Part shown: piece by piece, positions 1 through 37,491 of the stretch
How positions within the stretch are numbered: the stretch's first letter is position 1
Layout: each line of letters begins with the position of its first letter
NCBI GenBank assembly: GCA_016869765.1
Contig: VGES01000036.1
Location: 1 to 37,491, forward strand
DNA length: 37,491 bases
Origin: Alphaproteobacteria bacterium
GTDB taxonomy: Bacteria; Pseudomonadota; Alphaproteobacteria; SHVP01
Reading direction: 5' to 3'
The notes under the pieces: generated by a model
The model's database searches: none
What the model was told of the DNA's origin: nothing
What the model saw: the letters and a program-made list of their open reading frames with translations, nothing else
Made by a program: the position numbers and the translations under genes

Positions 1-47
1 GACTGAAAATCCGTGTGTCGCTGGTTCGATTCCGGCCCTGGGCACCA
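1..47 (+). tRNA. tRNA-Phe (GAA), 3' part only
   Basis: The window opens inside the anticodon stem. Visible parts are the loop CTGAAAA with anticodon GAA (5-7), a five-base variable loop (15-19), a T arm with loop TTCGATT and a five-pair stem (20-36, one G-T pair), the 3' acceptor strand, discriminator A44 and an encoded CCA at 45-47. The 5' half lies outside the window. No hairpin terminator follows, only a short pyrimidine-rich run at 48-57. Confidence 0.93.
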
Positions 48-101
48 TTTCTTTCCTCTGGCCGATCTCGGACCGAGCCCTGAGGGGCCAAGGAGTGGAC
101 C

Positions 102-491
102 ATGGCGAAGCGCACGGCCAAACAAATGATCGCCGCGATCGATCGCTATTTCGATTCGGTCGACAACAACGACGTGCCCGGGACGCTGTCGGTCATGACG
201 CCCGACTGCACGCTCACCGTAGTCACCGATCAGGCGACGTATCGGGGCCGGGACAGCGGCATCAAGCGCGTGTTCACGCGGCGTCTCGAATCCGTGGACA
301 AGGCCTGGCACGGCAACCGCCGCTACCATGTCGATCCTGCGGCCGGGACCGCGACCACGCGCTTCGACGTGCGTCGCCGCGGCAAGGACGGCAGCCGCAA
401 GACGATGGACAACATCAACTTCTTCGAGTTCCGGGGTACCAAGCTGCGGCGAATCTACGTGTGGATGAGCGGCACCAACACGCTCCGCTAG
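102..491 (+). CDS. SnoaL/NTF2-like small protein
   Basis: A 129-residue protein with the pattern of the SnoaL-like branch of the NTF2 superfamily. An N-terminal helix (AAIDRYFDSVDNND) is followed by a strand typical of the fold (PDCTLTV), a middle stretch with YRGRDSGI, and C-terminal strands (TMDNINFFEFRGTKLRRIYVWM). Such proteins form a cone-shaped pocket and may act as isomerases, hydrolases or ligand binders; which applies here cannot be told. The start at 102 is supported by AGGAG about seven bases upstream. It stands just after the tRNA and convergent with the DM13 gene. The overlapping +2 frame is Arg-rich and is a shadow. Confidence 0.75.
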   Translation: MAKRTAKQMIAAIDRYFDSVDNNDVPGTLSVMTPDCTLTVVTDQATYRGRDSGIKRVFTRRLESVDKAWHGNRRYHVDPAAGTATTRFDVRRRGKDGSRKTMDNINFFEFRGTKLRRIYVWMSGTNTLR

Positions 492-521
492 GTTCCAGAT
501 CAGGCACGAACGATCGGGCGA

Positions 522-1013
522 TCAGCCGCCGGTCCGGGCGGATCGGTGAGCCAGTCGGGCCGGCGAAAACAGCACCCCCACCGATCGGCACCAGATCACG
601 ACGCTGCCGACCGCTTCGAGCGGCACGTCGTCGGGCACCTCGTAGCGTTGCCGACCGGTCGTTGCCTTCAACGGTCCGATCGCGAGGGCGCCGCCGGTCA
701 GGAAATCCTCGGCACTGCGCACCTCGGCTCGCTCGACCAGGTACACGACGAGATCGGGCCCCGCGGCGACCGCGAAGTCATCCCCGAACTCGACGGATTG
801 ACGGTTGCCCTCGCGCCGGACGATGACGGAGCCACGACCCCAATGAAGCGTGTCGCTCGGATCGACATGGATGAACCGACCGTGGGCGACATCCATTCCA
901 GTGGCTGTGGTGGCGCTGGCCGAATCGATCGTGACCATGGCCAAGCCGAGGCCAAGCCACGTCAGGATCGTGCGGCGCGTGACAGACGGGCGATTGGGCA
1001 GTGCAGGCACCAT
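522..1013 (-). CDS. Exported DM13-domain protein
   Basis: A 163-residue protein with an N-terminal export signal (VTRRTILTWLGLGLAMVTI then an ASA cleavage-like site near residue 34). The twin Arg could mean Tat export, though the motif is not a full Tat consensus. The mature part matches the DM13 domain: GRFIHVDPSDTLHWGRGSV, then SVEFGDDFAVAAGPDLVVYL and a closing strand with SVVIWCRSVGVLFSPARL. DM13 domains are thought to bind redox groups or act as extracellular electron-transfer or adhesion modules. A single Cys lies in the last strand (IWC), as in many members. The gene is alone and convergent with the SnoaL-like gene. Confidence 0.75.
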   Translation of the reverse strand: MVPALPNRPSVTRRTILTWLGLGLAMVTIDSASATTATGMDVAHGRFIHVDPSDTLHWGRGSVIVRREGNRQSVEFGDDFAVAAGPDLVVYLVERAEVRSAEDFLTGGALAIGPLKATTGRQRYEVPDDVPLEAVGSVVIWCRSVGVLFSPARLAHRSARTGG

Positions 1014-1129
1014 CCGACCTCAAGATGTTGGTGCGCACAGGCCGAAACGCAACCGGCGATGACGTCGAATTGATGGGCGGACCGCGGGTGGGTCCCAGGT
1101 TGCGTCCGGCAAGACCCAGGCAAAACGCC

Positions 1130-1852
1130 CTACCAGGGCAGTTCCTCGCCGTTCCAGGTCATATAACGTCCCGACATCGCGAGATCGGCGCGCTCCAGCA
1201 GGGCGACAATGCCGGTGGTGCTTTCGTCGACGCTGAGCGGTGCCTTGGCCGAGTTCATGTCGGTGCGAACGGCGCCCGGGTGCAGCGCAAAACACGTGAT
1301 GCCACGGGGCCTAAGCTCGGCCGCCATGCCGCGCATCATCTGGTTCACCGCGGCCTTGGCCGTGCGGTAGTGGTGCCAGCGGCCGGACGTGATCAGTTCG
1401 ACCGAGCCCATGATCGAGGTCGTGGTGATGATCACCTTGCGCTCGCTCCGCGCCACGGAATCGATCAGGGCTTCGGCGATCTTCATCGGCGCCACGACAT
1501 TGACTTGGAAGACCTTGGTCCAGTCCTCGACATCGGTTTGACCAAAATCCTGGAAACGGTCGGCCGGATCGAAGCGACGCTGCGCCATGTTCATGACCCC
1601 GGCGTTGTTGAGCAGCACGTCGATGGATCGATCCTTGAACGCCGCACCCAACCGCGTGATGGCGGCAAAATCGAGCAACTCGAGCTGGTGCAGTGTCAGC
1701 TGGCCGGAATGTCGGCCTGCCAAATCCTCGAGTTTCTTGGCGGAAGCCGGGGCGCGGCAGGTGGCGTGAACCTGCCATCCCTTGGCGAGGGTGCGCTCGA
1801 CGATCCCCAAACCGATTCCGCGGTTGGCGCCGGTGATGAACAACGTGGGCAT
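1130..1852 (-). CDS. Short-chain dehydrogenase/reductase (C-factor-like)
   Basis: A 240-residue classical SDR. The Rossmann cofactor motif TGANRGIG is at residues 7-14, NNAG at 82-85, a Ser in the ITTTSIMGS strand near 146, and the catalytic Tyr-Lys pair Y162-x3-K166 (YRTAK). Length and the N-terminal TGANRGIG resemble the C-factor/CsgA-like SDR branch. Substrate unknown. The start at 1852 was chosen over an upstream in-frame codon at 1903 because AGGAG lies about seven bases before it and the protein then begins two residues before the first beta strand. It is divergent from the small gene at 1966. A second SDR of the same type lies at 16718-17461. Confidence 0.88.
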   Translation of the reverse strand: MPTLFITGANRGIGLGIVERTLAKGWQVHATCRAPASAKKLEDLAGRHSGQLTLHQLELLDFAAITRLGAAFKDRSIDVLLNNAGVMNMAQRRFDPADRFQDFGQTDVEDWTKVFQVNVVAPMKIAEALIDSVARSERKVIITTTSIMGSVELITSGRWHHYRTAKAAVNQMMRGMAAELRPRGITCFALHPGAVRTDMNSAKAPLSVDESTTGIVALLERADLAMSGRYMTWNGEELPW

Positions 1853-1931
1853 GGGGTTCTCCTGCGGACGTCGAAGCTTAGTGATCCCAGGGGCCAGGTG
1901 CACGGGCCGTCCACGGGTCGATCGCGGCCGG

Positions 1932-1959
1932 TTGAATTGTTTACCGACGGGTTTACAAT
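1932..1959 (+). promoter_or_regulatory. Sigma-70-type promoter for the gene at 1966
   Basis: TTGAAT (1932-1937), a 16-base spacer and TACAAT (1954-1959). The expected transcription start falls on or next to the ATG at 1966, so the mRNA would be leaderless or nearly so. The direct repeat GTTTAC overlaps the spacer and -10. Inferred from sequence only. Confidence 0.55.
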
Positions 1960-1965
1960 AGAACG

Positions 1966-2271
1966 ATGAAAGCCATTCGCGTCCAATACACCGTCAAGGC
2001 GGAATACGCGGCGCAAAACCGCCGCAACATCGCGTCCGTGATGGAGGAACTCCGTGCGCTCGGCGATACGGGCTGCCGCTACGCCTCGTATTGCCTGGCC
2101 GACGGCAAGACCTTCATGCATCTCGTGCACTATCGCTCGACCGACGCCGAGAAATTCCCCGGCAGCCTTGCTTCGTTCAAGCGCTTCCAGGAAGGGCTCA
2201 AAGGGAACCTCGAGATTCCCCCCAAGCCCGAGACGCTCGACCTCGCCGATAGCTCGTTCGACATTTTCTGA
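1966..2271 (+). CDS. Small ABM-like (dimeric alpha-beta barrel) protein
   Basis: A 101-residue protein starting MKAIRVQYTVKAEY, then a helix (NRRNIASVMEELRAL), a strand pair (CRYASYCLADGKTFMHLVHY) and another helix (SLASFKRFQEGLKG). This order fits the ferredoxin-like fold of the antibiotic-biosynthesis-monooxygenase/dimeric alpha-beta barrel superfamily. The match is at fold level only, and no catalytic residue can be assigned. No Shine-Dalgarno sequence precedes the ATG; instead a good -10 element ends six bases upstream, which suggests leaderless translation. It is convergent with the RidA gene, 18 bases apart, and divergent from the SDR. Confidence 0.65.
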   Translation: MKAIRVQYTVKAEYAAQNRRNIASVMEELRALGDTGCRYASYCLADGKTFMHLVHYRSTDAEKFPGSLASFKRFQEGLKGNLEIPPKPETLDLADSSFDIF

Positions 2272-2289
2272 TCGGCGAGTCGAACGCGG

Positions 2290-2703
2290 TCAGGTCCTGA
2301 TCTCGCCCTCGACCAGCGCCACGGCCTCGATCTCGATCATCGCTTCGCGACTGACGAAGCGGTTGACCTCGACGATCGTGCCGGCCGGGTAAGGCAGCGA
2401 GAGATACCGCTTCTTGATCGCCGACCAGGTGGCGACATGGGTGAGGTCGGTGACGAACGTGGTCGTCTTGACCACCTTGCGCAGGTCCGATCCCGCCGCC
2501 TCGAGGATCCGACGGATGTTGGCGAAGGCCTGATGCACCTGCGCCGCGAAGTCGCCAGGCCCGACGATCTTGCCGTCGCGACCCATCGCGACCTGACCCG
2601 AGAGGAACAACAGGTTGCCGCAGCGGATCGCGGCCGACAGGGCCACCGAATCGCGACGCGAGTCGCCCGGCAACGTGACGCGATAGGCATCGGTATTGGG
2701 CAT
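2290..2703 (-). CDS. RidA family (YjgF/YER057c/UK114) protein
   Basis: A 137-residue RidA-family protein. Family marks are [20 protein letters not shown] near the N-terminus, [20 protein letters not shown] in the middle, and the C-terminal block [25 protein letters not shown]. RidA proteins deaminate reactive enamine/imine intermediates made by PLP enzymes; relatives of this length have varied roles. The usual Arg of true RidA (PxRxxxxV block) is not evident: the block reads PAGTIVEV, so this may belong to the Rid subfamilies without deaminase activity. The start at 2703 has GGAGG five bases upstream. It is divergent from infA. Confidence 0.88.
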
Positions 2704-2756
2704 GGACACCTCCGCCGTGCAGTATCCGGCAAAGCGCGCGTCGACACGAATGGTCG

Positions 2757-2785
2757 TTTACCCGCCACCGGGGCGCGGCTAGGAT
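2757..2785 (+). promoter_or_regulatory. Probable infA promoter
   Basis: TTTACC (2757-2762), a 17-base spacer and TAGGAT (2780-2785), 26 bases before the infA ATG. Each hexamer matches four of six consensus bases. TAGGAT or close variants recur at similar distances before several other genes here. Confidence 0.4.
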
Positions 2786-2811
2786 GCCGCCCGCAACCGC
2801 TAGGGCCTGGG

Positions 2812-3090
2812 ATGGCAAAAGAATCGCTGATCGAGTTCGACGGAACGGTGACCGAAGTGTTGCCCGACTCGCGCTTCCGCGTGAAGCTCGACAACGGCCA
2901 CGAAACGATGGCCTATGCCTCGGGTCGGGTGAAGAAGAACCGCATCCGCATCATCGCCGGCGATCGCGTCCACATCGAGATGACGCCCTACGACCTGACC
3001 AAGGGTCGGATCGTGTTCCGACAGAACGACGAGCGCGGCGGCCCGCCGCCGGCCTCGAGCCGCGGCAACCCCCAGTTTCGTCGGCGTTAA
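2812..3090 (+). CDS. infA: Translation initiation factor IF-1 with C-terminal tail
   Basis: A 92-residue protein whose first 72 or so residues are a complete S1-type OB fold: [40 protein letters not shown], then [22 protein letters not shown]-1 binds the ribosomal A site with IF-2 and IF-3 during initiation. Usual bacterial IF-1 ends shortly after the RIVFR strand. Here about 20 more residues follow, rich in Gly, Pro, Ser and Arg ([19 protein letters not shown]). Tails of this kind are seen in extra or alternative IF-1 copies in some proteobacteria. No purine-rich site lies close before the ATG. It stands alone, divergent from ridA. Confidence 0.93.
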
Positions 3091-3105
3091 GCGGGTCGTT
3101 ACGCG

Positions 3106-3291
3106 GCCTGGCGCGGTGTCGGCGATAAGCCCGGCGCGTGCTTGGCGTTCGAGGTGAGCGACGAGACCGGCGGGCCATTGCAGCCGGTGGGCGAGGGCGT
3201 CTAGGAAAGCCCGTTCCGCCGCCTGATCGGGGTCGATCGCCATTCGCGCCGCGCGGTAAAGATTGCGCGTGCGGCAATCGAGACGCCGCAT
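3106..3291 (-). pseudogene. Decayed C-terminal fragment of a DUF533-type (YebE/TerB-like) protein
   Basis: On the minus strand the frame through 3243 reads AIDPDQAAERAFLDALAHRL followed by QWPAGLVAHLERQARAG. This matches my recollection of the C-terminal signature of DUF533 proteins (AIDPDxPAERxYLxxLAxRL, then LPPGLVxHLExQ). The N-terminal two thirds are missing: upstream of about 3291 the sequence runs into the DMT transporter leader. After LERQ the frame has no stop near the expected end, while a neighbouring frame gives a plausible end (RQAA, stop near 3099). I read this as a remnant rather than a gene. An ATG exists at 3243 but has no ribosome site. Confidence 0.5.
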
Positions 3292-3341
3292 TGAACTCAA
3301 GGTCGTGCTAGAGACGGCGCCTCCTCCGGACACCCTCCCTC

Positions 3342-4274
3342 ATGGCAACGACTCCGGCCGCCAGCGGCCAAAATCTCAACGCCGGCGACCTCGCGATCTA
3401 CAGCGTCCTGGTGCTGATCTGGGGCGCCTCGTTCCTGTTCATCGAGTACCAGCTCGGCGTGGTCGCGCCCGAAGTGTCGATCTTCTATCGCTACGTCCTC
3501 ACCGTGGTGATGATGGTCGCCCTGTGCCTGTGGCGCCGCGAGCCCATGCGTTTTCCTTGGCGCATGCACGGCCGGTTCGTGCTGCTCGGACTGACGTTCT
3601 TTTCGATCAACTACAACTTGATCTACCAAGGGCAGACCCATCTCACGAGCGGTTTGGCGGCCATTCTCTTCACGATGTGCCTGTTCTTCACGACGCTGAA
3701 CGCAAGGCTGTTTCTCGGCCATCCGATGAGCGGCCAGGTCCTCCTCGGTGGCCTGGTCGGATTGGCTGGGCTGCTGATGATCTTCTCGGATTCGCTGTTT
3801 GCCACTGCCATCGATCACGAACTCACGGTCGGCGCGTTGTTCATGTTGGGCGCCGGCTATTTCGTGTCGATCGCCAATGTGCTCACCGCCAAGTTGGCGC
3901 AACTGAAGGTGCCCTCGATTGCGGCCAACACCTGGGGCATGTTCTACGGACTTCTGGTCAATGCGGCGATCGCGTTGGTCGGCGGTGCCCCGTTCAATTT
4001 CGACTGGCGCCCGGGGTACGTCGTTTCTCTCGTCTATCTCACCGTGTTTTCGACCATGGTGGGCTTCGTCCTCTACTTCGTGCTCGTGCGACGGATCGGG
4101 TCGGCGCGCGCCAGCTATTTCACGCTGCTGGCGCCCTTCGTCGCCGTGGTGTTGTCGGCGCTTGTCGAAGGCATGGCGATCACGCCGGCCCTGATCCTCG
4201 GTGGCCTCGCCGTGTTGGCCGGGAACTTCCTGGCGATGCGCGGGGCGCGGGCGCCGGCTACTGGGTCGGCCTGA
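3342..4274 (+). CDS. EamA/DMT-superfamily transporter
   Basis: A 310-residue inner-membrane protein with about ten hydrophobic segments in two five-helix EamA repeats. The first starts DLAIYSVLVLIWGASFLFIE, which is the typical first helix with WG-SF. The second covers residues about 165-300, with GALFMLGAGYFVSIANVL near its start and APFVAVVLSALVEG as the characteristic second-repeat block. Such proteins export small metabolites such as amino acids or purines; the substrate is not predictable. Its leader is pyrimidine-rich (CCTCCTCC, CCCTCCCT) with no Shine-Dalgarno site, which is unusual here. It converges with the HIT gene. Confidence 0.88.
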   Translation: MATTPAASGQNLNAGDLAIYSVLVLIWGASFLFIEYQLGVVAPEVSIFYRYVLTVVMMVALCLWRREPMRFPWRMHGRFVLLGLTFFSINYNLIYQGQTHLTSGLAAILFTMCLFFTTLNARLFLGHPMSGQVLLGGLVGLAGLLMIFSDSLFATAIDHELTVGALFMLGAGYFVSIANVLTAKLAQLKVPSIAANTWGMFYGLLVNAAIALVGGAPFNFDWRPGYVVSLVYLTVFSTMVGFVLYFVLVRRIGSARASYFTLLAPFVAVVLSALVEGMAITPALILGGLAVLAGNFLAMRGARAPATGSA

Positions 4275-4384
4275 CGCCGTCTTTGCTCACCTGGATCCCG
4301 ACTGGTTGACGGTTTCGGGCACGTCGACCTCGATCACGCGGCGTCGCGATGCGCGATCCTGAGCCGGGATCAGCCGTCTATGCC

Positions 4385-4406
4385 ACGCACACGCGTTCGT
4401 GTGCGT
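4385..4406. terminator. Strong hairpin between convergent genes
   Basis: A perfect nine-pair stem with a four-base loop (ACGCACACG, CGTT, CGTGTGCGT) starting three bases beyond the stop of the HIT gene on the minus strand. It lies in the 135-base gap between the DMT and HIT genes. There is no T run on either side, so it may act as an mRNA 3' end stabiliser or a factor-assisted terminator rather than a classic intrinsic one. Confidence 0.5.
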
Positions 4407-4409
4407 CGC

Positions 4410-4820
4410 TCACAGCCCAAGGGCGCCGCGGAGAGTCGCCATCATGCTGCGCCTCGCGTCCTCGACGTAGGGCCGCGGCGCGGCGAATCCCCACACGGGC
4501 TTGGGCCATGCCGGATCGGTGGCAAAACGGGCGACGACGTGCACGTGGAGCTGGGGCACGGAGTTCCCGATGGCTCCGATATTGAGTTTGTCGGGCTCGG
4601 CCGTCGCGCGGAGGGCGCGGGCGGCCCGATCGATCTCACGCCAGGCGACCAAGCGATCCTCGTCGTCGAGGTCGATCAGTTCGCGAACGCCCGAGCGTCG
4701 GGGCACGAGCACGAGCCACGGGTAGGTCCTGTCGTTCATGAGCAAGACCCGGGACAACGGCCAATCGCCGAGCCAAAACGTGTCGGCCGCCAACTGTGGA
4801 TGAAGGGCGAATTCTGTCAC
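4410..4820 (-). CDS. HIT-family nucleotide hydrolase/transferase
   Basis: A 136-residue HIT protein. The N-terminal half carries the family strand NDRTYPWLVLVPRRSGVREL, and the active-site block is NIGAIGNSVPQLHVHVVAR. The classic His-x-His-x-His motif appears here as Gln-Leu-His-Val-His-Val, so the first His is Gln while the nucleophilic second His and the third remain. This variant is familiar in small proteobacterial HIT proteins annotated as Ap4A-type hydrolases, so activity is likely. The start is GTG at 4820. A TAAGGT element ends about six bases upstream on the minus strand, so this gene too may have a very short or no leader. Confidence 0.88.
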   Translation of the reverse strand: MTEFALHPQLAADTFWLGDWPLSRVLLMNDRTYPWLVLVPRRSGVRELIDLDDEDRLVAWREIDRAARALRATAEPDKLNIGAIGNSVPQLHVHVVARFATDPAWPKPVWGFAAPRPYVEDARRSMMATLRGALGL

Positions 4821-4850
4821 GGGCCGACCTTAGCACCGGGACGCCCATGG

Positions 4851-4856
4851 TAGGAT
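4851..4856 (+). promoter_or_regulatory. Possible -10 element before the VOC gene
   Basis: TAGGAT, 19 bases before the ATG at 4876. The sequence 17 bases upstream (CCTTAG) is a poor -35. Supported mainly by recurrence of TAGGAT-like hexamers at comparable positions before infA, the pentapeptide gene and the acyl-CoA ligase. Confidence 0.3.
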
Positions 4857-4875
4857 CGCGGCCCGGGAGGGACCC

Positions 4876-5871
4876 ATGACCGACATCGTTGCGCCGAACG
4901 GCATACCCGTCAGCATTTGCGTGATCGGGACCGCCAACCTGGAGCGATCACTCGAGTTCTATCGCGATCTGCACGGCATGGACGCGAGCAAGCCCGTCGC
5001 CTGGAGCGGTCTGGCCTTCGAGACCCACTGGCACCTGCCCAAGGGCTCGAGCGCCACGGCGGTGCTGTTGCACGCCGGCCCGGATCCGGTCGGACGCATT
5101 CTGCTGCTCGACTTCCACGCCAAGCAGCGCGAGCTGATTCGCGGTCGCAATGTCGTCGGGCGGAGCTACGGCCTGTTCAACATCAACTTCTACACGGCCG
5201 ACATTTGGGGCGACTACCGCCGTTTCAGGGACAAGGGCTACGAGTTCTGGTCCGAACCCGTGCAACACGAGTTCAACGGCAACGTCGGCGCTCCGATCGA
5301 GGTCGTTTTCGAGGGACCCGATACGGTTCTGGTCAATTGGGTCGAATTGGCCGCCACCGACCCGAAGCAACGGATCGGCCAGATGCGAGCCTTCGTCGAC
5401 CAATACGGGCGAACGCGGACGGGCTTCACGCCCGTCGTCACCACGGCTTCGGTGATGCGCGACATCACGAGGTCGCGAACGTTCTATCAGCGCGTCTTCG
5501 ACATGGGCATCCACATCGATCAGGTGCTCGAATCCGAGGGGTACCGGCGCTTTCAGAAGGTGCCGCCGGGCGGCCGCACCCATGTCACGTTCATGCAGGG
5601 CAACCACATGTTCGGCAAGATCGCGACCTCGCAGCCGCTCAACTACGACATTCCCGACGTGGTGCCGCTCGCCGTCGCGCCCAACATCGGCTACATCGCC
5701 CAGAGTTTCCTCGTGCCCGACATGGCCGAGACCGAGCGGCGGTGCAAGGCGATGGCGGTCGAGGTCTACTCGCCGCGCATGGACATCGAGATTCCGGGCC
5801 TCGGCATGCGTCACGCGATGATCGTTCGCAACCCAGGTTCGGGCTGCCTGCAACAAGTGATCCAGGCCTGA
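4876..5871 (+). CDS. Two-domain VOC (glyoxalase/extradiol dioxygenase-like) protein, metal triad apparently absent
   Basis: A 331-residue protein with two VOC modules. The first opens PVSICVIGTANLERSLEFYR; the second opens PVVTTASVMRDITRSRTFYQ near residue 190. Length and two-module layout resemble type I extradiol dioxygenases (about 300 residues). Those need two His and one Glu in the C-terminal module. Here the positions expected to hold them read Thr (PVVTT), a Gln/Ser region (GYIAQSFLVPD) and Gln (GCLQQV), so the iron triad seems missing. It may bind a ligand without metal or use another ligand set. GGGAGG lies five bases before the ATG. It leads a co-directional set of four genes; the next start is eight bases beyond its stop. 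Confidence 0.75.
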   Translation: MTDIVAPNGIPVSICVIGTANLERSLEFYRDLHGMDASKPVAWSGLAFETHWHLPKGSSATAVLLHAGPDPVGRILLLDFHAKQRELIRGRNVVGRSYGLFNINFYTADIWGDYRRFRDKGYEFWSEPVQHEFNGNVGAPIEVVFEGPDTVLVNWVELAATDPKQRIGQMRAFVDQYGRTRTGFTPVVTTASVMRDITRSRTFYQRVFDMGIHIDQVLESEGYRRFQKVPPGGRTHVTFMQGNHMFGKIATSQPLNYDIPDVVPLAVAPNIGYIAQSFLVPDMAETERRCKAMAVEVYSPRMDIEIPGLGMRHAMIVRNPGSGCLQQVIQA

Positions 5872-5879
5872 GCGACCCG

Positions 5880-6674
5880 ATGATCCGCAAGCAATACATC
5901 GAGGGTCGCTACGGGCAGGTGCACGTCCGCCTCGTCAGGCCGCCGGCCGAGAAAACCCGGCCGCTCGTGTGCTTTCACCAGAGCCCGCTGTCGGGGCGCA
6001 TGTACGAGACGTTCATGACGGCCATCGGCGATGACCGCCGGGTGGTGGCACCCGACACCGTCGGGTTCGGTGAATCCGCGGCGGCCCCCCGATCTCTGAC
6101 CATCGCGGACTACGCGGAGGCCCATGGCGATGCCATCGATGCGCTGATCCAAGGGGAATTCGATGTCCTCGGCACCCATACCGGCGCTCGCATGGCCGTC
6201 GAGGTCGCGTTGCAGCGTCCCGACCAAGTGCGTCACGTCGTGCTCATCGGCTGTGCGGTCTACACCGAGGAGGAGCGGGCCAGGCAACGCGCGTGGACGG
6301 GGGCCTCGGCGCAGCCGACCGAAGGATCGGACGGCTCTCACCTGTTGCGCCTATGGCACAACTGGGCGCAGTTCCGTGGGCCTGGCGTGACCGATGCGAT
6401 GATCGATCGCTATATGGCGGACTCGCTTCGCCGGCGTGATCAGGTATCGGACGTCATGAAGGCGGTGTTCTCCCACGACATGACGCGTGTGGGCCTCGTT
6501 CGCTGCCCTGTCCTGGTGTTCAATGTTCGCGACGACATCTACGAGGCGACCAAGCGCGCCGAGCCCTTGCTCCAGCGCGGGCGCGTGGTCGACATGTCGC
6601 CGTCGGGCTTATGGTTGACGGAGACACGAACAGCCGAGGTCGTGGCGATGATCCGCGACCATCTGAGCCGCTGA
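5880..6674 (+). CDS. Alpha/beta hydrolase with His at the nucleophile position
   Basis: A 264-residue alpha/beta-hydrolase-fold protein. The oxyanion block is HQSP (33-36), the strand-helix turn PDTVGFGES follows (58-66), and the nucleophile elbow reads GTHTG (98-102), placing His100 where Ser, Asp or Cys is expected. The C-terminal strand VLVFNVRDD carries the usual acid, but the region where the catalytic His should be reads PSGLWLTET with no His. By comparison the fused hydrolase at 17580 keeps His there. This copy therefore lacks both nucleophile and catalytic base as normally defined. It shares the IEGRYGQ start block and DGSH motif with both domains of the fused protein. The ATG is eight bases beyond the VOC stop; the next gene starts nine bases after. 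Confidence 0.82.
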   Translation: MIRKQYIEGRYGQVHVRLVRPPAEKTRPLVCFHQSPLSGRMYETFMTAIGDDRRVVAPDTVGFGESAAAPRSLTIADYAEAHGDAIDALIQGEFDVLGTHTGARMAVEVALQRPDQVRHVVLIGCAVYTEEERARQRAWTGASAQPTEGSDGSHLLRLWHNWAQFRGPGVTDAMIDRYMADSLRRRDQVSDVMKAVFSHDMTRVGLVRCPVLVFNVRDDIYEATKRAEPLLQRGRVVDMSPSGLWLTETRTAEVVAMIRDHLSR

Positions 6675-6683
6675 TCGGGAGAG

Positions 6684-7649
6684 ATGGCCTTGGCCGCCAG
6701 CGCCCTTCAGGTCGTGACGTTGGGCGTGAGCGATCTCCGCGAATCGCTGCGCCTGTTTCACGATCTCATGGGGCTGCAAATCGACCGCGAGGCCGCTCTG
6801 CCCGAGGAACTGTTGCGGTTCTGGGGTGTTGCCGCAGGCGTATCGGCCCGCGCGGTCGAGCTCTCATGCGGCGGTTACCCGGTGGGGCGGCTCCGCCTGG
6901 TCGCGTTCGATCCGCCGGCGCGGCAAAGGGCGCGCGATGACCACGGCCCGGGCTGTCCGGATACCCCCTTCGATGTCGGTCCCAAGGCAATCGACTTCTA
7001 TGTTCGACCTCCGATCACCGATGCGGTGAAGGACATCGAAGGGGCCGGCTACCGGTTCCGCTCGGCGCCGATCCGCTATGAGATCGGACCCTACGAGAGC
7101 GAGGAACTTCTGTTCTCCGGGCCCGACAACACGCCGATCCTGATCATGATCGGGCACCGCCACCCCGAGAGTTCGCAACGGCGGCTGCCGCCGGGGGTGC
7201 GCTACAGCGAGGTCCCGACGGTGTCGATCCGTTGCGCCGACATCGCCGCGACGCGCCGCTTCTATGGTGAGGCCCTGGGCCTCCACTGCGGCACCGATGC
7301 CGAGGTGACCGACGAGTTTCGTGATCTCGCCTGTACGCTGACCGGCGTCCCCAAGGGATCGCGGCTGCACTTTCTCACCTACCAGAAGCAAGGTGAGCCG
7401 AGCGGCAAGACGCTGCTCATCCATCTGTTCGAGCGCACCGGACGGCGGCTGACCGATCGCATGCGGCCCGGCAATCTCGGCGTCACGCTTTACACCTATG
7501 AGGCGGACGATCTCGTCGGTTTGCGTGCGCGCCTGATGGCGGCGGGCGGAGCGATCGTGGCGGAGCCTGCTCACTGCGCTGGGCGACAGCGCATGTTGGT
7601 CAAAGGGCCGAACGAAGAACTTTTCGAGTTCCTCGAACAGGCAGGTTGA
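6684..7649 (+). CDS. Two-domain VOC protein, paralogue A
   Basis: A 321-residue two-module VOC protein. Module 1 begins LQVVTLGVSDLRESLRLFHD; module 2 begins VPTVSIRCADIAATRRFYGE near residue 185. It ends with GPNEELFEFLEQ, which keeps the terminal Glu of the VOC metal site, but the His expected at the first strand of module 2 and in the LGVTLYTYEADD strand are absent. It is clearly paralogous to the next gene: both carry GPKAIDFY, IRYEIGP, ESEELLFSGPD and GHRHP. GGGAGAG precedes the ATG. Its stop is two bases before the next start, so the pair is surely co-transcribed. Confidence 0.75.
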   Translation: MALAASALQVVTLGVSDLRESLRLFHDLMGLQIDREAALPEELLRFWGVAAGVSARAVELSCGGYPVGRLRLVAFDPPARQRARDDHGPGCPDTPFDVGPKAIDFYVRPPITDAVKDIEGAGYRFRSAPIRYEIGPYESEELLFSGPDNTPILIMIGHRHPESSQRRLPPGVRYSEVPTVSIRCADIAATRRFYGEALGLHCGTDAEVTDEFRDLACTLTGVPKGSRLHFLTYQKQGEPSGKTLLIHLFERTGRRLTDRMRPGNLGVTLYTYEADDLVGLRARLMAAGGAIVAEPAHCAGRQRMLVKGPNEELFEFLEQAG

Positions 7650-7651
7650 GG

Positions 7652-8602
7652 ATGGCGACATCGGCGATGATCGCAGTCACGGTGGGGGTAAGCGATGTCG
7701 ATTCCTCGCTCCGCCTGTTTCGCGACACCATGGGCCTCTCGGTCGAGCACGATGCCCCGGTTGGGCCCGAACTCGCCGCATTCTGGGGACTCGAGGCGGG
7801 CAATCGTCAACGGTTGGTCGAGTTGTCCTACGGCGGCTATCGCGCCGGTCGGCTACGGCTGTTGTCGGTCGATCGCGCGTCGCCGCTGGTCCGCGACGAC
7901 TATGGAGCGTCGAGTCCGGACTCGGCGAGCGATATCGGCCCCAAGGCGATCGACTTCTACACACGGCCGCCCATCAGCCGTGCCATCGAGGTCATGAAGC
8001 GCGCCGGTTGCGTACAGCGTTCGGAGCCCATTCGCTACGAGATCGGCCCGGTCGAAAGCGAGGAGCTGTTGTTTTCGGGCCCCGACGACGTCCCGATGTT
8101 GATCATGGTAGGACATCGCCACCCGCCGTCCTCCCTGCGCTCGGCGACGCTCCCAGGTCTGTTCAGCGAGATCCCGACGACGTCGGTGATCTGTGCCGAC
8201 TTGACCGAGAGTCGCCGCTTCTATGGCGAAGGGTTGGGACTGGCGACGGGCACCGACGCCGAGGTCAAGGAGCCCTACACGGACTTGGCCTGCCGCCTGA
8301 CCGGGGTGCCATCCGGGACGCGGGTGGCCCTGCTTGCCTACCTCAAGCCGGGCGAGCCCAGTGGCAAGTTGCTGCTCGTGCATTTTTTTGGTGCCTCGCG
8401 GCGGCGACTTTCTGGTCGCATGCGCCCCGGTCACCGCGGGCTGTCGCTGTTCACCTACCGGAGCGACGACCTTCCCGCGCTGGAGCGACGCCTGAATACA
8501 ATCGGGGCGACGTTCGTCGCCCGACGAACACTCGTGAACGGACGCGAACGGATGCTGGTTCGCGGGCCAAACGAAGAGTTGATTGAGATCATCGCGTCCT
8601 AG
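7652..8602 (+). CDS. Two-domain VOC protein, paralogue B
   Basis: A 316-residue protein, tandem duplicate of the preceding gene, with modules beginning IAVTVGVSDVDSSLRLFRDT and IPTTSVICADLTESRRFYGE. It ends GPNEELIEII, again with only the terminal Glu of the usual triad visible. The differences are spread over the length rather than clustered, so the duplication is old and both copies seem under selection. ATG at 7652 was preferred to TTG at 7646 because the latter overlaps the previous stop region; the purine run GAGG lies just before. The function is presumably linked to the neighbouring hydrolase; no substrate can be named. Confidence 0.75.
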   Translation: MATSAMIAVTVGVSDVDSSLRLFRDTMGLSVEHDAPVGPELAAFWGLEAGNRQRLVELSYGGYRAGRLRLLSVDRASPLVRDDYGASSPDSASDIGPKAIDFYTRPPISRAIEVMKRAGCVQRSEPIRYEIGPVESEELLFSGPDDVPMLIMVGHRHPPSSLRSATLPGLFSEIPTTSVICADLTESRRFYGEGLGLATGTDAEVKEPYTDLACRLTGVPSGTRVALLAYLKPGEPSGKLLLVHFFGASRRRLSGRMRPGHRGLSLFTYRSDDLPALERRLNTIGATFVARRTLVNGRERMLVRGPNEELIEIIAS

Positions 8603-8605
8603 GAT
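8600..8605 (+). promoter_or_regulatory. Possible -10 element before the pentapeptide gene
   Basis: TAGGAT overlapping the stop codon of the VOC gene, 36 bases before ATG 8642. TTGATT at 8579-8584 could be a -35, but the 15-base spacer is short. Weak call, listed because the same hexamer recurs elsewhere in the window. Confidence 0.25.
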
Positions 8606-8641
8606 ACTGCGGGTCACGGTCAACATCCGGCATGACCGGCT

Positions 8642-9760
8642 ATGGACGAACTCGACGACATCATCGCCAAGCACCGGCGGTACTTGGACAATCGTCCGGG
8701 CGGGCGGCGGGCGGATTTGCGCAATCGTGACCTGAGCGGCCTCGATCGGCCGTTTCTCATCCTCCGTCGGGCACTGTTGACAGGGGCCAATCTCGCCAAA
8801 GCCAACCTGCCAGGCGCCGACCTCTCGGGGAGCGACCTGTTCTGCGCCAATCTCGAGCGGGCCAATCTGACCAAGGCGAACCTCGAAGGATCCGACCTGC
8901 GGGGCTGCCGTCTGCGCGGAGCCGAATTGCGTGGTGCCAATCTCGCCGATATCGACTTGCGACCGGGCTCGCTTGGCGGTGGGGGCGGTGAGGGCAAGGC
9001 CGATCTCACCGACGCCAACCTCGAAGGTTCGGTGCTGCGCCGTGCCAAGATGCTCTATGCAGTCCTCAAGGGAGCGGTGCTCAAGCAGGCCGACATGCGG
9101 GGCGTCGCGTTGCAGCACGCCGACCTTCAAGGGGCAAACCTCAGCCTCGCCAATCTCGCAGGCGCCAAGCTCGATCAGTCGAATCTCACGGCCGCGACCC
9201 TGGAACACGCGAACCTCGATCAGGTCAGCTTGCAGGGGGCCAAGCTCAACAGCGCCGTCCTGATCGGGGCTCGGGTCGATCAGCGGGCGTTGAGGTTGGC
9301 GGTCGGGGCGGCCGAGTCGTTGGCGCGTTCGGCCGACTTGCAGCACAAACTCCGCGAACACGCCATGTGGGTCGAGTCCTTCGGTGCCCGCGGCAAGAGG
9401 CTGTCCTTGGAGGGCGCCGATCTGCGTGGCATCAGTTTGTCGGGCGCCAAGCTGAGTGGTGTGCGCATGACCAAGTGCGAGCTGTCGAAGGCGAACTTCG
9501 CCGGGGCGGAGCTGACGCTGGCGGTGCTGACGGGTTCGACCCTGCGCGAGGCCAACCTCACCGATTGCGACCTGCGCGGGGCCATCCTGCGCGATGCCGA
9601 CCTGCGCGACGCGATTCTCGTGCGGGCCAATATCGGCTCGATCATGGTCCGCGATTCCGATGGTGCTCCGACGGGACAACTGCGCCATGCCGATCTGCAC
9701 GGCGCCCAGATGCAGGGCGCCAATCTCAAGGGCGCCCAGTTCGAGGAGCGCTTCGACTAG
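8642..9760 (+). CDS. Pentapeptide-repeat protein
   Basis: A 372-residue protein built of A(D/N)LxG-type pentapeptides, for example GANLAKANLPGADLSGSDLF. Two similar modules are visible. Module 1 starts with a short helix (HRRYLDNRPGGRRADLRNRD); module 2, near residue 235, starts LREHAMWVESFGARGKRLSL. Each is followed by a run of repeats expected to form a right-handed four-sided helix. A glycine run (SLGGGGGEGK, near residue 112) interrupts the first solenoid. There is no signal peptide. Some proteins of this class mimic DNA and bind gyrase, but most have no known role and nothing here decides. Its stop overlaps by four bases that of the convergent rhodanese gene. Confidence 0.9.
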   Translation: MDELDDIIAKHRRYLDNRPGGRRADLRNRDLSGLDRPFLILRRALLTGANLAKANLPGADLSGSDLFCANLERANLTKANLEGSDLRGCRLRGAELRGANLADIDLRPGSLGGGGGEGKADLTDANLEGSVLRRAKMLYAVLKGAVLKQADMRGVALQHADLQGANLSLANLAGAKLDQSNLTAATLEHANLDQVSLQGAKLNSAVLIGARVDQRALRLAVGAAESLARSADLQHKLREHAMWVESFGARGKRLSLEGADLRGISLSGAKLSGVRMTKCELSKANFAGAELTLAVLTGSTLREANLTDCDLRGAILRDADLRDAILVRANIGSIMVRDSDGAPTGQLRHADLHGAQMQGANLKGAQFEERFD

Positions 9761-10662
9761 TTGTCGACGTTGACCCGGCGGACCATCGGACTGGTGGGAC
9801 GCGCGGTCCACTCGGAGAACCCGCCGACGTAGAGCCGCGCCGCCTTGTTGTTGAGCAACTCGTAACTCACGAACCAACCCAACGAGGCTTCGAGCGAGGC
9901 GTCGGCGATGTTGATCAGGCGCCCCTGCGGCGGAACCTGCGCGTGATTGAGCACCCGCAGCAGTTCTTGGGGCGTGCGGAATACGCCGGCCCCGTCGCGC
10001 ATCAGCCAATCGGTCGGCAGGTTTTTGGCGCCCGGAATCGTGCCGGGTCGCCGGACGTAGCTCGACCAGTTCAGCCCCAGGAAGTGACCGACCGGGCGGT
10101 GGTCGATGATATCGCTGACCCCGAGCGAGGCGAAGACGTCGTCGTACGTGGCGCGCAGGCGGGCGATCGGTCGCTTCGCTTCGTATTGCGTCTTGGCGCG
10201 CCGCGGCACCTGCGCATCGACCGGGCCCCGCGCCGCGCGAAACGCGTTCAAACCCCCGTTGAGGATCGAGACCTCGTCGTGGGCAAAGAACTTGAACGTC
10301 CAATAGACATCGGTCGCTACGGCCATATCGCGATCGCTCGACCCAGTCGCCACGATGACGACGTGGGTGTCATTGTCGATTCCAAGGCCGGACATGATCT
10401 CGGCGAATTCTTCGGGGGTCGGCAGCGTGATTCGTCCGTCGTCTTCGAGCGTCCGCCAGCCCGCCTCGGGATAAAGCGTGTGGACCGCACCCACGACGTG
10501 ACGTCGCTCGTAGTTTCGCTCCGACTGGACGTCGAGAAATATGATGCCAGGCGTGCGCAGGTTGGCGATCGCCCAGGCGGCGTCGACCAGGGGCTCGGCG
10601 GCATGAACGCGCCCGGCCAAGCCAATCCACAGCACCAACGCAAGAAGAATCGAAATCCGCAT
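9757..10662 (-). CDS. Exported tandem rhodanese-like protein without any cysteine
   Basis: A 301-residue protein with a Sec signal peptide (MRISILLALVLWIGLAGRVHA, cleavage expected after AHA/HAA near 21) and two rhodanese domains. Domain 1 has FLDVQSERNYERRHVVGAVH; domain 2 has GTIPGAKNLPTDWL and RLYVGGFSEW, the classic C-terminal sulfurtransferase blocks. The active-site loop, normally CxxGxxA in domain 2, reads INIADASLEAS, and there is no Cys anywhere in the protein. It therefore cannot form a persulfide and may be a binding or regulatory domain. Start 10662 has GGGAGG about seven bases upstream; an ATG at 10677 is an alternative. It is divergent from the amidohydrolase operon across 249 bases. 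Confidence 0.85.
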   Translation of the reverse strand: MRISILLALVLWIGLAGRVHAAEPLVDAAWAIANLRTPGIIFLDVQSERNYERRHVVGAVHTLYPEAGWRTLEDDGRITLPTPEEFAEIMSGLGIDNDTHVVIVATGSSDRDMAVATDVYWTFKFFAHDEVSILNGGLNAFRAARGPVDAQVPRRAKTQYEAKRPIARLRATYDDVFASLGVSDIIDHRPVGHFLGLNWSSYVRRPGTIPGAKNLPTDWLMRDGAGVFRTPQELLRVLNHAQVPPQGRLINIADASLEASLGWFVSYELLNNKAARLYVGGFSEWTARPTSPMVRRVNVDN

Positions 10663-10875
10663 TCCGATGCCTCCCATTCCCTACTCGTTGACCGGGTGAT
10701 CGGAGGCAGTCGTTGGCGGGTACGGCGGGGGCAAACCTCAGCGCACACGCCAGGTCCCCCGCCCGGAGCGAGAGAAATCTAGCCACCCGTTGCGGTCCAT
10801 GGCAACGCCCGCGGGCAATCTTGGCAGGGCTTTTTTTCGCCGGTCGTTTACCGATTGGCAACCTCCGATCGAGCC

Positions 10876-10904
10876 TTGACTTGAATACCCTTGGCCCGTT
10901 TAAC
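10876..10904 (+). promoter_or_regulatory. Promoter of the amidohydrolase-monooxygenase set
   Basis: TTGACT (10876-10881), a 17-base spacer and TTTAAC (10899-10904). The predicted start point lies at or next to the ATG at 10912, so the transcript may be leaderless. The -10 is embedded in a palindrome listed separately. Confidence 0.6.
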
Positions 10905-10908
10905 GGGC
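10894..10908. promoter_or_regulatory. 15-base palindrome over the -10, candidate operator
   Basis: GCCCGTT, central T, AACGGGC: a perfect seven-base inverted repeat with one central base, covering the whole -10 hexamer of the promoter for 10912-16716. A repressor bound here would block RNA polymerase. No regulator gene is present between 4876 and 19259, so the binding protein is probably encoded elsewhere. Confidence 0.5.
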
Positions 10909-10911
10909 GGT

Positions 10912-11760
10912 ATGAATGCATCCGCTCATCCAATTGACCCAGCGTCCTCGCTCCGGGTGGCCGATGTCTGGGCCAACCTGTGGGACGTGGCGTTCTTCCG
11001 AGCCCAACCGGCGATGCAGGCGCTCTACGACCGTCTCGGTATGCAAGCGCGCGCCGGCGTCACGACAGAGACGCTGACGCGGGAAGCCGAGGCCGGTGGC
11101 GTCGAACGGATCGTCGTCTCGGCGACGGATTTCGCCGGAACCCCGGTCGACAATCGGGCCGTGGCGCGTTTCGTCGCCCAGGATCCGAAGCGCTTCGTCG
11201 GTTGCGCCAGCGTCGATCCTCGGCGCGGCATGGAAGGGGTGCGAGAATTGCGCCGCGCGGTGTCCGAGGATGGCCTGCGTGGCCTCAAGGTGTTGCCGTT
11301 CCTCTACGACCTGCCGCCCAACGACGCGCGCTATTTTCCGCTCTACACGGCGTGCATCGACCTCGAGATTCCGGCGTTGGTGCTGACCGGGCATACCGCG
11401 GTCCAGGCGCGTTCCGAGGTCGGTCGGCCGCTCTATCTCGACGACGTCGCGCTCCACTTTCCCGAGTTGGTGATCATTGCCGGTCATGCCGGCTATCCTT
11501 GGACCGACGAACTGATATCGCTGGCCTGGAAACATCCCAACCTCTACATCGACACCTCGGGCCATCGGCCGAAGTACTTTCCGCCAGCGCTCAAGCACTT
11601 CCTCAACTCCTACGGCCGCGACAAGGTCATGTTCGGGACGGGGTACCCGTTCATGGACTACGCCGGGCCGGTCGGCGATGCCCGCGATATGGAACTGCGC
11701 CCCGAGGCACGACAGCGTTTCCTGTGGGGCAATGCGGCGCGCGTCTGGGGTTGGGCATGA
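10912..11760 (+). CDS. Amidohydrolase-2 family protein with altered metal site
   Basis: A 282-residue TIM-barrel protein of the amidohydrolase-2 (ACMSD/gamma-resorcylate decarboxylase-like) group. Family blocks: ADVWANLWD at the first strand, RFVGCASVDPRRGMEGVREL, GLKVLPFL, LVLTGHTA, ELVIIAGHAGYPW, HPNLYIDTSG and KVMFGTGYPFMDY. In active relatives the first block is DxHxH and the last is FGTDYP. Here the HxH is replaced by Trp-Ala-Asn and the late Asp by Gly, while the two middle His remain. It may be metal-free or non-enzymatic. ATG 10912 was chosen over TTG 10891 because the promoter places transcription start there. The stop overlaps the next ATG by four bases (ATGA). Confidence 0.8.
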   Translation: MNASAHPIDPASSLRVADVWANLWDVAFFRAQPAMQALYDRLGMQARAGVTTETLTREAEAGGVERIVVSATDFAGTPVDNRAVARFVAQDPKRFVGCASVDPRRGMEGVRELRRAVSEDGLRGLKVLPFLYDLPPNDARYFPLYTACIDLEIPALVLTGHTAVQARSEVGRPLYLDDVALHFPELVIIAGHAGYPWTDELISLAWKHPNLYIDTSGHRPKYFPPALKHFLNSYGRDKVMFGTGYPFMDYAGPVGDARDMELRPEARQRFLWGNAARVWGWA

Positions 11761-12953
11761 AGGCGTTGTCGCTCCTCGATGGGCTGACGATCGTCGATCT
11801 CTCGATGTTCGTCGCCGGTCCGTTCGGGTCGATGGTGTTGGCCGATCTCGGGGCCGACGTGATCAAGATCGAGCCGCTGTCCGGCGATCCGGTGCGCAGC
11901 AATCGCATCGGGCCGCAGCTCGGCGGCGAGAATGCACAGTTTCAAAGCTACAACCGCAACAAACGCAGCATCGCCGTCGACCTCAAGGCGGCCGATGGTC
12001 GACGGGTCGTCGAGCGTCTGGTCGAGAAATCCGACGTCGTGTTCGACAACTTCCGTCCCGGCGTCCTCGAACGCCTGGGGCTCGACCACGAACGACTCCG
12101 CACCCTCAACCCGCGGATCATCTCCTGCTCGGTCTCCGCGTTTGGGCAGAAAGGACCGTGGAGCGACCGTCCCGGATACGACTTGATCGTCCAGGCGCTC
12201 GGTGGCGGCATGAGTCTCACCGGTCACGACAGGACCGGTCCGGCTCATATTCCGTTCCACCTCGGCGATACAGCGGCGGGCCTCTACGCCGCGATCGCCA
12301 TCCTCGCCGCGGTGGCCGACCGCGCCCGCACCGGGGTCGGGCGGCGGGTCGAGGTCAGCTTGCTGGATGCCCAGCTCGCCCTTCTCGGCGATGAGGTGAC
12401 CAACCACAGCGTTTCCGGGCAGGCGCCGCTTCGCCATGGCGCGGGCCATCCCAATTTCTTCCCCTATCAGGCGTTTGCGACCGCCGATGCGCCGATCGTC
12501 GTGGCGGCCGTCGGAGTCGAGAAGTTCTGGCAATCCTTGTGCCGGGTGATCGCCCGTCCCGAACTGGCCGAAGACCCGCGGTTCGTCGGCAACGACTCTC
12601 GCGTCAGGCGTCGTGACGAACTCGAGCCCATCCTGGCCGAGGCATTCCGCACCAGGACTCGCGACGAGTGGTTGGACGCGCTTACGGCAGCCGACATTCC
12701 GGCCGCACCGATTCTCGCCGTGCCGGAAGCGTTGGGAACGCCCCCGGCCAAGCATCGCGGCATGGTGCAGGAACTCGACCTCGGCGAGCGAGGCCGGGTC
12801 AGGGTCGCTGGCAACCCGGTGCACGCCGAGCACGGGTCCCGGTCCTTTCGGCCGGCGCCGCGCCTGGGCGCGGACTTGGAGGCGGTCCTCGCATCGCTTG
12901 GTTACGACTCGGAATCGATTGCAGCGCTGCGCCGCGCCGGCGTCATTCGCTGA
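11757..12953 (+). CDS. CaiB/BaiF family (class III) CoA transferase
   Basis: A 398-residue family III CoA transferase, close to the usual 400. The N-terminus LDGLTIVDLSMFVAGPFGSM is typical, as are LADLGADVIKIE, NRNKRSIAVDL, DNFRPGVLERLGLD and ISCSVSAFGQKGPWSDRPGY. The catalytic Asp that forms the acyl-aspartyl intermediate is in FHLGDTAAGLYA, near residue 178. So, unlike several neighbours, this enzyme looks fully competent. It moves CoA between carboxylic acids, which suggests the cluster's substrate or a product is a carboxylate. It overlaps the amidohydrolase stop by four bases. It is followed after 78 bases by the monooxygenase genes. Confidence 0.93.
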   Translation: MKALSLLDGLTIVDLSMFVAGPFGSMVLADLGADVIKIEPLSGDPVRSNRIGPQLGGENAQFQSYNRNKRSIAVDLKAADGRRVVERLVEKSDVVFDNFRPGVLERLGLDHERLRTLNPRIISCSVSAFGQKGPWSDRPGYDLIVQALGGGMSLTGHDRTGPAHIPFHLGDTAAGLYAAIAILAAVADRARTGVGRRVEVSLLDAQLALLGDEVTNHSVSGQAPLRHGAGHPNFFPYQAFATADAPIVVAAVGVEKFWQSLCRVIARPELAEDPRFVGNDSRVRRRDELEPILAEAFRTRTRDEWLDALTAADIPAAPILAVPEALGTPPAKHRGMVQELDLGERGRVRVAGNPVHAEHGSRSFRPAPRLGADLEAVLASLGYDSESIAALRRAGVIR

Positions 12954-13031
12954 GTCCCGGGGTTGTTCGCTGGATGAGCGGAGCCGGCCATCGCCTTGCC
13001 CACGCCGATGGGCGCATGCGACAAGTCGACC

Positions 13032-14252
13032 ATGGATGCGATCACTGAGAACGACGATCTCCTGGCCCTCGAGGCCGAGCTCGTCCGGCGGGCGCACGCG
13101 CTGGGGCCCAGGTTTCGCGAGCGGGCGGCGGCGACCGAGCAGAACCGTGCTCTTCTGAAAGAGACGATGCAGGACCTGTTCGAGGCGCGGCTGCTGCGCT
13201 ACTTCCAGCCCCGTCGCCACGGTGGGTTCGAACTCGAGTGGGGCGCACAGTACGCGATCGGGCGGGCGGTGGCGCACTATTGTCCCTCGACCGCCTGGAT
13301 CGTCGCCGTCGTGGGAGCGCACGCGTCGTTCTTGTCGCGGATGAAGCCCGAGGTTCAGGACGAGGTCTGGGGGCCGAACCAGGACCAGTTGATCGCGACA
13401 GGATCGGTGACCAAACGGGGCGGGGCGAGGCGCGTTCCCGGAGGACTCCAAGCGTCGGTCCAGGTCGGGTTCTCGAGCGGTTGCGACCATGCCGAATGGG
13501 CCATGTTCGGCGTCAAGGTCGAGGGGGCGCACGACCACTACCAGATCGTCGTGCCCCGCAAGGACTGGCAGATCGCCGATACCTGGCACGTCGCGGGCAT
13601 GCGCGGCACCGGCACGAAGGACCTGGTGCTCGAAGACGTCTTCGTCCCCGAGCACCGCACGTTGTCGGTCCATGACTGGATCAACGCGAACCCACCGGGC
13701 GCCAAAGCGAACCCGGGTTACATCTCGCACGTCGAATTCATGCCGTTCGTCGGCACAAGCCTGCTCGGTCCGATGGTCGGGGCCGCCGAAGGTGCGCTGA
13801 ATGGTTACGTCGAGACGACGCGAAGCCGGCGCGGCGTCATGTTCGGGGAGCAAGTGGCCGACTCGGCCACGGTTCAGTTGCGGCTCGCCGAATCCTCGGC
13901 CGAATTGTCGGCCGCCGATGTCGTGATTCGCGACCAGATCGCCTATCTCCGTCACGTCGGTCATTCGGGCGAGACGGTTCCCGCCGAGAAGCGGCTGTCG
14001 ATGAACCGTGACCGGGCTTTTGCCGGCCGCCTGTGTCTCAGCGCCACCGAACGGTTGACCGCGCAAATGGGCGCGCTCGGTTTGTTCGACAGCAACCCCG
14101 TGCAGCGCCATTTTCGCGACGTAAACGCCATCGCGACCCAGATCGGGATCAACTGGGATCGCAACATGGCGCCTTACGCGAAGTGGCTGCTCGGCCTTCC
14201 CACCGGGGACCCCAAGATCGACGGCGAAAATCGCCAGAAGGCTCCCGAGTGA
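13032..14252 (+). CDS. HsaA-like group D flavin monooxygenase, paralogue 1
   Basis: A 406-residue protein with the acyl-CoA dehydrogenase fold as used by FADH2- or FMNH2-dependent hydroxylases (HsaA, the C2 oxygenase of 4-hydroxyphenylacetate 3-hydroxylase). Family blocks: LRYFQPRRHGGFELEW, CPSTAWIVAVVGAHA, FSSGCDHAEW, WHVAGMRGTGTKDLVLEDVF and NPVQRHFRDVNAIATQIGIN. Such enzymes hydroxylate phenols ortho to the hydroxyl and need a separate flavin reductase; none is in the window. In oxygenases of this group a His is expected near the RDxNxxxxH stretch; here it reads ATQ. The start is uncertain: 13032 fits homologue length but lacks a clear ribosome site; 13008 is the alternative. The stop overlaps the next ATG by one base. 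Confidence 0.83.
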   Translation: MDAITENDDLLALEAELVRRAHALGPRFRERAAATEQNRALLKETMQDLFEARLLRYFQPRRHGGFELEWGAQYAIGRAVAHYCPSTAWIVAVVGAHASFLSRMKPEVQDEVWGPNQDQLIATGSVTKRGGARRVPGGLQASVQVGFSSGCDHAEWAMFGVKVEGAHDHYQIVVPRKDWQIADTWHVAGMRGTGTKDLVLEDVFVPEHRTLSVHDWINANPPGAKANPGYISHVEFMPFVGTSLLGPMVGAAEGALNGYVETTRSRRGVMFGEQVADSATVQLRLAESSAELSAADVVIRDQIAYLRHVGHSGETVPAEKRLSMNRDRAFAGRLCLSATERLTAQMGALGLFDSNPVQRHFRDVNAIATQIGINWDRNMAPYAKWLLGLPTGDPKIDGENRQKAPE

Positions 14253-15460
14253 TGGTGATGACGCCACGACCCGTATGTGCGTCGGGCGAGCGACGAACGC
14301 TCGACGATCTGCTCGGCGTGGTTGCGCAACACGCAGGGGCTTGGCGGGATCGTGCGCTGGCGACCGAGCGGGCACGCCAGCCGCTACCCGAGACGACGGC
14401 GGAGCTGTTTGCGACAGGTTTGATGCGCATGTTCGTCCCGGCCCGCTTCGGGGGCGCGGCGCTCGATTGGGACGCGCCGGTGGCCTTGGGACGGGCGATC
14501 GGACGGGTATGTCCGTCGACGGCGTGGATGGTCGGCGTGGTCGGGGCCCACGCCGCGTGGGTGGGGCGCTACCCTGGCGCGGCGCAGGAGGAGGTCTGGG
14601 GCGATGGGGCCGACCAGTTGCTTTGTGGGGCCATGGTCGCCAAGGGGGGGCGCATTCGCCGCGACGGCGAGGGTTATCGGGTCAGCGGGGCATTCGGGTT
14701 CGCGTCCGGCATTGACCACGCGAAATGGGGTTTCGTGATGGGTTCGGTCGAGGGCTCGACCGAACAGGTCAGTTGTCTGATGCCGCGTACCGACTGGGAC
14801 ATCGCTGATACATGGTTCGTGTCCGGTATGAGTGGGACCGGAACCAAGGATATTGTCGTGCATGATGCCTACGTGCCCCCGCACCGGGCGGTGCGTTCGG
14901 CCGACCTCCTCAAAGCCGACCCACCGGGGGCCACGATCAATCGCGAGCCGATCTACCGTGCCGAATACGGACCCTACGTCGGCAGTTCGCTGCTCGGCCC
15001 GATTCTCGGCGCGGCGGAAGGGGCGATGGACGCCTACCTCGCGATCACCCGAGAACGCAAAGGGATGATGTTCGGGGACCGCGTCGCCGAGTCGGCGAAC
15101 GTCCAAAGCCGCCTCGCCGAATCGACCGGCGATGTGCGGGCCGCTGCACTGATGACGGAGGACCAGATGCGAACACTCGTGGCCTGCTCGCGAGGCGATG
15201 CCAGGCTTTCCGAGGGCGAACGACTGATGTTCGCGCGCGATCGCGCCTATGTCGCTCGGCGGTGCAGCGAGGCCGTCGAGCGCCTCGTCAAGCACATGGG
15301 TGCCTCGGGCCTCTACGACGACAATCCGGTGCAACGGTTCCATCGTGATCTGCAGGCGATGGCCCAGCAGATCGGAGTCAATTGGGACCGCAACATGTTA
15401 CCGTTCGCGCGCTGGCTGATCGGTGGCGCGTCCCAGGATCACAGCAACTGGCGTCGTTAG
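14252..15460 (+). CDS. HsaA-like group D flavin monooxygenase, paralogue 2
   Basis: A 402-residue paralogue of both flanking genes. Shared blocks: MRMFVPARFGGAALDW, CPSTAWMVGVVGAHA, FGFASGIDHAKW, WFVSGMSGTGTKDIVVHDAY, SSLLGPILGAAEGAMD and NPVQRFHRDLQAMAQQIGVN. The start overlaps the previous stop (TGATG); a second Met codon lies two codons downstream. This copy is the most divergent of the three in its N-terminal 60 residues. The role is as for paralogue 1: the oxygenase part of a two-component hydroxylase by family, substrate unknown. Three unequal oxygenases may cover different intermediates or may form a mixed oligomer, since family members are tetramers. Confidence 0.83.
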   Translation: MVMTPRPVCASGERRTLDDLLGVVAQHAGAWRDRALATERARQPLPETTAELFATGLMRMFVPARFGGAALDWDAPVALGRAIGRVCPSTAWMVGVVGAHAAWVGRYPGAAQEEVWGDGADQLLCGAMVAKGGRIRRDGEGYRVSGAFGFASGIDHAKWGFVMGSVEGSTEQVSCLMPRTDWDIADTWFVSGMSGTGTKDIVVHDAYVPPHRAVRSADLLKADPPGATINREPIYRAEYGPYVGSSLLGPILGAAEGAMDAYLAITRERKGMMFGDRVAESANVQSRLAESTGDVRAAALMTEDQMRTLVACSRGDARLSEGERLMFARDRAYVARRCSEAVERLVKHMGASGLYDDNPVQRFHRDLQAMAQQIGVNWDRNMLPFARWLIGGASQDHSNWRR

Positions 15461-15477
15461 GCGCGCGGGAGGAACCT

Positions 15478-16716
15478 ATGGCATTTGCCGAGCGGATCGA
15501 CAGCAGCGTACCGACGGTCGCCGAACTCACGAAACGGGCCGAGGCGATGCTTCCCCGACTGCGGGAGCGTGCGACCAAGACCGAACAGGCACGCACGCTC
15601 CCCGCGGATACGATGCGCGATCTGTTCGACGCGGGCTTTCTGCGCATTCTGCAGCCTAGACGGTATGGCGGTTATGAAATGGGTTGGGCCGTGCACGCCG
15701 ATGTGGCGCGCGTCCTGTCGCGGGCCTGTGCCTCTACGGCCTGGATCGTGTCGGTGGTCGGCGCGCATGCGGCGATCGTCGGGCGGCTCAGCAAAGAGGT
15801 GCAGGACGACGTCTGGGGCAAGAACCAGAACCAATTGATCGCCACGGCATCGGCGCGCACCAAAGGGGGCGCGCGCAAGGTCGACGGCGGCTACCGCGTC
15901 AGCGGGGTCTGGCATTTCGCGAGCGGCATCGATCACTCGGAGTGGTCGATGGTCACAACGCCGGTCGAGGGCAACGACCCCAAGGATCATTCGAAGTTCG
16001 TCCGGCTGATGGCGCCGACACGCGACATCGAAATCGTCGACTCCTGGCACGTCTCGGGCATGCGCGGGACGGGCAGCAAAGACATGAAGTGGGACGACGT
16101 GTTCGTGCCCGACGCCCGTTCGATCAATGCCCATCAGTCGTTCGGCAAATCCCCCCCGGGAGCGGCCGTGAACCCAGGCGGGTACCTGTACGAAGTCGAG
16201 TTCATGCCGTTCTTCGGGTCGAGTTTGCTCGGACCCATTCTCGGAACGGCCGAGGGCGCGTACGCCGACTATCGCGACATCACGCGGGTGCGGACGGGTG
16301 CGTTGTTTGGCGGCTCGGTCGCCGAGCAGACGCCGGTGCAGCAGCGCCTCGCCGAGGTGTCGGCCGAAATCAAGGCCGCGCGTCTCCTCTACGAGACCAA
16401 CAATGCCATGATGCATCGCAAGGGCGAGGCCCGGCAGCGCTTCAGCCAGGAGGAGATCCTCGAGATCAACCGCGATCGCGCGTACGTCGCGCGGCTGTGT
16501 GTAAACGCGGTGACCCGATTGGTCCGCCAGATGGGGGCGATGGGCCTGTTCAACCAGAACCCGGTGCAGCGCCACTATCGCGACATCACCGCGATGGCGA
16601 CGCAGGTGGCGGTCAACTGGGACCGCTGCATGAATCCCTATGGCGCGTTCGAATTGGGAGTCCCCCTCGGTGCCGACTCGCGATTGACGCAGACCGAGCC
16701 GCTGCGCAAACCGTGA
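15478..16716 (+). CDS. HsaA-like group D flavin monooxygenase, paralogue 3
   Basis: A 412-residue third paralogue, preceded by a good ribosome site (GGGAGGA, five bases before ATG 15478). Blocks match the family well: LRILQPRRYGGYEMGW, CASTAWIVSVVGAHA, VWHFASGIDHSEW, WHVSGMRGTGSKDMKWDDVF, FMPFFGSSLLGPILGTAEGA and NPVQRHYRDITAMATQVAVN. It is closer to paralogue 1 than to 2 in the QPRR-GG and GMRGTG regions. It differs by an insertion (GNDPKDHSKF) in the strand pair before the GMRGTGS block. It closes the operon; the convergent SDR stop is one base away, so no terminator fits between. Confidence 0.85.
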   Translation: MAFAERIDSSVPTVAELTKRAEAMLPRLRERATKTEQARTLPADTMRDLFDAGFLRILQPRRYGGYEMGWAVHADVARVLSRACASTAWIVSVVGAHAAIVGRLSKEVQDDVWGKNQNQLIATASARTKGGARKVDGGYRVSGVWHFASGIDHSEWSMVTTPVEGNDPKDHSKFVRLMAPTRDIEIVDSWHVSGMRGTGSKDMKWDDVFVPDARSINAHQSFGKSPPGAAVNPGGYLYEVEFMPFFGSSLLGPILGTAEGAYADYRDITRVRTGALFGGSVAEQTPVQQRLAEVSAEIKAARLLYETNNAMMHRKGEARQRFSQEEILEINRDRAYVARLCVNAVTRLVRQMGAMGLFNQNPVQRHYRDITAMATQVAVNWDRCMNPYGAFELGVPLGADSRLTQTEPLRKP

Positions 16717-16717
16717 T

Positions 16718-17461
16718 CTAACGGCGCTCGTGCGTCATGGCATAGGGCTTGGGCGCGGTCTGCTGGGTGATCAACGGCAGCTCCGAGCCGTCGGGGTCGA
16801 AGAACTTGCCGGAATCGGCCGGGGTCAGGCGCTCGATGATCTTGGCCAGCATGGCGACACTCTGATCGGGCGTCAGCGCCGCCTGGCCCACCGTCTTGTC
16901 GTTCTGGACCCAACCGGGATGGGCGGCGACGGCGATCACGCCCCGGGGAGCGAGGCCGATCGCCAATTGTTTGACCACCTGGTTCAACGCCGACTTCGCG
17001 GCACGGTAGGCGACGACCCCGTACGTCGGTTTCGGGCCGATCCGACTTGAGATGGTGAAGATGATCTTGCGATCGCTCGCTGCGACATGTGCGGCGAAGG
17101 CTTCGGACACCATCATCGGGCCGATCGTGTTGACCTGGAACACTTTGAGCCAATCGCCGTAGTCGGTATTGCCGAAGGGAACACCCATCCGGCCATTGCC
17201 GGCGAACCCGGCATTGTTCACCAGGAGGTCGATCGATTGGCCGGCGAGGTCGCTTGCTAGGCGGCGCACCGCCGTCGCATCGCTGATGTCCATGTCGTGC
17301 ACGGTGATGCGGCCGTGGCTTGCGGCGGCCATGGCCTTGAGCGCATCGGCGTTCCGCGCATCGCGGCAGGTCGCGAAGACCCTCCAGCCGCGATCGGCAT
17401 AGTGCCGTACGAAGGCGAGGCCGAGATTGCGGGCGGAACCGGTGATGAGAGCGATCGGCAT
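16718..17461 (-). CDS. Short-chain dehydrogenase/reductase
   Basis: A 247-residue classical SDR. The cofactor motif is TGSARNLG (7-14), with Asn where the central Gly of TGxxxGxG is usual. NNAG is at 82-85, the catalytic Ser lies in IIFTISSRIG and the Tyr-Lys pair in Y152RAAK156. It resembles the SDR at 1130-1852 along its length (WKVFQVN-type block, LKVFQVNTIGP). It probably oxidises or reduces an alcohol or ketone in the surrounding pathway, by location only. GGGAG lies several bases before ATG 17461. It is divergent from the fused hydrolase across 118 bases. Confidence 0.88.
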   Translation of the reverse strand: MPIALITGSARNLGLAFVRHYADRGWRVFATCRDARNADALKAMAAASHGRITVHDMDISDATAVRRLASDLAGQSIDLLVNNAGFAGNGRMGVPFGNTDYGDWLKVFQVNTIGPMMVSEAFAAHVAASDRKIIFTISSRIGPKPTYGVVAYRAAKSALNQVVKQLAIGLAPRGVIAVAAHPGWVQNDKTVGQAALTPDQSVAMLAKIIERLTPADSGKFFDPDGSELPLITQQTAPKPYAMTHERR

Positions 17462-17579
17462 GGCGGTCTCCCGCATCTCCCCTACGCCCGAAGACTGTGG
17501 CGCGCAAGCGGCCAACAACCCAGACGGCGCTTGGCGGGCGGGGAACGGGCTGGGTAAGGTTGGGAATCGAGGGGGACCC

Positions 17580-19259
17580 ATGGACGAAAGCGCCTACTGG
17601 CGGCGGCCCACCAACGTGCGACGCAGTTACGTCGAGGGGCGGTTCGGCCAGATGCACTATCGCATTGCCGAGCCGATGGGGGCCGGGCGCGTCCCGGTAC
17701 TCTTCATCCACTCGAGTCCCAGCTCGGGTCGGATGTACGAAGCCGTTCTGGCGGACCTCGGTCGCGATCGGATCGCGGTCGCGGGCGACACCCCTGGCTT
17801 CGGGGACTCCGATCCGCCGCTCGCGCCGCCCGAGATTCCCGACTACGCCGCGGCCCACGGTGATCTCGCCGACGCCCTCGGGCTCACACAACTCGACCTC
17901 GTCGGCTACCACACGGGTAGCAAAGTGTGCCTCGAACTCGCGCAGCAGCGTCCCGGGCTGGTCCGTCGCATTGTGCTCGTCTCGGCGCCGGTCTACTCGG
18001 CCGAAGAACTGGCGCGTCAAAAGGTCGACTACGCCGATCCAGGAGTGCCCCGCGATGGCTCCCATCTCGCCAGCCGCTGGGCGTTCATGATGCGTTGGCG
18101 CAAACCCGACACCCCGCTCATCGTCGCTCAACGATCGCTCGCCGACTCGCTCAAGGGCGGGCGGACCGCCCATTGGGGACATCGTGCCGCGTTCAACTAT
18201 CATCACGCGGAGAACCTGCCCAAGGTCGATCACCCGGTCCTGGTGATCAATCCCGACGATGACCTCGTGGCCCCGACCGCCCGTGCTGCCCCGTTGCTGC
18301 GCAATGGTCGCATCATCGAAGCCCCGACGTGGGCGCACGGCTTCATCGATGTCCACACCGGCGATTTCGCCGCCCTCTTGCGAGGGTTTTTCGACGGCCC
18401 GGCGCAGGACCGCACCACGGGCGGCGCGGCTAAGGGGCCGCCCGCGCGACCGGCGCGAATCGCCGTGTCGGGGGCCCGCCGCTTCCTCCCCGGGCGCCAC
18501 GGTCTAGTCCATGTTCGCATTGCTGGCGCAGAAACGCGTGGTCGGCGCCCGTTGATGCTCTTCCACATGAGCCCCAATTCGAGTCGGATCTACGAGGGTT
18601 TTCTCGCCGCGATGGGGCGCGATCGACTGACGGTGGCCGTCGATACGCCGGGGTTCGGCGAATCTGACGCACCGGCAACGATGCCCGCGATCGAGGATTA
18701 CGCCCAGCAAATGGCCGAGGTGGCCGACAGCCTCGGCTTGGCGGCGGTCGACGTCATGGGCTATCACACGGGCTCTCACATCGCGATGGAACTCGCGCTG
18801 CGTCGTCCGACGCTCGTCCGCCACGTCGTCATGGTCTCGGCACCGCTCTACACGGAGGACGAACGGGCGCTGCGCCATGCGCGGAACCGGCCCATGGAGA
18901 TCCGACCCGACGGCTCCCACAACGTCGAGCGCTTCCGCTTCATCTGGCAGTTCTACGGCGAGGATGTGCCCGGCGAGATCGTCGCCAGGAACTTCGCCGA
19001 GAGTCTCCGTGGCGGTCCGATGTCCTGGTGGGGGCATCGCGCGGCGTTCAACTATCCCATGCGGGAGCGGCTGCCGATGGTCCGCCAACCGGTCCTCGTC
19101 CTCAATCCGAACGACGACTTGGCGCAGCAGACCCCGCGCGCCAAAGACCTCCTGCGCCGCGGTCGAATCCACGATTTCCCGCGATATTCACACGGCATGC
19201 TGGACGCCCATACGGACGAGGTGGCGGGGGTCGTACGGGGATTTGTCGATTCCCCGTAG
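17580..19259 (+). CDS. Fusion of two alpha/beta hydrolase domains, both with His at the nucleophile elbow
   Basis: A 559-residue protein made of two homologous alpha/beta-hydrolase domains (about 1-272 and 300-559) joined by an Ala/Gly/Pro-rich linker. Domain A: HSSP (44-47), DTPGFGDSD, elbow GYHTG with His111, acid in NPDDD (225-229), WAHGF with His253. Domain B: HMSP (329-332), DTPGFGESD, elbow GYHTG with His396, NPNDD, YSHGM with His538. Both share DGSH and WGHRAAFNY. Thus each has acid and base but His in place of Ser/Asp/Cys. The single-domain relative lies at 5880. A ribosome site (GAGGGGGA) precedes ATG 17580. Most relatives I know of are single-domain, so the fusion is unusual; an internal pseudo-dimer is likely. 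Confidence 0.85.
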   Translation: MDESAYWRRPTNVRRSYVEGRFGQMHYRIAEPMGAGRVPVLFIHSSPSSGRMYEAVLADLGRDRIAVAGDTPGFGDSDPPLAPPEIPDYAAAHGDLADALGLTQLDLVGYHTGSKVCLELAQQRPGLVRRIVLVSAPVYSAEELARQKVDYADPGVPRDGSHLASRWAFMMRWRKPDTPLIVAQRSLADSLKGGRTAHWGHRAAFNYHHAENLPKVDHPVLVINPDDDLVAPTARAAPLLRNGRIIEAPTWAHGFIDVHTGDFAALLRGFFDGPAQDRTTGGAAKGPPARPARIAVSGARRFLPGRHGLVHVRIAGAETRGRRPLMLFHMSPNSSRIYEGFLAAMGRDRLTVAVDTPGFGESDAPATMPAIEDYAQQMAEVADSLGLAAVDVMGYHTGSHIAMELALRRPTLVRHVVMVSAPLYTEDERALRHARNRPMEIRPDGSHNVERFRFIWQFYGEDVPGEIVARNFAESLRGGPMSWWGHRAAFNYPMRERLPMVRQPVLVLNPNDDLAQQTPRAKDLLRRGRIHDFPRYSHGMLDAHTDEVAGVVRGFVDSP

Positions 19260-19298
19260 GGTTAGCGCCCTGTGATGGCCGCCCTTGCCAAGTCTTCG

Positions 19299-19328
19299 CC
19301 GGAGCAGGAAAACTCCGGGTAAGCTTTT
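19299..19328 (+). terminator. Possible weak terminator after the fused hydrolase
   Basis: Six-pair stem CCGGAG/CTCCGG with an eight-base A-rich loop (19299-19318), followed six bases later by TTTT. The T run is short and displaced, so termination would be partial. Confidence 0.35.
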
Positions 19329-19345
19329 GGAGCGTCGAGCCCCGC

Positions 19346-19399
19346 GTGTCGCAACAGGAAATCCACTACTAGCTCTACATCAAGCAGAACAACCGTTGG
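19346..19399 (+). other. Coding-like leader ended by an in-frame amber codon
   Basis: From GTG 19346 the frame reads MSQQEIHY, then TAG (19370-19372), then LYIKQNNRWL, and continues without a break into the gene annotated from 19400. The residues after the TAG look like the true N-terminal strand of that protein (LYIKQNNRWLLEANF). The stop sits after a TAC codon, and one base change would restore TAC TAC. I see no good ribosome site for either start. Confidence 0.5.
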
Positions 19400-19942
19400 T
19401 TGTTGGAGGCCAACTTTGCCTCGCACCAACGGAACGAAGCGATAGAGGAAGCAAAGCAACTCGAACGCCAGCAGCACATCCAGGCGGTGAAGGTCGTGCG
19501 CGAGCAGCGCAGCGGCAAAACCGGCCTGACGCGCGAAACGACAGTCTACAACGGCTGTCGGGAGAAAGAGGAGCGGCGGCGCGAACATCGTGGCGACGAT
19601 GATGACGATGACGGCCCGTCCTTCGATGATGACGGTCCGTCCTTCGACGACGACGGCCCATCTTCCGACGATGGCCCGGCCGGCGATGACGACGGGATCG
19701 GCGGCCGCGACTGGGGCGATATGGAGATCGATGTTTCGCCCAAGGATTGGGGCGATATGGACGTCGGCGGCGCCCGGGACGACGACATCCCAAAACTCGT
19801 TCAGCGCCCGGCGGGAACGCAAGCGGCGGCCAAGAACACCGCTGGGGGTCCCGAAGCGGCTGTAATTTCTAAGCTTTTGGTGATCGGTGTCATCAGCGTC
19901 GCGTTCGCCGCGATAGCCACGTACATCATCCGGGGGCTGTAG
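19400..19942 (+). CDS. Acidic-repeat, C-terminally anchored membrane protein, probably missing its N-terminus
   Basis: If started at TTG 19400 the product has 180 residues. Layout: a helix (NEAIEEAKQLERQQ), strands (IQAVKVVREQ, LTRETTVYNG), a charged stretch (REKEERRREHRG), an acidic repeat (66-99) of DDGPSFD units, two WGDM motifs (105-108, 117-120), and one transmembrane segment near the C-terminus (ISKLLVIGVISVAFAAIATY, 156-175). The true N-terminus probably lies upstream beyond an amber codon at 19370, so the gene is either broken, read through, or reinitiated. Family unknown to me. The next gene, 92 bases on, is a membrane-anchored nucleotidyl cyclase, which suggests a signalling pair. 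Confidence 0.6.
   Translation: MLEANFASHQRNEAIEEAKQLERQQHIQAVKVVREQRSGKTGLTRETTVYNGCREKEERRREHRGDDDDDDGPSFDDDGPSFDDDGPSSDDGPAGDDDGIGGRDWGDMEIDVSPKDWGDMDVGGARDDDIPKLVQRPAGTQAAAKNTAGGPEAAVISKLLVIGVISVAFAAIATYIIRGL
19595..19696 (+). repeat. Asp-rich 21-base tandem repeat within the coding region
   Basis: Three nearly identical 21-base units coding DDGPSFD, DDGPSFD and DDGPSSD, flanked by further GD- and DDG-rich sequence. Differences between units are mostly silent third-base changes, so the protein pattern is kept while the DNA has drifted. A flexible, strongly acidic, possibly cation-binding linker is expected. Confidence 0.8.
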
Positions 19943-20034
19943 CCGAGGCACCCTTCGCGCCGACGCCAATTTCCGCCACAATGGCGGGCAGAGATGTCGT
20001 TGGCGTCCTAGGGGGATCGCGTTGGTCGTTCCGA

Positions 20035-21165
20035 ATGTTTGATCTCGGCACGATATTCATATTCCTGATCACGTTCGGCTTGAGTTCGGTGTTGCTGGCG
20101 ATGTTCTTCCTGACGCCGGCCGACATGCTCGTGTTGCGACGCATCGTGCTGGGGACGGCGAACCGCGGGGGCGCCGCCACGCCACAAGCCGGCGCGACCC
20201 CAGCGCGCGCCGCGGCGGCCGAGGCGGCCGAGGAGCCGGCGGCGGACGAAGCGGCGGCGGACGAAGCGACCGAAGAGGGGGCCGCGGAAGAACAGGCCGA
20301 TCAGCCCGCGGGTGATGCCCAGGGCGCCATGGCCAAGTTGATGAAGTTCCTCGAGGCGTCGATCTCCGATCTCATCGCGCAAAAGGTCAATCTCACGACG
20401 ACCGACAAGTTCGGCGCCAATCTGTTTCTCGCCGGGGCGTGCGAGGTCGTGCGCAACGAGAACCGGCTCAACGACAAACAGTTGGTCGAACTTCTGGAGA
20501 AAGTCCTGGCGCTGATCGGCAACAAGCGCGAAGTGGCGCACCGGTTGGCCGACAAATACGAGGAGTACCTTCTCGAACCTCAGTACATCCGGATGTTTCA
20601 GGCTGGCACGGCGGCGCTCGATCGTTTTGCAACAGGGGACCAGAAGGCGATCAAGGAGTTCGCCAAGGCGATCCTGGAGTGGCGCAATCCCAAGGCAGCC
20701 CAGAGCGGTAAGGCGCAGGGGCCGATCACGGTGCTGTTCACCGATATCGTCGGCTCGACCAAGGCGACGCAGCAGTTCGGCGATGAAGGCGGTCAGCAGT
20801 TGGTGCGCGCGCACAACGCGATCGTTCGAACCGCCCTCAAGGACCACGCTGGGATCGAGGTGAAGCATACTGGCGACGGAATCATGGCGCGATTCGGTCA
20901 GGCCTCGAACGCCGTAGAGGCGTCGCTACAGATGATCAAAGGCGTGGCCGATCACAACAAGACGAAACCGCCCGTCACGCTCCACATGCGGATCGGCATC
21001 AACGCCGGCGAACCGATCGTCGAGGACAACGACCTGTTCGGATCGACCGTGCAGATGGCGGCTCGCATCTGCGACGCCGCGGAGACCGATCATGTCCTTG
21101 TTTCCAACATCGTCCGCGAGCTTTGCCACGGTAAGGCCGTCACCTTCAGAGAGGCCGGCAAGTAA
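20035..21165 (+). CDS. Membrane-anchored class III adenylate/guanylate cyclase, cut short by an in-frame ochre stop
   Basis: A 376-residue protein. An N-terminal transmembrane segment (LGTIFIFLITFGLSSVLLAM) is followed by an Ala/Glu linker with a 15-base tandem repeat (20239-20268, coding AADEA twice), a helical region (about 95-220), and a cyclase homology domain from ITVLFTDIVGSTKATQQF. Metal Asp residues are in LFTDIVGS and HTGDG. The ribose-contacting Asn of VNxAAR is Gln (VQMAARI), a variant common in one bacterial subgroup. It makes cAMP or cGMP if active. The frame ends at TAA 21163, but the same frame past it codes the expected C-terminus. Start 20035 puts the membrane segment at the N-terminus; 19981 is the alternative. 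Confidence 0.8.
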   Translation: MFDLGTIFIFLITFGLSSVLLAMFFLTPADMLVLRRIVLGTANRGGAATPQAGATPARAAAAEAAEEPAADEAAADEATEEGAAEEQADQPAGDAQGAMAKLMKFLEASISDLIAQKVNLTTTDKFGANLFLAGACEVVRNENRLNDKQLVELLEKVLALIGNKREVAHRLADKYEEYLLEPQYIRMFQAGTAALDRFATGDQKAIKEFAKAILEWRNPKAAQSGKAQGPITVLFTDIVGSTKATQQFGDEGGQQLVRAHNAIVRTALKDHAGIEVKHTGDGIMARFGQASNAVEASLQMIKGVADHNKTKPPVTLHMRIGINAGEPIVEDNDLFGSTVQMAARICDAAETDHVLVSNIVRELCHGKAVTFREAGK

Positions 21166-21219
21166 GGCATGAAGGGCATTGAAGGCCCGGTCACGCTCTA
21201 CGAGCCGACCAAGAAATAG
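21166..21219 (+). other. In-frame continuation of the cyclase after its stop
   Basis: Seventeen further codons read GMKGIEGPVTLYEPTKK and end at TAG 21217. LKGxxxPVxLYEV is the usual closing strand of class III cyclases of this type, so this tail looks like the genuine C-terminus, cut off by the TAA at 21163. The tail shows no frameshift or loss, so the nonsense change is recent or tolerated. Confidence 0.6.
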
Positions 21220-21221
21220 TT

Positions 21222-21242
21222 CCGACGAAAACAGTCGGTTTT
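21222..21242 (+). terminator. Intrinsic terminator-like hairpin after the cyclase
   Basis: Five-pair stem CCGAC/GTCGG with a seven-base A-rich loop (GAAAACA), followed directly by TTTT, three bases beyond the second stop. That it follows the longer reading frame fits the idea that the tail belongs to the gene. Stem is short. Confidence 0.5.
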
Positions 21243-21285
21243 GCTGAACCTCGCCGCTGTCCGGTGGCTGCCCGGTGGGCCGCCA

Positions 21286-21320
21286 TTCCAACTTAAGCCA
21301 CTGATAACAAATAGAAATAC
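21286..21320 (+). promoter_or_regulatory. AT-rich island, probable promoter region of the aminotransferase operon
   Basis: This stretch (with TTCCAACTTAAG and TGATAACAAATAGAAATACG) is markedly AT-richer than everything around it and lies in the 199-base gap before the aminotransferase. No -35/-10 pair with normal spacing stands out, so I give only the region. It may also hold an activator site. Confidence 0.35.
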
Positions 21321-21418
21321 GTGTGCGATTCATGGCCGCATACGGAATCGAAGTTGCGTGGCAATCTATGATCACAGCCCCGGCCTGACGGCGGCTTTGG
21401 TGGGGCGAGGAGCATGAC

Positions 21419-22747
21419 ATGCCAGTAACGGCGGCCAACGCCAACAACCTCGACGCGCTGTGGATGCCGTTCACCGCGAATCGCGCGTTCAAGCGCAATC
21501 CACGGATGTTCGCCGCGGCAAGCGGCATGTACTACACCACCGTCGATGGCCGTCAGGTCCTGGACGGCACCGCCGGGCTGTGGTGCGTCAACGCCGGCCA
21601 TTGCCGCCCCAAGATCGTCGAGGCCATCCAACGCCAAGCGGCCGCCATGGACTACGCGACGGCGTTCCAGCTCGGCCACCCGGCGGAATTCGAGTTGGCG
21701 GGTCGCCTCACGGCACTCGCGCCGGGCGACCTCGATCACGTGTTCTTCGCCAATTCTGGATCGGAGGCAGTCGACACGGCGCTCAAGATCGCGCTGGCAT
21801 ACCACCGGATTCGCGGCGAAGGCACCCGCACCCGGCTGATCGGTCGCGAGCGCGGCTATCACGGCGTCGGGTTCGGCGGCATGTCGGTGGGTGGCATCGT
21901 CAACAACCGCAAGATGTTCGGCACGATGCTGGCCGGCGTCGATCATCTGCCGACCACCCACAATCTCGAGAAAAACGCCTTCAGCCGGGGCCAGCCGGAG
22001 TGGGGCGTGCACCTTGCCGACGAACTCGAACGTCTGGTGGCGCTGCACGACGCTTCGACGATCGCTGCGGTCATCGTCGAGCCGGTCGCCGGATCCGCCG
22101 GCGTGCTCGTACCGCCGGTCGGTTACCTCGAGCGGCTCCGGGCAATCTGCGATGAGCATCAGATCCTCCTCATCTTCGACGAGGTGATCACTGGGTTCGG
22201 CCGGGTCGGGGCGAGTTTTGCGGCGGAACGCTTCGGCGTTATTCCCGACATGATCACCTGCGCCAAGGGGCTGACCAACGGGTCGGTTCCCATGAGTGCC
22301 GTATTCGTGCGCGACGATGTCTATGACGCCTTCATGGACAAGTCGCCCAAAGGCGCGATCGAGCTGTTCCATGGCTACACGTATTCTGGTCATCCGCTCG
22401 CCAGTGCGGCGGCCCTGGCGACCCTCGACGTGTACAAAGAAGAGGGCCTGTTCGAGCGCGCTCACCTTCTTTCGCCGCGTTGGGAGGATGCGATCCATTC
22501 GCTCAAGGGTGGCGCCAACGTCGTTGACATCCGCAATCTCGGGTTGATGGCCGGAATCGAACTGGCGCCGCGCCAAGGAAAACCAGGCACCCGCGGGGCC
22601 GATGTTTTCGCCAAGTGTTTCGACGACGGCGTCTTGGTGCGGACGACCGGGGACGTCATCGCACTGTCCCCGCCGTTGATCGTCGAAGAGGCGCAGATCG
22701 ATCAGATCATCGAAACGCTGCGCAAGGCGATCCAGAAGACCGCCTAG
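21419..22747 (+). CDS. Beta-alanine (omega-amino acid):pyruvate aminotransferase
   Basis: A 442-residue class III PLP aminotransferase. The N-terminus NNLDALWMPFTANRAFKRNP is characteristic of omega-amino acid:pyruvate transaminases. Further blocks: LDGTAGLWCVNAGHC, VFFANSGSEAVDTALKIA (phosphate-binding), RERGYHGVGFGGMSVGG, LIFDEVITGFGRVG with the PLP-pyridine Asp, and CAKGLTNGSVPM with the Schiff-base Lys. It converts beta-alanine and pyruvate to malonate semialdehyde and L-alanine. GAGGAG lies six bases before the ATG. It is two bases upstream of alanine dehydrogenase, which can turn the product alanine back into pyruvate. Confidence 0.92.
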   Translation: MPVTAANANNLDALWMPFTANRAFKRNPRMFAAASGMYYTTVDGRQVLDGTAGLWCVNAGHCRPKIVEAIQRQAAAMDYATAFQLGHPAEFELAGRLTALAPGDLDHVFFANSGSEAVDTALKIALAYHRIRGEGTRTRLIGRERGYHGVGFGGMSVGGIVNNRKMFGTMLAGVDHLPTTHNLEKNAFSRGQPEWGVHLADELERLVALHDASTIAAVIVEPVAGSAGVLVPPVGYLERLRAICDEHQILLIFDEVITGFGRVGASFAAERFGVIPDMITCAKGLTNGSVPMSAVFVRDDVYDAFMDKSPKGAIELFHGYTYSGHPLASAAALATLDVYKEEGLFERAHLLSPRWEDAIHSLKGGANVVDIRNLGLMAGIELAPRQGKPGTRGADVFAKCFDDGVLVRTTGDVIALSPPLIVEEAQIDQIIETLRKAIQKTA

Positions 22748-22749
22748 CC

Positions 22750-23868
22750 ATGCTCCTCGGCGTTCCGCGCGAGATCAAGAACCACGAATACCGCGTCGGG
22801 ATGACGCCCGGATCGGTTCGCGAGGCCATGCACCACGGCCATCAGGTTGTCGTCGAAGCCGGTGCTGGTCGCGCCATCGGACTCGAGGACGACGCCTATC
22901 GCCAGGCGGGCGCGACGATCGTCGCCGAGGCGGCGGAGGTCTATCGCCGGGCGGACATGGTCGTGAAGGTCAAGGAACCGCAAGCCTCCGAGTTCGGACT
23001 CCTGCGCCGGGACCAGATCCTGTTCACGTATTTGCATCTGGCGCCTGATCGCAAGCAGACCCGCGCCCTGATCGACTCGGGCTGCATCGCCGTGGCCTAC
23101 GAGACGGTCACCGACGCCCGTGGCGGTCTGCCCCTGCTTGCGCCGATGAGCATCGTGGCGGGGCGGATGTCGGTGCAGGTCGGCGCCAGCTGCCTGGAGA
23201 TCGCGCGGGGCGGTCGTGGTCAGTTGCTGGGCGGCGTTCCTGGCGTTCCGCCGGCCAAGGTCGTCGTGTTGGGGGGCGGCACGGTCGGGACGAACGCGTT
23301 GCGCATGGCGCTCGGACTCGAGGCCGACGTCGCCGTGCTCGACAAAAGCCTGTCGCGACTCTACGACCTCGATCTTCAGTTTGGCCCCGCGCTCAAGACC
23401 GTGTTCGCGACGCTCGAAGCGGTCGAAGAACACGTGGTCGCCGCCGATCTCGTGATCTGTGGCGTGTTGGTGCCGGGAGCGGCTGCGCCAAAGCTGATTA
23501 CCGCCGACATGGTGCGGCACATGAAGCGCGGCGCCGTCATCGTCGACGTGTCGATCGACCAGGGCGGCTGCAGCGAAACCAGTCGGCCGACGACGCACGC
23601 CGATCCGACGTATGTCGTGGATGGTGTCGTCCACTATTGCGTCACCAACATGCCGGGGGCGGTGGCGCGCACCTCGACGTTCGCGCTCAACAACGCGACG
23701 CTACCGTTCGTCCTGGCGCTGGCCGGCAAAGGTTGGCAGCGTGCGATGAAGGACGATCCGCATCTCGCCAACGGACTCAATGTCGCGCAAGGACGTCTGG
23801 TGAACGCCGCAGTAGCCGACGCCTTGGGCCTCGACCATCTCCTGCTGTCGCGCGTTCTCCAGGCCTGA
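22750..23868 (+). CDS. ald: Alanine dehydrogenase
   Basis: A 372-residue enzyme, the usual length. N-terminal signature MLLGVPREIKNHEYRVGMTP; substrate-binding Lys in VVKVKEP and His in YLHLAPD; NAD-binding Rossmann motif VVVLGGGTVGTNALRMA; VIVDVSIDQGGCSETSRPT and the closing block VTNMPGAVARTSTFALNNAT. It oxidatively deaminates L-alanine to pyruvate and ammonium with NAD+. Placed two bases after the aminotransferase, it would regenerate the pyruvate acceptor while releasing ammonium, making the pair a beta-alanine (or other omega-amine) degrading unit. No Shine-Dalgarno distinct from the end of the previous gene is seen, so translational coupling is likely. Confidence 0.95.
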   Translation: MLLGVPREIKNHEYRVGMTPGSVREAMHHGHQVVVEAGAGRAIGLEDDAYRQAGATIVAEAAEVYRRADMVVKVKEPQASEFGLLRRDQILFTYLHLAPDRKQTRALIDSGCIAVAYETVTDARGGLPLLAPMSIVAGRMSVQVGASCLEIARGGRGQLLGGVPGVPPAKVVVLGGGTVGTNALRMALGLEADVAVLDKSLSRLYDLDLQFGPALKTVFATLEAVEEHVVAADLVICGVLVPGAAAPKLITADMVRHMKRGAVIVDVSIDQGGCSETSRPTTHADPTYVVDGVVHYCVTNMPGAVARTSTFALNNATLPFVLALAGKGWQRAMKDDPHLANGLNVAQGRLVNAAVADALGLDHLLLSRVLQA

Positions 23869-23869
23869 C

Positions 23870-23980
23870 GCCATTTCCGGCGCCGCTTGGGGCATCTTCC
23901 TCCACGAGGAGCTGCGGGTCCGGGACTACCGCCCGGACCACGTGACGATCGACTATCACGAGATCGATTTGGCTGGGTGA
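23870..23980 (+). pseudogene. Orphan C-terminal coding remnant
   Basis: Just after the alanine dehydrogenase stop a different frame reads AISGAAWGIFLHEELRVRDY followed by RPDHVTIDYHEIDLAG and TGA. The residue pattern looks protein-like, with codon use like real genes, but there is no start codon or room for one before the upstream gene. I cannot name the family with confidence; the DYRPDxVT pattern slightly resembles the I78 protease-inhibitor motif. Probably the tail of a deleted gene. Confidence 0.3.
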
Positions 23981-23990
23981 GGCGAGATCG

Positions 23991-25424
23991 CTAGAGCACT
24001 TTGCCGGGATTGAGCAGACCCTTGGGATCGAGGGCGGTCTTGAGCGTGCGCATCAGTTCGAGTTCGAGCGGCGGTTTGTAGCGGCGGATTTCCTCGCGCT
24101 TGAGTCGACCGAGGCCATGTTCCGCCGAAATGCTGCCGCCGAGCTCATGCACGATGTCGTGCACGAGGTGGTTGACGCGCTCCCACTCGGCCATGAACGC
24201 CGCCGTGTCCCCTCCCAGCGGTTGGCTGAAATTGAGGTGGACGTTGCCGTCGCCCAGGTGGCCGAACGGTAGCGGCCGAACCCCCGGGACAGTGGCGAGA
24301 ACCGCCGCCTGGGCGCGTTCGATCAGTTCGGCGAAACGCGTGATGGGGACGCTCACGTCGTGCTTGATGCTGCCGCCCGCCGGCTTCTGTGCTTCCGGCA
24401 GGGTCTCCCGAATCCGCCATAACGCCCGGGCCTGCGCCTCGCTCACGGCCAGCGTGGCGTCGACCACGAGGCCGGCGTCCAGCGCGGCGGCGAGCGCCGA
24501 CTCGAGAGATGTCGTCAGGGCTTCGCCGTCATCGCCGCTGGATGCATCGAACAGGACGTACCAGGGGTGGGCGGCCGGCAGTGGGTCTTTGGTTCCCTCG
24601 ATGTGCGTCAACACCAAGTCGAGCCCAAATCGGGGCAGCACCTCGAACGCGGTGATCCGGCCGCCCGTCGCGCCTTGCAGCCGCGATAGCAGGTCGACAG
24701 CCGCCCGCACCGATGGGACGCCGACAAATCCGGTGCGTACCTGTCGGGGCAGCGGGAACAATTTCAGGACAGCACCCGTGATGATCCCGAGCGTGCCTTC
24801 CGCTCCCATGAACACGTGTTTGAGGTCGTAGCCCGTGTTGTCCTTGCGCAGGCCCCGGAGGCCGTTCCAGATGCGTCCGTCGGCGAGCACCACTTCGAGG
24901 CCGAGCACAAGGTCGCGCGCCGAGCCATAGCGAAGGACGTTGACGCCTCCGGCGTTGGTCGAGAGATTGCCGCCGATCGTGCACGTGCCTTCGGCGGCTA
25001 GGCTCAAGGGAAACAGCCGGTCGACCCGTCGCGCCGCCTCCTGAATATCGACGAGGATGCAGCCGGCGTCGACGGTCATCGCGTAATCGAGCGCCGAAAC
25101 CGAGCGGATGCGATTCATGCGGGCGAGGCTGAGGACGATTTGATCCCCGCTCTCGTAGGGGACGCCGCCGCCGACGAGTCCGGTGTTGCCGCCCTGCGGC
25201 ACGATGGCGGCGTCATGCGCCGCACACAGCGCGACCACGCGTGAGACCTCGTCGGTCGTTCCCGGTCGCACGACCAGCGGCGTGCGCCCACGAAACAGCC
25301 GTCGTTCGTCTACGAGATAGCGCTCCTGATCGGCAGGGTCGGCGATCCAACCGTTCGGGCCGACAATCGCCTTGAGGCCCGCGATCAGCGCGGGCGCCGG
25401 GTCGCGGATCGGCCGAGCGGTCAT
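23991..25424 (-). CDS. FAD-linked D-2-hydroxyacid dehydrogenase (GlcD/D2HGDH-type)
   Basis: A 477-residue flavoprotein of the VAO/PCMH family. The FAD-binding block is PLVVRPGTTDEVSRVVALC with VPQGGNTGLVGGGVP, then CTIGGNLSTNAGGVNVLRYG and GAEGTLGIITGAVLKLFP. The C-terminal domain has the metal-binding FGHLGDGNVHLNF and SAEHGLGRLKREEI. This order matches D-2-hydroxyglutarate and D-lactate dehydrogenases, which pass electrons to the respiratory chain or an electron-transfer flavoprotein; the exact 2-hydroxyacid is open. The ATG overlaps the Sua5 stop by three bases (ATGA on the minus strand), so both genes form one unit. Confidence 0.9.
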   Translation of the reverse strand: MTARPIRDPAPALIAGLKAIVGPNGWIADPADQERYLVDERRLFRGRTPLVVRPGTTDEVSRVVALCAAHDAAIVPQGGNTGLVGGGVPYESGDQIVLSLARMNRIRSVSALDYAMTVDAGCILVDIQEAARRVDRLFPLSLAAEGTCTIGGNLSTNAGGVNVLRYGSARDLVLGLEVVLADGRIWNGLRGLRKDNTGYDLKHVFMGAEGTLGIITGAVLKLFPLPRQVRTGFVGVPSVRAAVDLLSRLQGATGGRITAFEVLPRFGLDLVLTHIEGTKDPLPAAHPWYVLFDASSGDDGEALTTSLESALAAALDAGLVVDATLAVSEAQARALWRIRETLPEAQKPAGGSIKHDVSVPITRFAELIERAQAAVLATVPGVRPLPFGHLGDGNVHLNFSQPLGGDTAAFMAEWERVNHLVHDIVHELGGSISAEHGLGRLKREEIRRYKPPLELELMRTLKTALDPKGLLNPGKVL

Positions 25425-26386
25425 TGTCGGATCATAGTCGAACCATGCGCCGCTCGTCGCAATCGGTCGTTGATCGCTACGCCGAGTCCGCGTTCGGGAA
25501 TCGGCATCACCGCGATCCCGCTGAACTCGGGTTGGTCGAGTTCGTGGAGAAAGGCGAACAAGTGGGAAGCGGCTTCGACGAGATCCCCGGTCGGGCTGAG
25601 GTTGAGGACCTTGGAGAATCCTGGCGGCGTGCGTTCGCCAAAAGCGAGGAGCGCCTCCTGGGCCCCCTTTGGGCTGCTCGCCTGGAGACGAAGCGGCAGG
25701 GTGGGCGCGTAGTGGGCGAGCAGTTGCCCGGGGGAGCGTTCGGGATCGTTGGCCGGCGCCGCGTCCAGGGGTCCGATGACGGCGCTGATCTGTTCGGTCG
25801 TCACTGCGCCCGGACGGAGCAGCCAAGCCCTCGCCGGTAGGCAGGCGACGACCGTCGACTCGAGTCCGATCCGGCACGGGCCGCCGTCCAGGATGGCGTT
25901 GACGTGTCGCCCCAGGTCCTTGGCGACATGGGCAGCGGTCGTGGCGCTGAGCCGGCCCGACACGTTGGCGCTGGGGCCGGCGATCGGACGACCGGCGGCG
26001 CGCAGCAGCGCCTGCGCCACGTGATGGTCGGGGGCGCGCAGCGCCAGGGTGTCGAGGCCGGCGGTGGCCAGCCGCGACACGGGGCAGTCGGGACGGCGCG
26101 GGACGACGATCGAGAGCGGGCCTGGCCAGAAGCGCTCGGCCAGGCGACGGGCGCGTTCGTCGAGGGCCCCGAGCGCTTGGGCGGCCGCGAGGTCGGGCAC
26201 GTGAATGATCAGGGGGTTGAATTGGGGCCGGGCCTTGGCCGCGAAGATCTTCGCGACCGCGCGGTCGTTGGTGGCGTCCGCGCCCAGGCCGTAGACGGTC
26301 TCGGTGGGAAACGCGACGAGGTCGCCCTCGCGCAGCAGGGCCGCCGCCTTTTCGATCGTCGACTGAATGGGGGCGTAGATGGTCAT
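25421..26386 (-). CDS. L-threonylcarbamoyladenylate synthase (Sua5 type)
   Basis: A 321-residue protein: a YrdC domain (about 1-200) followed by the C-terminal Sua5 domain. YrdC marks: LLREGDLVAFPTETVYGLGA, KARPQFNPLIIHV, FWPGPLSIVV, LALRAPDH and PIAGPSANVSGRLSATTA. The Sua5 domain begins near SPGQLLAHYAP, the linker block that covers the active site. It makes threonylcarbamoyl-AMP from Thr, bicarbonate and ATP for the t6A37 modification of ANN-decoding tRNAs. ATG 26386 gives the usual N-terminus; ATG 26428 would add 14 residues. It is divergent from the acyl-CoA dehydrogenase, 102 bases apart. Confidence 0.93.
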   Translation of the reverse strand: MTIYAPIQSTIEKAAALLREGDLVAFPTETVYGLGADATNDRAVAKIFAAKARPQFNPLIIHVPDLAAAQALGALDERARRLAERFWPGPLSIVVPRRPDCPVSRLATAGLDTLALRAPDHHVAQALLRAAGRPIAGPSANVSGRLSATTAAHVAKDLGRHVNAILDGGPCRIGLESTVVACLPARAWLLRPGAVTTEQISAVIGPLDAAPANDPERSPGQLLAHYAPTLPLRLQASSPKGAQEALLAFGERTPPGFSKVLNLSPTGDLVEAASHLFAFLHELDQPEFSGIAVMPIPERGLGVAINDRLRRAAHGSTMIRQ

Positions 26387-26488
26387 CGCAGCAGCGGGCG
26401 GGTTTGCGCCGAAAGGGTGCGATGCCATACTACGTCCGCTAATCGGCGAATGCCGAATCTTGCCCCCATCACAGGTCTGGGAACCTCG

Positions 26489-28291
26489 ATGTCCGATTAC
26501 ACGCCGCCGCTCCGCGACCTCCGCTTCCAGCTCACCGAGGTCGTCGATCTTGCGGCCATTGCCAAGCTCAAAGGGTTCGATGCGGCGACCCCCGATGTCG
26601 TTGACGCCATTCTCGAAGGGGCCGGGCAATTCACGGCGGATGTCGTCGGCCCCCTCAACGTCGTCGGCGATCGTCAGGGCAGCAAGCTCGAAAACGGTAT
26701 CGTGCGGACTCCAGCGGGGTTCAAGGAAGCCTATCGACAGTTCGTATCGGGCGGCTGGAACAGTCTCGCGTTCGACAGCGAAATCGGTGGCCAAGGCCTG
26801 CCGTTCACCCTGTCGACCGCGGTGACCGAGATGGTGACCAGCGCCAACATGGCCTTCAGCCTGTGCCCGCTCCTGACCGTGGGCGCCGTCGAGGCGATCG
26901 CCCAACACGGCACGCCGGAACAGAAGCGCCTCTATTTGCCCAAACTCGTGTCGGGAGAATGGACCGGCACGATGAACCTGACCGAATCACATGCCGGTTC
27001 GGACGTCGGCGCGCTCAAAGCGCGCGCGGTTCCCCAGGGCGACGGCAGCTTCCGCATCACGGGTACCAAGATCTTCATCACGTACGGCGAACACGACATG
27101 GCGGACAACATCATCCACCTCGTGCTCGCCCGCACGCCCAACAGCCCACCAGGCACACGTGGCATCTCACTGTTTGCCGTGCCCAAATTCCTGGTCAACG
27201 CCGACGGCTCGCTCGGCCAACGCAACGATCTGCGCTGTGTATCGCTCGAGCACAAGCTCGGCATCCATGCGAGCCCCACGGCGGTGATGTCCTACGGCGA
27301 CAACGGCGGGGCCATCGGATGGTTGGTCGGCGAAGAGAACAAGGGCATGCGGTGCATGTTCACAATGATGAACCACGCCCGCCTGCAGGTCGGCCTCGAA
27401 GGGGTCGCGATCGCCGATCGCGCCTACCAGAAGGCGCTGGCCTACGCCCAGGAGCGCAAGCAGGGGCGACGGGCCGGGCGCCCCGAAACCGACCACGAAC
27501 CGATCATCGTTCACGCCGACGTCCGGCGGAATCTGATGCTCATGAAATCTCACGTCGAGGCCGCGCGGGGGATCTCCCTGCTGGCGGCCGAGGCCTATGA
27601 TCTCGGCCATCGTCATCCCGACAGCGCTACCCGGGCGCTCAATCAGGGGATTGTCGATGTGCTGACCCCGGTCGTCAAAGGCTGGTCGACCGATGTCGGG
27701 GTCGAGGTGGCCTCGATCGGGGTTCAGATTCACGGCGGCATGGGCTTCATCGAAGAGACCGGCGCGGCCCAGCACTACCGCGACGCCCGCATCACGCCGA
27801 TCTACGAGGGCACAAACGGAATTCAAGCGCTCGACCTCGTGGGCCGCAAACTCACGATCGGCGGTGGCCAACCGCTCGATGAAATCCTGCGACGCATGAA
27901 GGCCGTGAAGACAGAACTCGAGAAGTCGGGAGCGGCGGCCCTGACCGCGGTCGCGCGCGGCCTGGGGGACGGCATCGCCGCGCTCGAGGCGGCGACGACC
28001 TGGTTGCGCGAAGCCTCGGGCAAGGATCGCGACGCGGCGAGCGCCGGAGCGACCGCGTATCTCCGCCTCTTCGGCACGGTCGCGGGCGCCTATGCGTTAT
28101 CGAAAGGGGCGTTGGCGGCCAATCGGCGATTGGCCTCGCCAGGCGAGGACGCCGCCTTCTGCCGCGCCAAGATCGTCACTGCCCAGTTCTTCTGCGAACA
28201 GGTTCTGCCTCCGGCCGCGGCCCTCCTGGGGCCGCTCACGCGTGGCGCGGGCACCCTGTTTGCCGTCGAACCCGAAATGCTGCGGACCTGA
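26489..28291 (+). CDS. Long (600-residue) acyl-CoA dehydrogenase
   Basis: A 600-residue acyl-CoA dehydrogenase of the larger class, with an N-terminal extension (DLRFQLTEVVDLAAIAKLKG), the core and a C-terminal helical domain, as in DmdC-type and other AMP-proteobacterial enzymes. Core marks: TEMVTSANMAFSLCPLLTVG, WTGTMNLTESHAGSDVGALK (FAD), ITGTKIFITYGEHDM, GIHASPTAVMSYG, and the catalytic Glu region RITPIYEGTNGIQALDLVGRK. It oxidises an acyl-CoA to the 2-enoyl-CoA, passing electrons to ETF. It is followed ten bases later by an enoyl-CoA hydratase, the next step of beta-oxidation. Its ribosome site is weak. Confidence 0.93.
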   Translation: MSDYTPPLRDLRFQLTEVVDLAAIAKLKGFDAATPDVVDAILEGAGQFTADVVGPLNVVGDRQGSKLENGIVRTPAGFKEAYRQFVSGGWNSLAFDSEIGGQGLPFTLSTAVTEMVTSANMAFSLCPLLTVGAVEAIAQHGTPEQKRLYLPKLVSGEWTGTMNLTESHAGSDVGALKARAVPQGDGSFRITGTKIFITYGEHDMADNIIHLVLARTPNSPPGTRGISLFAVPKFLVNADGSLGQRNDLRCVSLEHKLGIHASPTAVMSYGDNGGAIGWLVGEENKGMRCMFTMMNHARLQVGLEGVAIADRAYQKALAYAQERKQGRRAGRPETDHEPIIVHADVRRNLMLMKSHVEAARGISLLAAEAYDLGHRHPDSATRALNQGIVDVLTPVVKGWSTDVGVEVASIGVQIHGGMGFIEETGAAQHYRDARITPIYEGTNGIQALDLVGRKLTIGGGQPLDEILRRMKAVKTELEKSGAAALTAVARGLGDGIAALEAATTWLREASGKDRDAASAGATAYLRLFGTVAGAYALSKGALAANRRLASPGEDAAFCRAKIVTAQFFCEQVLPPAAALLGPLTRGAGTLFAVEPEMLRT

Positions 28292-28301
28292 GGAGGCCAA
28301 C

Positions 28302-29099
28302 ATGACGGGCACCGTCCTACTCGATGTCGCCAACGGCATCGCCCGGCTGACGTTCAACCGGCCCCAGCAGCTCAATGCCCTGAGCGAAGAACTCGGCCGT
28401 GACCTGATCGCGCTCACGGGTCGGATCGAGAACGACCCGGCGATCCGGTGCGTCGTCCTCCAAGGGGCGGGGGATCACTTCTGTGCAGGCGGGGACATCA
28501 CCATGTTCCGCGAGATCGCGAAAAAACCGGCGCTCGAGCGCCAGCGCACCGAGCGCGAGTTTCTCCACGGCATCCACGTGGCGATCCTGTCCTTGGTCGA
28601 GATGCCCAAGCCGGTGCTCGCGCGGGTTCAGGGGGCGGCCGCTGGAATCGGGCTCAGTTTTGTCCTTCTGGCCGACCTCGCGATCGCGGCCGACGATGCC
28701 AAGTTCACGTTGGCCTACAACCAAATAGGGTTGTCGCCCGACGGATCGTCGAGCTTCTTCCTGCCGCGGACCGTGGGCCTCAAGAAGGCGACGGAGATCG
28801 CCTTCCTGGGCGAGCGCTTCGATGCCAAGACCGCGCTTTCGCTCGGCATCGTGAACCGGGTGGTGCCGCGGGCCGAACTCGATACGACCGTCGATGCCCT
28901 GGCCAACAAGCTCGCATCAGGCGCCACACAGGCGATGGGGCGGACCAAGGCGCTATTCCGACGTTCGGCCCACGCCAGTCTCGCGGACCAACTGGCCGCC
29001 GAGGTCGAGGCCTTTGCCGCCTCGGCCGCGACGGACGATTTCGTCGAGGGCGCCAACGCGTTCCTGGAAAAACGCCCACCACGCTTCCGCGGGAAGTAG
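28302..29099 (+). CDS. Enoyl-CoA hydratase/isomerase
   Basis: A 265-residue crotonase-fold enzyme. NGIARLTFNRPQQLNALSEE is the N-terminal signature; the oxyanion hole is formed by HFCAGGDITMF and the PVLARVQGAAAGIGLSFVLL block. In the usual Glu positions the stretch ADDAKFTLAYNQIGLSPDGS gives Asp where the second Glu of true hydratases stands, a pattern of the isomerase-like branch (PaaG/PaaB type). So either hydration or double-bond isomerisation is possible. AGGAGG lies six bases before the ATG. It forms an operon with the preceding dehydrogenase and converges with the TetR gene, five bases apart. Confidence 0.9.
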   Translation: MTGTVLLDVANGIARLTFNRPQQLNALSEELGRDLIALTGRIENDPAIRCVVLQGAGDHFCAGGDITMFREIAKKPALERQRTEREFLHGIHVAILSLVEMPKPVLARVQGAAAGIGLSFVLLADLAIAADDAKFTLAYNQIGLSPDGSSSFFLPRTVGLKKATEIAFLGERFDAKTALSLGIVNRVVPRAELDTTVDALANKLASGATQAMGRTKALFRRSAHASLADQLAAEVEAFAASAATDDFVEGANAFLEKRPPRFRGK

Positions 29100-29104
29100 C
29101 TTCG

Positions 29105-29746
29105 TCAGTTCGCGAACAGCAACCGTACGAAGTCGCGATAGAGCAGCACCTGCTGCGGCAGGATGCGCCGTTCGTCGAGGATCTTGGTCAGGATGATGCC
29201 GCCTTCGACCAGGGTGGCGGCCATGTCGGCGAGGGCCTCGATATCGACGGGCGTTCGCGGCGGATAACGCTCGCTGATCTTCTCGAGGCGCTCGCGAAAC
29301 CGGTTGCGCCAGGCCAACACCCCCTCGGCGTTGAGCGCGCGGACCTCGCGGTTGATGAGCTGCGACTGATAGCAGAACGAAGCCGCGAGGCAGCCAGGGT
29401 GGGCTTCAGGCAGGTTCGCCATTAGGTCGGCGAACAGCTTGAGGCCGACCAGGAATCCATGCAGCGGATCCTCGTTGAGTTCATCGCCGCGGCGAAACAG
29501 CTCGTCGAGGATCTGCTCGTCGCGTTCGACGTAGCGTTGCATGAGGGCGACGGCGAGATCGCCCTTGTCCTTGAAATGGTAGAAGAAGCCGCTCTTGGTG
29601 ATGCCGACGCCCGCGATCAACTCCTCGATCGAGGTCGCGGCGAAGCCTTTTTGCAGTACCGCGGCCTCGGCGAGATCGAGCAGACGTTCGCGAGCCGAGG
29701 GCCGCTTCGGGGATTCTGCTGAGACCTGATCGTTCGCGTTGGCCAC
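29105..29746 (-). CDS. TetR family transcriptional regulator
   Basis: A 213-residue repressor-type protein. The N-terminal DNA-binding region is RERLLDLAEAAVLQKGFAAT, SIEELIAGVGITKSGFFYHF then KDKGDLAVALMQRYV, a standard TetR helix-turn-helix. The C-terminal ligand domain (about 80-213) has LEKISERYPP and LVEGGIILTKILDERRIL. It probably senses an acyl-CoA or a related substrate of the adjacent beta-oxidation genes. I chose GTG 29746 rather than ATG 29782 because a perfect 17-base palindrome (29754-29770) lies just upstream of it and would otherwise be inside the coding region. Confidence 0.88.
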   Translation of the reverse strand: MANANDQVSAESPKRPSARERLLDLAEAAVLQKGFAATSIEELIAGVGITKSGFFYHFKDKGDLAVALMQRYVERDEQILDELFRRGDELNEDPLHGFLVGLKLFADLMANLPEAHPGCLAASFCYQSQLINREVRALNAEGVLAWRNRFRERLEKISERYPPRTPVDIEALADMAATLVEGGIILTKILDERRILPQQVLLYRDFVRLLFAN

Positions 29747-29753
29747 GCCGCGT

Positions 29754-29770
29754 CTGTACCACGGGTACAG
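29754..29770. promoter_or_regulatory. Palindromic operator candidate of the TetR gene
   Basis: CTGTACC, ACG, GGTACAG: a perfect seven-base inverted repeat with three-base centre, seven bases before the GTG start of the TetR gene. Size and placement are those of a TetR-type operator used for autoregulation. It may also affect the divergent TPR/ligase genes. Confidence 0.6.
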
Positions 29771-29946
29771 TTGACGCACCATTTCCTCCCGCGGAAGCGT
29801 CGGGAAAGCGGCCAGCCTCGGCTCTAAGCACTTGATCCCGCGAGAAAAGTCACTCAGGCCCCGAACACGACCACGAGTCGACTAGAGGTGGGCGGCGCCA
29901 ATGCGTAGGTATCGGTCCAACAACGCAATCCTTCGTGGAGACGACG

Positions 29947-31281
29947 ATGATCCAAGATTTTCAGGGCAACCCTGTTTCGACCGACTCGGTCAGCGCCGTG
30001 GCCGGCCTCAATCGGGTGATCTTGATGGTCCACGCCTACCAAGCGGACCCACTGGCGGCCCTCGACCGGTTGCTCGCCGATCAACCCGATTTCGTGATGG
30101 CGCACGCCGTTCGGGCTGGCCTTCTCGCCACGGCAATGGATCGCGCCTTCGAAGGCGAGCTCAAACGCAGCGTCGCAGCGCTCGAAGGTTTGGTGGCCAA
30201 GGCCAACGAACGCGAGCGGGGGCACATCGCTGCGGTGCGGGCGTGGCTCGCCGGGGACTTCGAACGCGCGGTCGAACACTGGGGCCGGGTCGCGATCGAC
30301 CATCCGCGCGACGGTATGGCGGTGCAGTTCGCCCACCTCGGGGACTTCTATCTCGGCTATTCGCACATGCTGCGCGACCGCATGGCGCGGGTCGTGTCGC
30401 AATGGTCGCCTCACGTGCCGGGATACGGCTATGTCCTCGGCATGTCCGCCTTCGGCCTCGAGGAGGCCGGCGACTATGCCCGTGCCGAGGACGTTGGCCG
30501 GAAGGCCTACGCGCTCAACGCCAATGACGGATGGGCCGCCCACGCGGTTGCTCACGTCTACGAGATGCGGGGCGATTCCGAGGCCGGTATCCGCTGGCTC
30601 GAATCGACGGCCAAGGGATGGGCGCCCAACAGCATGTTCGCGTTCCACAACTGGTGGCACCTCGCGCTCTATTATCTCGATCGGCACGAGGTGGGCCGCG
30701 CCCTGGCGCTCTACGACGAACGCATCGCGGGCGGGTTGGGCCAGGCCTTGGAACTGGTCGATTCGACCGCGATGTTGTGGCGTCTCGCGACCCTCGGGGA
30801 GAGCGTCGGTGATCGCTGGGCCGTCGTGGCCGAGCGCTGGGCGGAGCGAATCGACCAGCGTCTCTACGCTTTCAACGACGTGCACGCGATGATGGCGTTC
30901 ATCGGGGCGGGCCGAACCGAGGATCAGGCGCGGGTAATCGCCGCCCTCGACCGGGCGGCCGGGTCAGGGGGTACCAACGCGATGATGAGCCGGGAGGTGG
31001 GTCTGCCCGCCGCCCGAGGCTTGGCGGCGTTTGCCGCGAGCGACTATCCGGCTGCGCTCGAAGCGTTGTTGCCGTTGCGCGGCAAGGCCAATCGTTTCGG
31101 CGGTAGCCACGCCCAGCGGGACCTGTTCTCGTGGACCACGGTCGAGGCCGCGATCCGGAGCGGCAACCGGGCGATGGCCGAGGCGCTCCTCCACGAGCGG
31201 CTGGCTTCGAAGCCGGCGAGCGCGGTCAACGTGGGATGGCGGCGGCGGCTGGCGGCCCTGGGAAGCAAGGCGGCCGCCTGA
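29947..31281 (+). CDS. Tetratricopeptide-repeat protein (StaR-like)
   Basis: A 444-residue, almost wholly helical protein with TPR-like pairs, for example DPLAALDRLLADQPDFVMAH, GDFERAVEHWGRVAIDHPRD, and GMSAFGLEEAGDYARAEDVG. The central blocks HAVAHVYEMRG and FAFHNWWHLALYYLD are hallmarks of a bacterial TPR family often labelled StaR-like; His residues recur in these helices. No enzymatic motif and no signal peptide. The role is unknown; a scaffold or a sensor are guesses. GGAG lies six bases before ATG 29947; the GTG at 29935 is inferior. It precedes the acyl-CoA ligase by 79 bases on the same strand. Confidence 0.82.
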   Translation: MIQDFQGNPVSTDSVSAVAGLNRVILMVHAYQADPLAALDRLLADQPDFVMAHAVRAGLLATAMDRAFEGELKRSVAALEGLVAKANERERGHIAAVRAWLAGDFERAVEHWGRVAIDHPRDGMAVQFAHLGDFYLGYSHMLRDRMARVVSQWSPHVPGYGYVLGMSAFGLEEAGDYARAEDVGRKAYALNANDGWAAHAVAHVYEMRGDSEAGIRWLESTAKGWAPNSMFAFHNWWHLALYYLDRHEVGRALALYDERIAGGLGQALELVDSTAMLWRLATLGESVGDRWAVVAERWAERIDQRLYAFNDVHAMMAFIGAGRTEDQARVIAALDRAAGSGGTNAMMSREVGLPAARGLAAFAASDYPAALEALLPLRGKANRFGGSHAQRDLFSWTTVEAAIRSGNRAMAEALLHERLASKPASAVNVGWRRRLAALGSKAAA

Positions 31282-31360
31282 TCGTCCTCGTGCATGGGCG
31301 GCCGAGGCTGCTGGCTGGTCCTCAGGAATGAGGCTAGCATCTGCAGTCAGGAGGCCGCCC

Positions 31361-33049
31361 ATGCTCTGGAGCAAGCACTACCCCGCTGCCATCGATTGGA
31401 ACACGCCGATACCGGTCAAGCCGCTGTTTGCGATCCTCGATGACTCGGTGCATCGCTTCAAGGATCGACCGTGCCTCGACTTCCTCGGTCGTCGCTACAC
31501 GTATGGCGAGGTTGGCGCCCTGGTCGACAATGCAGCTTCGGGTTTCCAGAAGCTCGGAGTCGGCAAGGGTATCAAGGTCGGGCTGTTTCTGCCCAACTGC
31601 CCGCAGTACGTGATCAGCTACTTCGGGGTACTCAAGGCCGGCGGCACGGTCGTCAATTTCAGCCCGCTCTATTCCGAACCCGAGTTGATGCAACAGATCG
31701 AGGATTCACACACCGACATCATGGTGACGCTGAACCTCAAGGTGCTCTATCCGAAGATGGCGGCGATGCTCGCCAAAACCAGGCTCAAGAAACTGGTCGT
31801 CGGCACGATGCCGGAGGTGTTGCCGTTCCCCAAGAGCCTCTTGTTCCCGTTGGTCAAGAGCAAGGACATCGCGGCCGTTCCCAACGACTCCGACCACGTT
31901 TCGTTCCGCGAGCTACTCAACAACGATGGGCGCTTCTCGTCGCCACTGATCGATCCGATGGAAGACATCGCCGTACTGCAATACACCGGTGGCACGACCG
32001 GCGTGTCCAAGGGGGCGATGCTCACGCATCGCAACATCTACGCCAACACGGCACAGGCCGCGATGTGGTTTACCGGCGCCGAGCCGGGCCGCGAGCGCAT
32101 GCTCGGGGTGTTGCCGTTCTTCCACGTCTTCGCGATGGTCGCCGTGATGAACTACAGCCTCTTCATCGGGGCCGAGATCATCATGCACCCGCGCTTCGAA
32201 CTGGTGCCGGTGCTCAAGGACATCCACAAGAAACGCCCGACCATGGTGCCGGGCGTTCCGACGATGTACACCGCGATCATCAACCACAAGGAACGCGACA
32301 AATACGACCTCAAGTGCATCAAGGCCTGCATCTCGGGCGGCGCGCCGTTGCCGCTCGAAATCAAGCAGCGCTTCGAGGCCTTGACCGGCTGTCACTTGGT
32401 CGAGGGCTACGGGTTGACCGAAGCCTCGCCGGTGGTCGCCTGCAACCCGCTGGAAGGGGTCAATAAGGAGAACTCGATCGGCTTGCCGCTGCCCGGCACG
32501 ACGATCGTGATCACCGATCGCGAGGATCCGAACAAAGAGCTTCCCCAGGGCGAGGCGGGCGAGATCTGCGTCGTCGGCCCGCAGGTGATGAAGGGCTACT
32601 GGCAACGCCCCGAAGAGAGCGCCAAGGTGCTGATCAACGGGCGGCTGCACACCGGCGACGTTGGTTATCTCGATGGCGACGGCTACACGTTCATCATCGA
32701 TCGTATGAAGGATCTGATCCTGGTCAGCGGCTTCAACGTCTTCCCGCGGACCGTGGAGGAGGCGATCTACCAGCACCCGGCGGTCGAAGAAACCACCGTG
32801 ATCGGGGTGACCGACGACTACACCGGCCAGGCGGTCAAGGCGTTCGTCAAGCTCAAGTCCGCACACTCGCTCACCGCGGACGAGCTCAACGCCTTCCTGC
32901 GCGAACGGATCGGGCGGCACGAAATGCCCAAGCACATCGAGTTCCGCGAGCAGTTGCCCAAGACGATGGTCGGCAAACTCTCGAAGAAGGAACTCGTGGC
33001 CGAGGAAAAGAAGCGCTACGAGGAGTCGAAACGGGTCGCCGCCCAATAG
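31361..33049 (+). CDS. Long-chain fatty acid-CoA ligase (FadD-type)
   Basis: A 562-residue adenylate-forming ligase. Motifs: the ATP loop YTGGTTGVSKGAMLTHRN, GVLPFFHVFAM, VEGYGLTEASPVVACNP (A5), GRLHTGDVGYLDGDGYTFIID (A7), RMKDLILVSGFNVFPRTVEE (the hinge and fatty-acyl signature) and the C-terminal Lys in LPKTMVGKLSKKEL. It activates a fatty acid to acyl-CoA through an acyl-AMP. It likely feeds the dehydrogenase and hydratase at 26489-29099. GGAGG lies seven bases before ATG 31361; TAGCAT (31335-31340) is a possible -10. Confidence 0.94.
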   Translation: MLWSKHYPAAIDWNTPIPVKPLFAILDDSVHRFKDRPCLDFLGRRYTYGEVGALVDNAASGFQKLGVGKGIKVGLFLPNCPQYVISYFGVLKAGGTVVNFSPLYSEPELMQQIEDSHTDIMVTLNLKVLYPKMAAMLAKTRLKKLVVGTMPEVLPFPKSLLFPLVKSKDIAAVPNDSDHVSFRELLNNDGRFSSPLIDPMEDIAVLQYTGGTTGVSKGAMLTHRNIYANTAQAAMWFTGAEPGRERMLGVLPFFHVFAMVAVMNYSLFIGAEIIMHPRFELVPVLKDIHKKRPTMVPGVPTMYTAIINHKERDKYDLKCIKACISGGAPLPLEIKQRFEALTGCHLVEGYGLTEASPVVACNPLEGVNKENSIGLPLPGTTIVITDREDPNKELPQGEAGEICVVGPQVMKGYWQRPEESAKVLINGRLHTGDVGYLDGDGYTFIIDRMKDLILVSGFNVFPRTVEEAIYQHPAVEETTVIGVTDDYTGQAVKAFVKLKSAHSLTADELNAFLRERIGRHEMPKHIEFREQLPKTMVGKLSKKELVAEEKKRYEESKRVAAQ

Positions 33050-33074
33050 CCGGCTGGCGACCCGGACGCCGTGC

Positions 33075-36000
33075 CTATTCCGCCGCGTGGGCCGGGGCGC
33101 GGTCTTTCGTCGCGTGCTCTTCTTCGAGCGCTGTCAGGCGCTTCGCGACATGCCCCATCGGCTTGGTGTAGCGCGCCAGCCACAAATAGAGCACCGGCAC
33201 GACGAACAGGCTGAGCACGGTCGAGAACCCGACGCCGCCCACCACCACGACCCCCAAGGCCTGCCGCGCCTCTGCGCCGGCCCCCGAAGCGAAGGCGAGC
33301 GGCAGCGCACCGATCGCCGTGGCGATGCTGGTCATCAGGATCGGGCGCAGCCGGATCTTGGCCGCGTCCTGCACCGCGTCACGGATCGGACGTCCCGCGT
33401 CGCGCAGTTGGTTGGCGAACTCGACGATCAGGATCGCGTTCTTGGCCGTGAGTCCGATCAACATGATCACGCCGATCTGGCTGTAGATGTTGAGCGATAT
33501 CCCGGTGTAGCGCAGCGACAGCAAGGCCCCGGTCATGGCGAGTGGCACCGAGAGCATGATGATGACCGGGTGGATGAAGCTCTCGAACTGGGCGGCGAGC
33601 GCCAGGAAAGCGATCAACAGGGCCAGGGCGAACGTGACGTAGAGCGCACCGCTCGATTGCTTGAACTCCCGGGTCTGACCGCCGAACGACGTCCTGGCGG
33701 TGGACGGCAGTTCTTCGGCCGCGATCTTCTCCAGGTACGTGACGGCCTCGCCCAAGGTGTACGTGGGCGAAAGCGAAGCGGTGACCGTGATCGAACGCAA
33801 ACGGTCCTCGCGTTTGAGTTCCTTGGCCCCGGCTCGCTGCGTCGTCGACACCAGGCTCGACAGCGGGATGAGTTGGGCCCGCGACGAACGAACATAGATG
33901 TTCGACAGGTCGCTCGGGCTGTTCCGGTCGTCGGCTCTGCCTTGCAGGATGACGTTGTAGCGTTTGCCGTCACGATCGAAGGTGGTGCTGAACGACGACC
34001 CTAGGAACGTCTCAAGGGTGCGCCCGATCTCGTCGATCGAGACCCCGAGGTCGGCCGCGCGGTTACGATCGATTTCGACCCGCAGTTCTGGCTGGGTGTC
34101 TTTGTAGTCGGACCCGACATCGACCAGGCCCGGGTTTTCCTCGACCCGCGCAATGATCCGATCACGCCACTCGATGAGGGTCTCGTAGTTCGGGCCGCCG
34201 ATGACCAGCTGCACGGGCGCGCCAAACCGGTTGCGCCCCAACGTCGCGGGGTTGACGGCAAAAGCCCGGACGCCCGGGATGCCGGCGACCTGCGGGAAGA
34301 TTTCGCGGACGATCTCCTGCTGGCTGCGCTTGCGCTCTTCCCAAGGTTTGAGCGCGACCTGCGAGAAACCGACATTGACCGGGCCGGGGCGCCCGAACGA
34401 CGGCGCAATGATCGAAATGATGGCTTCGGCCTCGCCCTTGTCGAGGAGGGGCTTCAGACGTTGCTCGATCAACGTGATGTTGCGGCGCGTGAACTCGAGG
34501 CTCGCTCCTTCGGGCGCGGTCACCGAAATGAAGGTCGTGCCGCGATCCTCGATCGGGGCGAACTCCTGCGGCAGCGTGCGCCACAATTCCACCGCCAACA
34601 GCGACCAGGCGACGGCGAACGCGACGACCACCAACGGCATGTTCATGGCCTTACGCAGGAGCCAGCCATAGCCGTCGTTAAGACCACGGAAGCCACGCTC
34701 GCTGACGCGGTAGACCCAACCTTCGTCCTTCGGCTCACGTAGCCAGATCGAACACATCATCGGCGTCAAGGTGAGCGCCACGAAGGCAGAAAAGATCACG
34801 GCGGCCGCCACGGTAATTCCGAACTCGCTGAACAGGCGGCCGGTGTTCCCCGACATGAACGAGATGGGCACGAACACCGACACCAGCACGACCGTCGTCG
34901 AGATGACGGCAAAGGCGATCTGACGCGTACCGAGCAACGATGCGAGCAGCGGAGGTTCGCCCTCTTCGATGCGGCGATGGACGTTCTCGAGCACGACGAT
35001 CGCATCGTCGACGACGAGGCCGATCGAGATCACGAGCGCGAGCAGCGTCAAGATGTTGATGCTGTAGCCCATCGCCGCCAGCACGATGAACGTGGCGATC
35101 ACCGACACCGGAATCGCTACCGCCGGAATCGCCGTGGCGCGCAGGTTGCGCAGGAACACGAAGTTGACCGCGACGACGAGCGCCAGCGAAATGCCGAGGG
35201 CGATGTAGACCTCGTGGATCGCCCGCTCGATGAACGTCGATTGATCGTAGGAGCGGCGAATCACCACGCCCGGCGGCATCTGATCCTTCAGGGTCTCGAC
35301 GATCTCACGCACGCCCTTGGCGACATCGAGGGTGTTGGCGCGCGACTGTTTCACGATGCCAATGCCGACCGAGCTCTTGCCGTTGACCCGGTATTCCGTG
35401 CGGTCGTTCTCGGGTGCGAGCAGGACATCCGCGACTTCACCGAGGCGCACCAGGTATCCGGTGCGCTCCGCGATGATGATGTTCTTGAAGGCATCCTCGC
35501 GGCTCAGGGTCGATTCGGTACGCACCGACAGTTCGCGATTGGTCGCTTCGATCCGGCCCGACGGCAGCGCGATATTCTGGCGTTTGATCGCCTGGTCGAC
35601 GTCGGCCACCGTGAGGCTGCGGGCGGCGAGCGCGCGTTTGTCGATCCAGATTCGCATCGCGTAGTCCTGGCCGCCACCGATCTGGACCTGGGCGACCCCC
35701 GGAACGGTCGACAAGCGGTCGGCAACGAACCGATTGGCGAAGTCGGTCAGTTCCATGATCGACTGGCGTTCCGAGGACAGCGTCACCCACATGATCGCCT
35801 GGGCGTCCGACTCGGTCTTGGCGACGCGGGGCGTATCGACGGCGCGCGGCAGGGCGCGGACCGATCGGGCGACGCGGTCGCGCACGTCGTTCGTGGCACT
35901 CTCGATGTCGCGCGACAGGTCGAACTCGATCGTGATGGCCGCGGAGTCCTCGCGACTCGACGAGGTCAACCGCGTGATGCCCTCGATGCCGGCGATGGCG

Positions 36001-36206
36001 TCCTCCAGCACCTGGGTGACTTCGCTTTCGATGATCTCGGCCGAGGCGCCGAGATAGACGGCACTGACCGAGACAATGGGTGGGTCGACGTTGGGCAGTT
36101 CGCGGACGGTCAGTCGCAGGAAGGCGAACAGCCCGAAGATGATGAGCACCATCGACAGGACCGTGGCGAAGACCGGGCGTTTGATCGAGAGATCGGAGAT
36201 GACCAT
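33075..36206 (-). CDS. RND (HAE1-type) multidrug efflux pump, inner-membrane subunit
   Basis: A 1043-residue RND transporter. It starts MVISDLSIKRPVFATVLSMV, typical of the HAE1 group, and has twelve expected membrane helices with two large periplasmic loops. The proton relay is visible: adjacent Asp pair in TM4 (GLVVDDAIVVLENVHRRIEE) and Lys in TM10 (GLTAKNAILIVEFANQLRDA). Other blocks: SSREDSAAITIEFDLSRDIE, VPGVAQVQIGGGQDYAMRIW and PLAFASGAGAEARQALGVVV. It exports drugs, detergents or other amphiphiles across the envelope with the adaptor just upstream. Start 36206 is four bases after the adaptor stop; an in-frame upstream extension would overlap the adaptor and was rejected. Confidence 0.95.
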   Translation of the reverse strand: MVISDLSIKRPVFATVLSMVLIIFGLFAFLRLTVRELPNVDPPIVSVSAVYLGASAEIIESEVTQVLEDAIAGIEGITRLTSSSREDSAAITIEFDLSRDIESATNDVRDRVARSVRALPRAVDTPRVAKTESDAQAIMWVTLSSERQSIMELTDFANRFVADRLSTVPGVAQVQIGGGQDYAMRIWIDKRALAARSLTVADVDQAIKRQNIALPSGRIEATNRELSVRTESTLSREDAFKNIIIAERTGYLVRLGEVADVLLAPENDRTEYRVNGKSSVGIGIVKQSRANTLDVAKGVREIVETLKDQMPPGVVIRRSYDQSTFIERAIHEVYIALGISLALVVAVNFVFLRNLRATAIPAVAIPVSVIATFIVLAAMGYSINILTLLALVISIGLVVDDAIVVLENVHRRIEEGEPPLLASLLGTRQIAFAVISTTVVLVSVFVPISFMSGNTGRLFSEFGITVAAAVIFSAFVALTLTPMMCSIWLREPKDEGWVYRVSERGFRGLNDGYGWLLRKAMNMPLVVVAFAVAWSLLAVELWRTLPQEFAPIEDRGTTFISVTAPEGASLEFTRRNITLIEQRLKPLLDKGEAEAIISIIAPSFGRPGPVNVGFSQVALKPWEERKRSQQEIVREIFPQVAGIPGVRAFAVNPATLGRNRFGAPVQLVIGGPNYETLIEWRDRIIARVEENPGLVDVGSDYKDTQPELRVEIDRNRAADLGVSIDEIGRTLETFLGSSFSTTFDRDGKRYNVILQGRADDRNSPSDLSNIYVRSSRAQLIPLSSLVSTTQRAGAKELKREDRLRSITVTASLSPTYTLGEAVTYLEKIAAEELPSTARTSFGGQTREFKQSSGALYVTFALALLIAFLALAAQFESFIHPVIIMLSVPLAMTGALLSLRYTGISLNIYSQIGVIMLIGLTAKNAILIVEFANQLRDAGRPIRDAVQDAAKIRLRPILMTSIATAIGALPLAFASGAGAEARQALGVVVVGGVGFSTVLSLFVVPVLYLWLARYTKPMGHVAKRLTALEEEHATKDRAPAHAAE

Positions 36207-36210
36207 GGGA

Positions 36211-37356
36211 CTAACTCGTCGGCCGCGGCGGTTGGGCGCCGGCAGGGGGATTGCCGCCTGGGGCGCCGGGTCCACCGCCGGCGGGGGGAGCACCCAGTGG
36301 CCGGACGGCGATGCCGTCGCGAATCTTGATGATGCCGCCAGTCACCACCGGCGTGCCGATCGCGATGCCGGACCGAATCTCGATCTTGCCGTCTTTCTGG
36401 TTGCCGAGCGTGACCGGCGTCTCTTTCGCCCTGCCATCGGCGATCGTGTAAACGAAATGCCGGGTGCCGCTCGACACCACGGCTTCCTCGGGCACCAGAA
36501 CCGCGTTGTCCCGGGTTTCGACGACGAGCGCTGCGGTCAGGAACATGCCGGGTTTGAGGGCCTCGTCGCGGTTGGGAATCTCGGCGCGTAGTTCGACGGA
36601 ACGGGTGGTGGCATCGACTCGTGTTCCGATGGTCGTCACGGTGCCGGAAAACACGCGATCCGGATAGGCCGGGCTCCGGGCCTCGACCTTGTTGCCGACT
36701 TTGATGGCGCGCAGCGCGGACTCTGGAACCCGGAAGTCGACCTTAATGCTGGTCGTGTCATCGAGCGTCGCGACCTCGGTGCCCGGGGTGACCAGGGCGC
36801 CGATGCTGACGCGCCGCAATCCCACGCGGCCGTCGAACGGCGCGCGAATCACATAGTCGGACATGCGCGCTTCGTCGGCGCGGATGCGGGCGTCCGAGGC
36901 ATTCAGTTGTGCTTCCAGGTCGTCGACCCGGGCTTGGGCGATGCTTCGGGTCTGCAGCAGTCGCAGCGCGCGATCGTAGAGACGCGCTGTGTTTTCGCGC
37001 ATGGTGCGCGTTTCCTGGAGCTTGGCTTCGATCTCGCTGGCATCGAGTTCGACGATGATCTGGCCGGCCTTCACCCGCTGGCCCTCGGTGAACGCGATCT
37101 TCCGGATGATGCCGCTGACCTTGGGCGTCAGCGTGACCGCCTCGTTGGCGCGGGCCGTGCCGACCGCTTCGACGATGTCTTGGACCGAGCCGGTTGCGGC
37201 ACGTACCAGTTCGACTGGCACGGCGCGGGCCTGGGCCGCCTGACGCTGTTGTACGGCCTCGTTCGCCGTGTTTTTCACGCCTTGGTAGTAGTACCACGCC
37301 CCGGCGCCGCCGGCGGCGAGCACGGCGACCACGATCGCCTGGGTAACTAGACGCAC
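36211..37356 (-). CDS. RND efflux periplasmic adaptor (membrane fusion protein)
   Basis: A 381-residue adaptor. An N-terminal anchor (LVTQAIVVAVLAAGGAGAW) is followed by a barrel-sandwich half (VTLTPKVSGIIRKIAFTEGQ, then VKAGQIIVELDASE), a helical hairpin (about 105-160), the second lipoyl half (YVIRAPFDGRVGLRRVSIGA), a beta barrel (VDFRVPESALRAIKVGNKVE) and the membrane-proximal domain. The C-terminus is a Gly/Pro/Ala tail (APPAGGGPGAPGG). It links the RND pump to an outer-membrane channel; no channel gene is in the window. GTG 37356 is preferred, with AGGAAAGG upstream. It forms a two-gene operon with the pump, four bases apart. Confidence 0.92.
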   Translation of the reverse strand: MRLVTQAIVVAVLAAGGAGAWYYYQGVKNTANEAVQQRQAAQARAVPVELVRAATGSVQDIVEAVGTARANEAVTLTPKVSGIIRKIAFTEGQRVKAGQIIVELDASEIEAKLQETRTMRENTARLYDRALRLLQTRSIAQARVDDLEAQLNASDARIRADEARMSDYVIRAPFDGRVGLRRVSIGALVTPGTEVATLDDTTSIKVDFRVPESALRAIKVGNKVEARSPAYPDRVFSGTVTTIGTRVDATTRSVELRAEIPNRDEALKPGMFLTAALVVETRDNAVLVPEEAVVSSGTRHFVYTIADGRAKETPVTLGNQKDGKIEIRSGIAIGTPVVTGGIIKIRDGIAVRPLGAPPAGGGPGAPGGNPPAGAQPPRPTS

Positions 37357-37408
37357 CGGACACCCTTTCCTAAATGGCCTTCCTGCTCCCCGCGAACGGC
37401 CAAGCGCT

Positions 37409-37418
37409 ATGGTACCAT
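37409..37418. promoter_or_regulatory. Palindrome ATGGTACCAT upstream of the efflux operon
   Basis: A perfect ten-base palindrome 53 bases upstream of the adaptor GTG. On the minus strand it contains TACCAT, a possible -10. Short, so chance occurrence is quite possible; listed with the neighbouring inverted repeat as a candidate control region. Confidence 0.3.
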
Positions 37419-37428
37419 TGCCCTGGAA

Positions 37429-37443
37429 CCACGGCACCCGTGG
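37429..37443. promoter_or_regulatory. Inverted repeat upstream of the efflux operon
   Basis: CCACGG, CAC, CCGTGG: a perfect six-base inverted repeat with three-base centre, 73-87 bases upstream of the adaptor start and near the -35 of the possible promoter. A TetR- or MarR-type operator would fit. No regulator gene is seen before the window ends. Confidence 0.4.
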
Positions 37444-37491
37444 TCGCCATCCGTCGCAGGCCAGAATGACGAACTTTCTTTACCATCACGA

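Follow-up and report, generated by a model that had tools for sequence, protein, structure and literature searches.

The genes at 4876-19259 of the 37,491-nucleotide stretch that we analysed (the window) are best read as part of a catabolic neighbourhood of an uncultured aquatic alphaproteobacterium, in which a candidate organic acid would be imported, activated with CoA, and oxidised; we put the probability of this reading at roughly 50%. (That the host is aquatic is suggested by its named relatives.) The locus combines separable modules rather than forming a single conserved pathway. The only gene pair that is clearly linked above background encodes an amidohydrolase-2-fold protein (AHS) and a class III CoA-transferase (CoAT). 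The genes are as follows.

4876..5871, + strand: VOC-A, a two-domain glyoxalase/dioxygenase-fold protein (PF00903, E = 2e-12)
5880..6674, + strand: ABH1, a single alpha/beta-hydrolase with the elbow GTHTG (PF00561)
6684..7649, + strand: VOC-B, a two-domain VOC protein (PF00903)
7652..8602, + strand: VOC-C, a tandem duplicate of VOC-B, 57% identity (PF00903)
8642..9760, + strand: pentapeptide-repeat protein, 39 bp 3' of VOC-C (PF00805, E = 1e-65)
9757..10677, - strand: rhodanese-like protein with a putative signal peptide (PF00581)
10912..11760, + strand: AHS, an amidohydrolase-2-fold protein (PF04909, E = 6e-47)
11757..12953, + strand: CoAT, a class III CoA-transferase, overlapping AHS by 4 bp (PF02515, E = 4e-124)
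13008..14252, + strand: FMO1, an HsaA/HpaB-like flavin oxygenase (PF08028)
14252..15460, + strand: FMO2, a paralogue of FMO1, Gln variant
15478..16716, + strand: FMO3, a paralogue of FMO1, Gln variant
16718..17476, - strand: SDR (PF00106, E = 4e-31)
17580..19259, + strand: ABH2, a fused double alpha/beta-hydrolase (ABH-ABH) with two PF00561 stretches

A preliminary description of this DNA had reported two tight co-directional sets of intact genes plus an SDR and a double hydrolase, and the reading frames and GC3 bear this out: there are no stops or frameshifts in the genes of 4876-19259, and every gene class was confirmed by Pfam assignment. The first set (4876-8602) contains VOC-A, ABH1, VOC-B, and VOC-C, with gaps of 2-9 bp, and the second (10912-16716) contains AHS, CoAT, and the three tandem FMOs. 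The pentapeptide-repeat gene and the Cys-less rhodanese gene separate the two sets. (Genome-wide counts given below come from genome searches and selected stretches.)

The preliminary description named a lack of co-occurrence elsewhere as grounds for refuting its proposal. Such a lack is what we see for the set as a whole, but not for AHS and CoAT: they were found together in all eight loci, from several alphaproteobacteria, at identities down to 52% (52-75% for the AHS orthologues of the eight named loci). The two genes are adjacent in seven of the eight, and several of these share the 4-bp overlap. TRAP importer genes lie near the pair in G003, G006, L089, and both Rhodobacteraceae single-cell genomes (SAGs); there are none in the window. 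The catalytic Asp of CoAT is invariant in 9 of 9 sequences and the match to PF02515 is full-length, as expected for a class III CoA-transferase of the formyl-CoA or succinate-HMG kind, but CoAT scores under every equivalog cut-off (at best, 295 versus 750 bits).

AHS resembles ACMSD-type amidohydrolase-2 proteins in belonging to the TIM-barrel family PF04909. It has DVWAN in place of DxHxH and FGTGYP in place of FGSDYP, as do its orthologues, so that there is no HxH at strand 1 and no Asp at strand 8, and it does not qualify as a metal-dependent amidohydrolase. Its nearest solved relative, the uncharacterised BB4693 (3irs; E = 6e-24), also lacks the last Asp (FGTAYP). Unlike the ACMSD-type proteins and BB4693, AHS is without DxHxH and is paired with a CoA-transferase. 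LigI is a metal-independent member of the amidohydrolase-2 family. HxH-less AHS proteins occur in many Proteobacteria, including Variovorax.

Somewhat less probable is that the locus is a set of unrelated modules lying side by side (AHS-CoAT; FMO1-FMO3-ABH2; VOC-A/ABH1 and VOC-B/C), with their positions kept by ordinary synteny. Between G000 and G006, 9 of the 11 adjacent pairs in the window are kept, versus 60 of 67 (about 90%) in a background of 0.89 Mb of G006 made up of stretches around paralogues of the same families, which is not a random sample of the genome. Because this within-family block synteny is not above background, we dropped conserved synteny as proof of linkage, and it does not show that the two sets work together. 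Several further observations fit the idea of unrelated modules: the surroundings of AHS-CoAT are wholly different in L087-L091; in G002, where the FMOs, the double hydrolase, the rhodanese, and VOC-A are together, AHS-CoAT is absent from the group and lies on another contig; the best match of FMO2 in G006 is on a different contig; and VOC-B and VOC-C have no close relative outside their own genome among the family genomes searched. However, the genes of 10912-16716 are tightly spaced in a single orientation, and FMO1, FMO3, ABH2, and the rhodanese stay close in G002, G003, and G006. Furthermore, Variovorax, G564, and G004 bring members of the hydrolase and AHS subfamilies together, in clusters of a GxHTG hydrolase, an HxH-less AHS, an acyl-CoA dehydrogenase, and an AMP ligase; in Variovorax PBL-E5, the GxHTG, AHS, and AMP-ligase genes lie in a putative operon.

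In ABH1 and in both halves of ABH2, the nucleophile elbow is GxHTG, with His instead of the expected Ser. Both ABH2 halves have GYHTG together with an Asp and a C-terminal His; ABH1 lacks the C-terminal catalytic His. ABH1 has an orthologue in G006 (60% identity) and a paralogue in its own genome (59%), and this genome also encodes about 10 close double hydrolases resembling ABH2. HxSPxSxR, GxHTG, and the Asp recur across the aligned relatives, and GxHTG hydrolases occur in Variovorax, alongside HxH-less amidohydrolases, and without the latter in Novosphingobium, Streptomyces, and Rhodococcus plasmids. In an AlphaFold2 model of the second half of ABH2, the fold is PcaD-like and His101 occupies the nucleophile elbow; a fold search with this model matched 2xua (Z = 30.4, 252 residues aligned), which identifies a plain alpha/beta-hydrolase fold and gives no function. 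The proteins share the fold and the acid Asp (and, for ABH2, the C-terminal His) with the PcaD enol-lactonase and HsaD-type hydrolases, but differ in the replacement of Ser by His, in the HxSPxSxR oxyanion strip, and in the fusion of two domains. Searches of the open-access literature turned up no His-nucleophile or GxHxG hydrolase family. The HOD/AqdC cofactor-free dioxygenases have an alpha/beta-hydrolase fold with a His-Asp base, and in HOD the elbow Ser is dispensable (PMC10548524); hydroxynitrile lyases combine the same fold and base but still need the Ser (PMC3444685). These enzymes, with Ser or Ala at the elbow where ours have His, serve as precedents and not as families to which ours are assigned by sequence. 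HOD-type dioxygenases act on 3-hydroxy-4-oxoquinolines by means of a His-Asp base, and the His and Asp positions are present in ABH2.

In FMO1-3, alignment shows Gln at the position of the conserved peroxyflavin His, and the same is true of nearly all of their clade. The Gln-oxygenases form one clade that is, within our sample, confined to this bacterial family; the genome itself has 13 FMOs. In XiaF, the highly conserved His371 positions and protonates the flavin hydroperoxide (PMC5481743). FMO1-3 resemble the group D enzymes HsaA, HpaB-C2, and XiaF in fold, full-length sequence (E down to 1e-63), and the flavin-site motif SG.DH; unlike them, they have Gln for His, fall below curated cut-offs, and would have their reductase encoded elsewhere. 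The flavin reductase had been reported as missing, which is correct for the window but not for the genome: there are four reductase genes (PF01613), all on other contigs, and one of them adjoins an FMO pair on contig C9, which carries an FMO paralogue of the His type.

The metal ligands of the VOC proteins are also non-canonical in alignments. VOC-A has an orthologue in G006 (65% identity), and its copy in G002 adjoins the rhodanese and FMO1. In the rhodanese the active-site Cys is replaced (ATG), and the Cys-less state is kept in G002, G003, and G006. The SDR, by direct reading, has an intact catalytic S..YxxxK (SS...YRAAK) and an N-terminal nucleotide-binding Gly motif (TGSARNLGLA), as expected for a short-chain dehydrogenase. 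The SDR and pentapeptide genes are unmatched at the G006 locus.

The preliminary description was therefore right that these are intact catabolic-type genes and that the VOC proteins, hydrolases, and amidohydrolase lack canonical residues, a pattern that we extend to the FMOs. It was also right to doubt random decay, which we reject because the non-canonical sites are strictly conserved in relatives. The idea that a recurrent, cluster-wide loss marks a distinct system is not supported: every one of the changes characterises the subfamily in which it occurs and can be found where the others are lacking, and residue loss is not universal, since CoAT keeps its Asp and the SDR keeps S..YxxxK. The same two enzymes weigh against the suggestion that catalytically dead enzymes serve here as a ligand-binding, sensing, or scaffold system. 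Classical catalytic residues are indeed replaced in five folds, including the rhodanese, but the hydrolases conserve their pocket residues and have His, not Ala or Gly, at the elbow; in other bacteria, relatives of the hydrolases and AHS have genes for acyl-CoA dehydrogenase and AMP ligase nearby; and neither set contains a regulator gene. We consider such a system very unlikely. Slightly less probable again is a biosynthetic cluster for secondary-metabolite tailoring: the group D flavin oxygenases include biosynthetic enzymes, for example XiaF (PMC5481743), but synthase, ligase, and carrier-protein genes are absent from the sets, and the relatives have TRAP importers and catabolic neighbours. 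The least probable reading is a divergent HsaA-HsaC-HsaD or bph-type meta-cleavage pathway: HsaA is the closest solved structure to the FMOs (E = 2.5e-61) and the hydrolase, VOC, and CoA-transferase classes fit the scheme, but we rejected it on the curated cut-offs (for HsaA, NF045629, 278, 253, and 299 bits for FMO1, FMO2, and FMO3 versus 450; for HsaD, 20.6 and 57.6 bits versus 400), on the replaced residues (the Ser of the Ser-His-Asp triad of meta-cleavage C-C hydrolases, the metal ligands, and the flavin His), and on the extradiol step, as the VOC proteins give no curated match to the HsaC/BphC family and do not conserve its 2-His-1-Glu site, and no BphC-type dioxygenase (TIGR03213) is over the cut-off in the whole genome.

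Under the catabolic reading that we favour, an organic acid would be imported (probably an alicyclic or aromatic one from dissolved organic matter), and the class III CoA-transferase, acting with AHS, would convert it to its CoA thioester; what AHS might contribute without metal ligands is conjecture. The reduced-flavin-dependent oxygenases, supplied by a diffusible reductase, would oxygenate the product. Enzymes of the alpha/beta-hydrolase fold that do not depend on a nucleophile might then use a His/Asp base to cleave or rearrange it, in the manner of HOD dioxygenases and hydroxynitrile lyases, although such a base cannot be general, because ABH1 lacks the C-terminal His. SAR202 bacteria have paralogue expansions of COG2141, enolase, and ring-hydroxylating dioxygenase families (PMC6946804). 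As in SAR202, flavin oxygenases and other catabolic enzymes have multiplied within our lineage, which is likewise uncultured and apparently aquatic, but the expanded families are GxHTG hydrolases and FMOs of group D, and the lineage is alphaproteobacterial.

A stronger claim, which we regard as unlikely but worth stating, is that the GxHTG hydrolases and the Gln-type group D FMOs each represent an enzyme type not yet described, the former cleaving C-C bonds or oxygenating without a nucleophile and the latter carrying out peroxyflavin chemistry that dispenses with the usual His, both reactions being new. With AHS-CoAT, the two would then make up a CoA-linked pathway, also undescribed, that acts on refractory dissolved organic matter. 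The AHS-CoAT pair is a compact two-gene unit that can be tested, and two strictly conserved subfamilies with altered sites are present among catabolic genes in bacteria of water and soil, where automated annotation takes them for ordinary hydrolases and oxygenases of the HsaA kind. If these subfamilies catalyse different reactions, then many lists of marine genes for steroid and aromatic degradation would mis-assign them.

The window covers the whole contig, which comes from an assembly of 3.99 Mb that is 99.6% complete. Its genes are intact, and ORF, GC3 and codon-model calls are concordant on their coordinates. Pfam matches give this content:

4876-8602 (+), set 1: VOC-A, ABH1 (alpha/beta-hydrolase), VOC-B and VOC-C
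8642-9760 (+), pentapeptide-repeat protein
9757-10677 (-), rhodanese
10912-16716 (+), set 2: AHS (amidohydrolase-2 fold), CoAT (class III CoA-transferase) and FMO1-3 (HsaA-like flavin oxygenases, three tandem PF08028 genes)
16718-17476 (-), SDR
17580-19259 (+), ABH2, a fused double alpha/beta-hydrolase
21419-23868, class III aminotransferase, then an alanine-dehydrogenase-like gene
25928-33049, a further CoA-linked block: acyl-CoA dehydrogenase, enoyl-CoA hydratase, TetR, an ORF with no Pfam match, AMP ligase

None of the 10 window proteins scanned attained a curated NCBIfam equivalog cut-off. The aminotransferase and alanine-dehydrogenase pairing is familiar from the catabolism of taurine and other amines, and its order is kept in two genomes of the same family (G003 and G006). 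The CoA-linked block is mostly syntenic in G006.

The preliminary description had reported that the hydrolases, VOC proteins and amidohydrolase lack canonical residues, and the alignments bear this out: the active sites are unusual and conserved. The elbow motif is GTHTG in ABH1 and GYHTG in both halves of ABH2, and its histidine aligns with the serine nucleophile of 1a88 and 4g5x. In an AlphaFold2 model of the second ABH2 half (five-row alignment; pLDDT 83.6, pTM 0.87), this histidine follows strand 95-100 and precedes helix 102-113, at the nucleophile elbow; the model superposes on PcaD (2xua) with a Z of 30.4. GxHTG and an HxSPxSxR strip recur in a set of 72 domains taken from this and related genomes; ABH2 retains the Asp and the C-terminal His, and ABH1 lacks the latter. 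AHS is missing HxH; its orthologues share FGTGYP at the position of FGTDFP or FGTDWP in most paralogues. The VOC proteins, read by eye in alignments, lack the classical residues. The rhodanese, which looks secreted, also lacks its classical catalytic residue (ATG in place of the Cys); three relatives conserve this Cys-less protein next to AHS or FMO1. The CoAT Asp is kept in 9/9 sequences, and the SDR retains YxxxK. Another replaced nucleophile is seen in g4 genomes (L039, 17015-17983, minus strand), where a haloalkane-dehalogenase-like hydrolase between CoAT and FMO1 has GHGWG versus the expected GxDWG.

FMO1-3 have Gln at the position of a His in HsaA, HpaB-C2 and XiaF; the equivalent His positions and protonates the flavin hydroperoxide (PMC5481743). 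Oxygenases with Gln group into a single clade (33 members with Gln and one with His; support 100/99), which in our sample is limited to this family; outside it, nearly all class members have His. The genome encodes 13 FMOs. On another contig (C9:54779-57730), a PF01613 flavin reductase directly adjoins two His-type paralogues, making a complete two-component set.

At E 1e-40, fused double hydrolases were found only in this family: a 240-genome class draw gave just two matches outside it, both of single-domain length, and a 398-genome phylum draw yielded no match. The window's genome has ten close full-length copies; with the 13 FMOs, this expansion resembles that of SAR202 (PMC6946804). Old-yellow-enzyme-like genes of ~650 aa are a third expanded family, with several per genome, often beside FMO or hydrolase paralogues (L095, L054, L048, L052). 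Fused double hydrolases of another, more remote group (L045, L047, L048, L055, L056, L058, L104) mostly keep HTG in the first half (GTKTG in L058) and have lost it in the second. The relative UBA2966 bears the name of an order linked to the processing of aromatic matter in Arctic Ocean waters (PMC9789639), an order to which the window's genome may belong.

Within the family, G003 and G006 keep the order AHS-CoAT-FMO1-FMO3-ABH2 with amine and fatty-acid genes behind, and in G006 VOC-A and ABH1 lie close to this block. G002 has FMO1, FMO3, ABH2, rhodanese and VOC-A together, with AHS-CoAT on a separate contig. FMO2 matches best to a gene on a different G006 contig, and the G006 locus has no counterpart of VOC-B, VOC-C, the SDR or the pentapeptide gene. 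When we compared adjacent conserved gene pairs between the window's genome and 0.89 Mb of G006, 60/67 were retained elsewhere versus 9/11 in the window, so conservation within the family is not evidence of linkage.

The best-supported functional unit is AHS-CoAT. We scanned the genome collection with AHS orthologues alone, so the association with CoAT was not built into the search. CoAT followed AHS in all eight loci found (three of them, L084, L086 and L087, from genomes already represented as G003, G008 and G002), with no intervening gene in seven and transposases between in L089. As in the window, AHS and CoAT overlap by 4 bp in L086, L087 and L088. Two loci, from Rhodobacteraceae SAGs, have 52% identity and quite different flanks (by eye: SDRs, TRAP DctP-Q-M, amidase, MmgE/PrpD). 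TRAP genes lie near the pair in both SAGs, G003, G006 and L089. In one SAG (L090, 1-9438), the pair adjoins a hydantoin-racemase-like gene and, by eye, an apparently full cluster for purine, urate and allantoin degradation.

The preliminary description had read the shared residue loss as a distinct chemistry or ligand-binding system. This reading is supported in part. The unusual, conserved active sites are real, and its proposed neighborhood comparison recovered AHS-CoAT; the whole set, however, is not conserved together, GxHTG and HxH-less AHS also occur in other bacteria, and the Gln change runs through an oxygenase clade of this family. The altered residues are traits of the individual subfamilies, which this genome, rich in paralogues, combines.

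The function most directly suggested for AHS-CoAT would be CoA transfer onto an imported organic acid. The FMOs would receive reduced flavin from a PF01613 reductase encoded outside the window. HOD-type dioxygenases and hydroxynitrile lyases illustrate that the alpha/beta-hydrolase fold can act via a His-Asp base (PMC10548524, PMC3444685), and GxHTG enzymes may do likewise.

Single-domain GxHTG hydrolases are also found on plasmids of Novosphingobium, Variovorax, Streptomyces and Rhodococcus, and in G564 and G004 a GxHTG hydrolase is grouped with an HxH-less AHS, an acyl-CoA dehydrogenase and an AMP ligase, much as in Variovorax. In Variovorax PBL-E5, from linuron-contaminated soil, an acyl-CoA dehydrogenase, a TTT receptor, a GSHTG hydrolase, an HxH-less AHS and an AMP ligase lie in one row on a plasmid (L130, 5693-11217), which makes this row a tractable model of the module.

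Follow-up and report, generated by a model that had tools for sequence, protein, structure and literature searches.

The window, that is, the whole stretch of 37,491 nucleotides that was analysed (contig VGES01000036.1 of an Alphaproteobacteria bacterium, assembly GCA_016869765.1), contains an ORF for a protein with two consecutive alpha/beta-hydrolase domains, A and B (Table 1). The ORF begins with ATG, with a G-rich stretch immediately 5' of the start codon, and Pfam finds Abhydrolase_1 twice in the 559-aa product (E 2.3e-26). The two halves (residues 1-280 and 281-559) align without gaps and share 125 of 260 residues (48% identity, E 2e-85). An antisense ORF (16638..18500) running over the domain A half was rejected because the plus frame shows the base composition usual for coding DNA of high GC content (0.80 at third positions), matches a Pfam family and has homologues throughout. 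Elsewhere in the window, a 217-aa ORF (2437-3090) has a terminal IF-1 domain; its start lies probably further downstream, or else the ORF carries an unusual extension.

Table 1. Features of the window, numbered from its first nucleotide.
Feature	Position	Strand	Basis
Two-domain alpha/beta-hydrolase ORF, 559 aa + stop	17580..19259	+	Translation, Pfam, AlphaFold2 model
Domain A, residues 1-275	17580..18404	+	Alignment of halves, full-length model, own model
Linker, residues ~276-296	18405..18467	+	Without strand or helix, lowest pLDDT of the model
Domain B, residues ~297-559	18468..19256	+	Alignment of halves, model, structural matches
GYHTG elbow of A (His111 codon 17910-17912)	17904..17918	+	DNA pattern, alignment, model
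GYHTG elbow of B (His396 codon 18765-18767)	18759..18773	+	DNA pattern, alignment, model
His44 after strand 3, oxyanion-loop position	17709..17711	+	Conserved in 183/185 domains
His329, B counterpart of His44	18564-18566	+	Position equivalence
Asp227, acid after strand 7	18258..18260	+	Conserved in 177/186 domains; model position
Asp512, B counterpart of Asp227	19113-19115	+	Position equivalence
His253, canonical base position after strand 8	18336..18338	+	122/173 domains, variable in the family
His538, B counterpart of His253	19191-19193	+	Position equivalence
DGSH (His162) in helical cap	18054..18065; B counterpart 18909-18920	+	158/186 domains; cap helix 161-173
WGHRAAFNY in cap	18174..18200; B counterpart 19029-19055	+	Sequence, model; His201 in 139/186
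Glyoxalase-superfamily (extradiol-type) protein	4876..5871	+	PF00903, 2e-12
Single-domain GTHTG hydrolase, same cluster	5868..6674	+	DNA pattern, alignment, profile match
Two more Glyoxalase-superfamily proteins	6684-7649, 7646-8602	+	Profile matches
Amidohydro_2 protein	10891..11760	+	5.9e-47
Three tandem HsaA-like flavin monooxygenase oxygenase components	12996-14252, 14249-15460, 15475-16716	+	NF045629
Short-chain dehydrogenase	16718..17581	-	PF00106, 4.1e-31

The full-length AlphaFold2 model, computed from an alignment of 36 two-domain proteins (35 of the 36 listed double proteins plus that of the window), has a pLDDT of 94.7 and a pTM of 0.93, and domain A modelled alone reaches 96.5 and 0.94. 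In both domains the predicted structure has the eight-strand core of the alpha/beta-hydrolase fold, with an elbow after strand 5, an acid (Asp227, Asp512) after strand 7 and a base loop carrying a late His (His253, His538) after strand 8. The nucleophile turn, between strand 5 and the next helix, is occupied by His111 in domain A (strand 105-110, helix 112-123; context VGYHTGSK) and by His396 in domain B (strand 390-395, helix 397-408; context MGYHTGSH), in place of the usual Ser, Asp or Cys. Strands 6 and 7 are separated by a cap, and in domain A the DGSH and WGH motifs are located in or at its helices. The preliminary description of this DNA had named the GYHTG elbows, the acid motifs NPDDD (A) and NPNDD (B), the late His at 253 and 538, DGSH and WGHRAAFNY as common to both halves, and had proposed that the elbow His is under selection and looks like a real catalytic or binding residue; all these motifs are present in the translation, and the model bears out the placement of the two His residues at the nucleophile elbow. 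At the DNA level the GxHTG pattern occurs three times in the window, against 0.70 expected (three were reached in 1 of 100 shuffles), and all three sites fall in alpha/beta-hydrolase ORFs, two of them in the gene at 17580-19259 and one at 6171. That the fold and the fusion are as described is practically certain.

The best structural matches are ordinary alpha/beta hydrolases of the non-haem chloroperoxidase/arylesterase group (1a88, 1zoi, 4dgq and 1va4; Z about 30, rmsd 2.1-2.5 over about 250 residues), and 1a88 is also the best sequence match in the PDB (1.5e-19). These enzymes have Thr-Gly after the elbow residue, as does the window protein, but they are single-domain, are only about 20% identical to it and have Ser opposite the elbow His. 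The 3-oxoadipate enol-lactonase PcaD (2xua), a Ser hydrolase, matches the structure with Z 29-30, and its model TIGR02427 is among the best NCBIfam models for the protein (1.5e-30), although the score of 106.5 bits stays below the cut-off of 255.85. The meta-cleavage product hydrolases (HsaD, DxnB2, CarC), which appear in the Foldseek and VIA lists, have the same fold, with the cap between strands 6 and 7, and a pathway context similar to that of the window. Their nucleophile is Ser, as implied by the listed S114A and S105A mutants, whereas the window protein has His at this position and hence lacks the Ser-Asp-His triad of the HsaD type; it scores 57.6 bits with NF045632 (HsaD), for which the cut-off is 400. 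The haloalkane and fluoroacetate dehalogenases and the epoxide hydrolases share the fold and the strand-5 elbow, but with Asp in place of His. In the five alignments shown with solved homologues, the elbow His stands opposite Ser or Asp, and the protein passes no NCBIfam model.

Section 2.7 of a review of the fold (PMC11878206) treats Ser, Asp or Cys at the elbow as usual and not obligatory; the variants listed in that section comprise Ser, Asp, Cys, Ser-less dyads and CGI-58, and His is absent from them. A search of the open-licence literature found no description of a His-elbow alpha/beta hydrolase or of a tandem GxHTG protein.

Conservation of the elbow was followed in a main set of 232 domains in 166 ORFs from the window and its related loci, for which the scan took in 80 of 312 relatives (79 loci). 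In this set the elbow His is present in 63/66 A halves, 46/66 B halves, 83/95 single-domain genes and 5/5 long ORFs having one domain match, figures that are inflated since the elbow His forms part of one of the two peptide patterns used for scanning. After removal of domains with fewer than 225 filled columns or less than 90 bits, 186 domains were used for conservation and for the tree. Here the elbow His is kept in 175/186 domains, with 5 changes on the tree, and the late His in 122/173, with 12 changes; the position of Asp227 is Asp in 177/186 and that of His44 is His in 183/185. Two samples were collected free of the motif. In the window's own genome (score >=150), the elbow His is found in 28/30 domains, the acid Asp in 29/30 and the late His in 14/30. 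In nine other genomes of the family, collected by a whole-protein query and including several genes that overlap the main set, the counts at filled positions are 67/74 for the elbow His, 67/68 for the acid and 37/65 for the late His. A further alignment (A3) was left out of the evidence because its 73 domains had been picked, out of 107 listed, for having the elbow His, which is invariant there by construction.

The idea that the elbow His is a product of decay was rejected because the residue is conserved in single-domain genes and in the motif-free collections. This agrees with the earlier claim that it is under selection and would be found in single-domain relatives, with the qualification that retention is high in A halves and that B halves lose it more often. 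Judged from these comparisons, the elbow His is very probably functional. The same does not extend to the late His, which the preliminary description had placed alongside the elbow as equally constrained: it is retained in the window protein, but a large subgroup with a conserved elbow His has Met, Tyr or another residue instead. On the sequence evidence, then, members of the family can do without the late His, ordinarily the catalytic base, and this residue is given up more readily than the elbow His. The protein is therefore not a Ser-His-Asp triad with a single substitution.

The loss of the late His goes together with the residue that precedes the elbow His. With Tyr at position 110, the late His is kept in 102/106 domains of the main set and in 28/28 of the nine family genomes; with Asp at this position, it is missing in 31/32 and 23/23, respectively, and is replaced mostly by Met in A halves and by Tyr in B halves. 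This association amounts to only two or three phylogenetically independent pairs, for which the sign test is not significant, and the coupling looks like a rewired centre as far as an alignment can suggest it. It also bears on a reading in which the chemistry would be that of an ordinary triad, with the late His as base, another nucleophile or water as attacking group and the elbow His as a structural replacement of Ser only. Both late His residues are indeed present in the window protein, which in overall fold resembles Ser and Asp hydrolases (Z about 30); yet the GDHTG subgroup without the late His still has the elbow His and the acid, and this reading is considered improbable.

The several conserved His residues at the elbow, in the strand-3 loop and in the cap could instead belong to a metal-dependent hydrolase or lyase, in which the elbow His together with His 44, 162, 201 and 253 would bind a metal ion. 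Many members with the elbow His, however, have replaced the His at 162, 201 or 253, and members of the alpha/beta-hydrolase fold often have a conserved His at position 44, which makes a metal site quite improbable. The preferred reading is that the elbow His would act together with the acid, and such a His-Asp catalysis, as suggested by sequences and model, stands at about even chances.

With regard to the fusion, each kind of half groups in the trees with its own kind. The A half of the window stands nearer to the A halves of other proteins than to the B half with which it is fused, which rules out a recent duplication, and the identity between A and B (46-48%) likewise agrees with the expectation that the halves are not near-identical. 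The clades were examined in a tree of 122 domains, obtained from the 186 by manual removal of distant or long-branched rows (28 names or name prefixes) and of near-copies (25 loci). The B clade, consisting of 37 B halves and two unfused or truncated rows (39 rows), has an SH-aLRT of 98. The 39 A halves alone are rejected as a strict clade (p-AU 0.016), but a 42-row clade that also includes three unfused rows, picked after inspection of the tree (L061 up and the single genes of L010 and L046), has a higher likelihood and a p-AU of 0.71. In this sense the A halves are compatible with one clade, and the idea that A and B form separate groups holds. The simplest history to be read from the trees would be one old fusion in the close family, copied many times later.

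Not all copies have kept both elbows. Among 66 two-domain ORFs, His is found in both elbows in 45, in A only in 17, in B only in 1 and in neither in 2, the last ORF being cut short. The A halves most closely related to that of the window include those of L055 and L037, in which the elbow His of B is lost; a frame slip was dismissed as the cause, as the other two forward frames hold no GxHTG. By these sequences, one half is evidently able to lose the elbow motif, and in some paralogues the half without the elbow His may serve as a scaffold. Such losses would also suit a non-catalytic, hydrolase-derived pair that binds a small ligand through the elbow His, as would the dispensable late His and an elbow without Ser, Asp or Cys. 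Against this stand the joint conservation of the acid Asp (177/186), His44 (183/185) and the elbow His (175/186), and the large expansion of the family beside catabolic enzymes, so that a ligand binder is rated as unlikely.

The two domains also occur side by side as separate genes. Eighteen adjacent gene pairs were found in Rhodospirillaceae and other lineages, with domain ends 8-97 bp apart and the elbow His in both genes in 17; at L065, L068 and L078 the genes overlap by ATGA. Because most gene pairs branch separately from both A and B (SH-aLRT 95 in the 186-domain tree and 89 in the clade-test tree), the trees suggest a second, independent pairing. The gammaproteobacterial pair L061, with its first gene among the A halves and its second among the B halves, would be either a fusion that came apart or a remnant of the fusion's ancestor. 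Since pairing is recurrent, the presence of two domains side by side appears to matter, and the pairing is likely functional. Two other families were observed near these genes. A FAD_binding_2 oxidoreductase similar to flavocytochrome c or ketosteroid dehydrogenases (L065:4401-5870) has relatives near 19 GxHTG loci and is divergent, about 110-150 bp away, at 7 of the 9 pair loci that have it. A protein family of about 230 aa without Pfam or NCBIfam match (L064:5178-5864 and relatives near ten GxHTG loci) lies within about 130 bp of the GxHTG hydrolase gene, or overlaps it, at 6 of the 10.

The fusion had been called rare for this fold, and at the level of the phylum this stands, as the two-domain form was found in 1/398 genomes, that of the window itself, a lower bound obtained by scoring three candidates per genome. 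Close to home it does not: the examined stretches of the window's genome hold 22 two-domain ORFs, and the protein occurs in 10/10 genomes of the window's family, which have 2-25 matches each at E <= 1e-60, single-domain copies included. The fused form is also present in a few Gammaproteobacteria (L042, L045, L048, L050 and L052). In the window's genome, arrays of four (L009, contig C25) and of three (L011, contig C54) two-domain GxHTG genes were noticed, and a third array (L010, contig C10) combines three two-domain genes with one single-domain GxHTG gene.

The neighbouring HsaA-like monooxygenases and extradiol-type proteins suggest that the window protein may be a ring-cleavage hydrolase. 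The three HsaA-like genes score 278, 253 and 299 bits with NF045629, all below the cut-off of 450. The alpha/beta hydrolases among the scanned ORFs of the window are solely those with His elbows, which are therefore candidates for the hydrolytic step if the cluster is a meta-cleavage route. The single-domain GTHTG gene lies between the extradiol-type genes and has close paralogues in the same genome (L017, L018). The closest orthologues of the two-domain gene share part of this setting, with HsaA-like and cyclase-like genes at L029-L033 (all five loci) and, at L029, L030 and L031, also the aminotransferase and alanine-dehydrogenase genes; in the window a class III aminotransferase is followed directly by an alanine dehydrogenase (21419-23868), an arrangement conserved beside these three loci.

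Whether the family as a whole is linked to HsaA-like or extradiol enzymes was tested at two-domain, pair and single loci and over the genome, with a negative result. HsaA-like genes are nearby at 6/35 other two-domain loci, 0/17 pair loci and 1/27 single loci, and the genome has 13 strong HsaA-like genes, 10 of which are on contigs other than that of the window; the pathway link is therefore limited to the orthologue group of the window and does not apply to the family. Six gammaproteobacterial single-domain genes have an HpcH/HpaI aldolase and a hydratase on the opposite strand at a distance of 0.5-1.3 kb, and the hydratase at L098 scores above the cut-off for HpaH (380 against 351.5 bits). 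The homologue on plasmid pSA1 (L108) is without annotation and hence gives no hint of a pathway. A role as C-C hydrolase is put forward tentatively, as doubtful.

The reading preferred here is that the window protein would be an intramolecular pair of alpha/beta hydrolases, produced by one ancient duplication and fusion, with a His-Asp centre probably acting on a ring-cleavage product; on sequence and model taken together, it has roughly as much in its favour as against it. The central catalytic residue would be the elbow His, probably in direct pair with Asp227 or Asp512 and acting as a general base on water, and less likely as a nucleophile. The oxyanion site would be on the side of the pocket with His44 and Thr112, while the late His would be accessory and could be lost when residue 110 is Asp. 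The reaction may be the C-C or ester hydrolysis of a ring-cleavage product supplied by the monooxygenases and dioxygenases of the adjacent genes, and the two halves would form a fixed pseudo-dimer. In a wider and rather unlikely generalization, these proteins of uncultured aquatic Alphaproteobacteria might constitute a separate catalytic class of the fold, with an elbow-His/Asp centre, a dispensable classical base His and an obligate pair of domains, either fused or ATGA-coupled, that hydrolyses C-C or ester bonds in the catabolism of ring compounds.

The alpha/beta-hydrolase fold is among the largest enzyme folds, and the elbow nucleophile is what it is best known for. A large family that keeps an elbow His and forgoes the usual base His would add a catalytic arrangement to this fold. 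Furthermore, the occurrence of the same domain as single genes, as adjacent pairs and as fusions, some of them with a degenerate half, is a natural test of why enzymes fuse.
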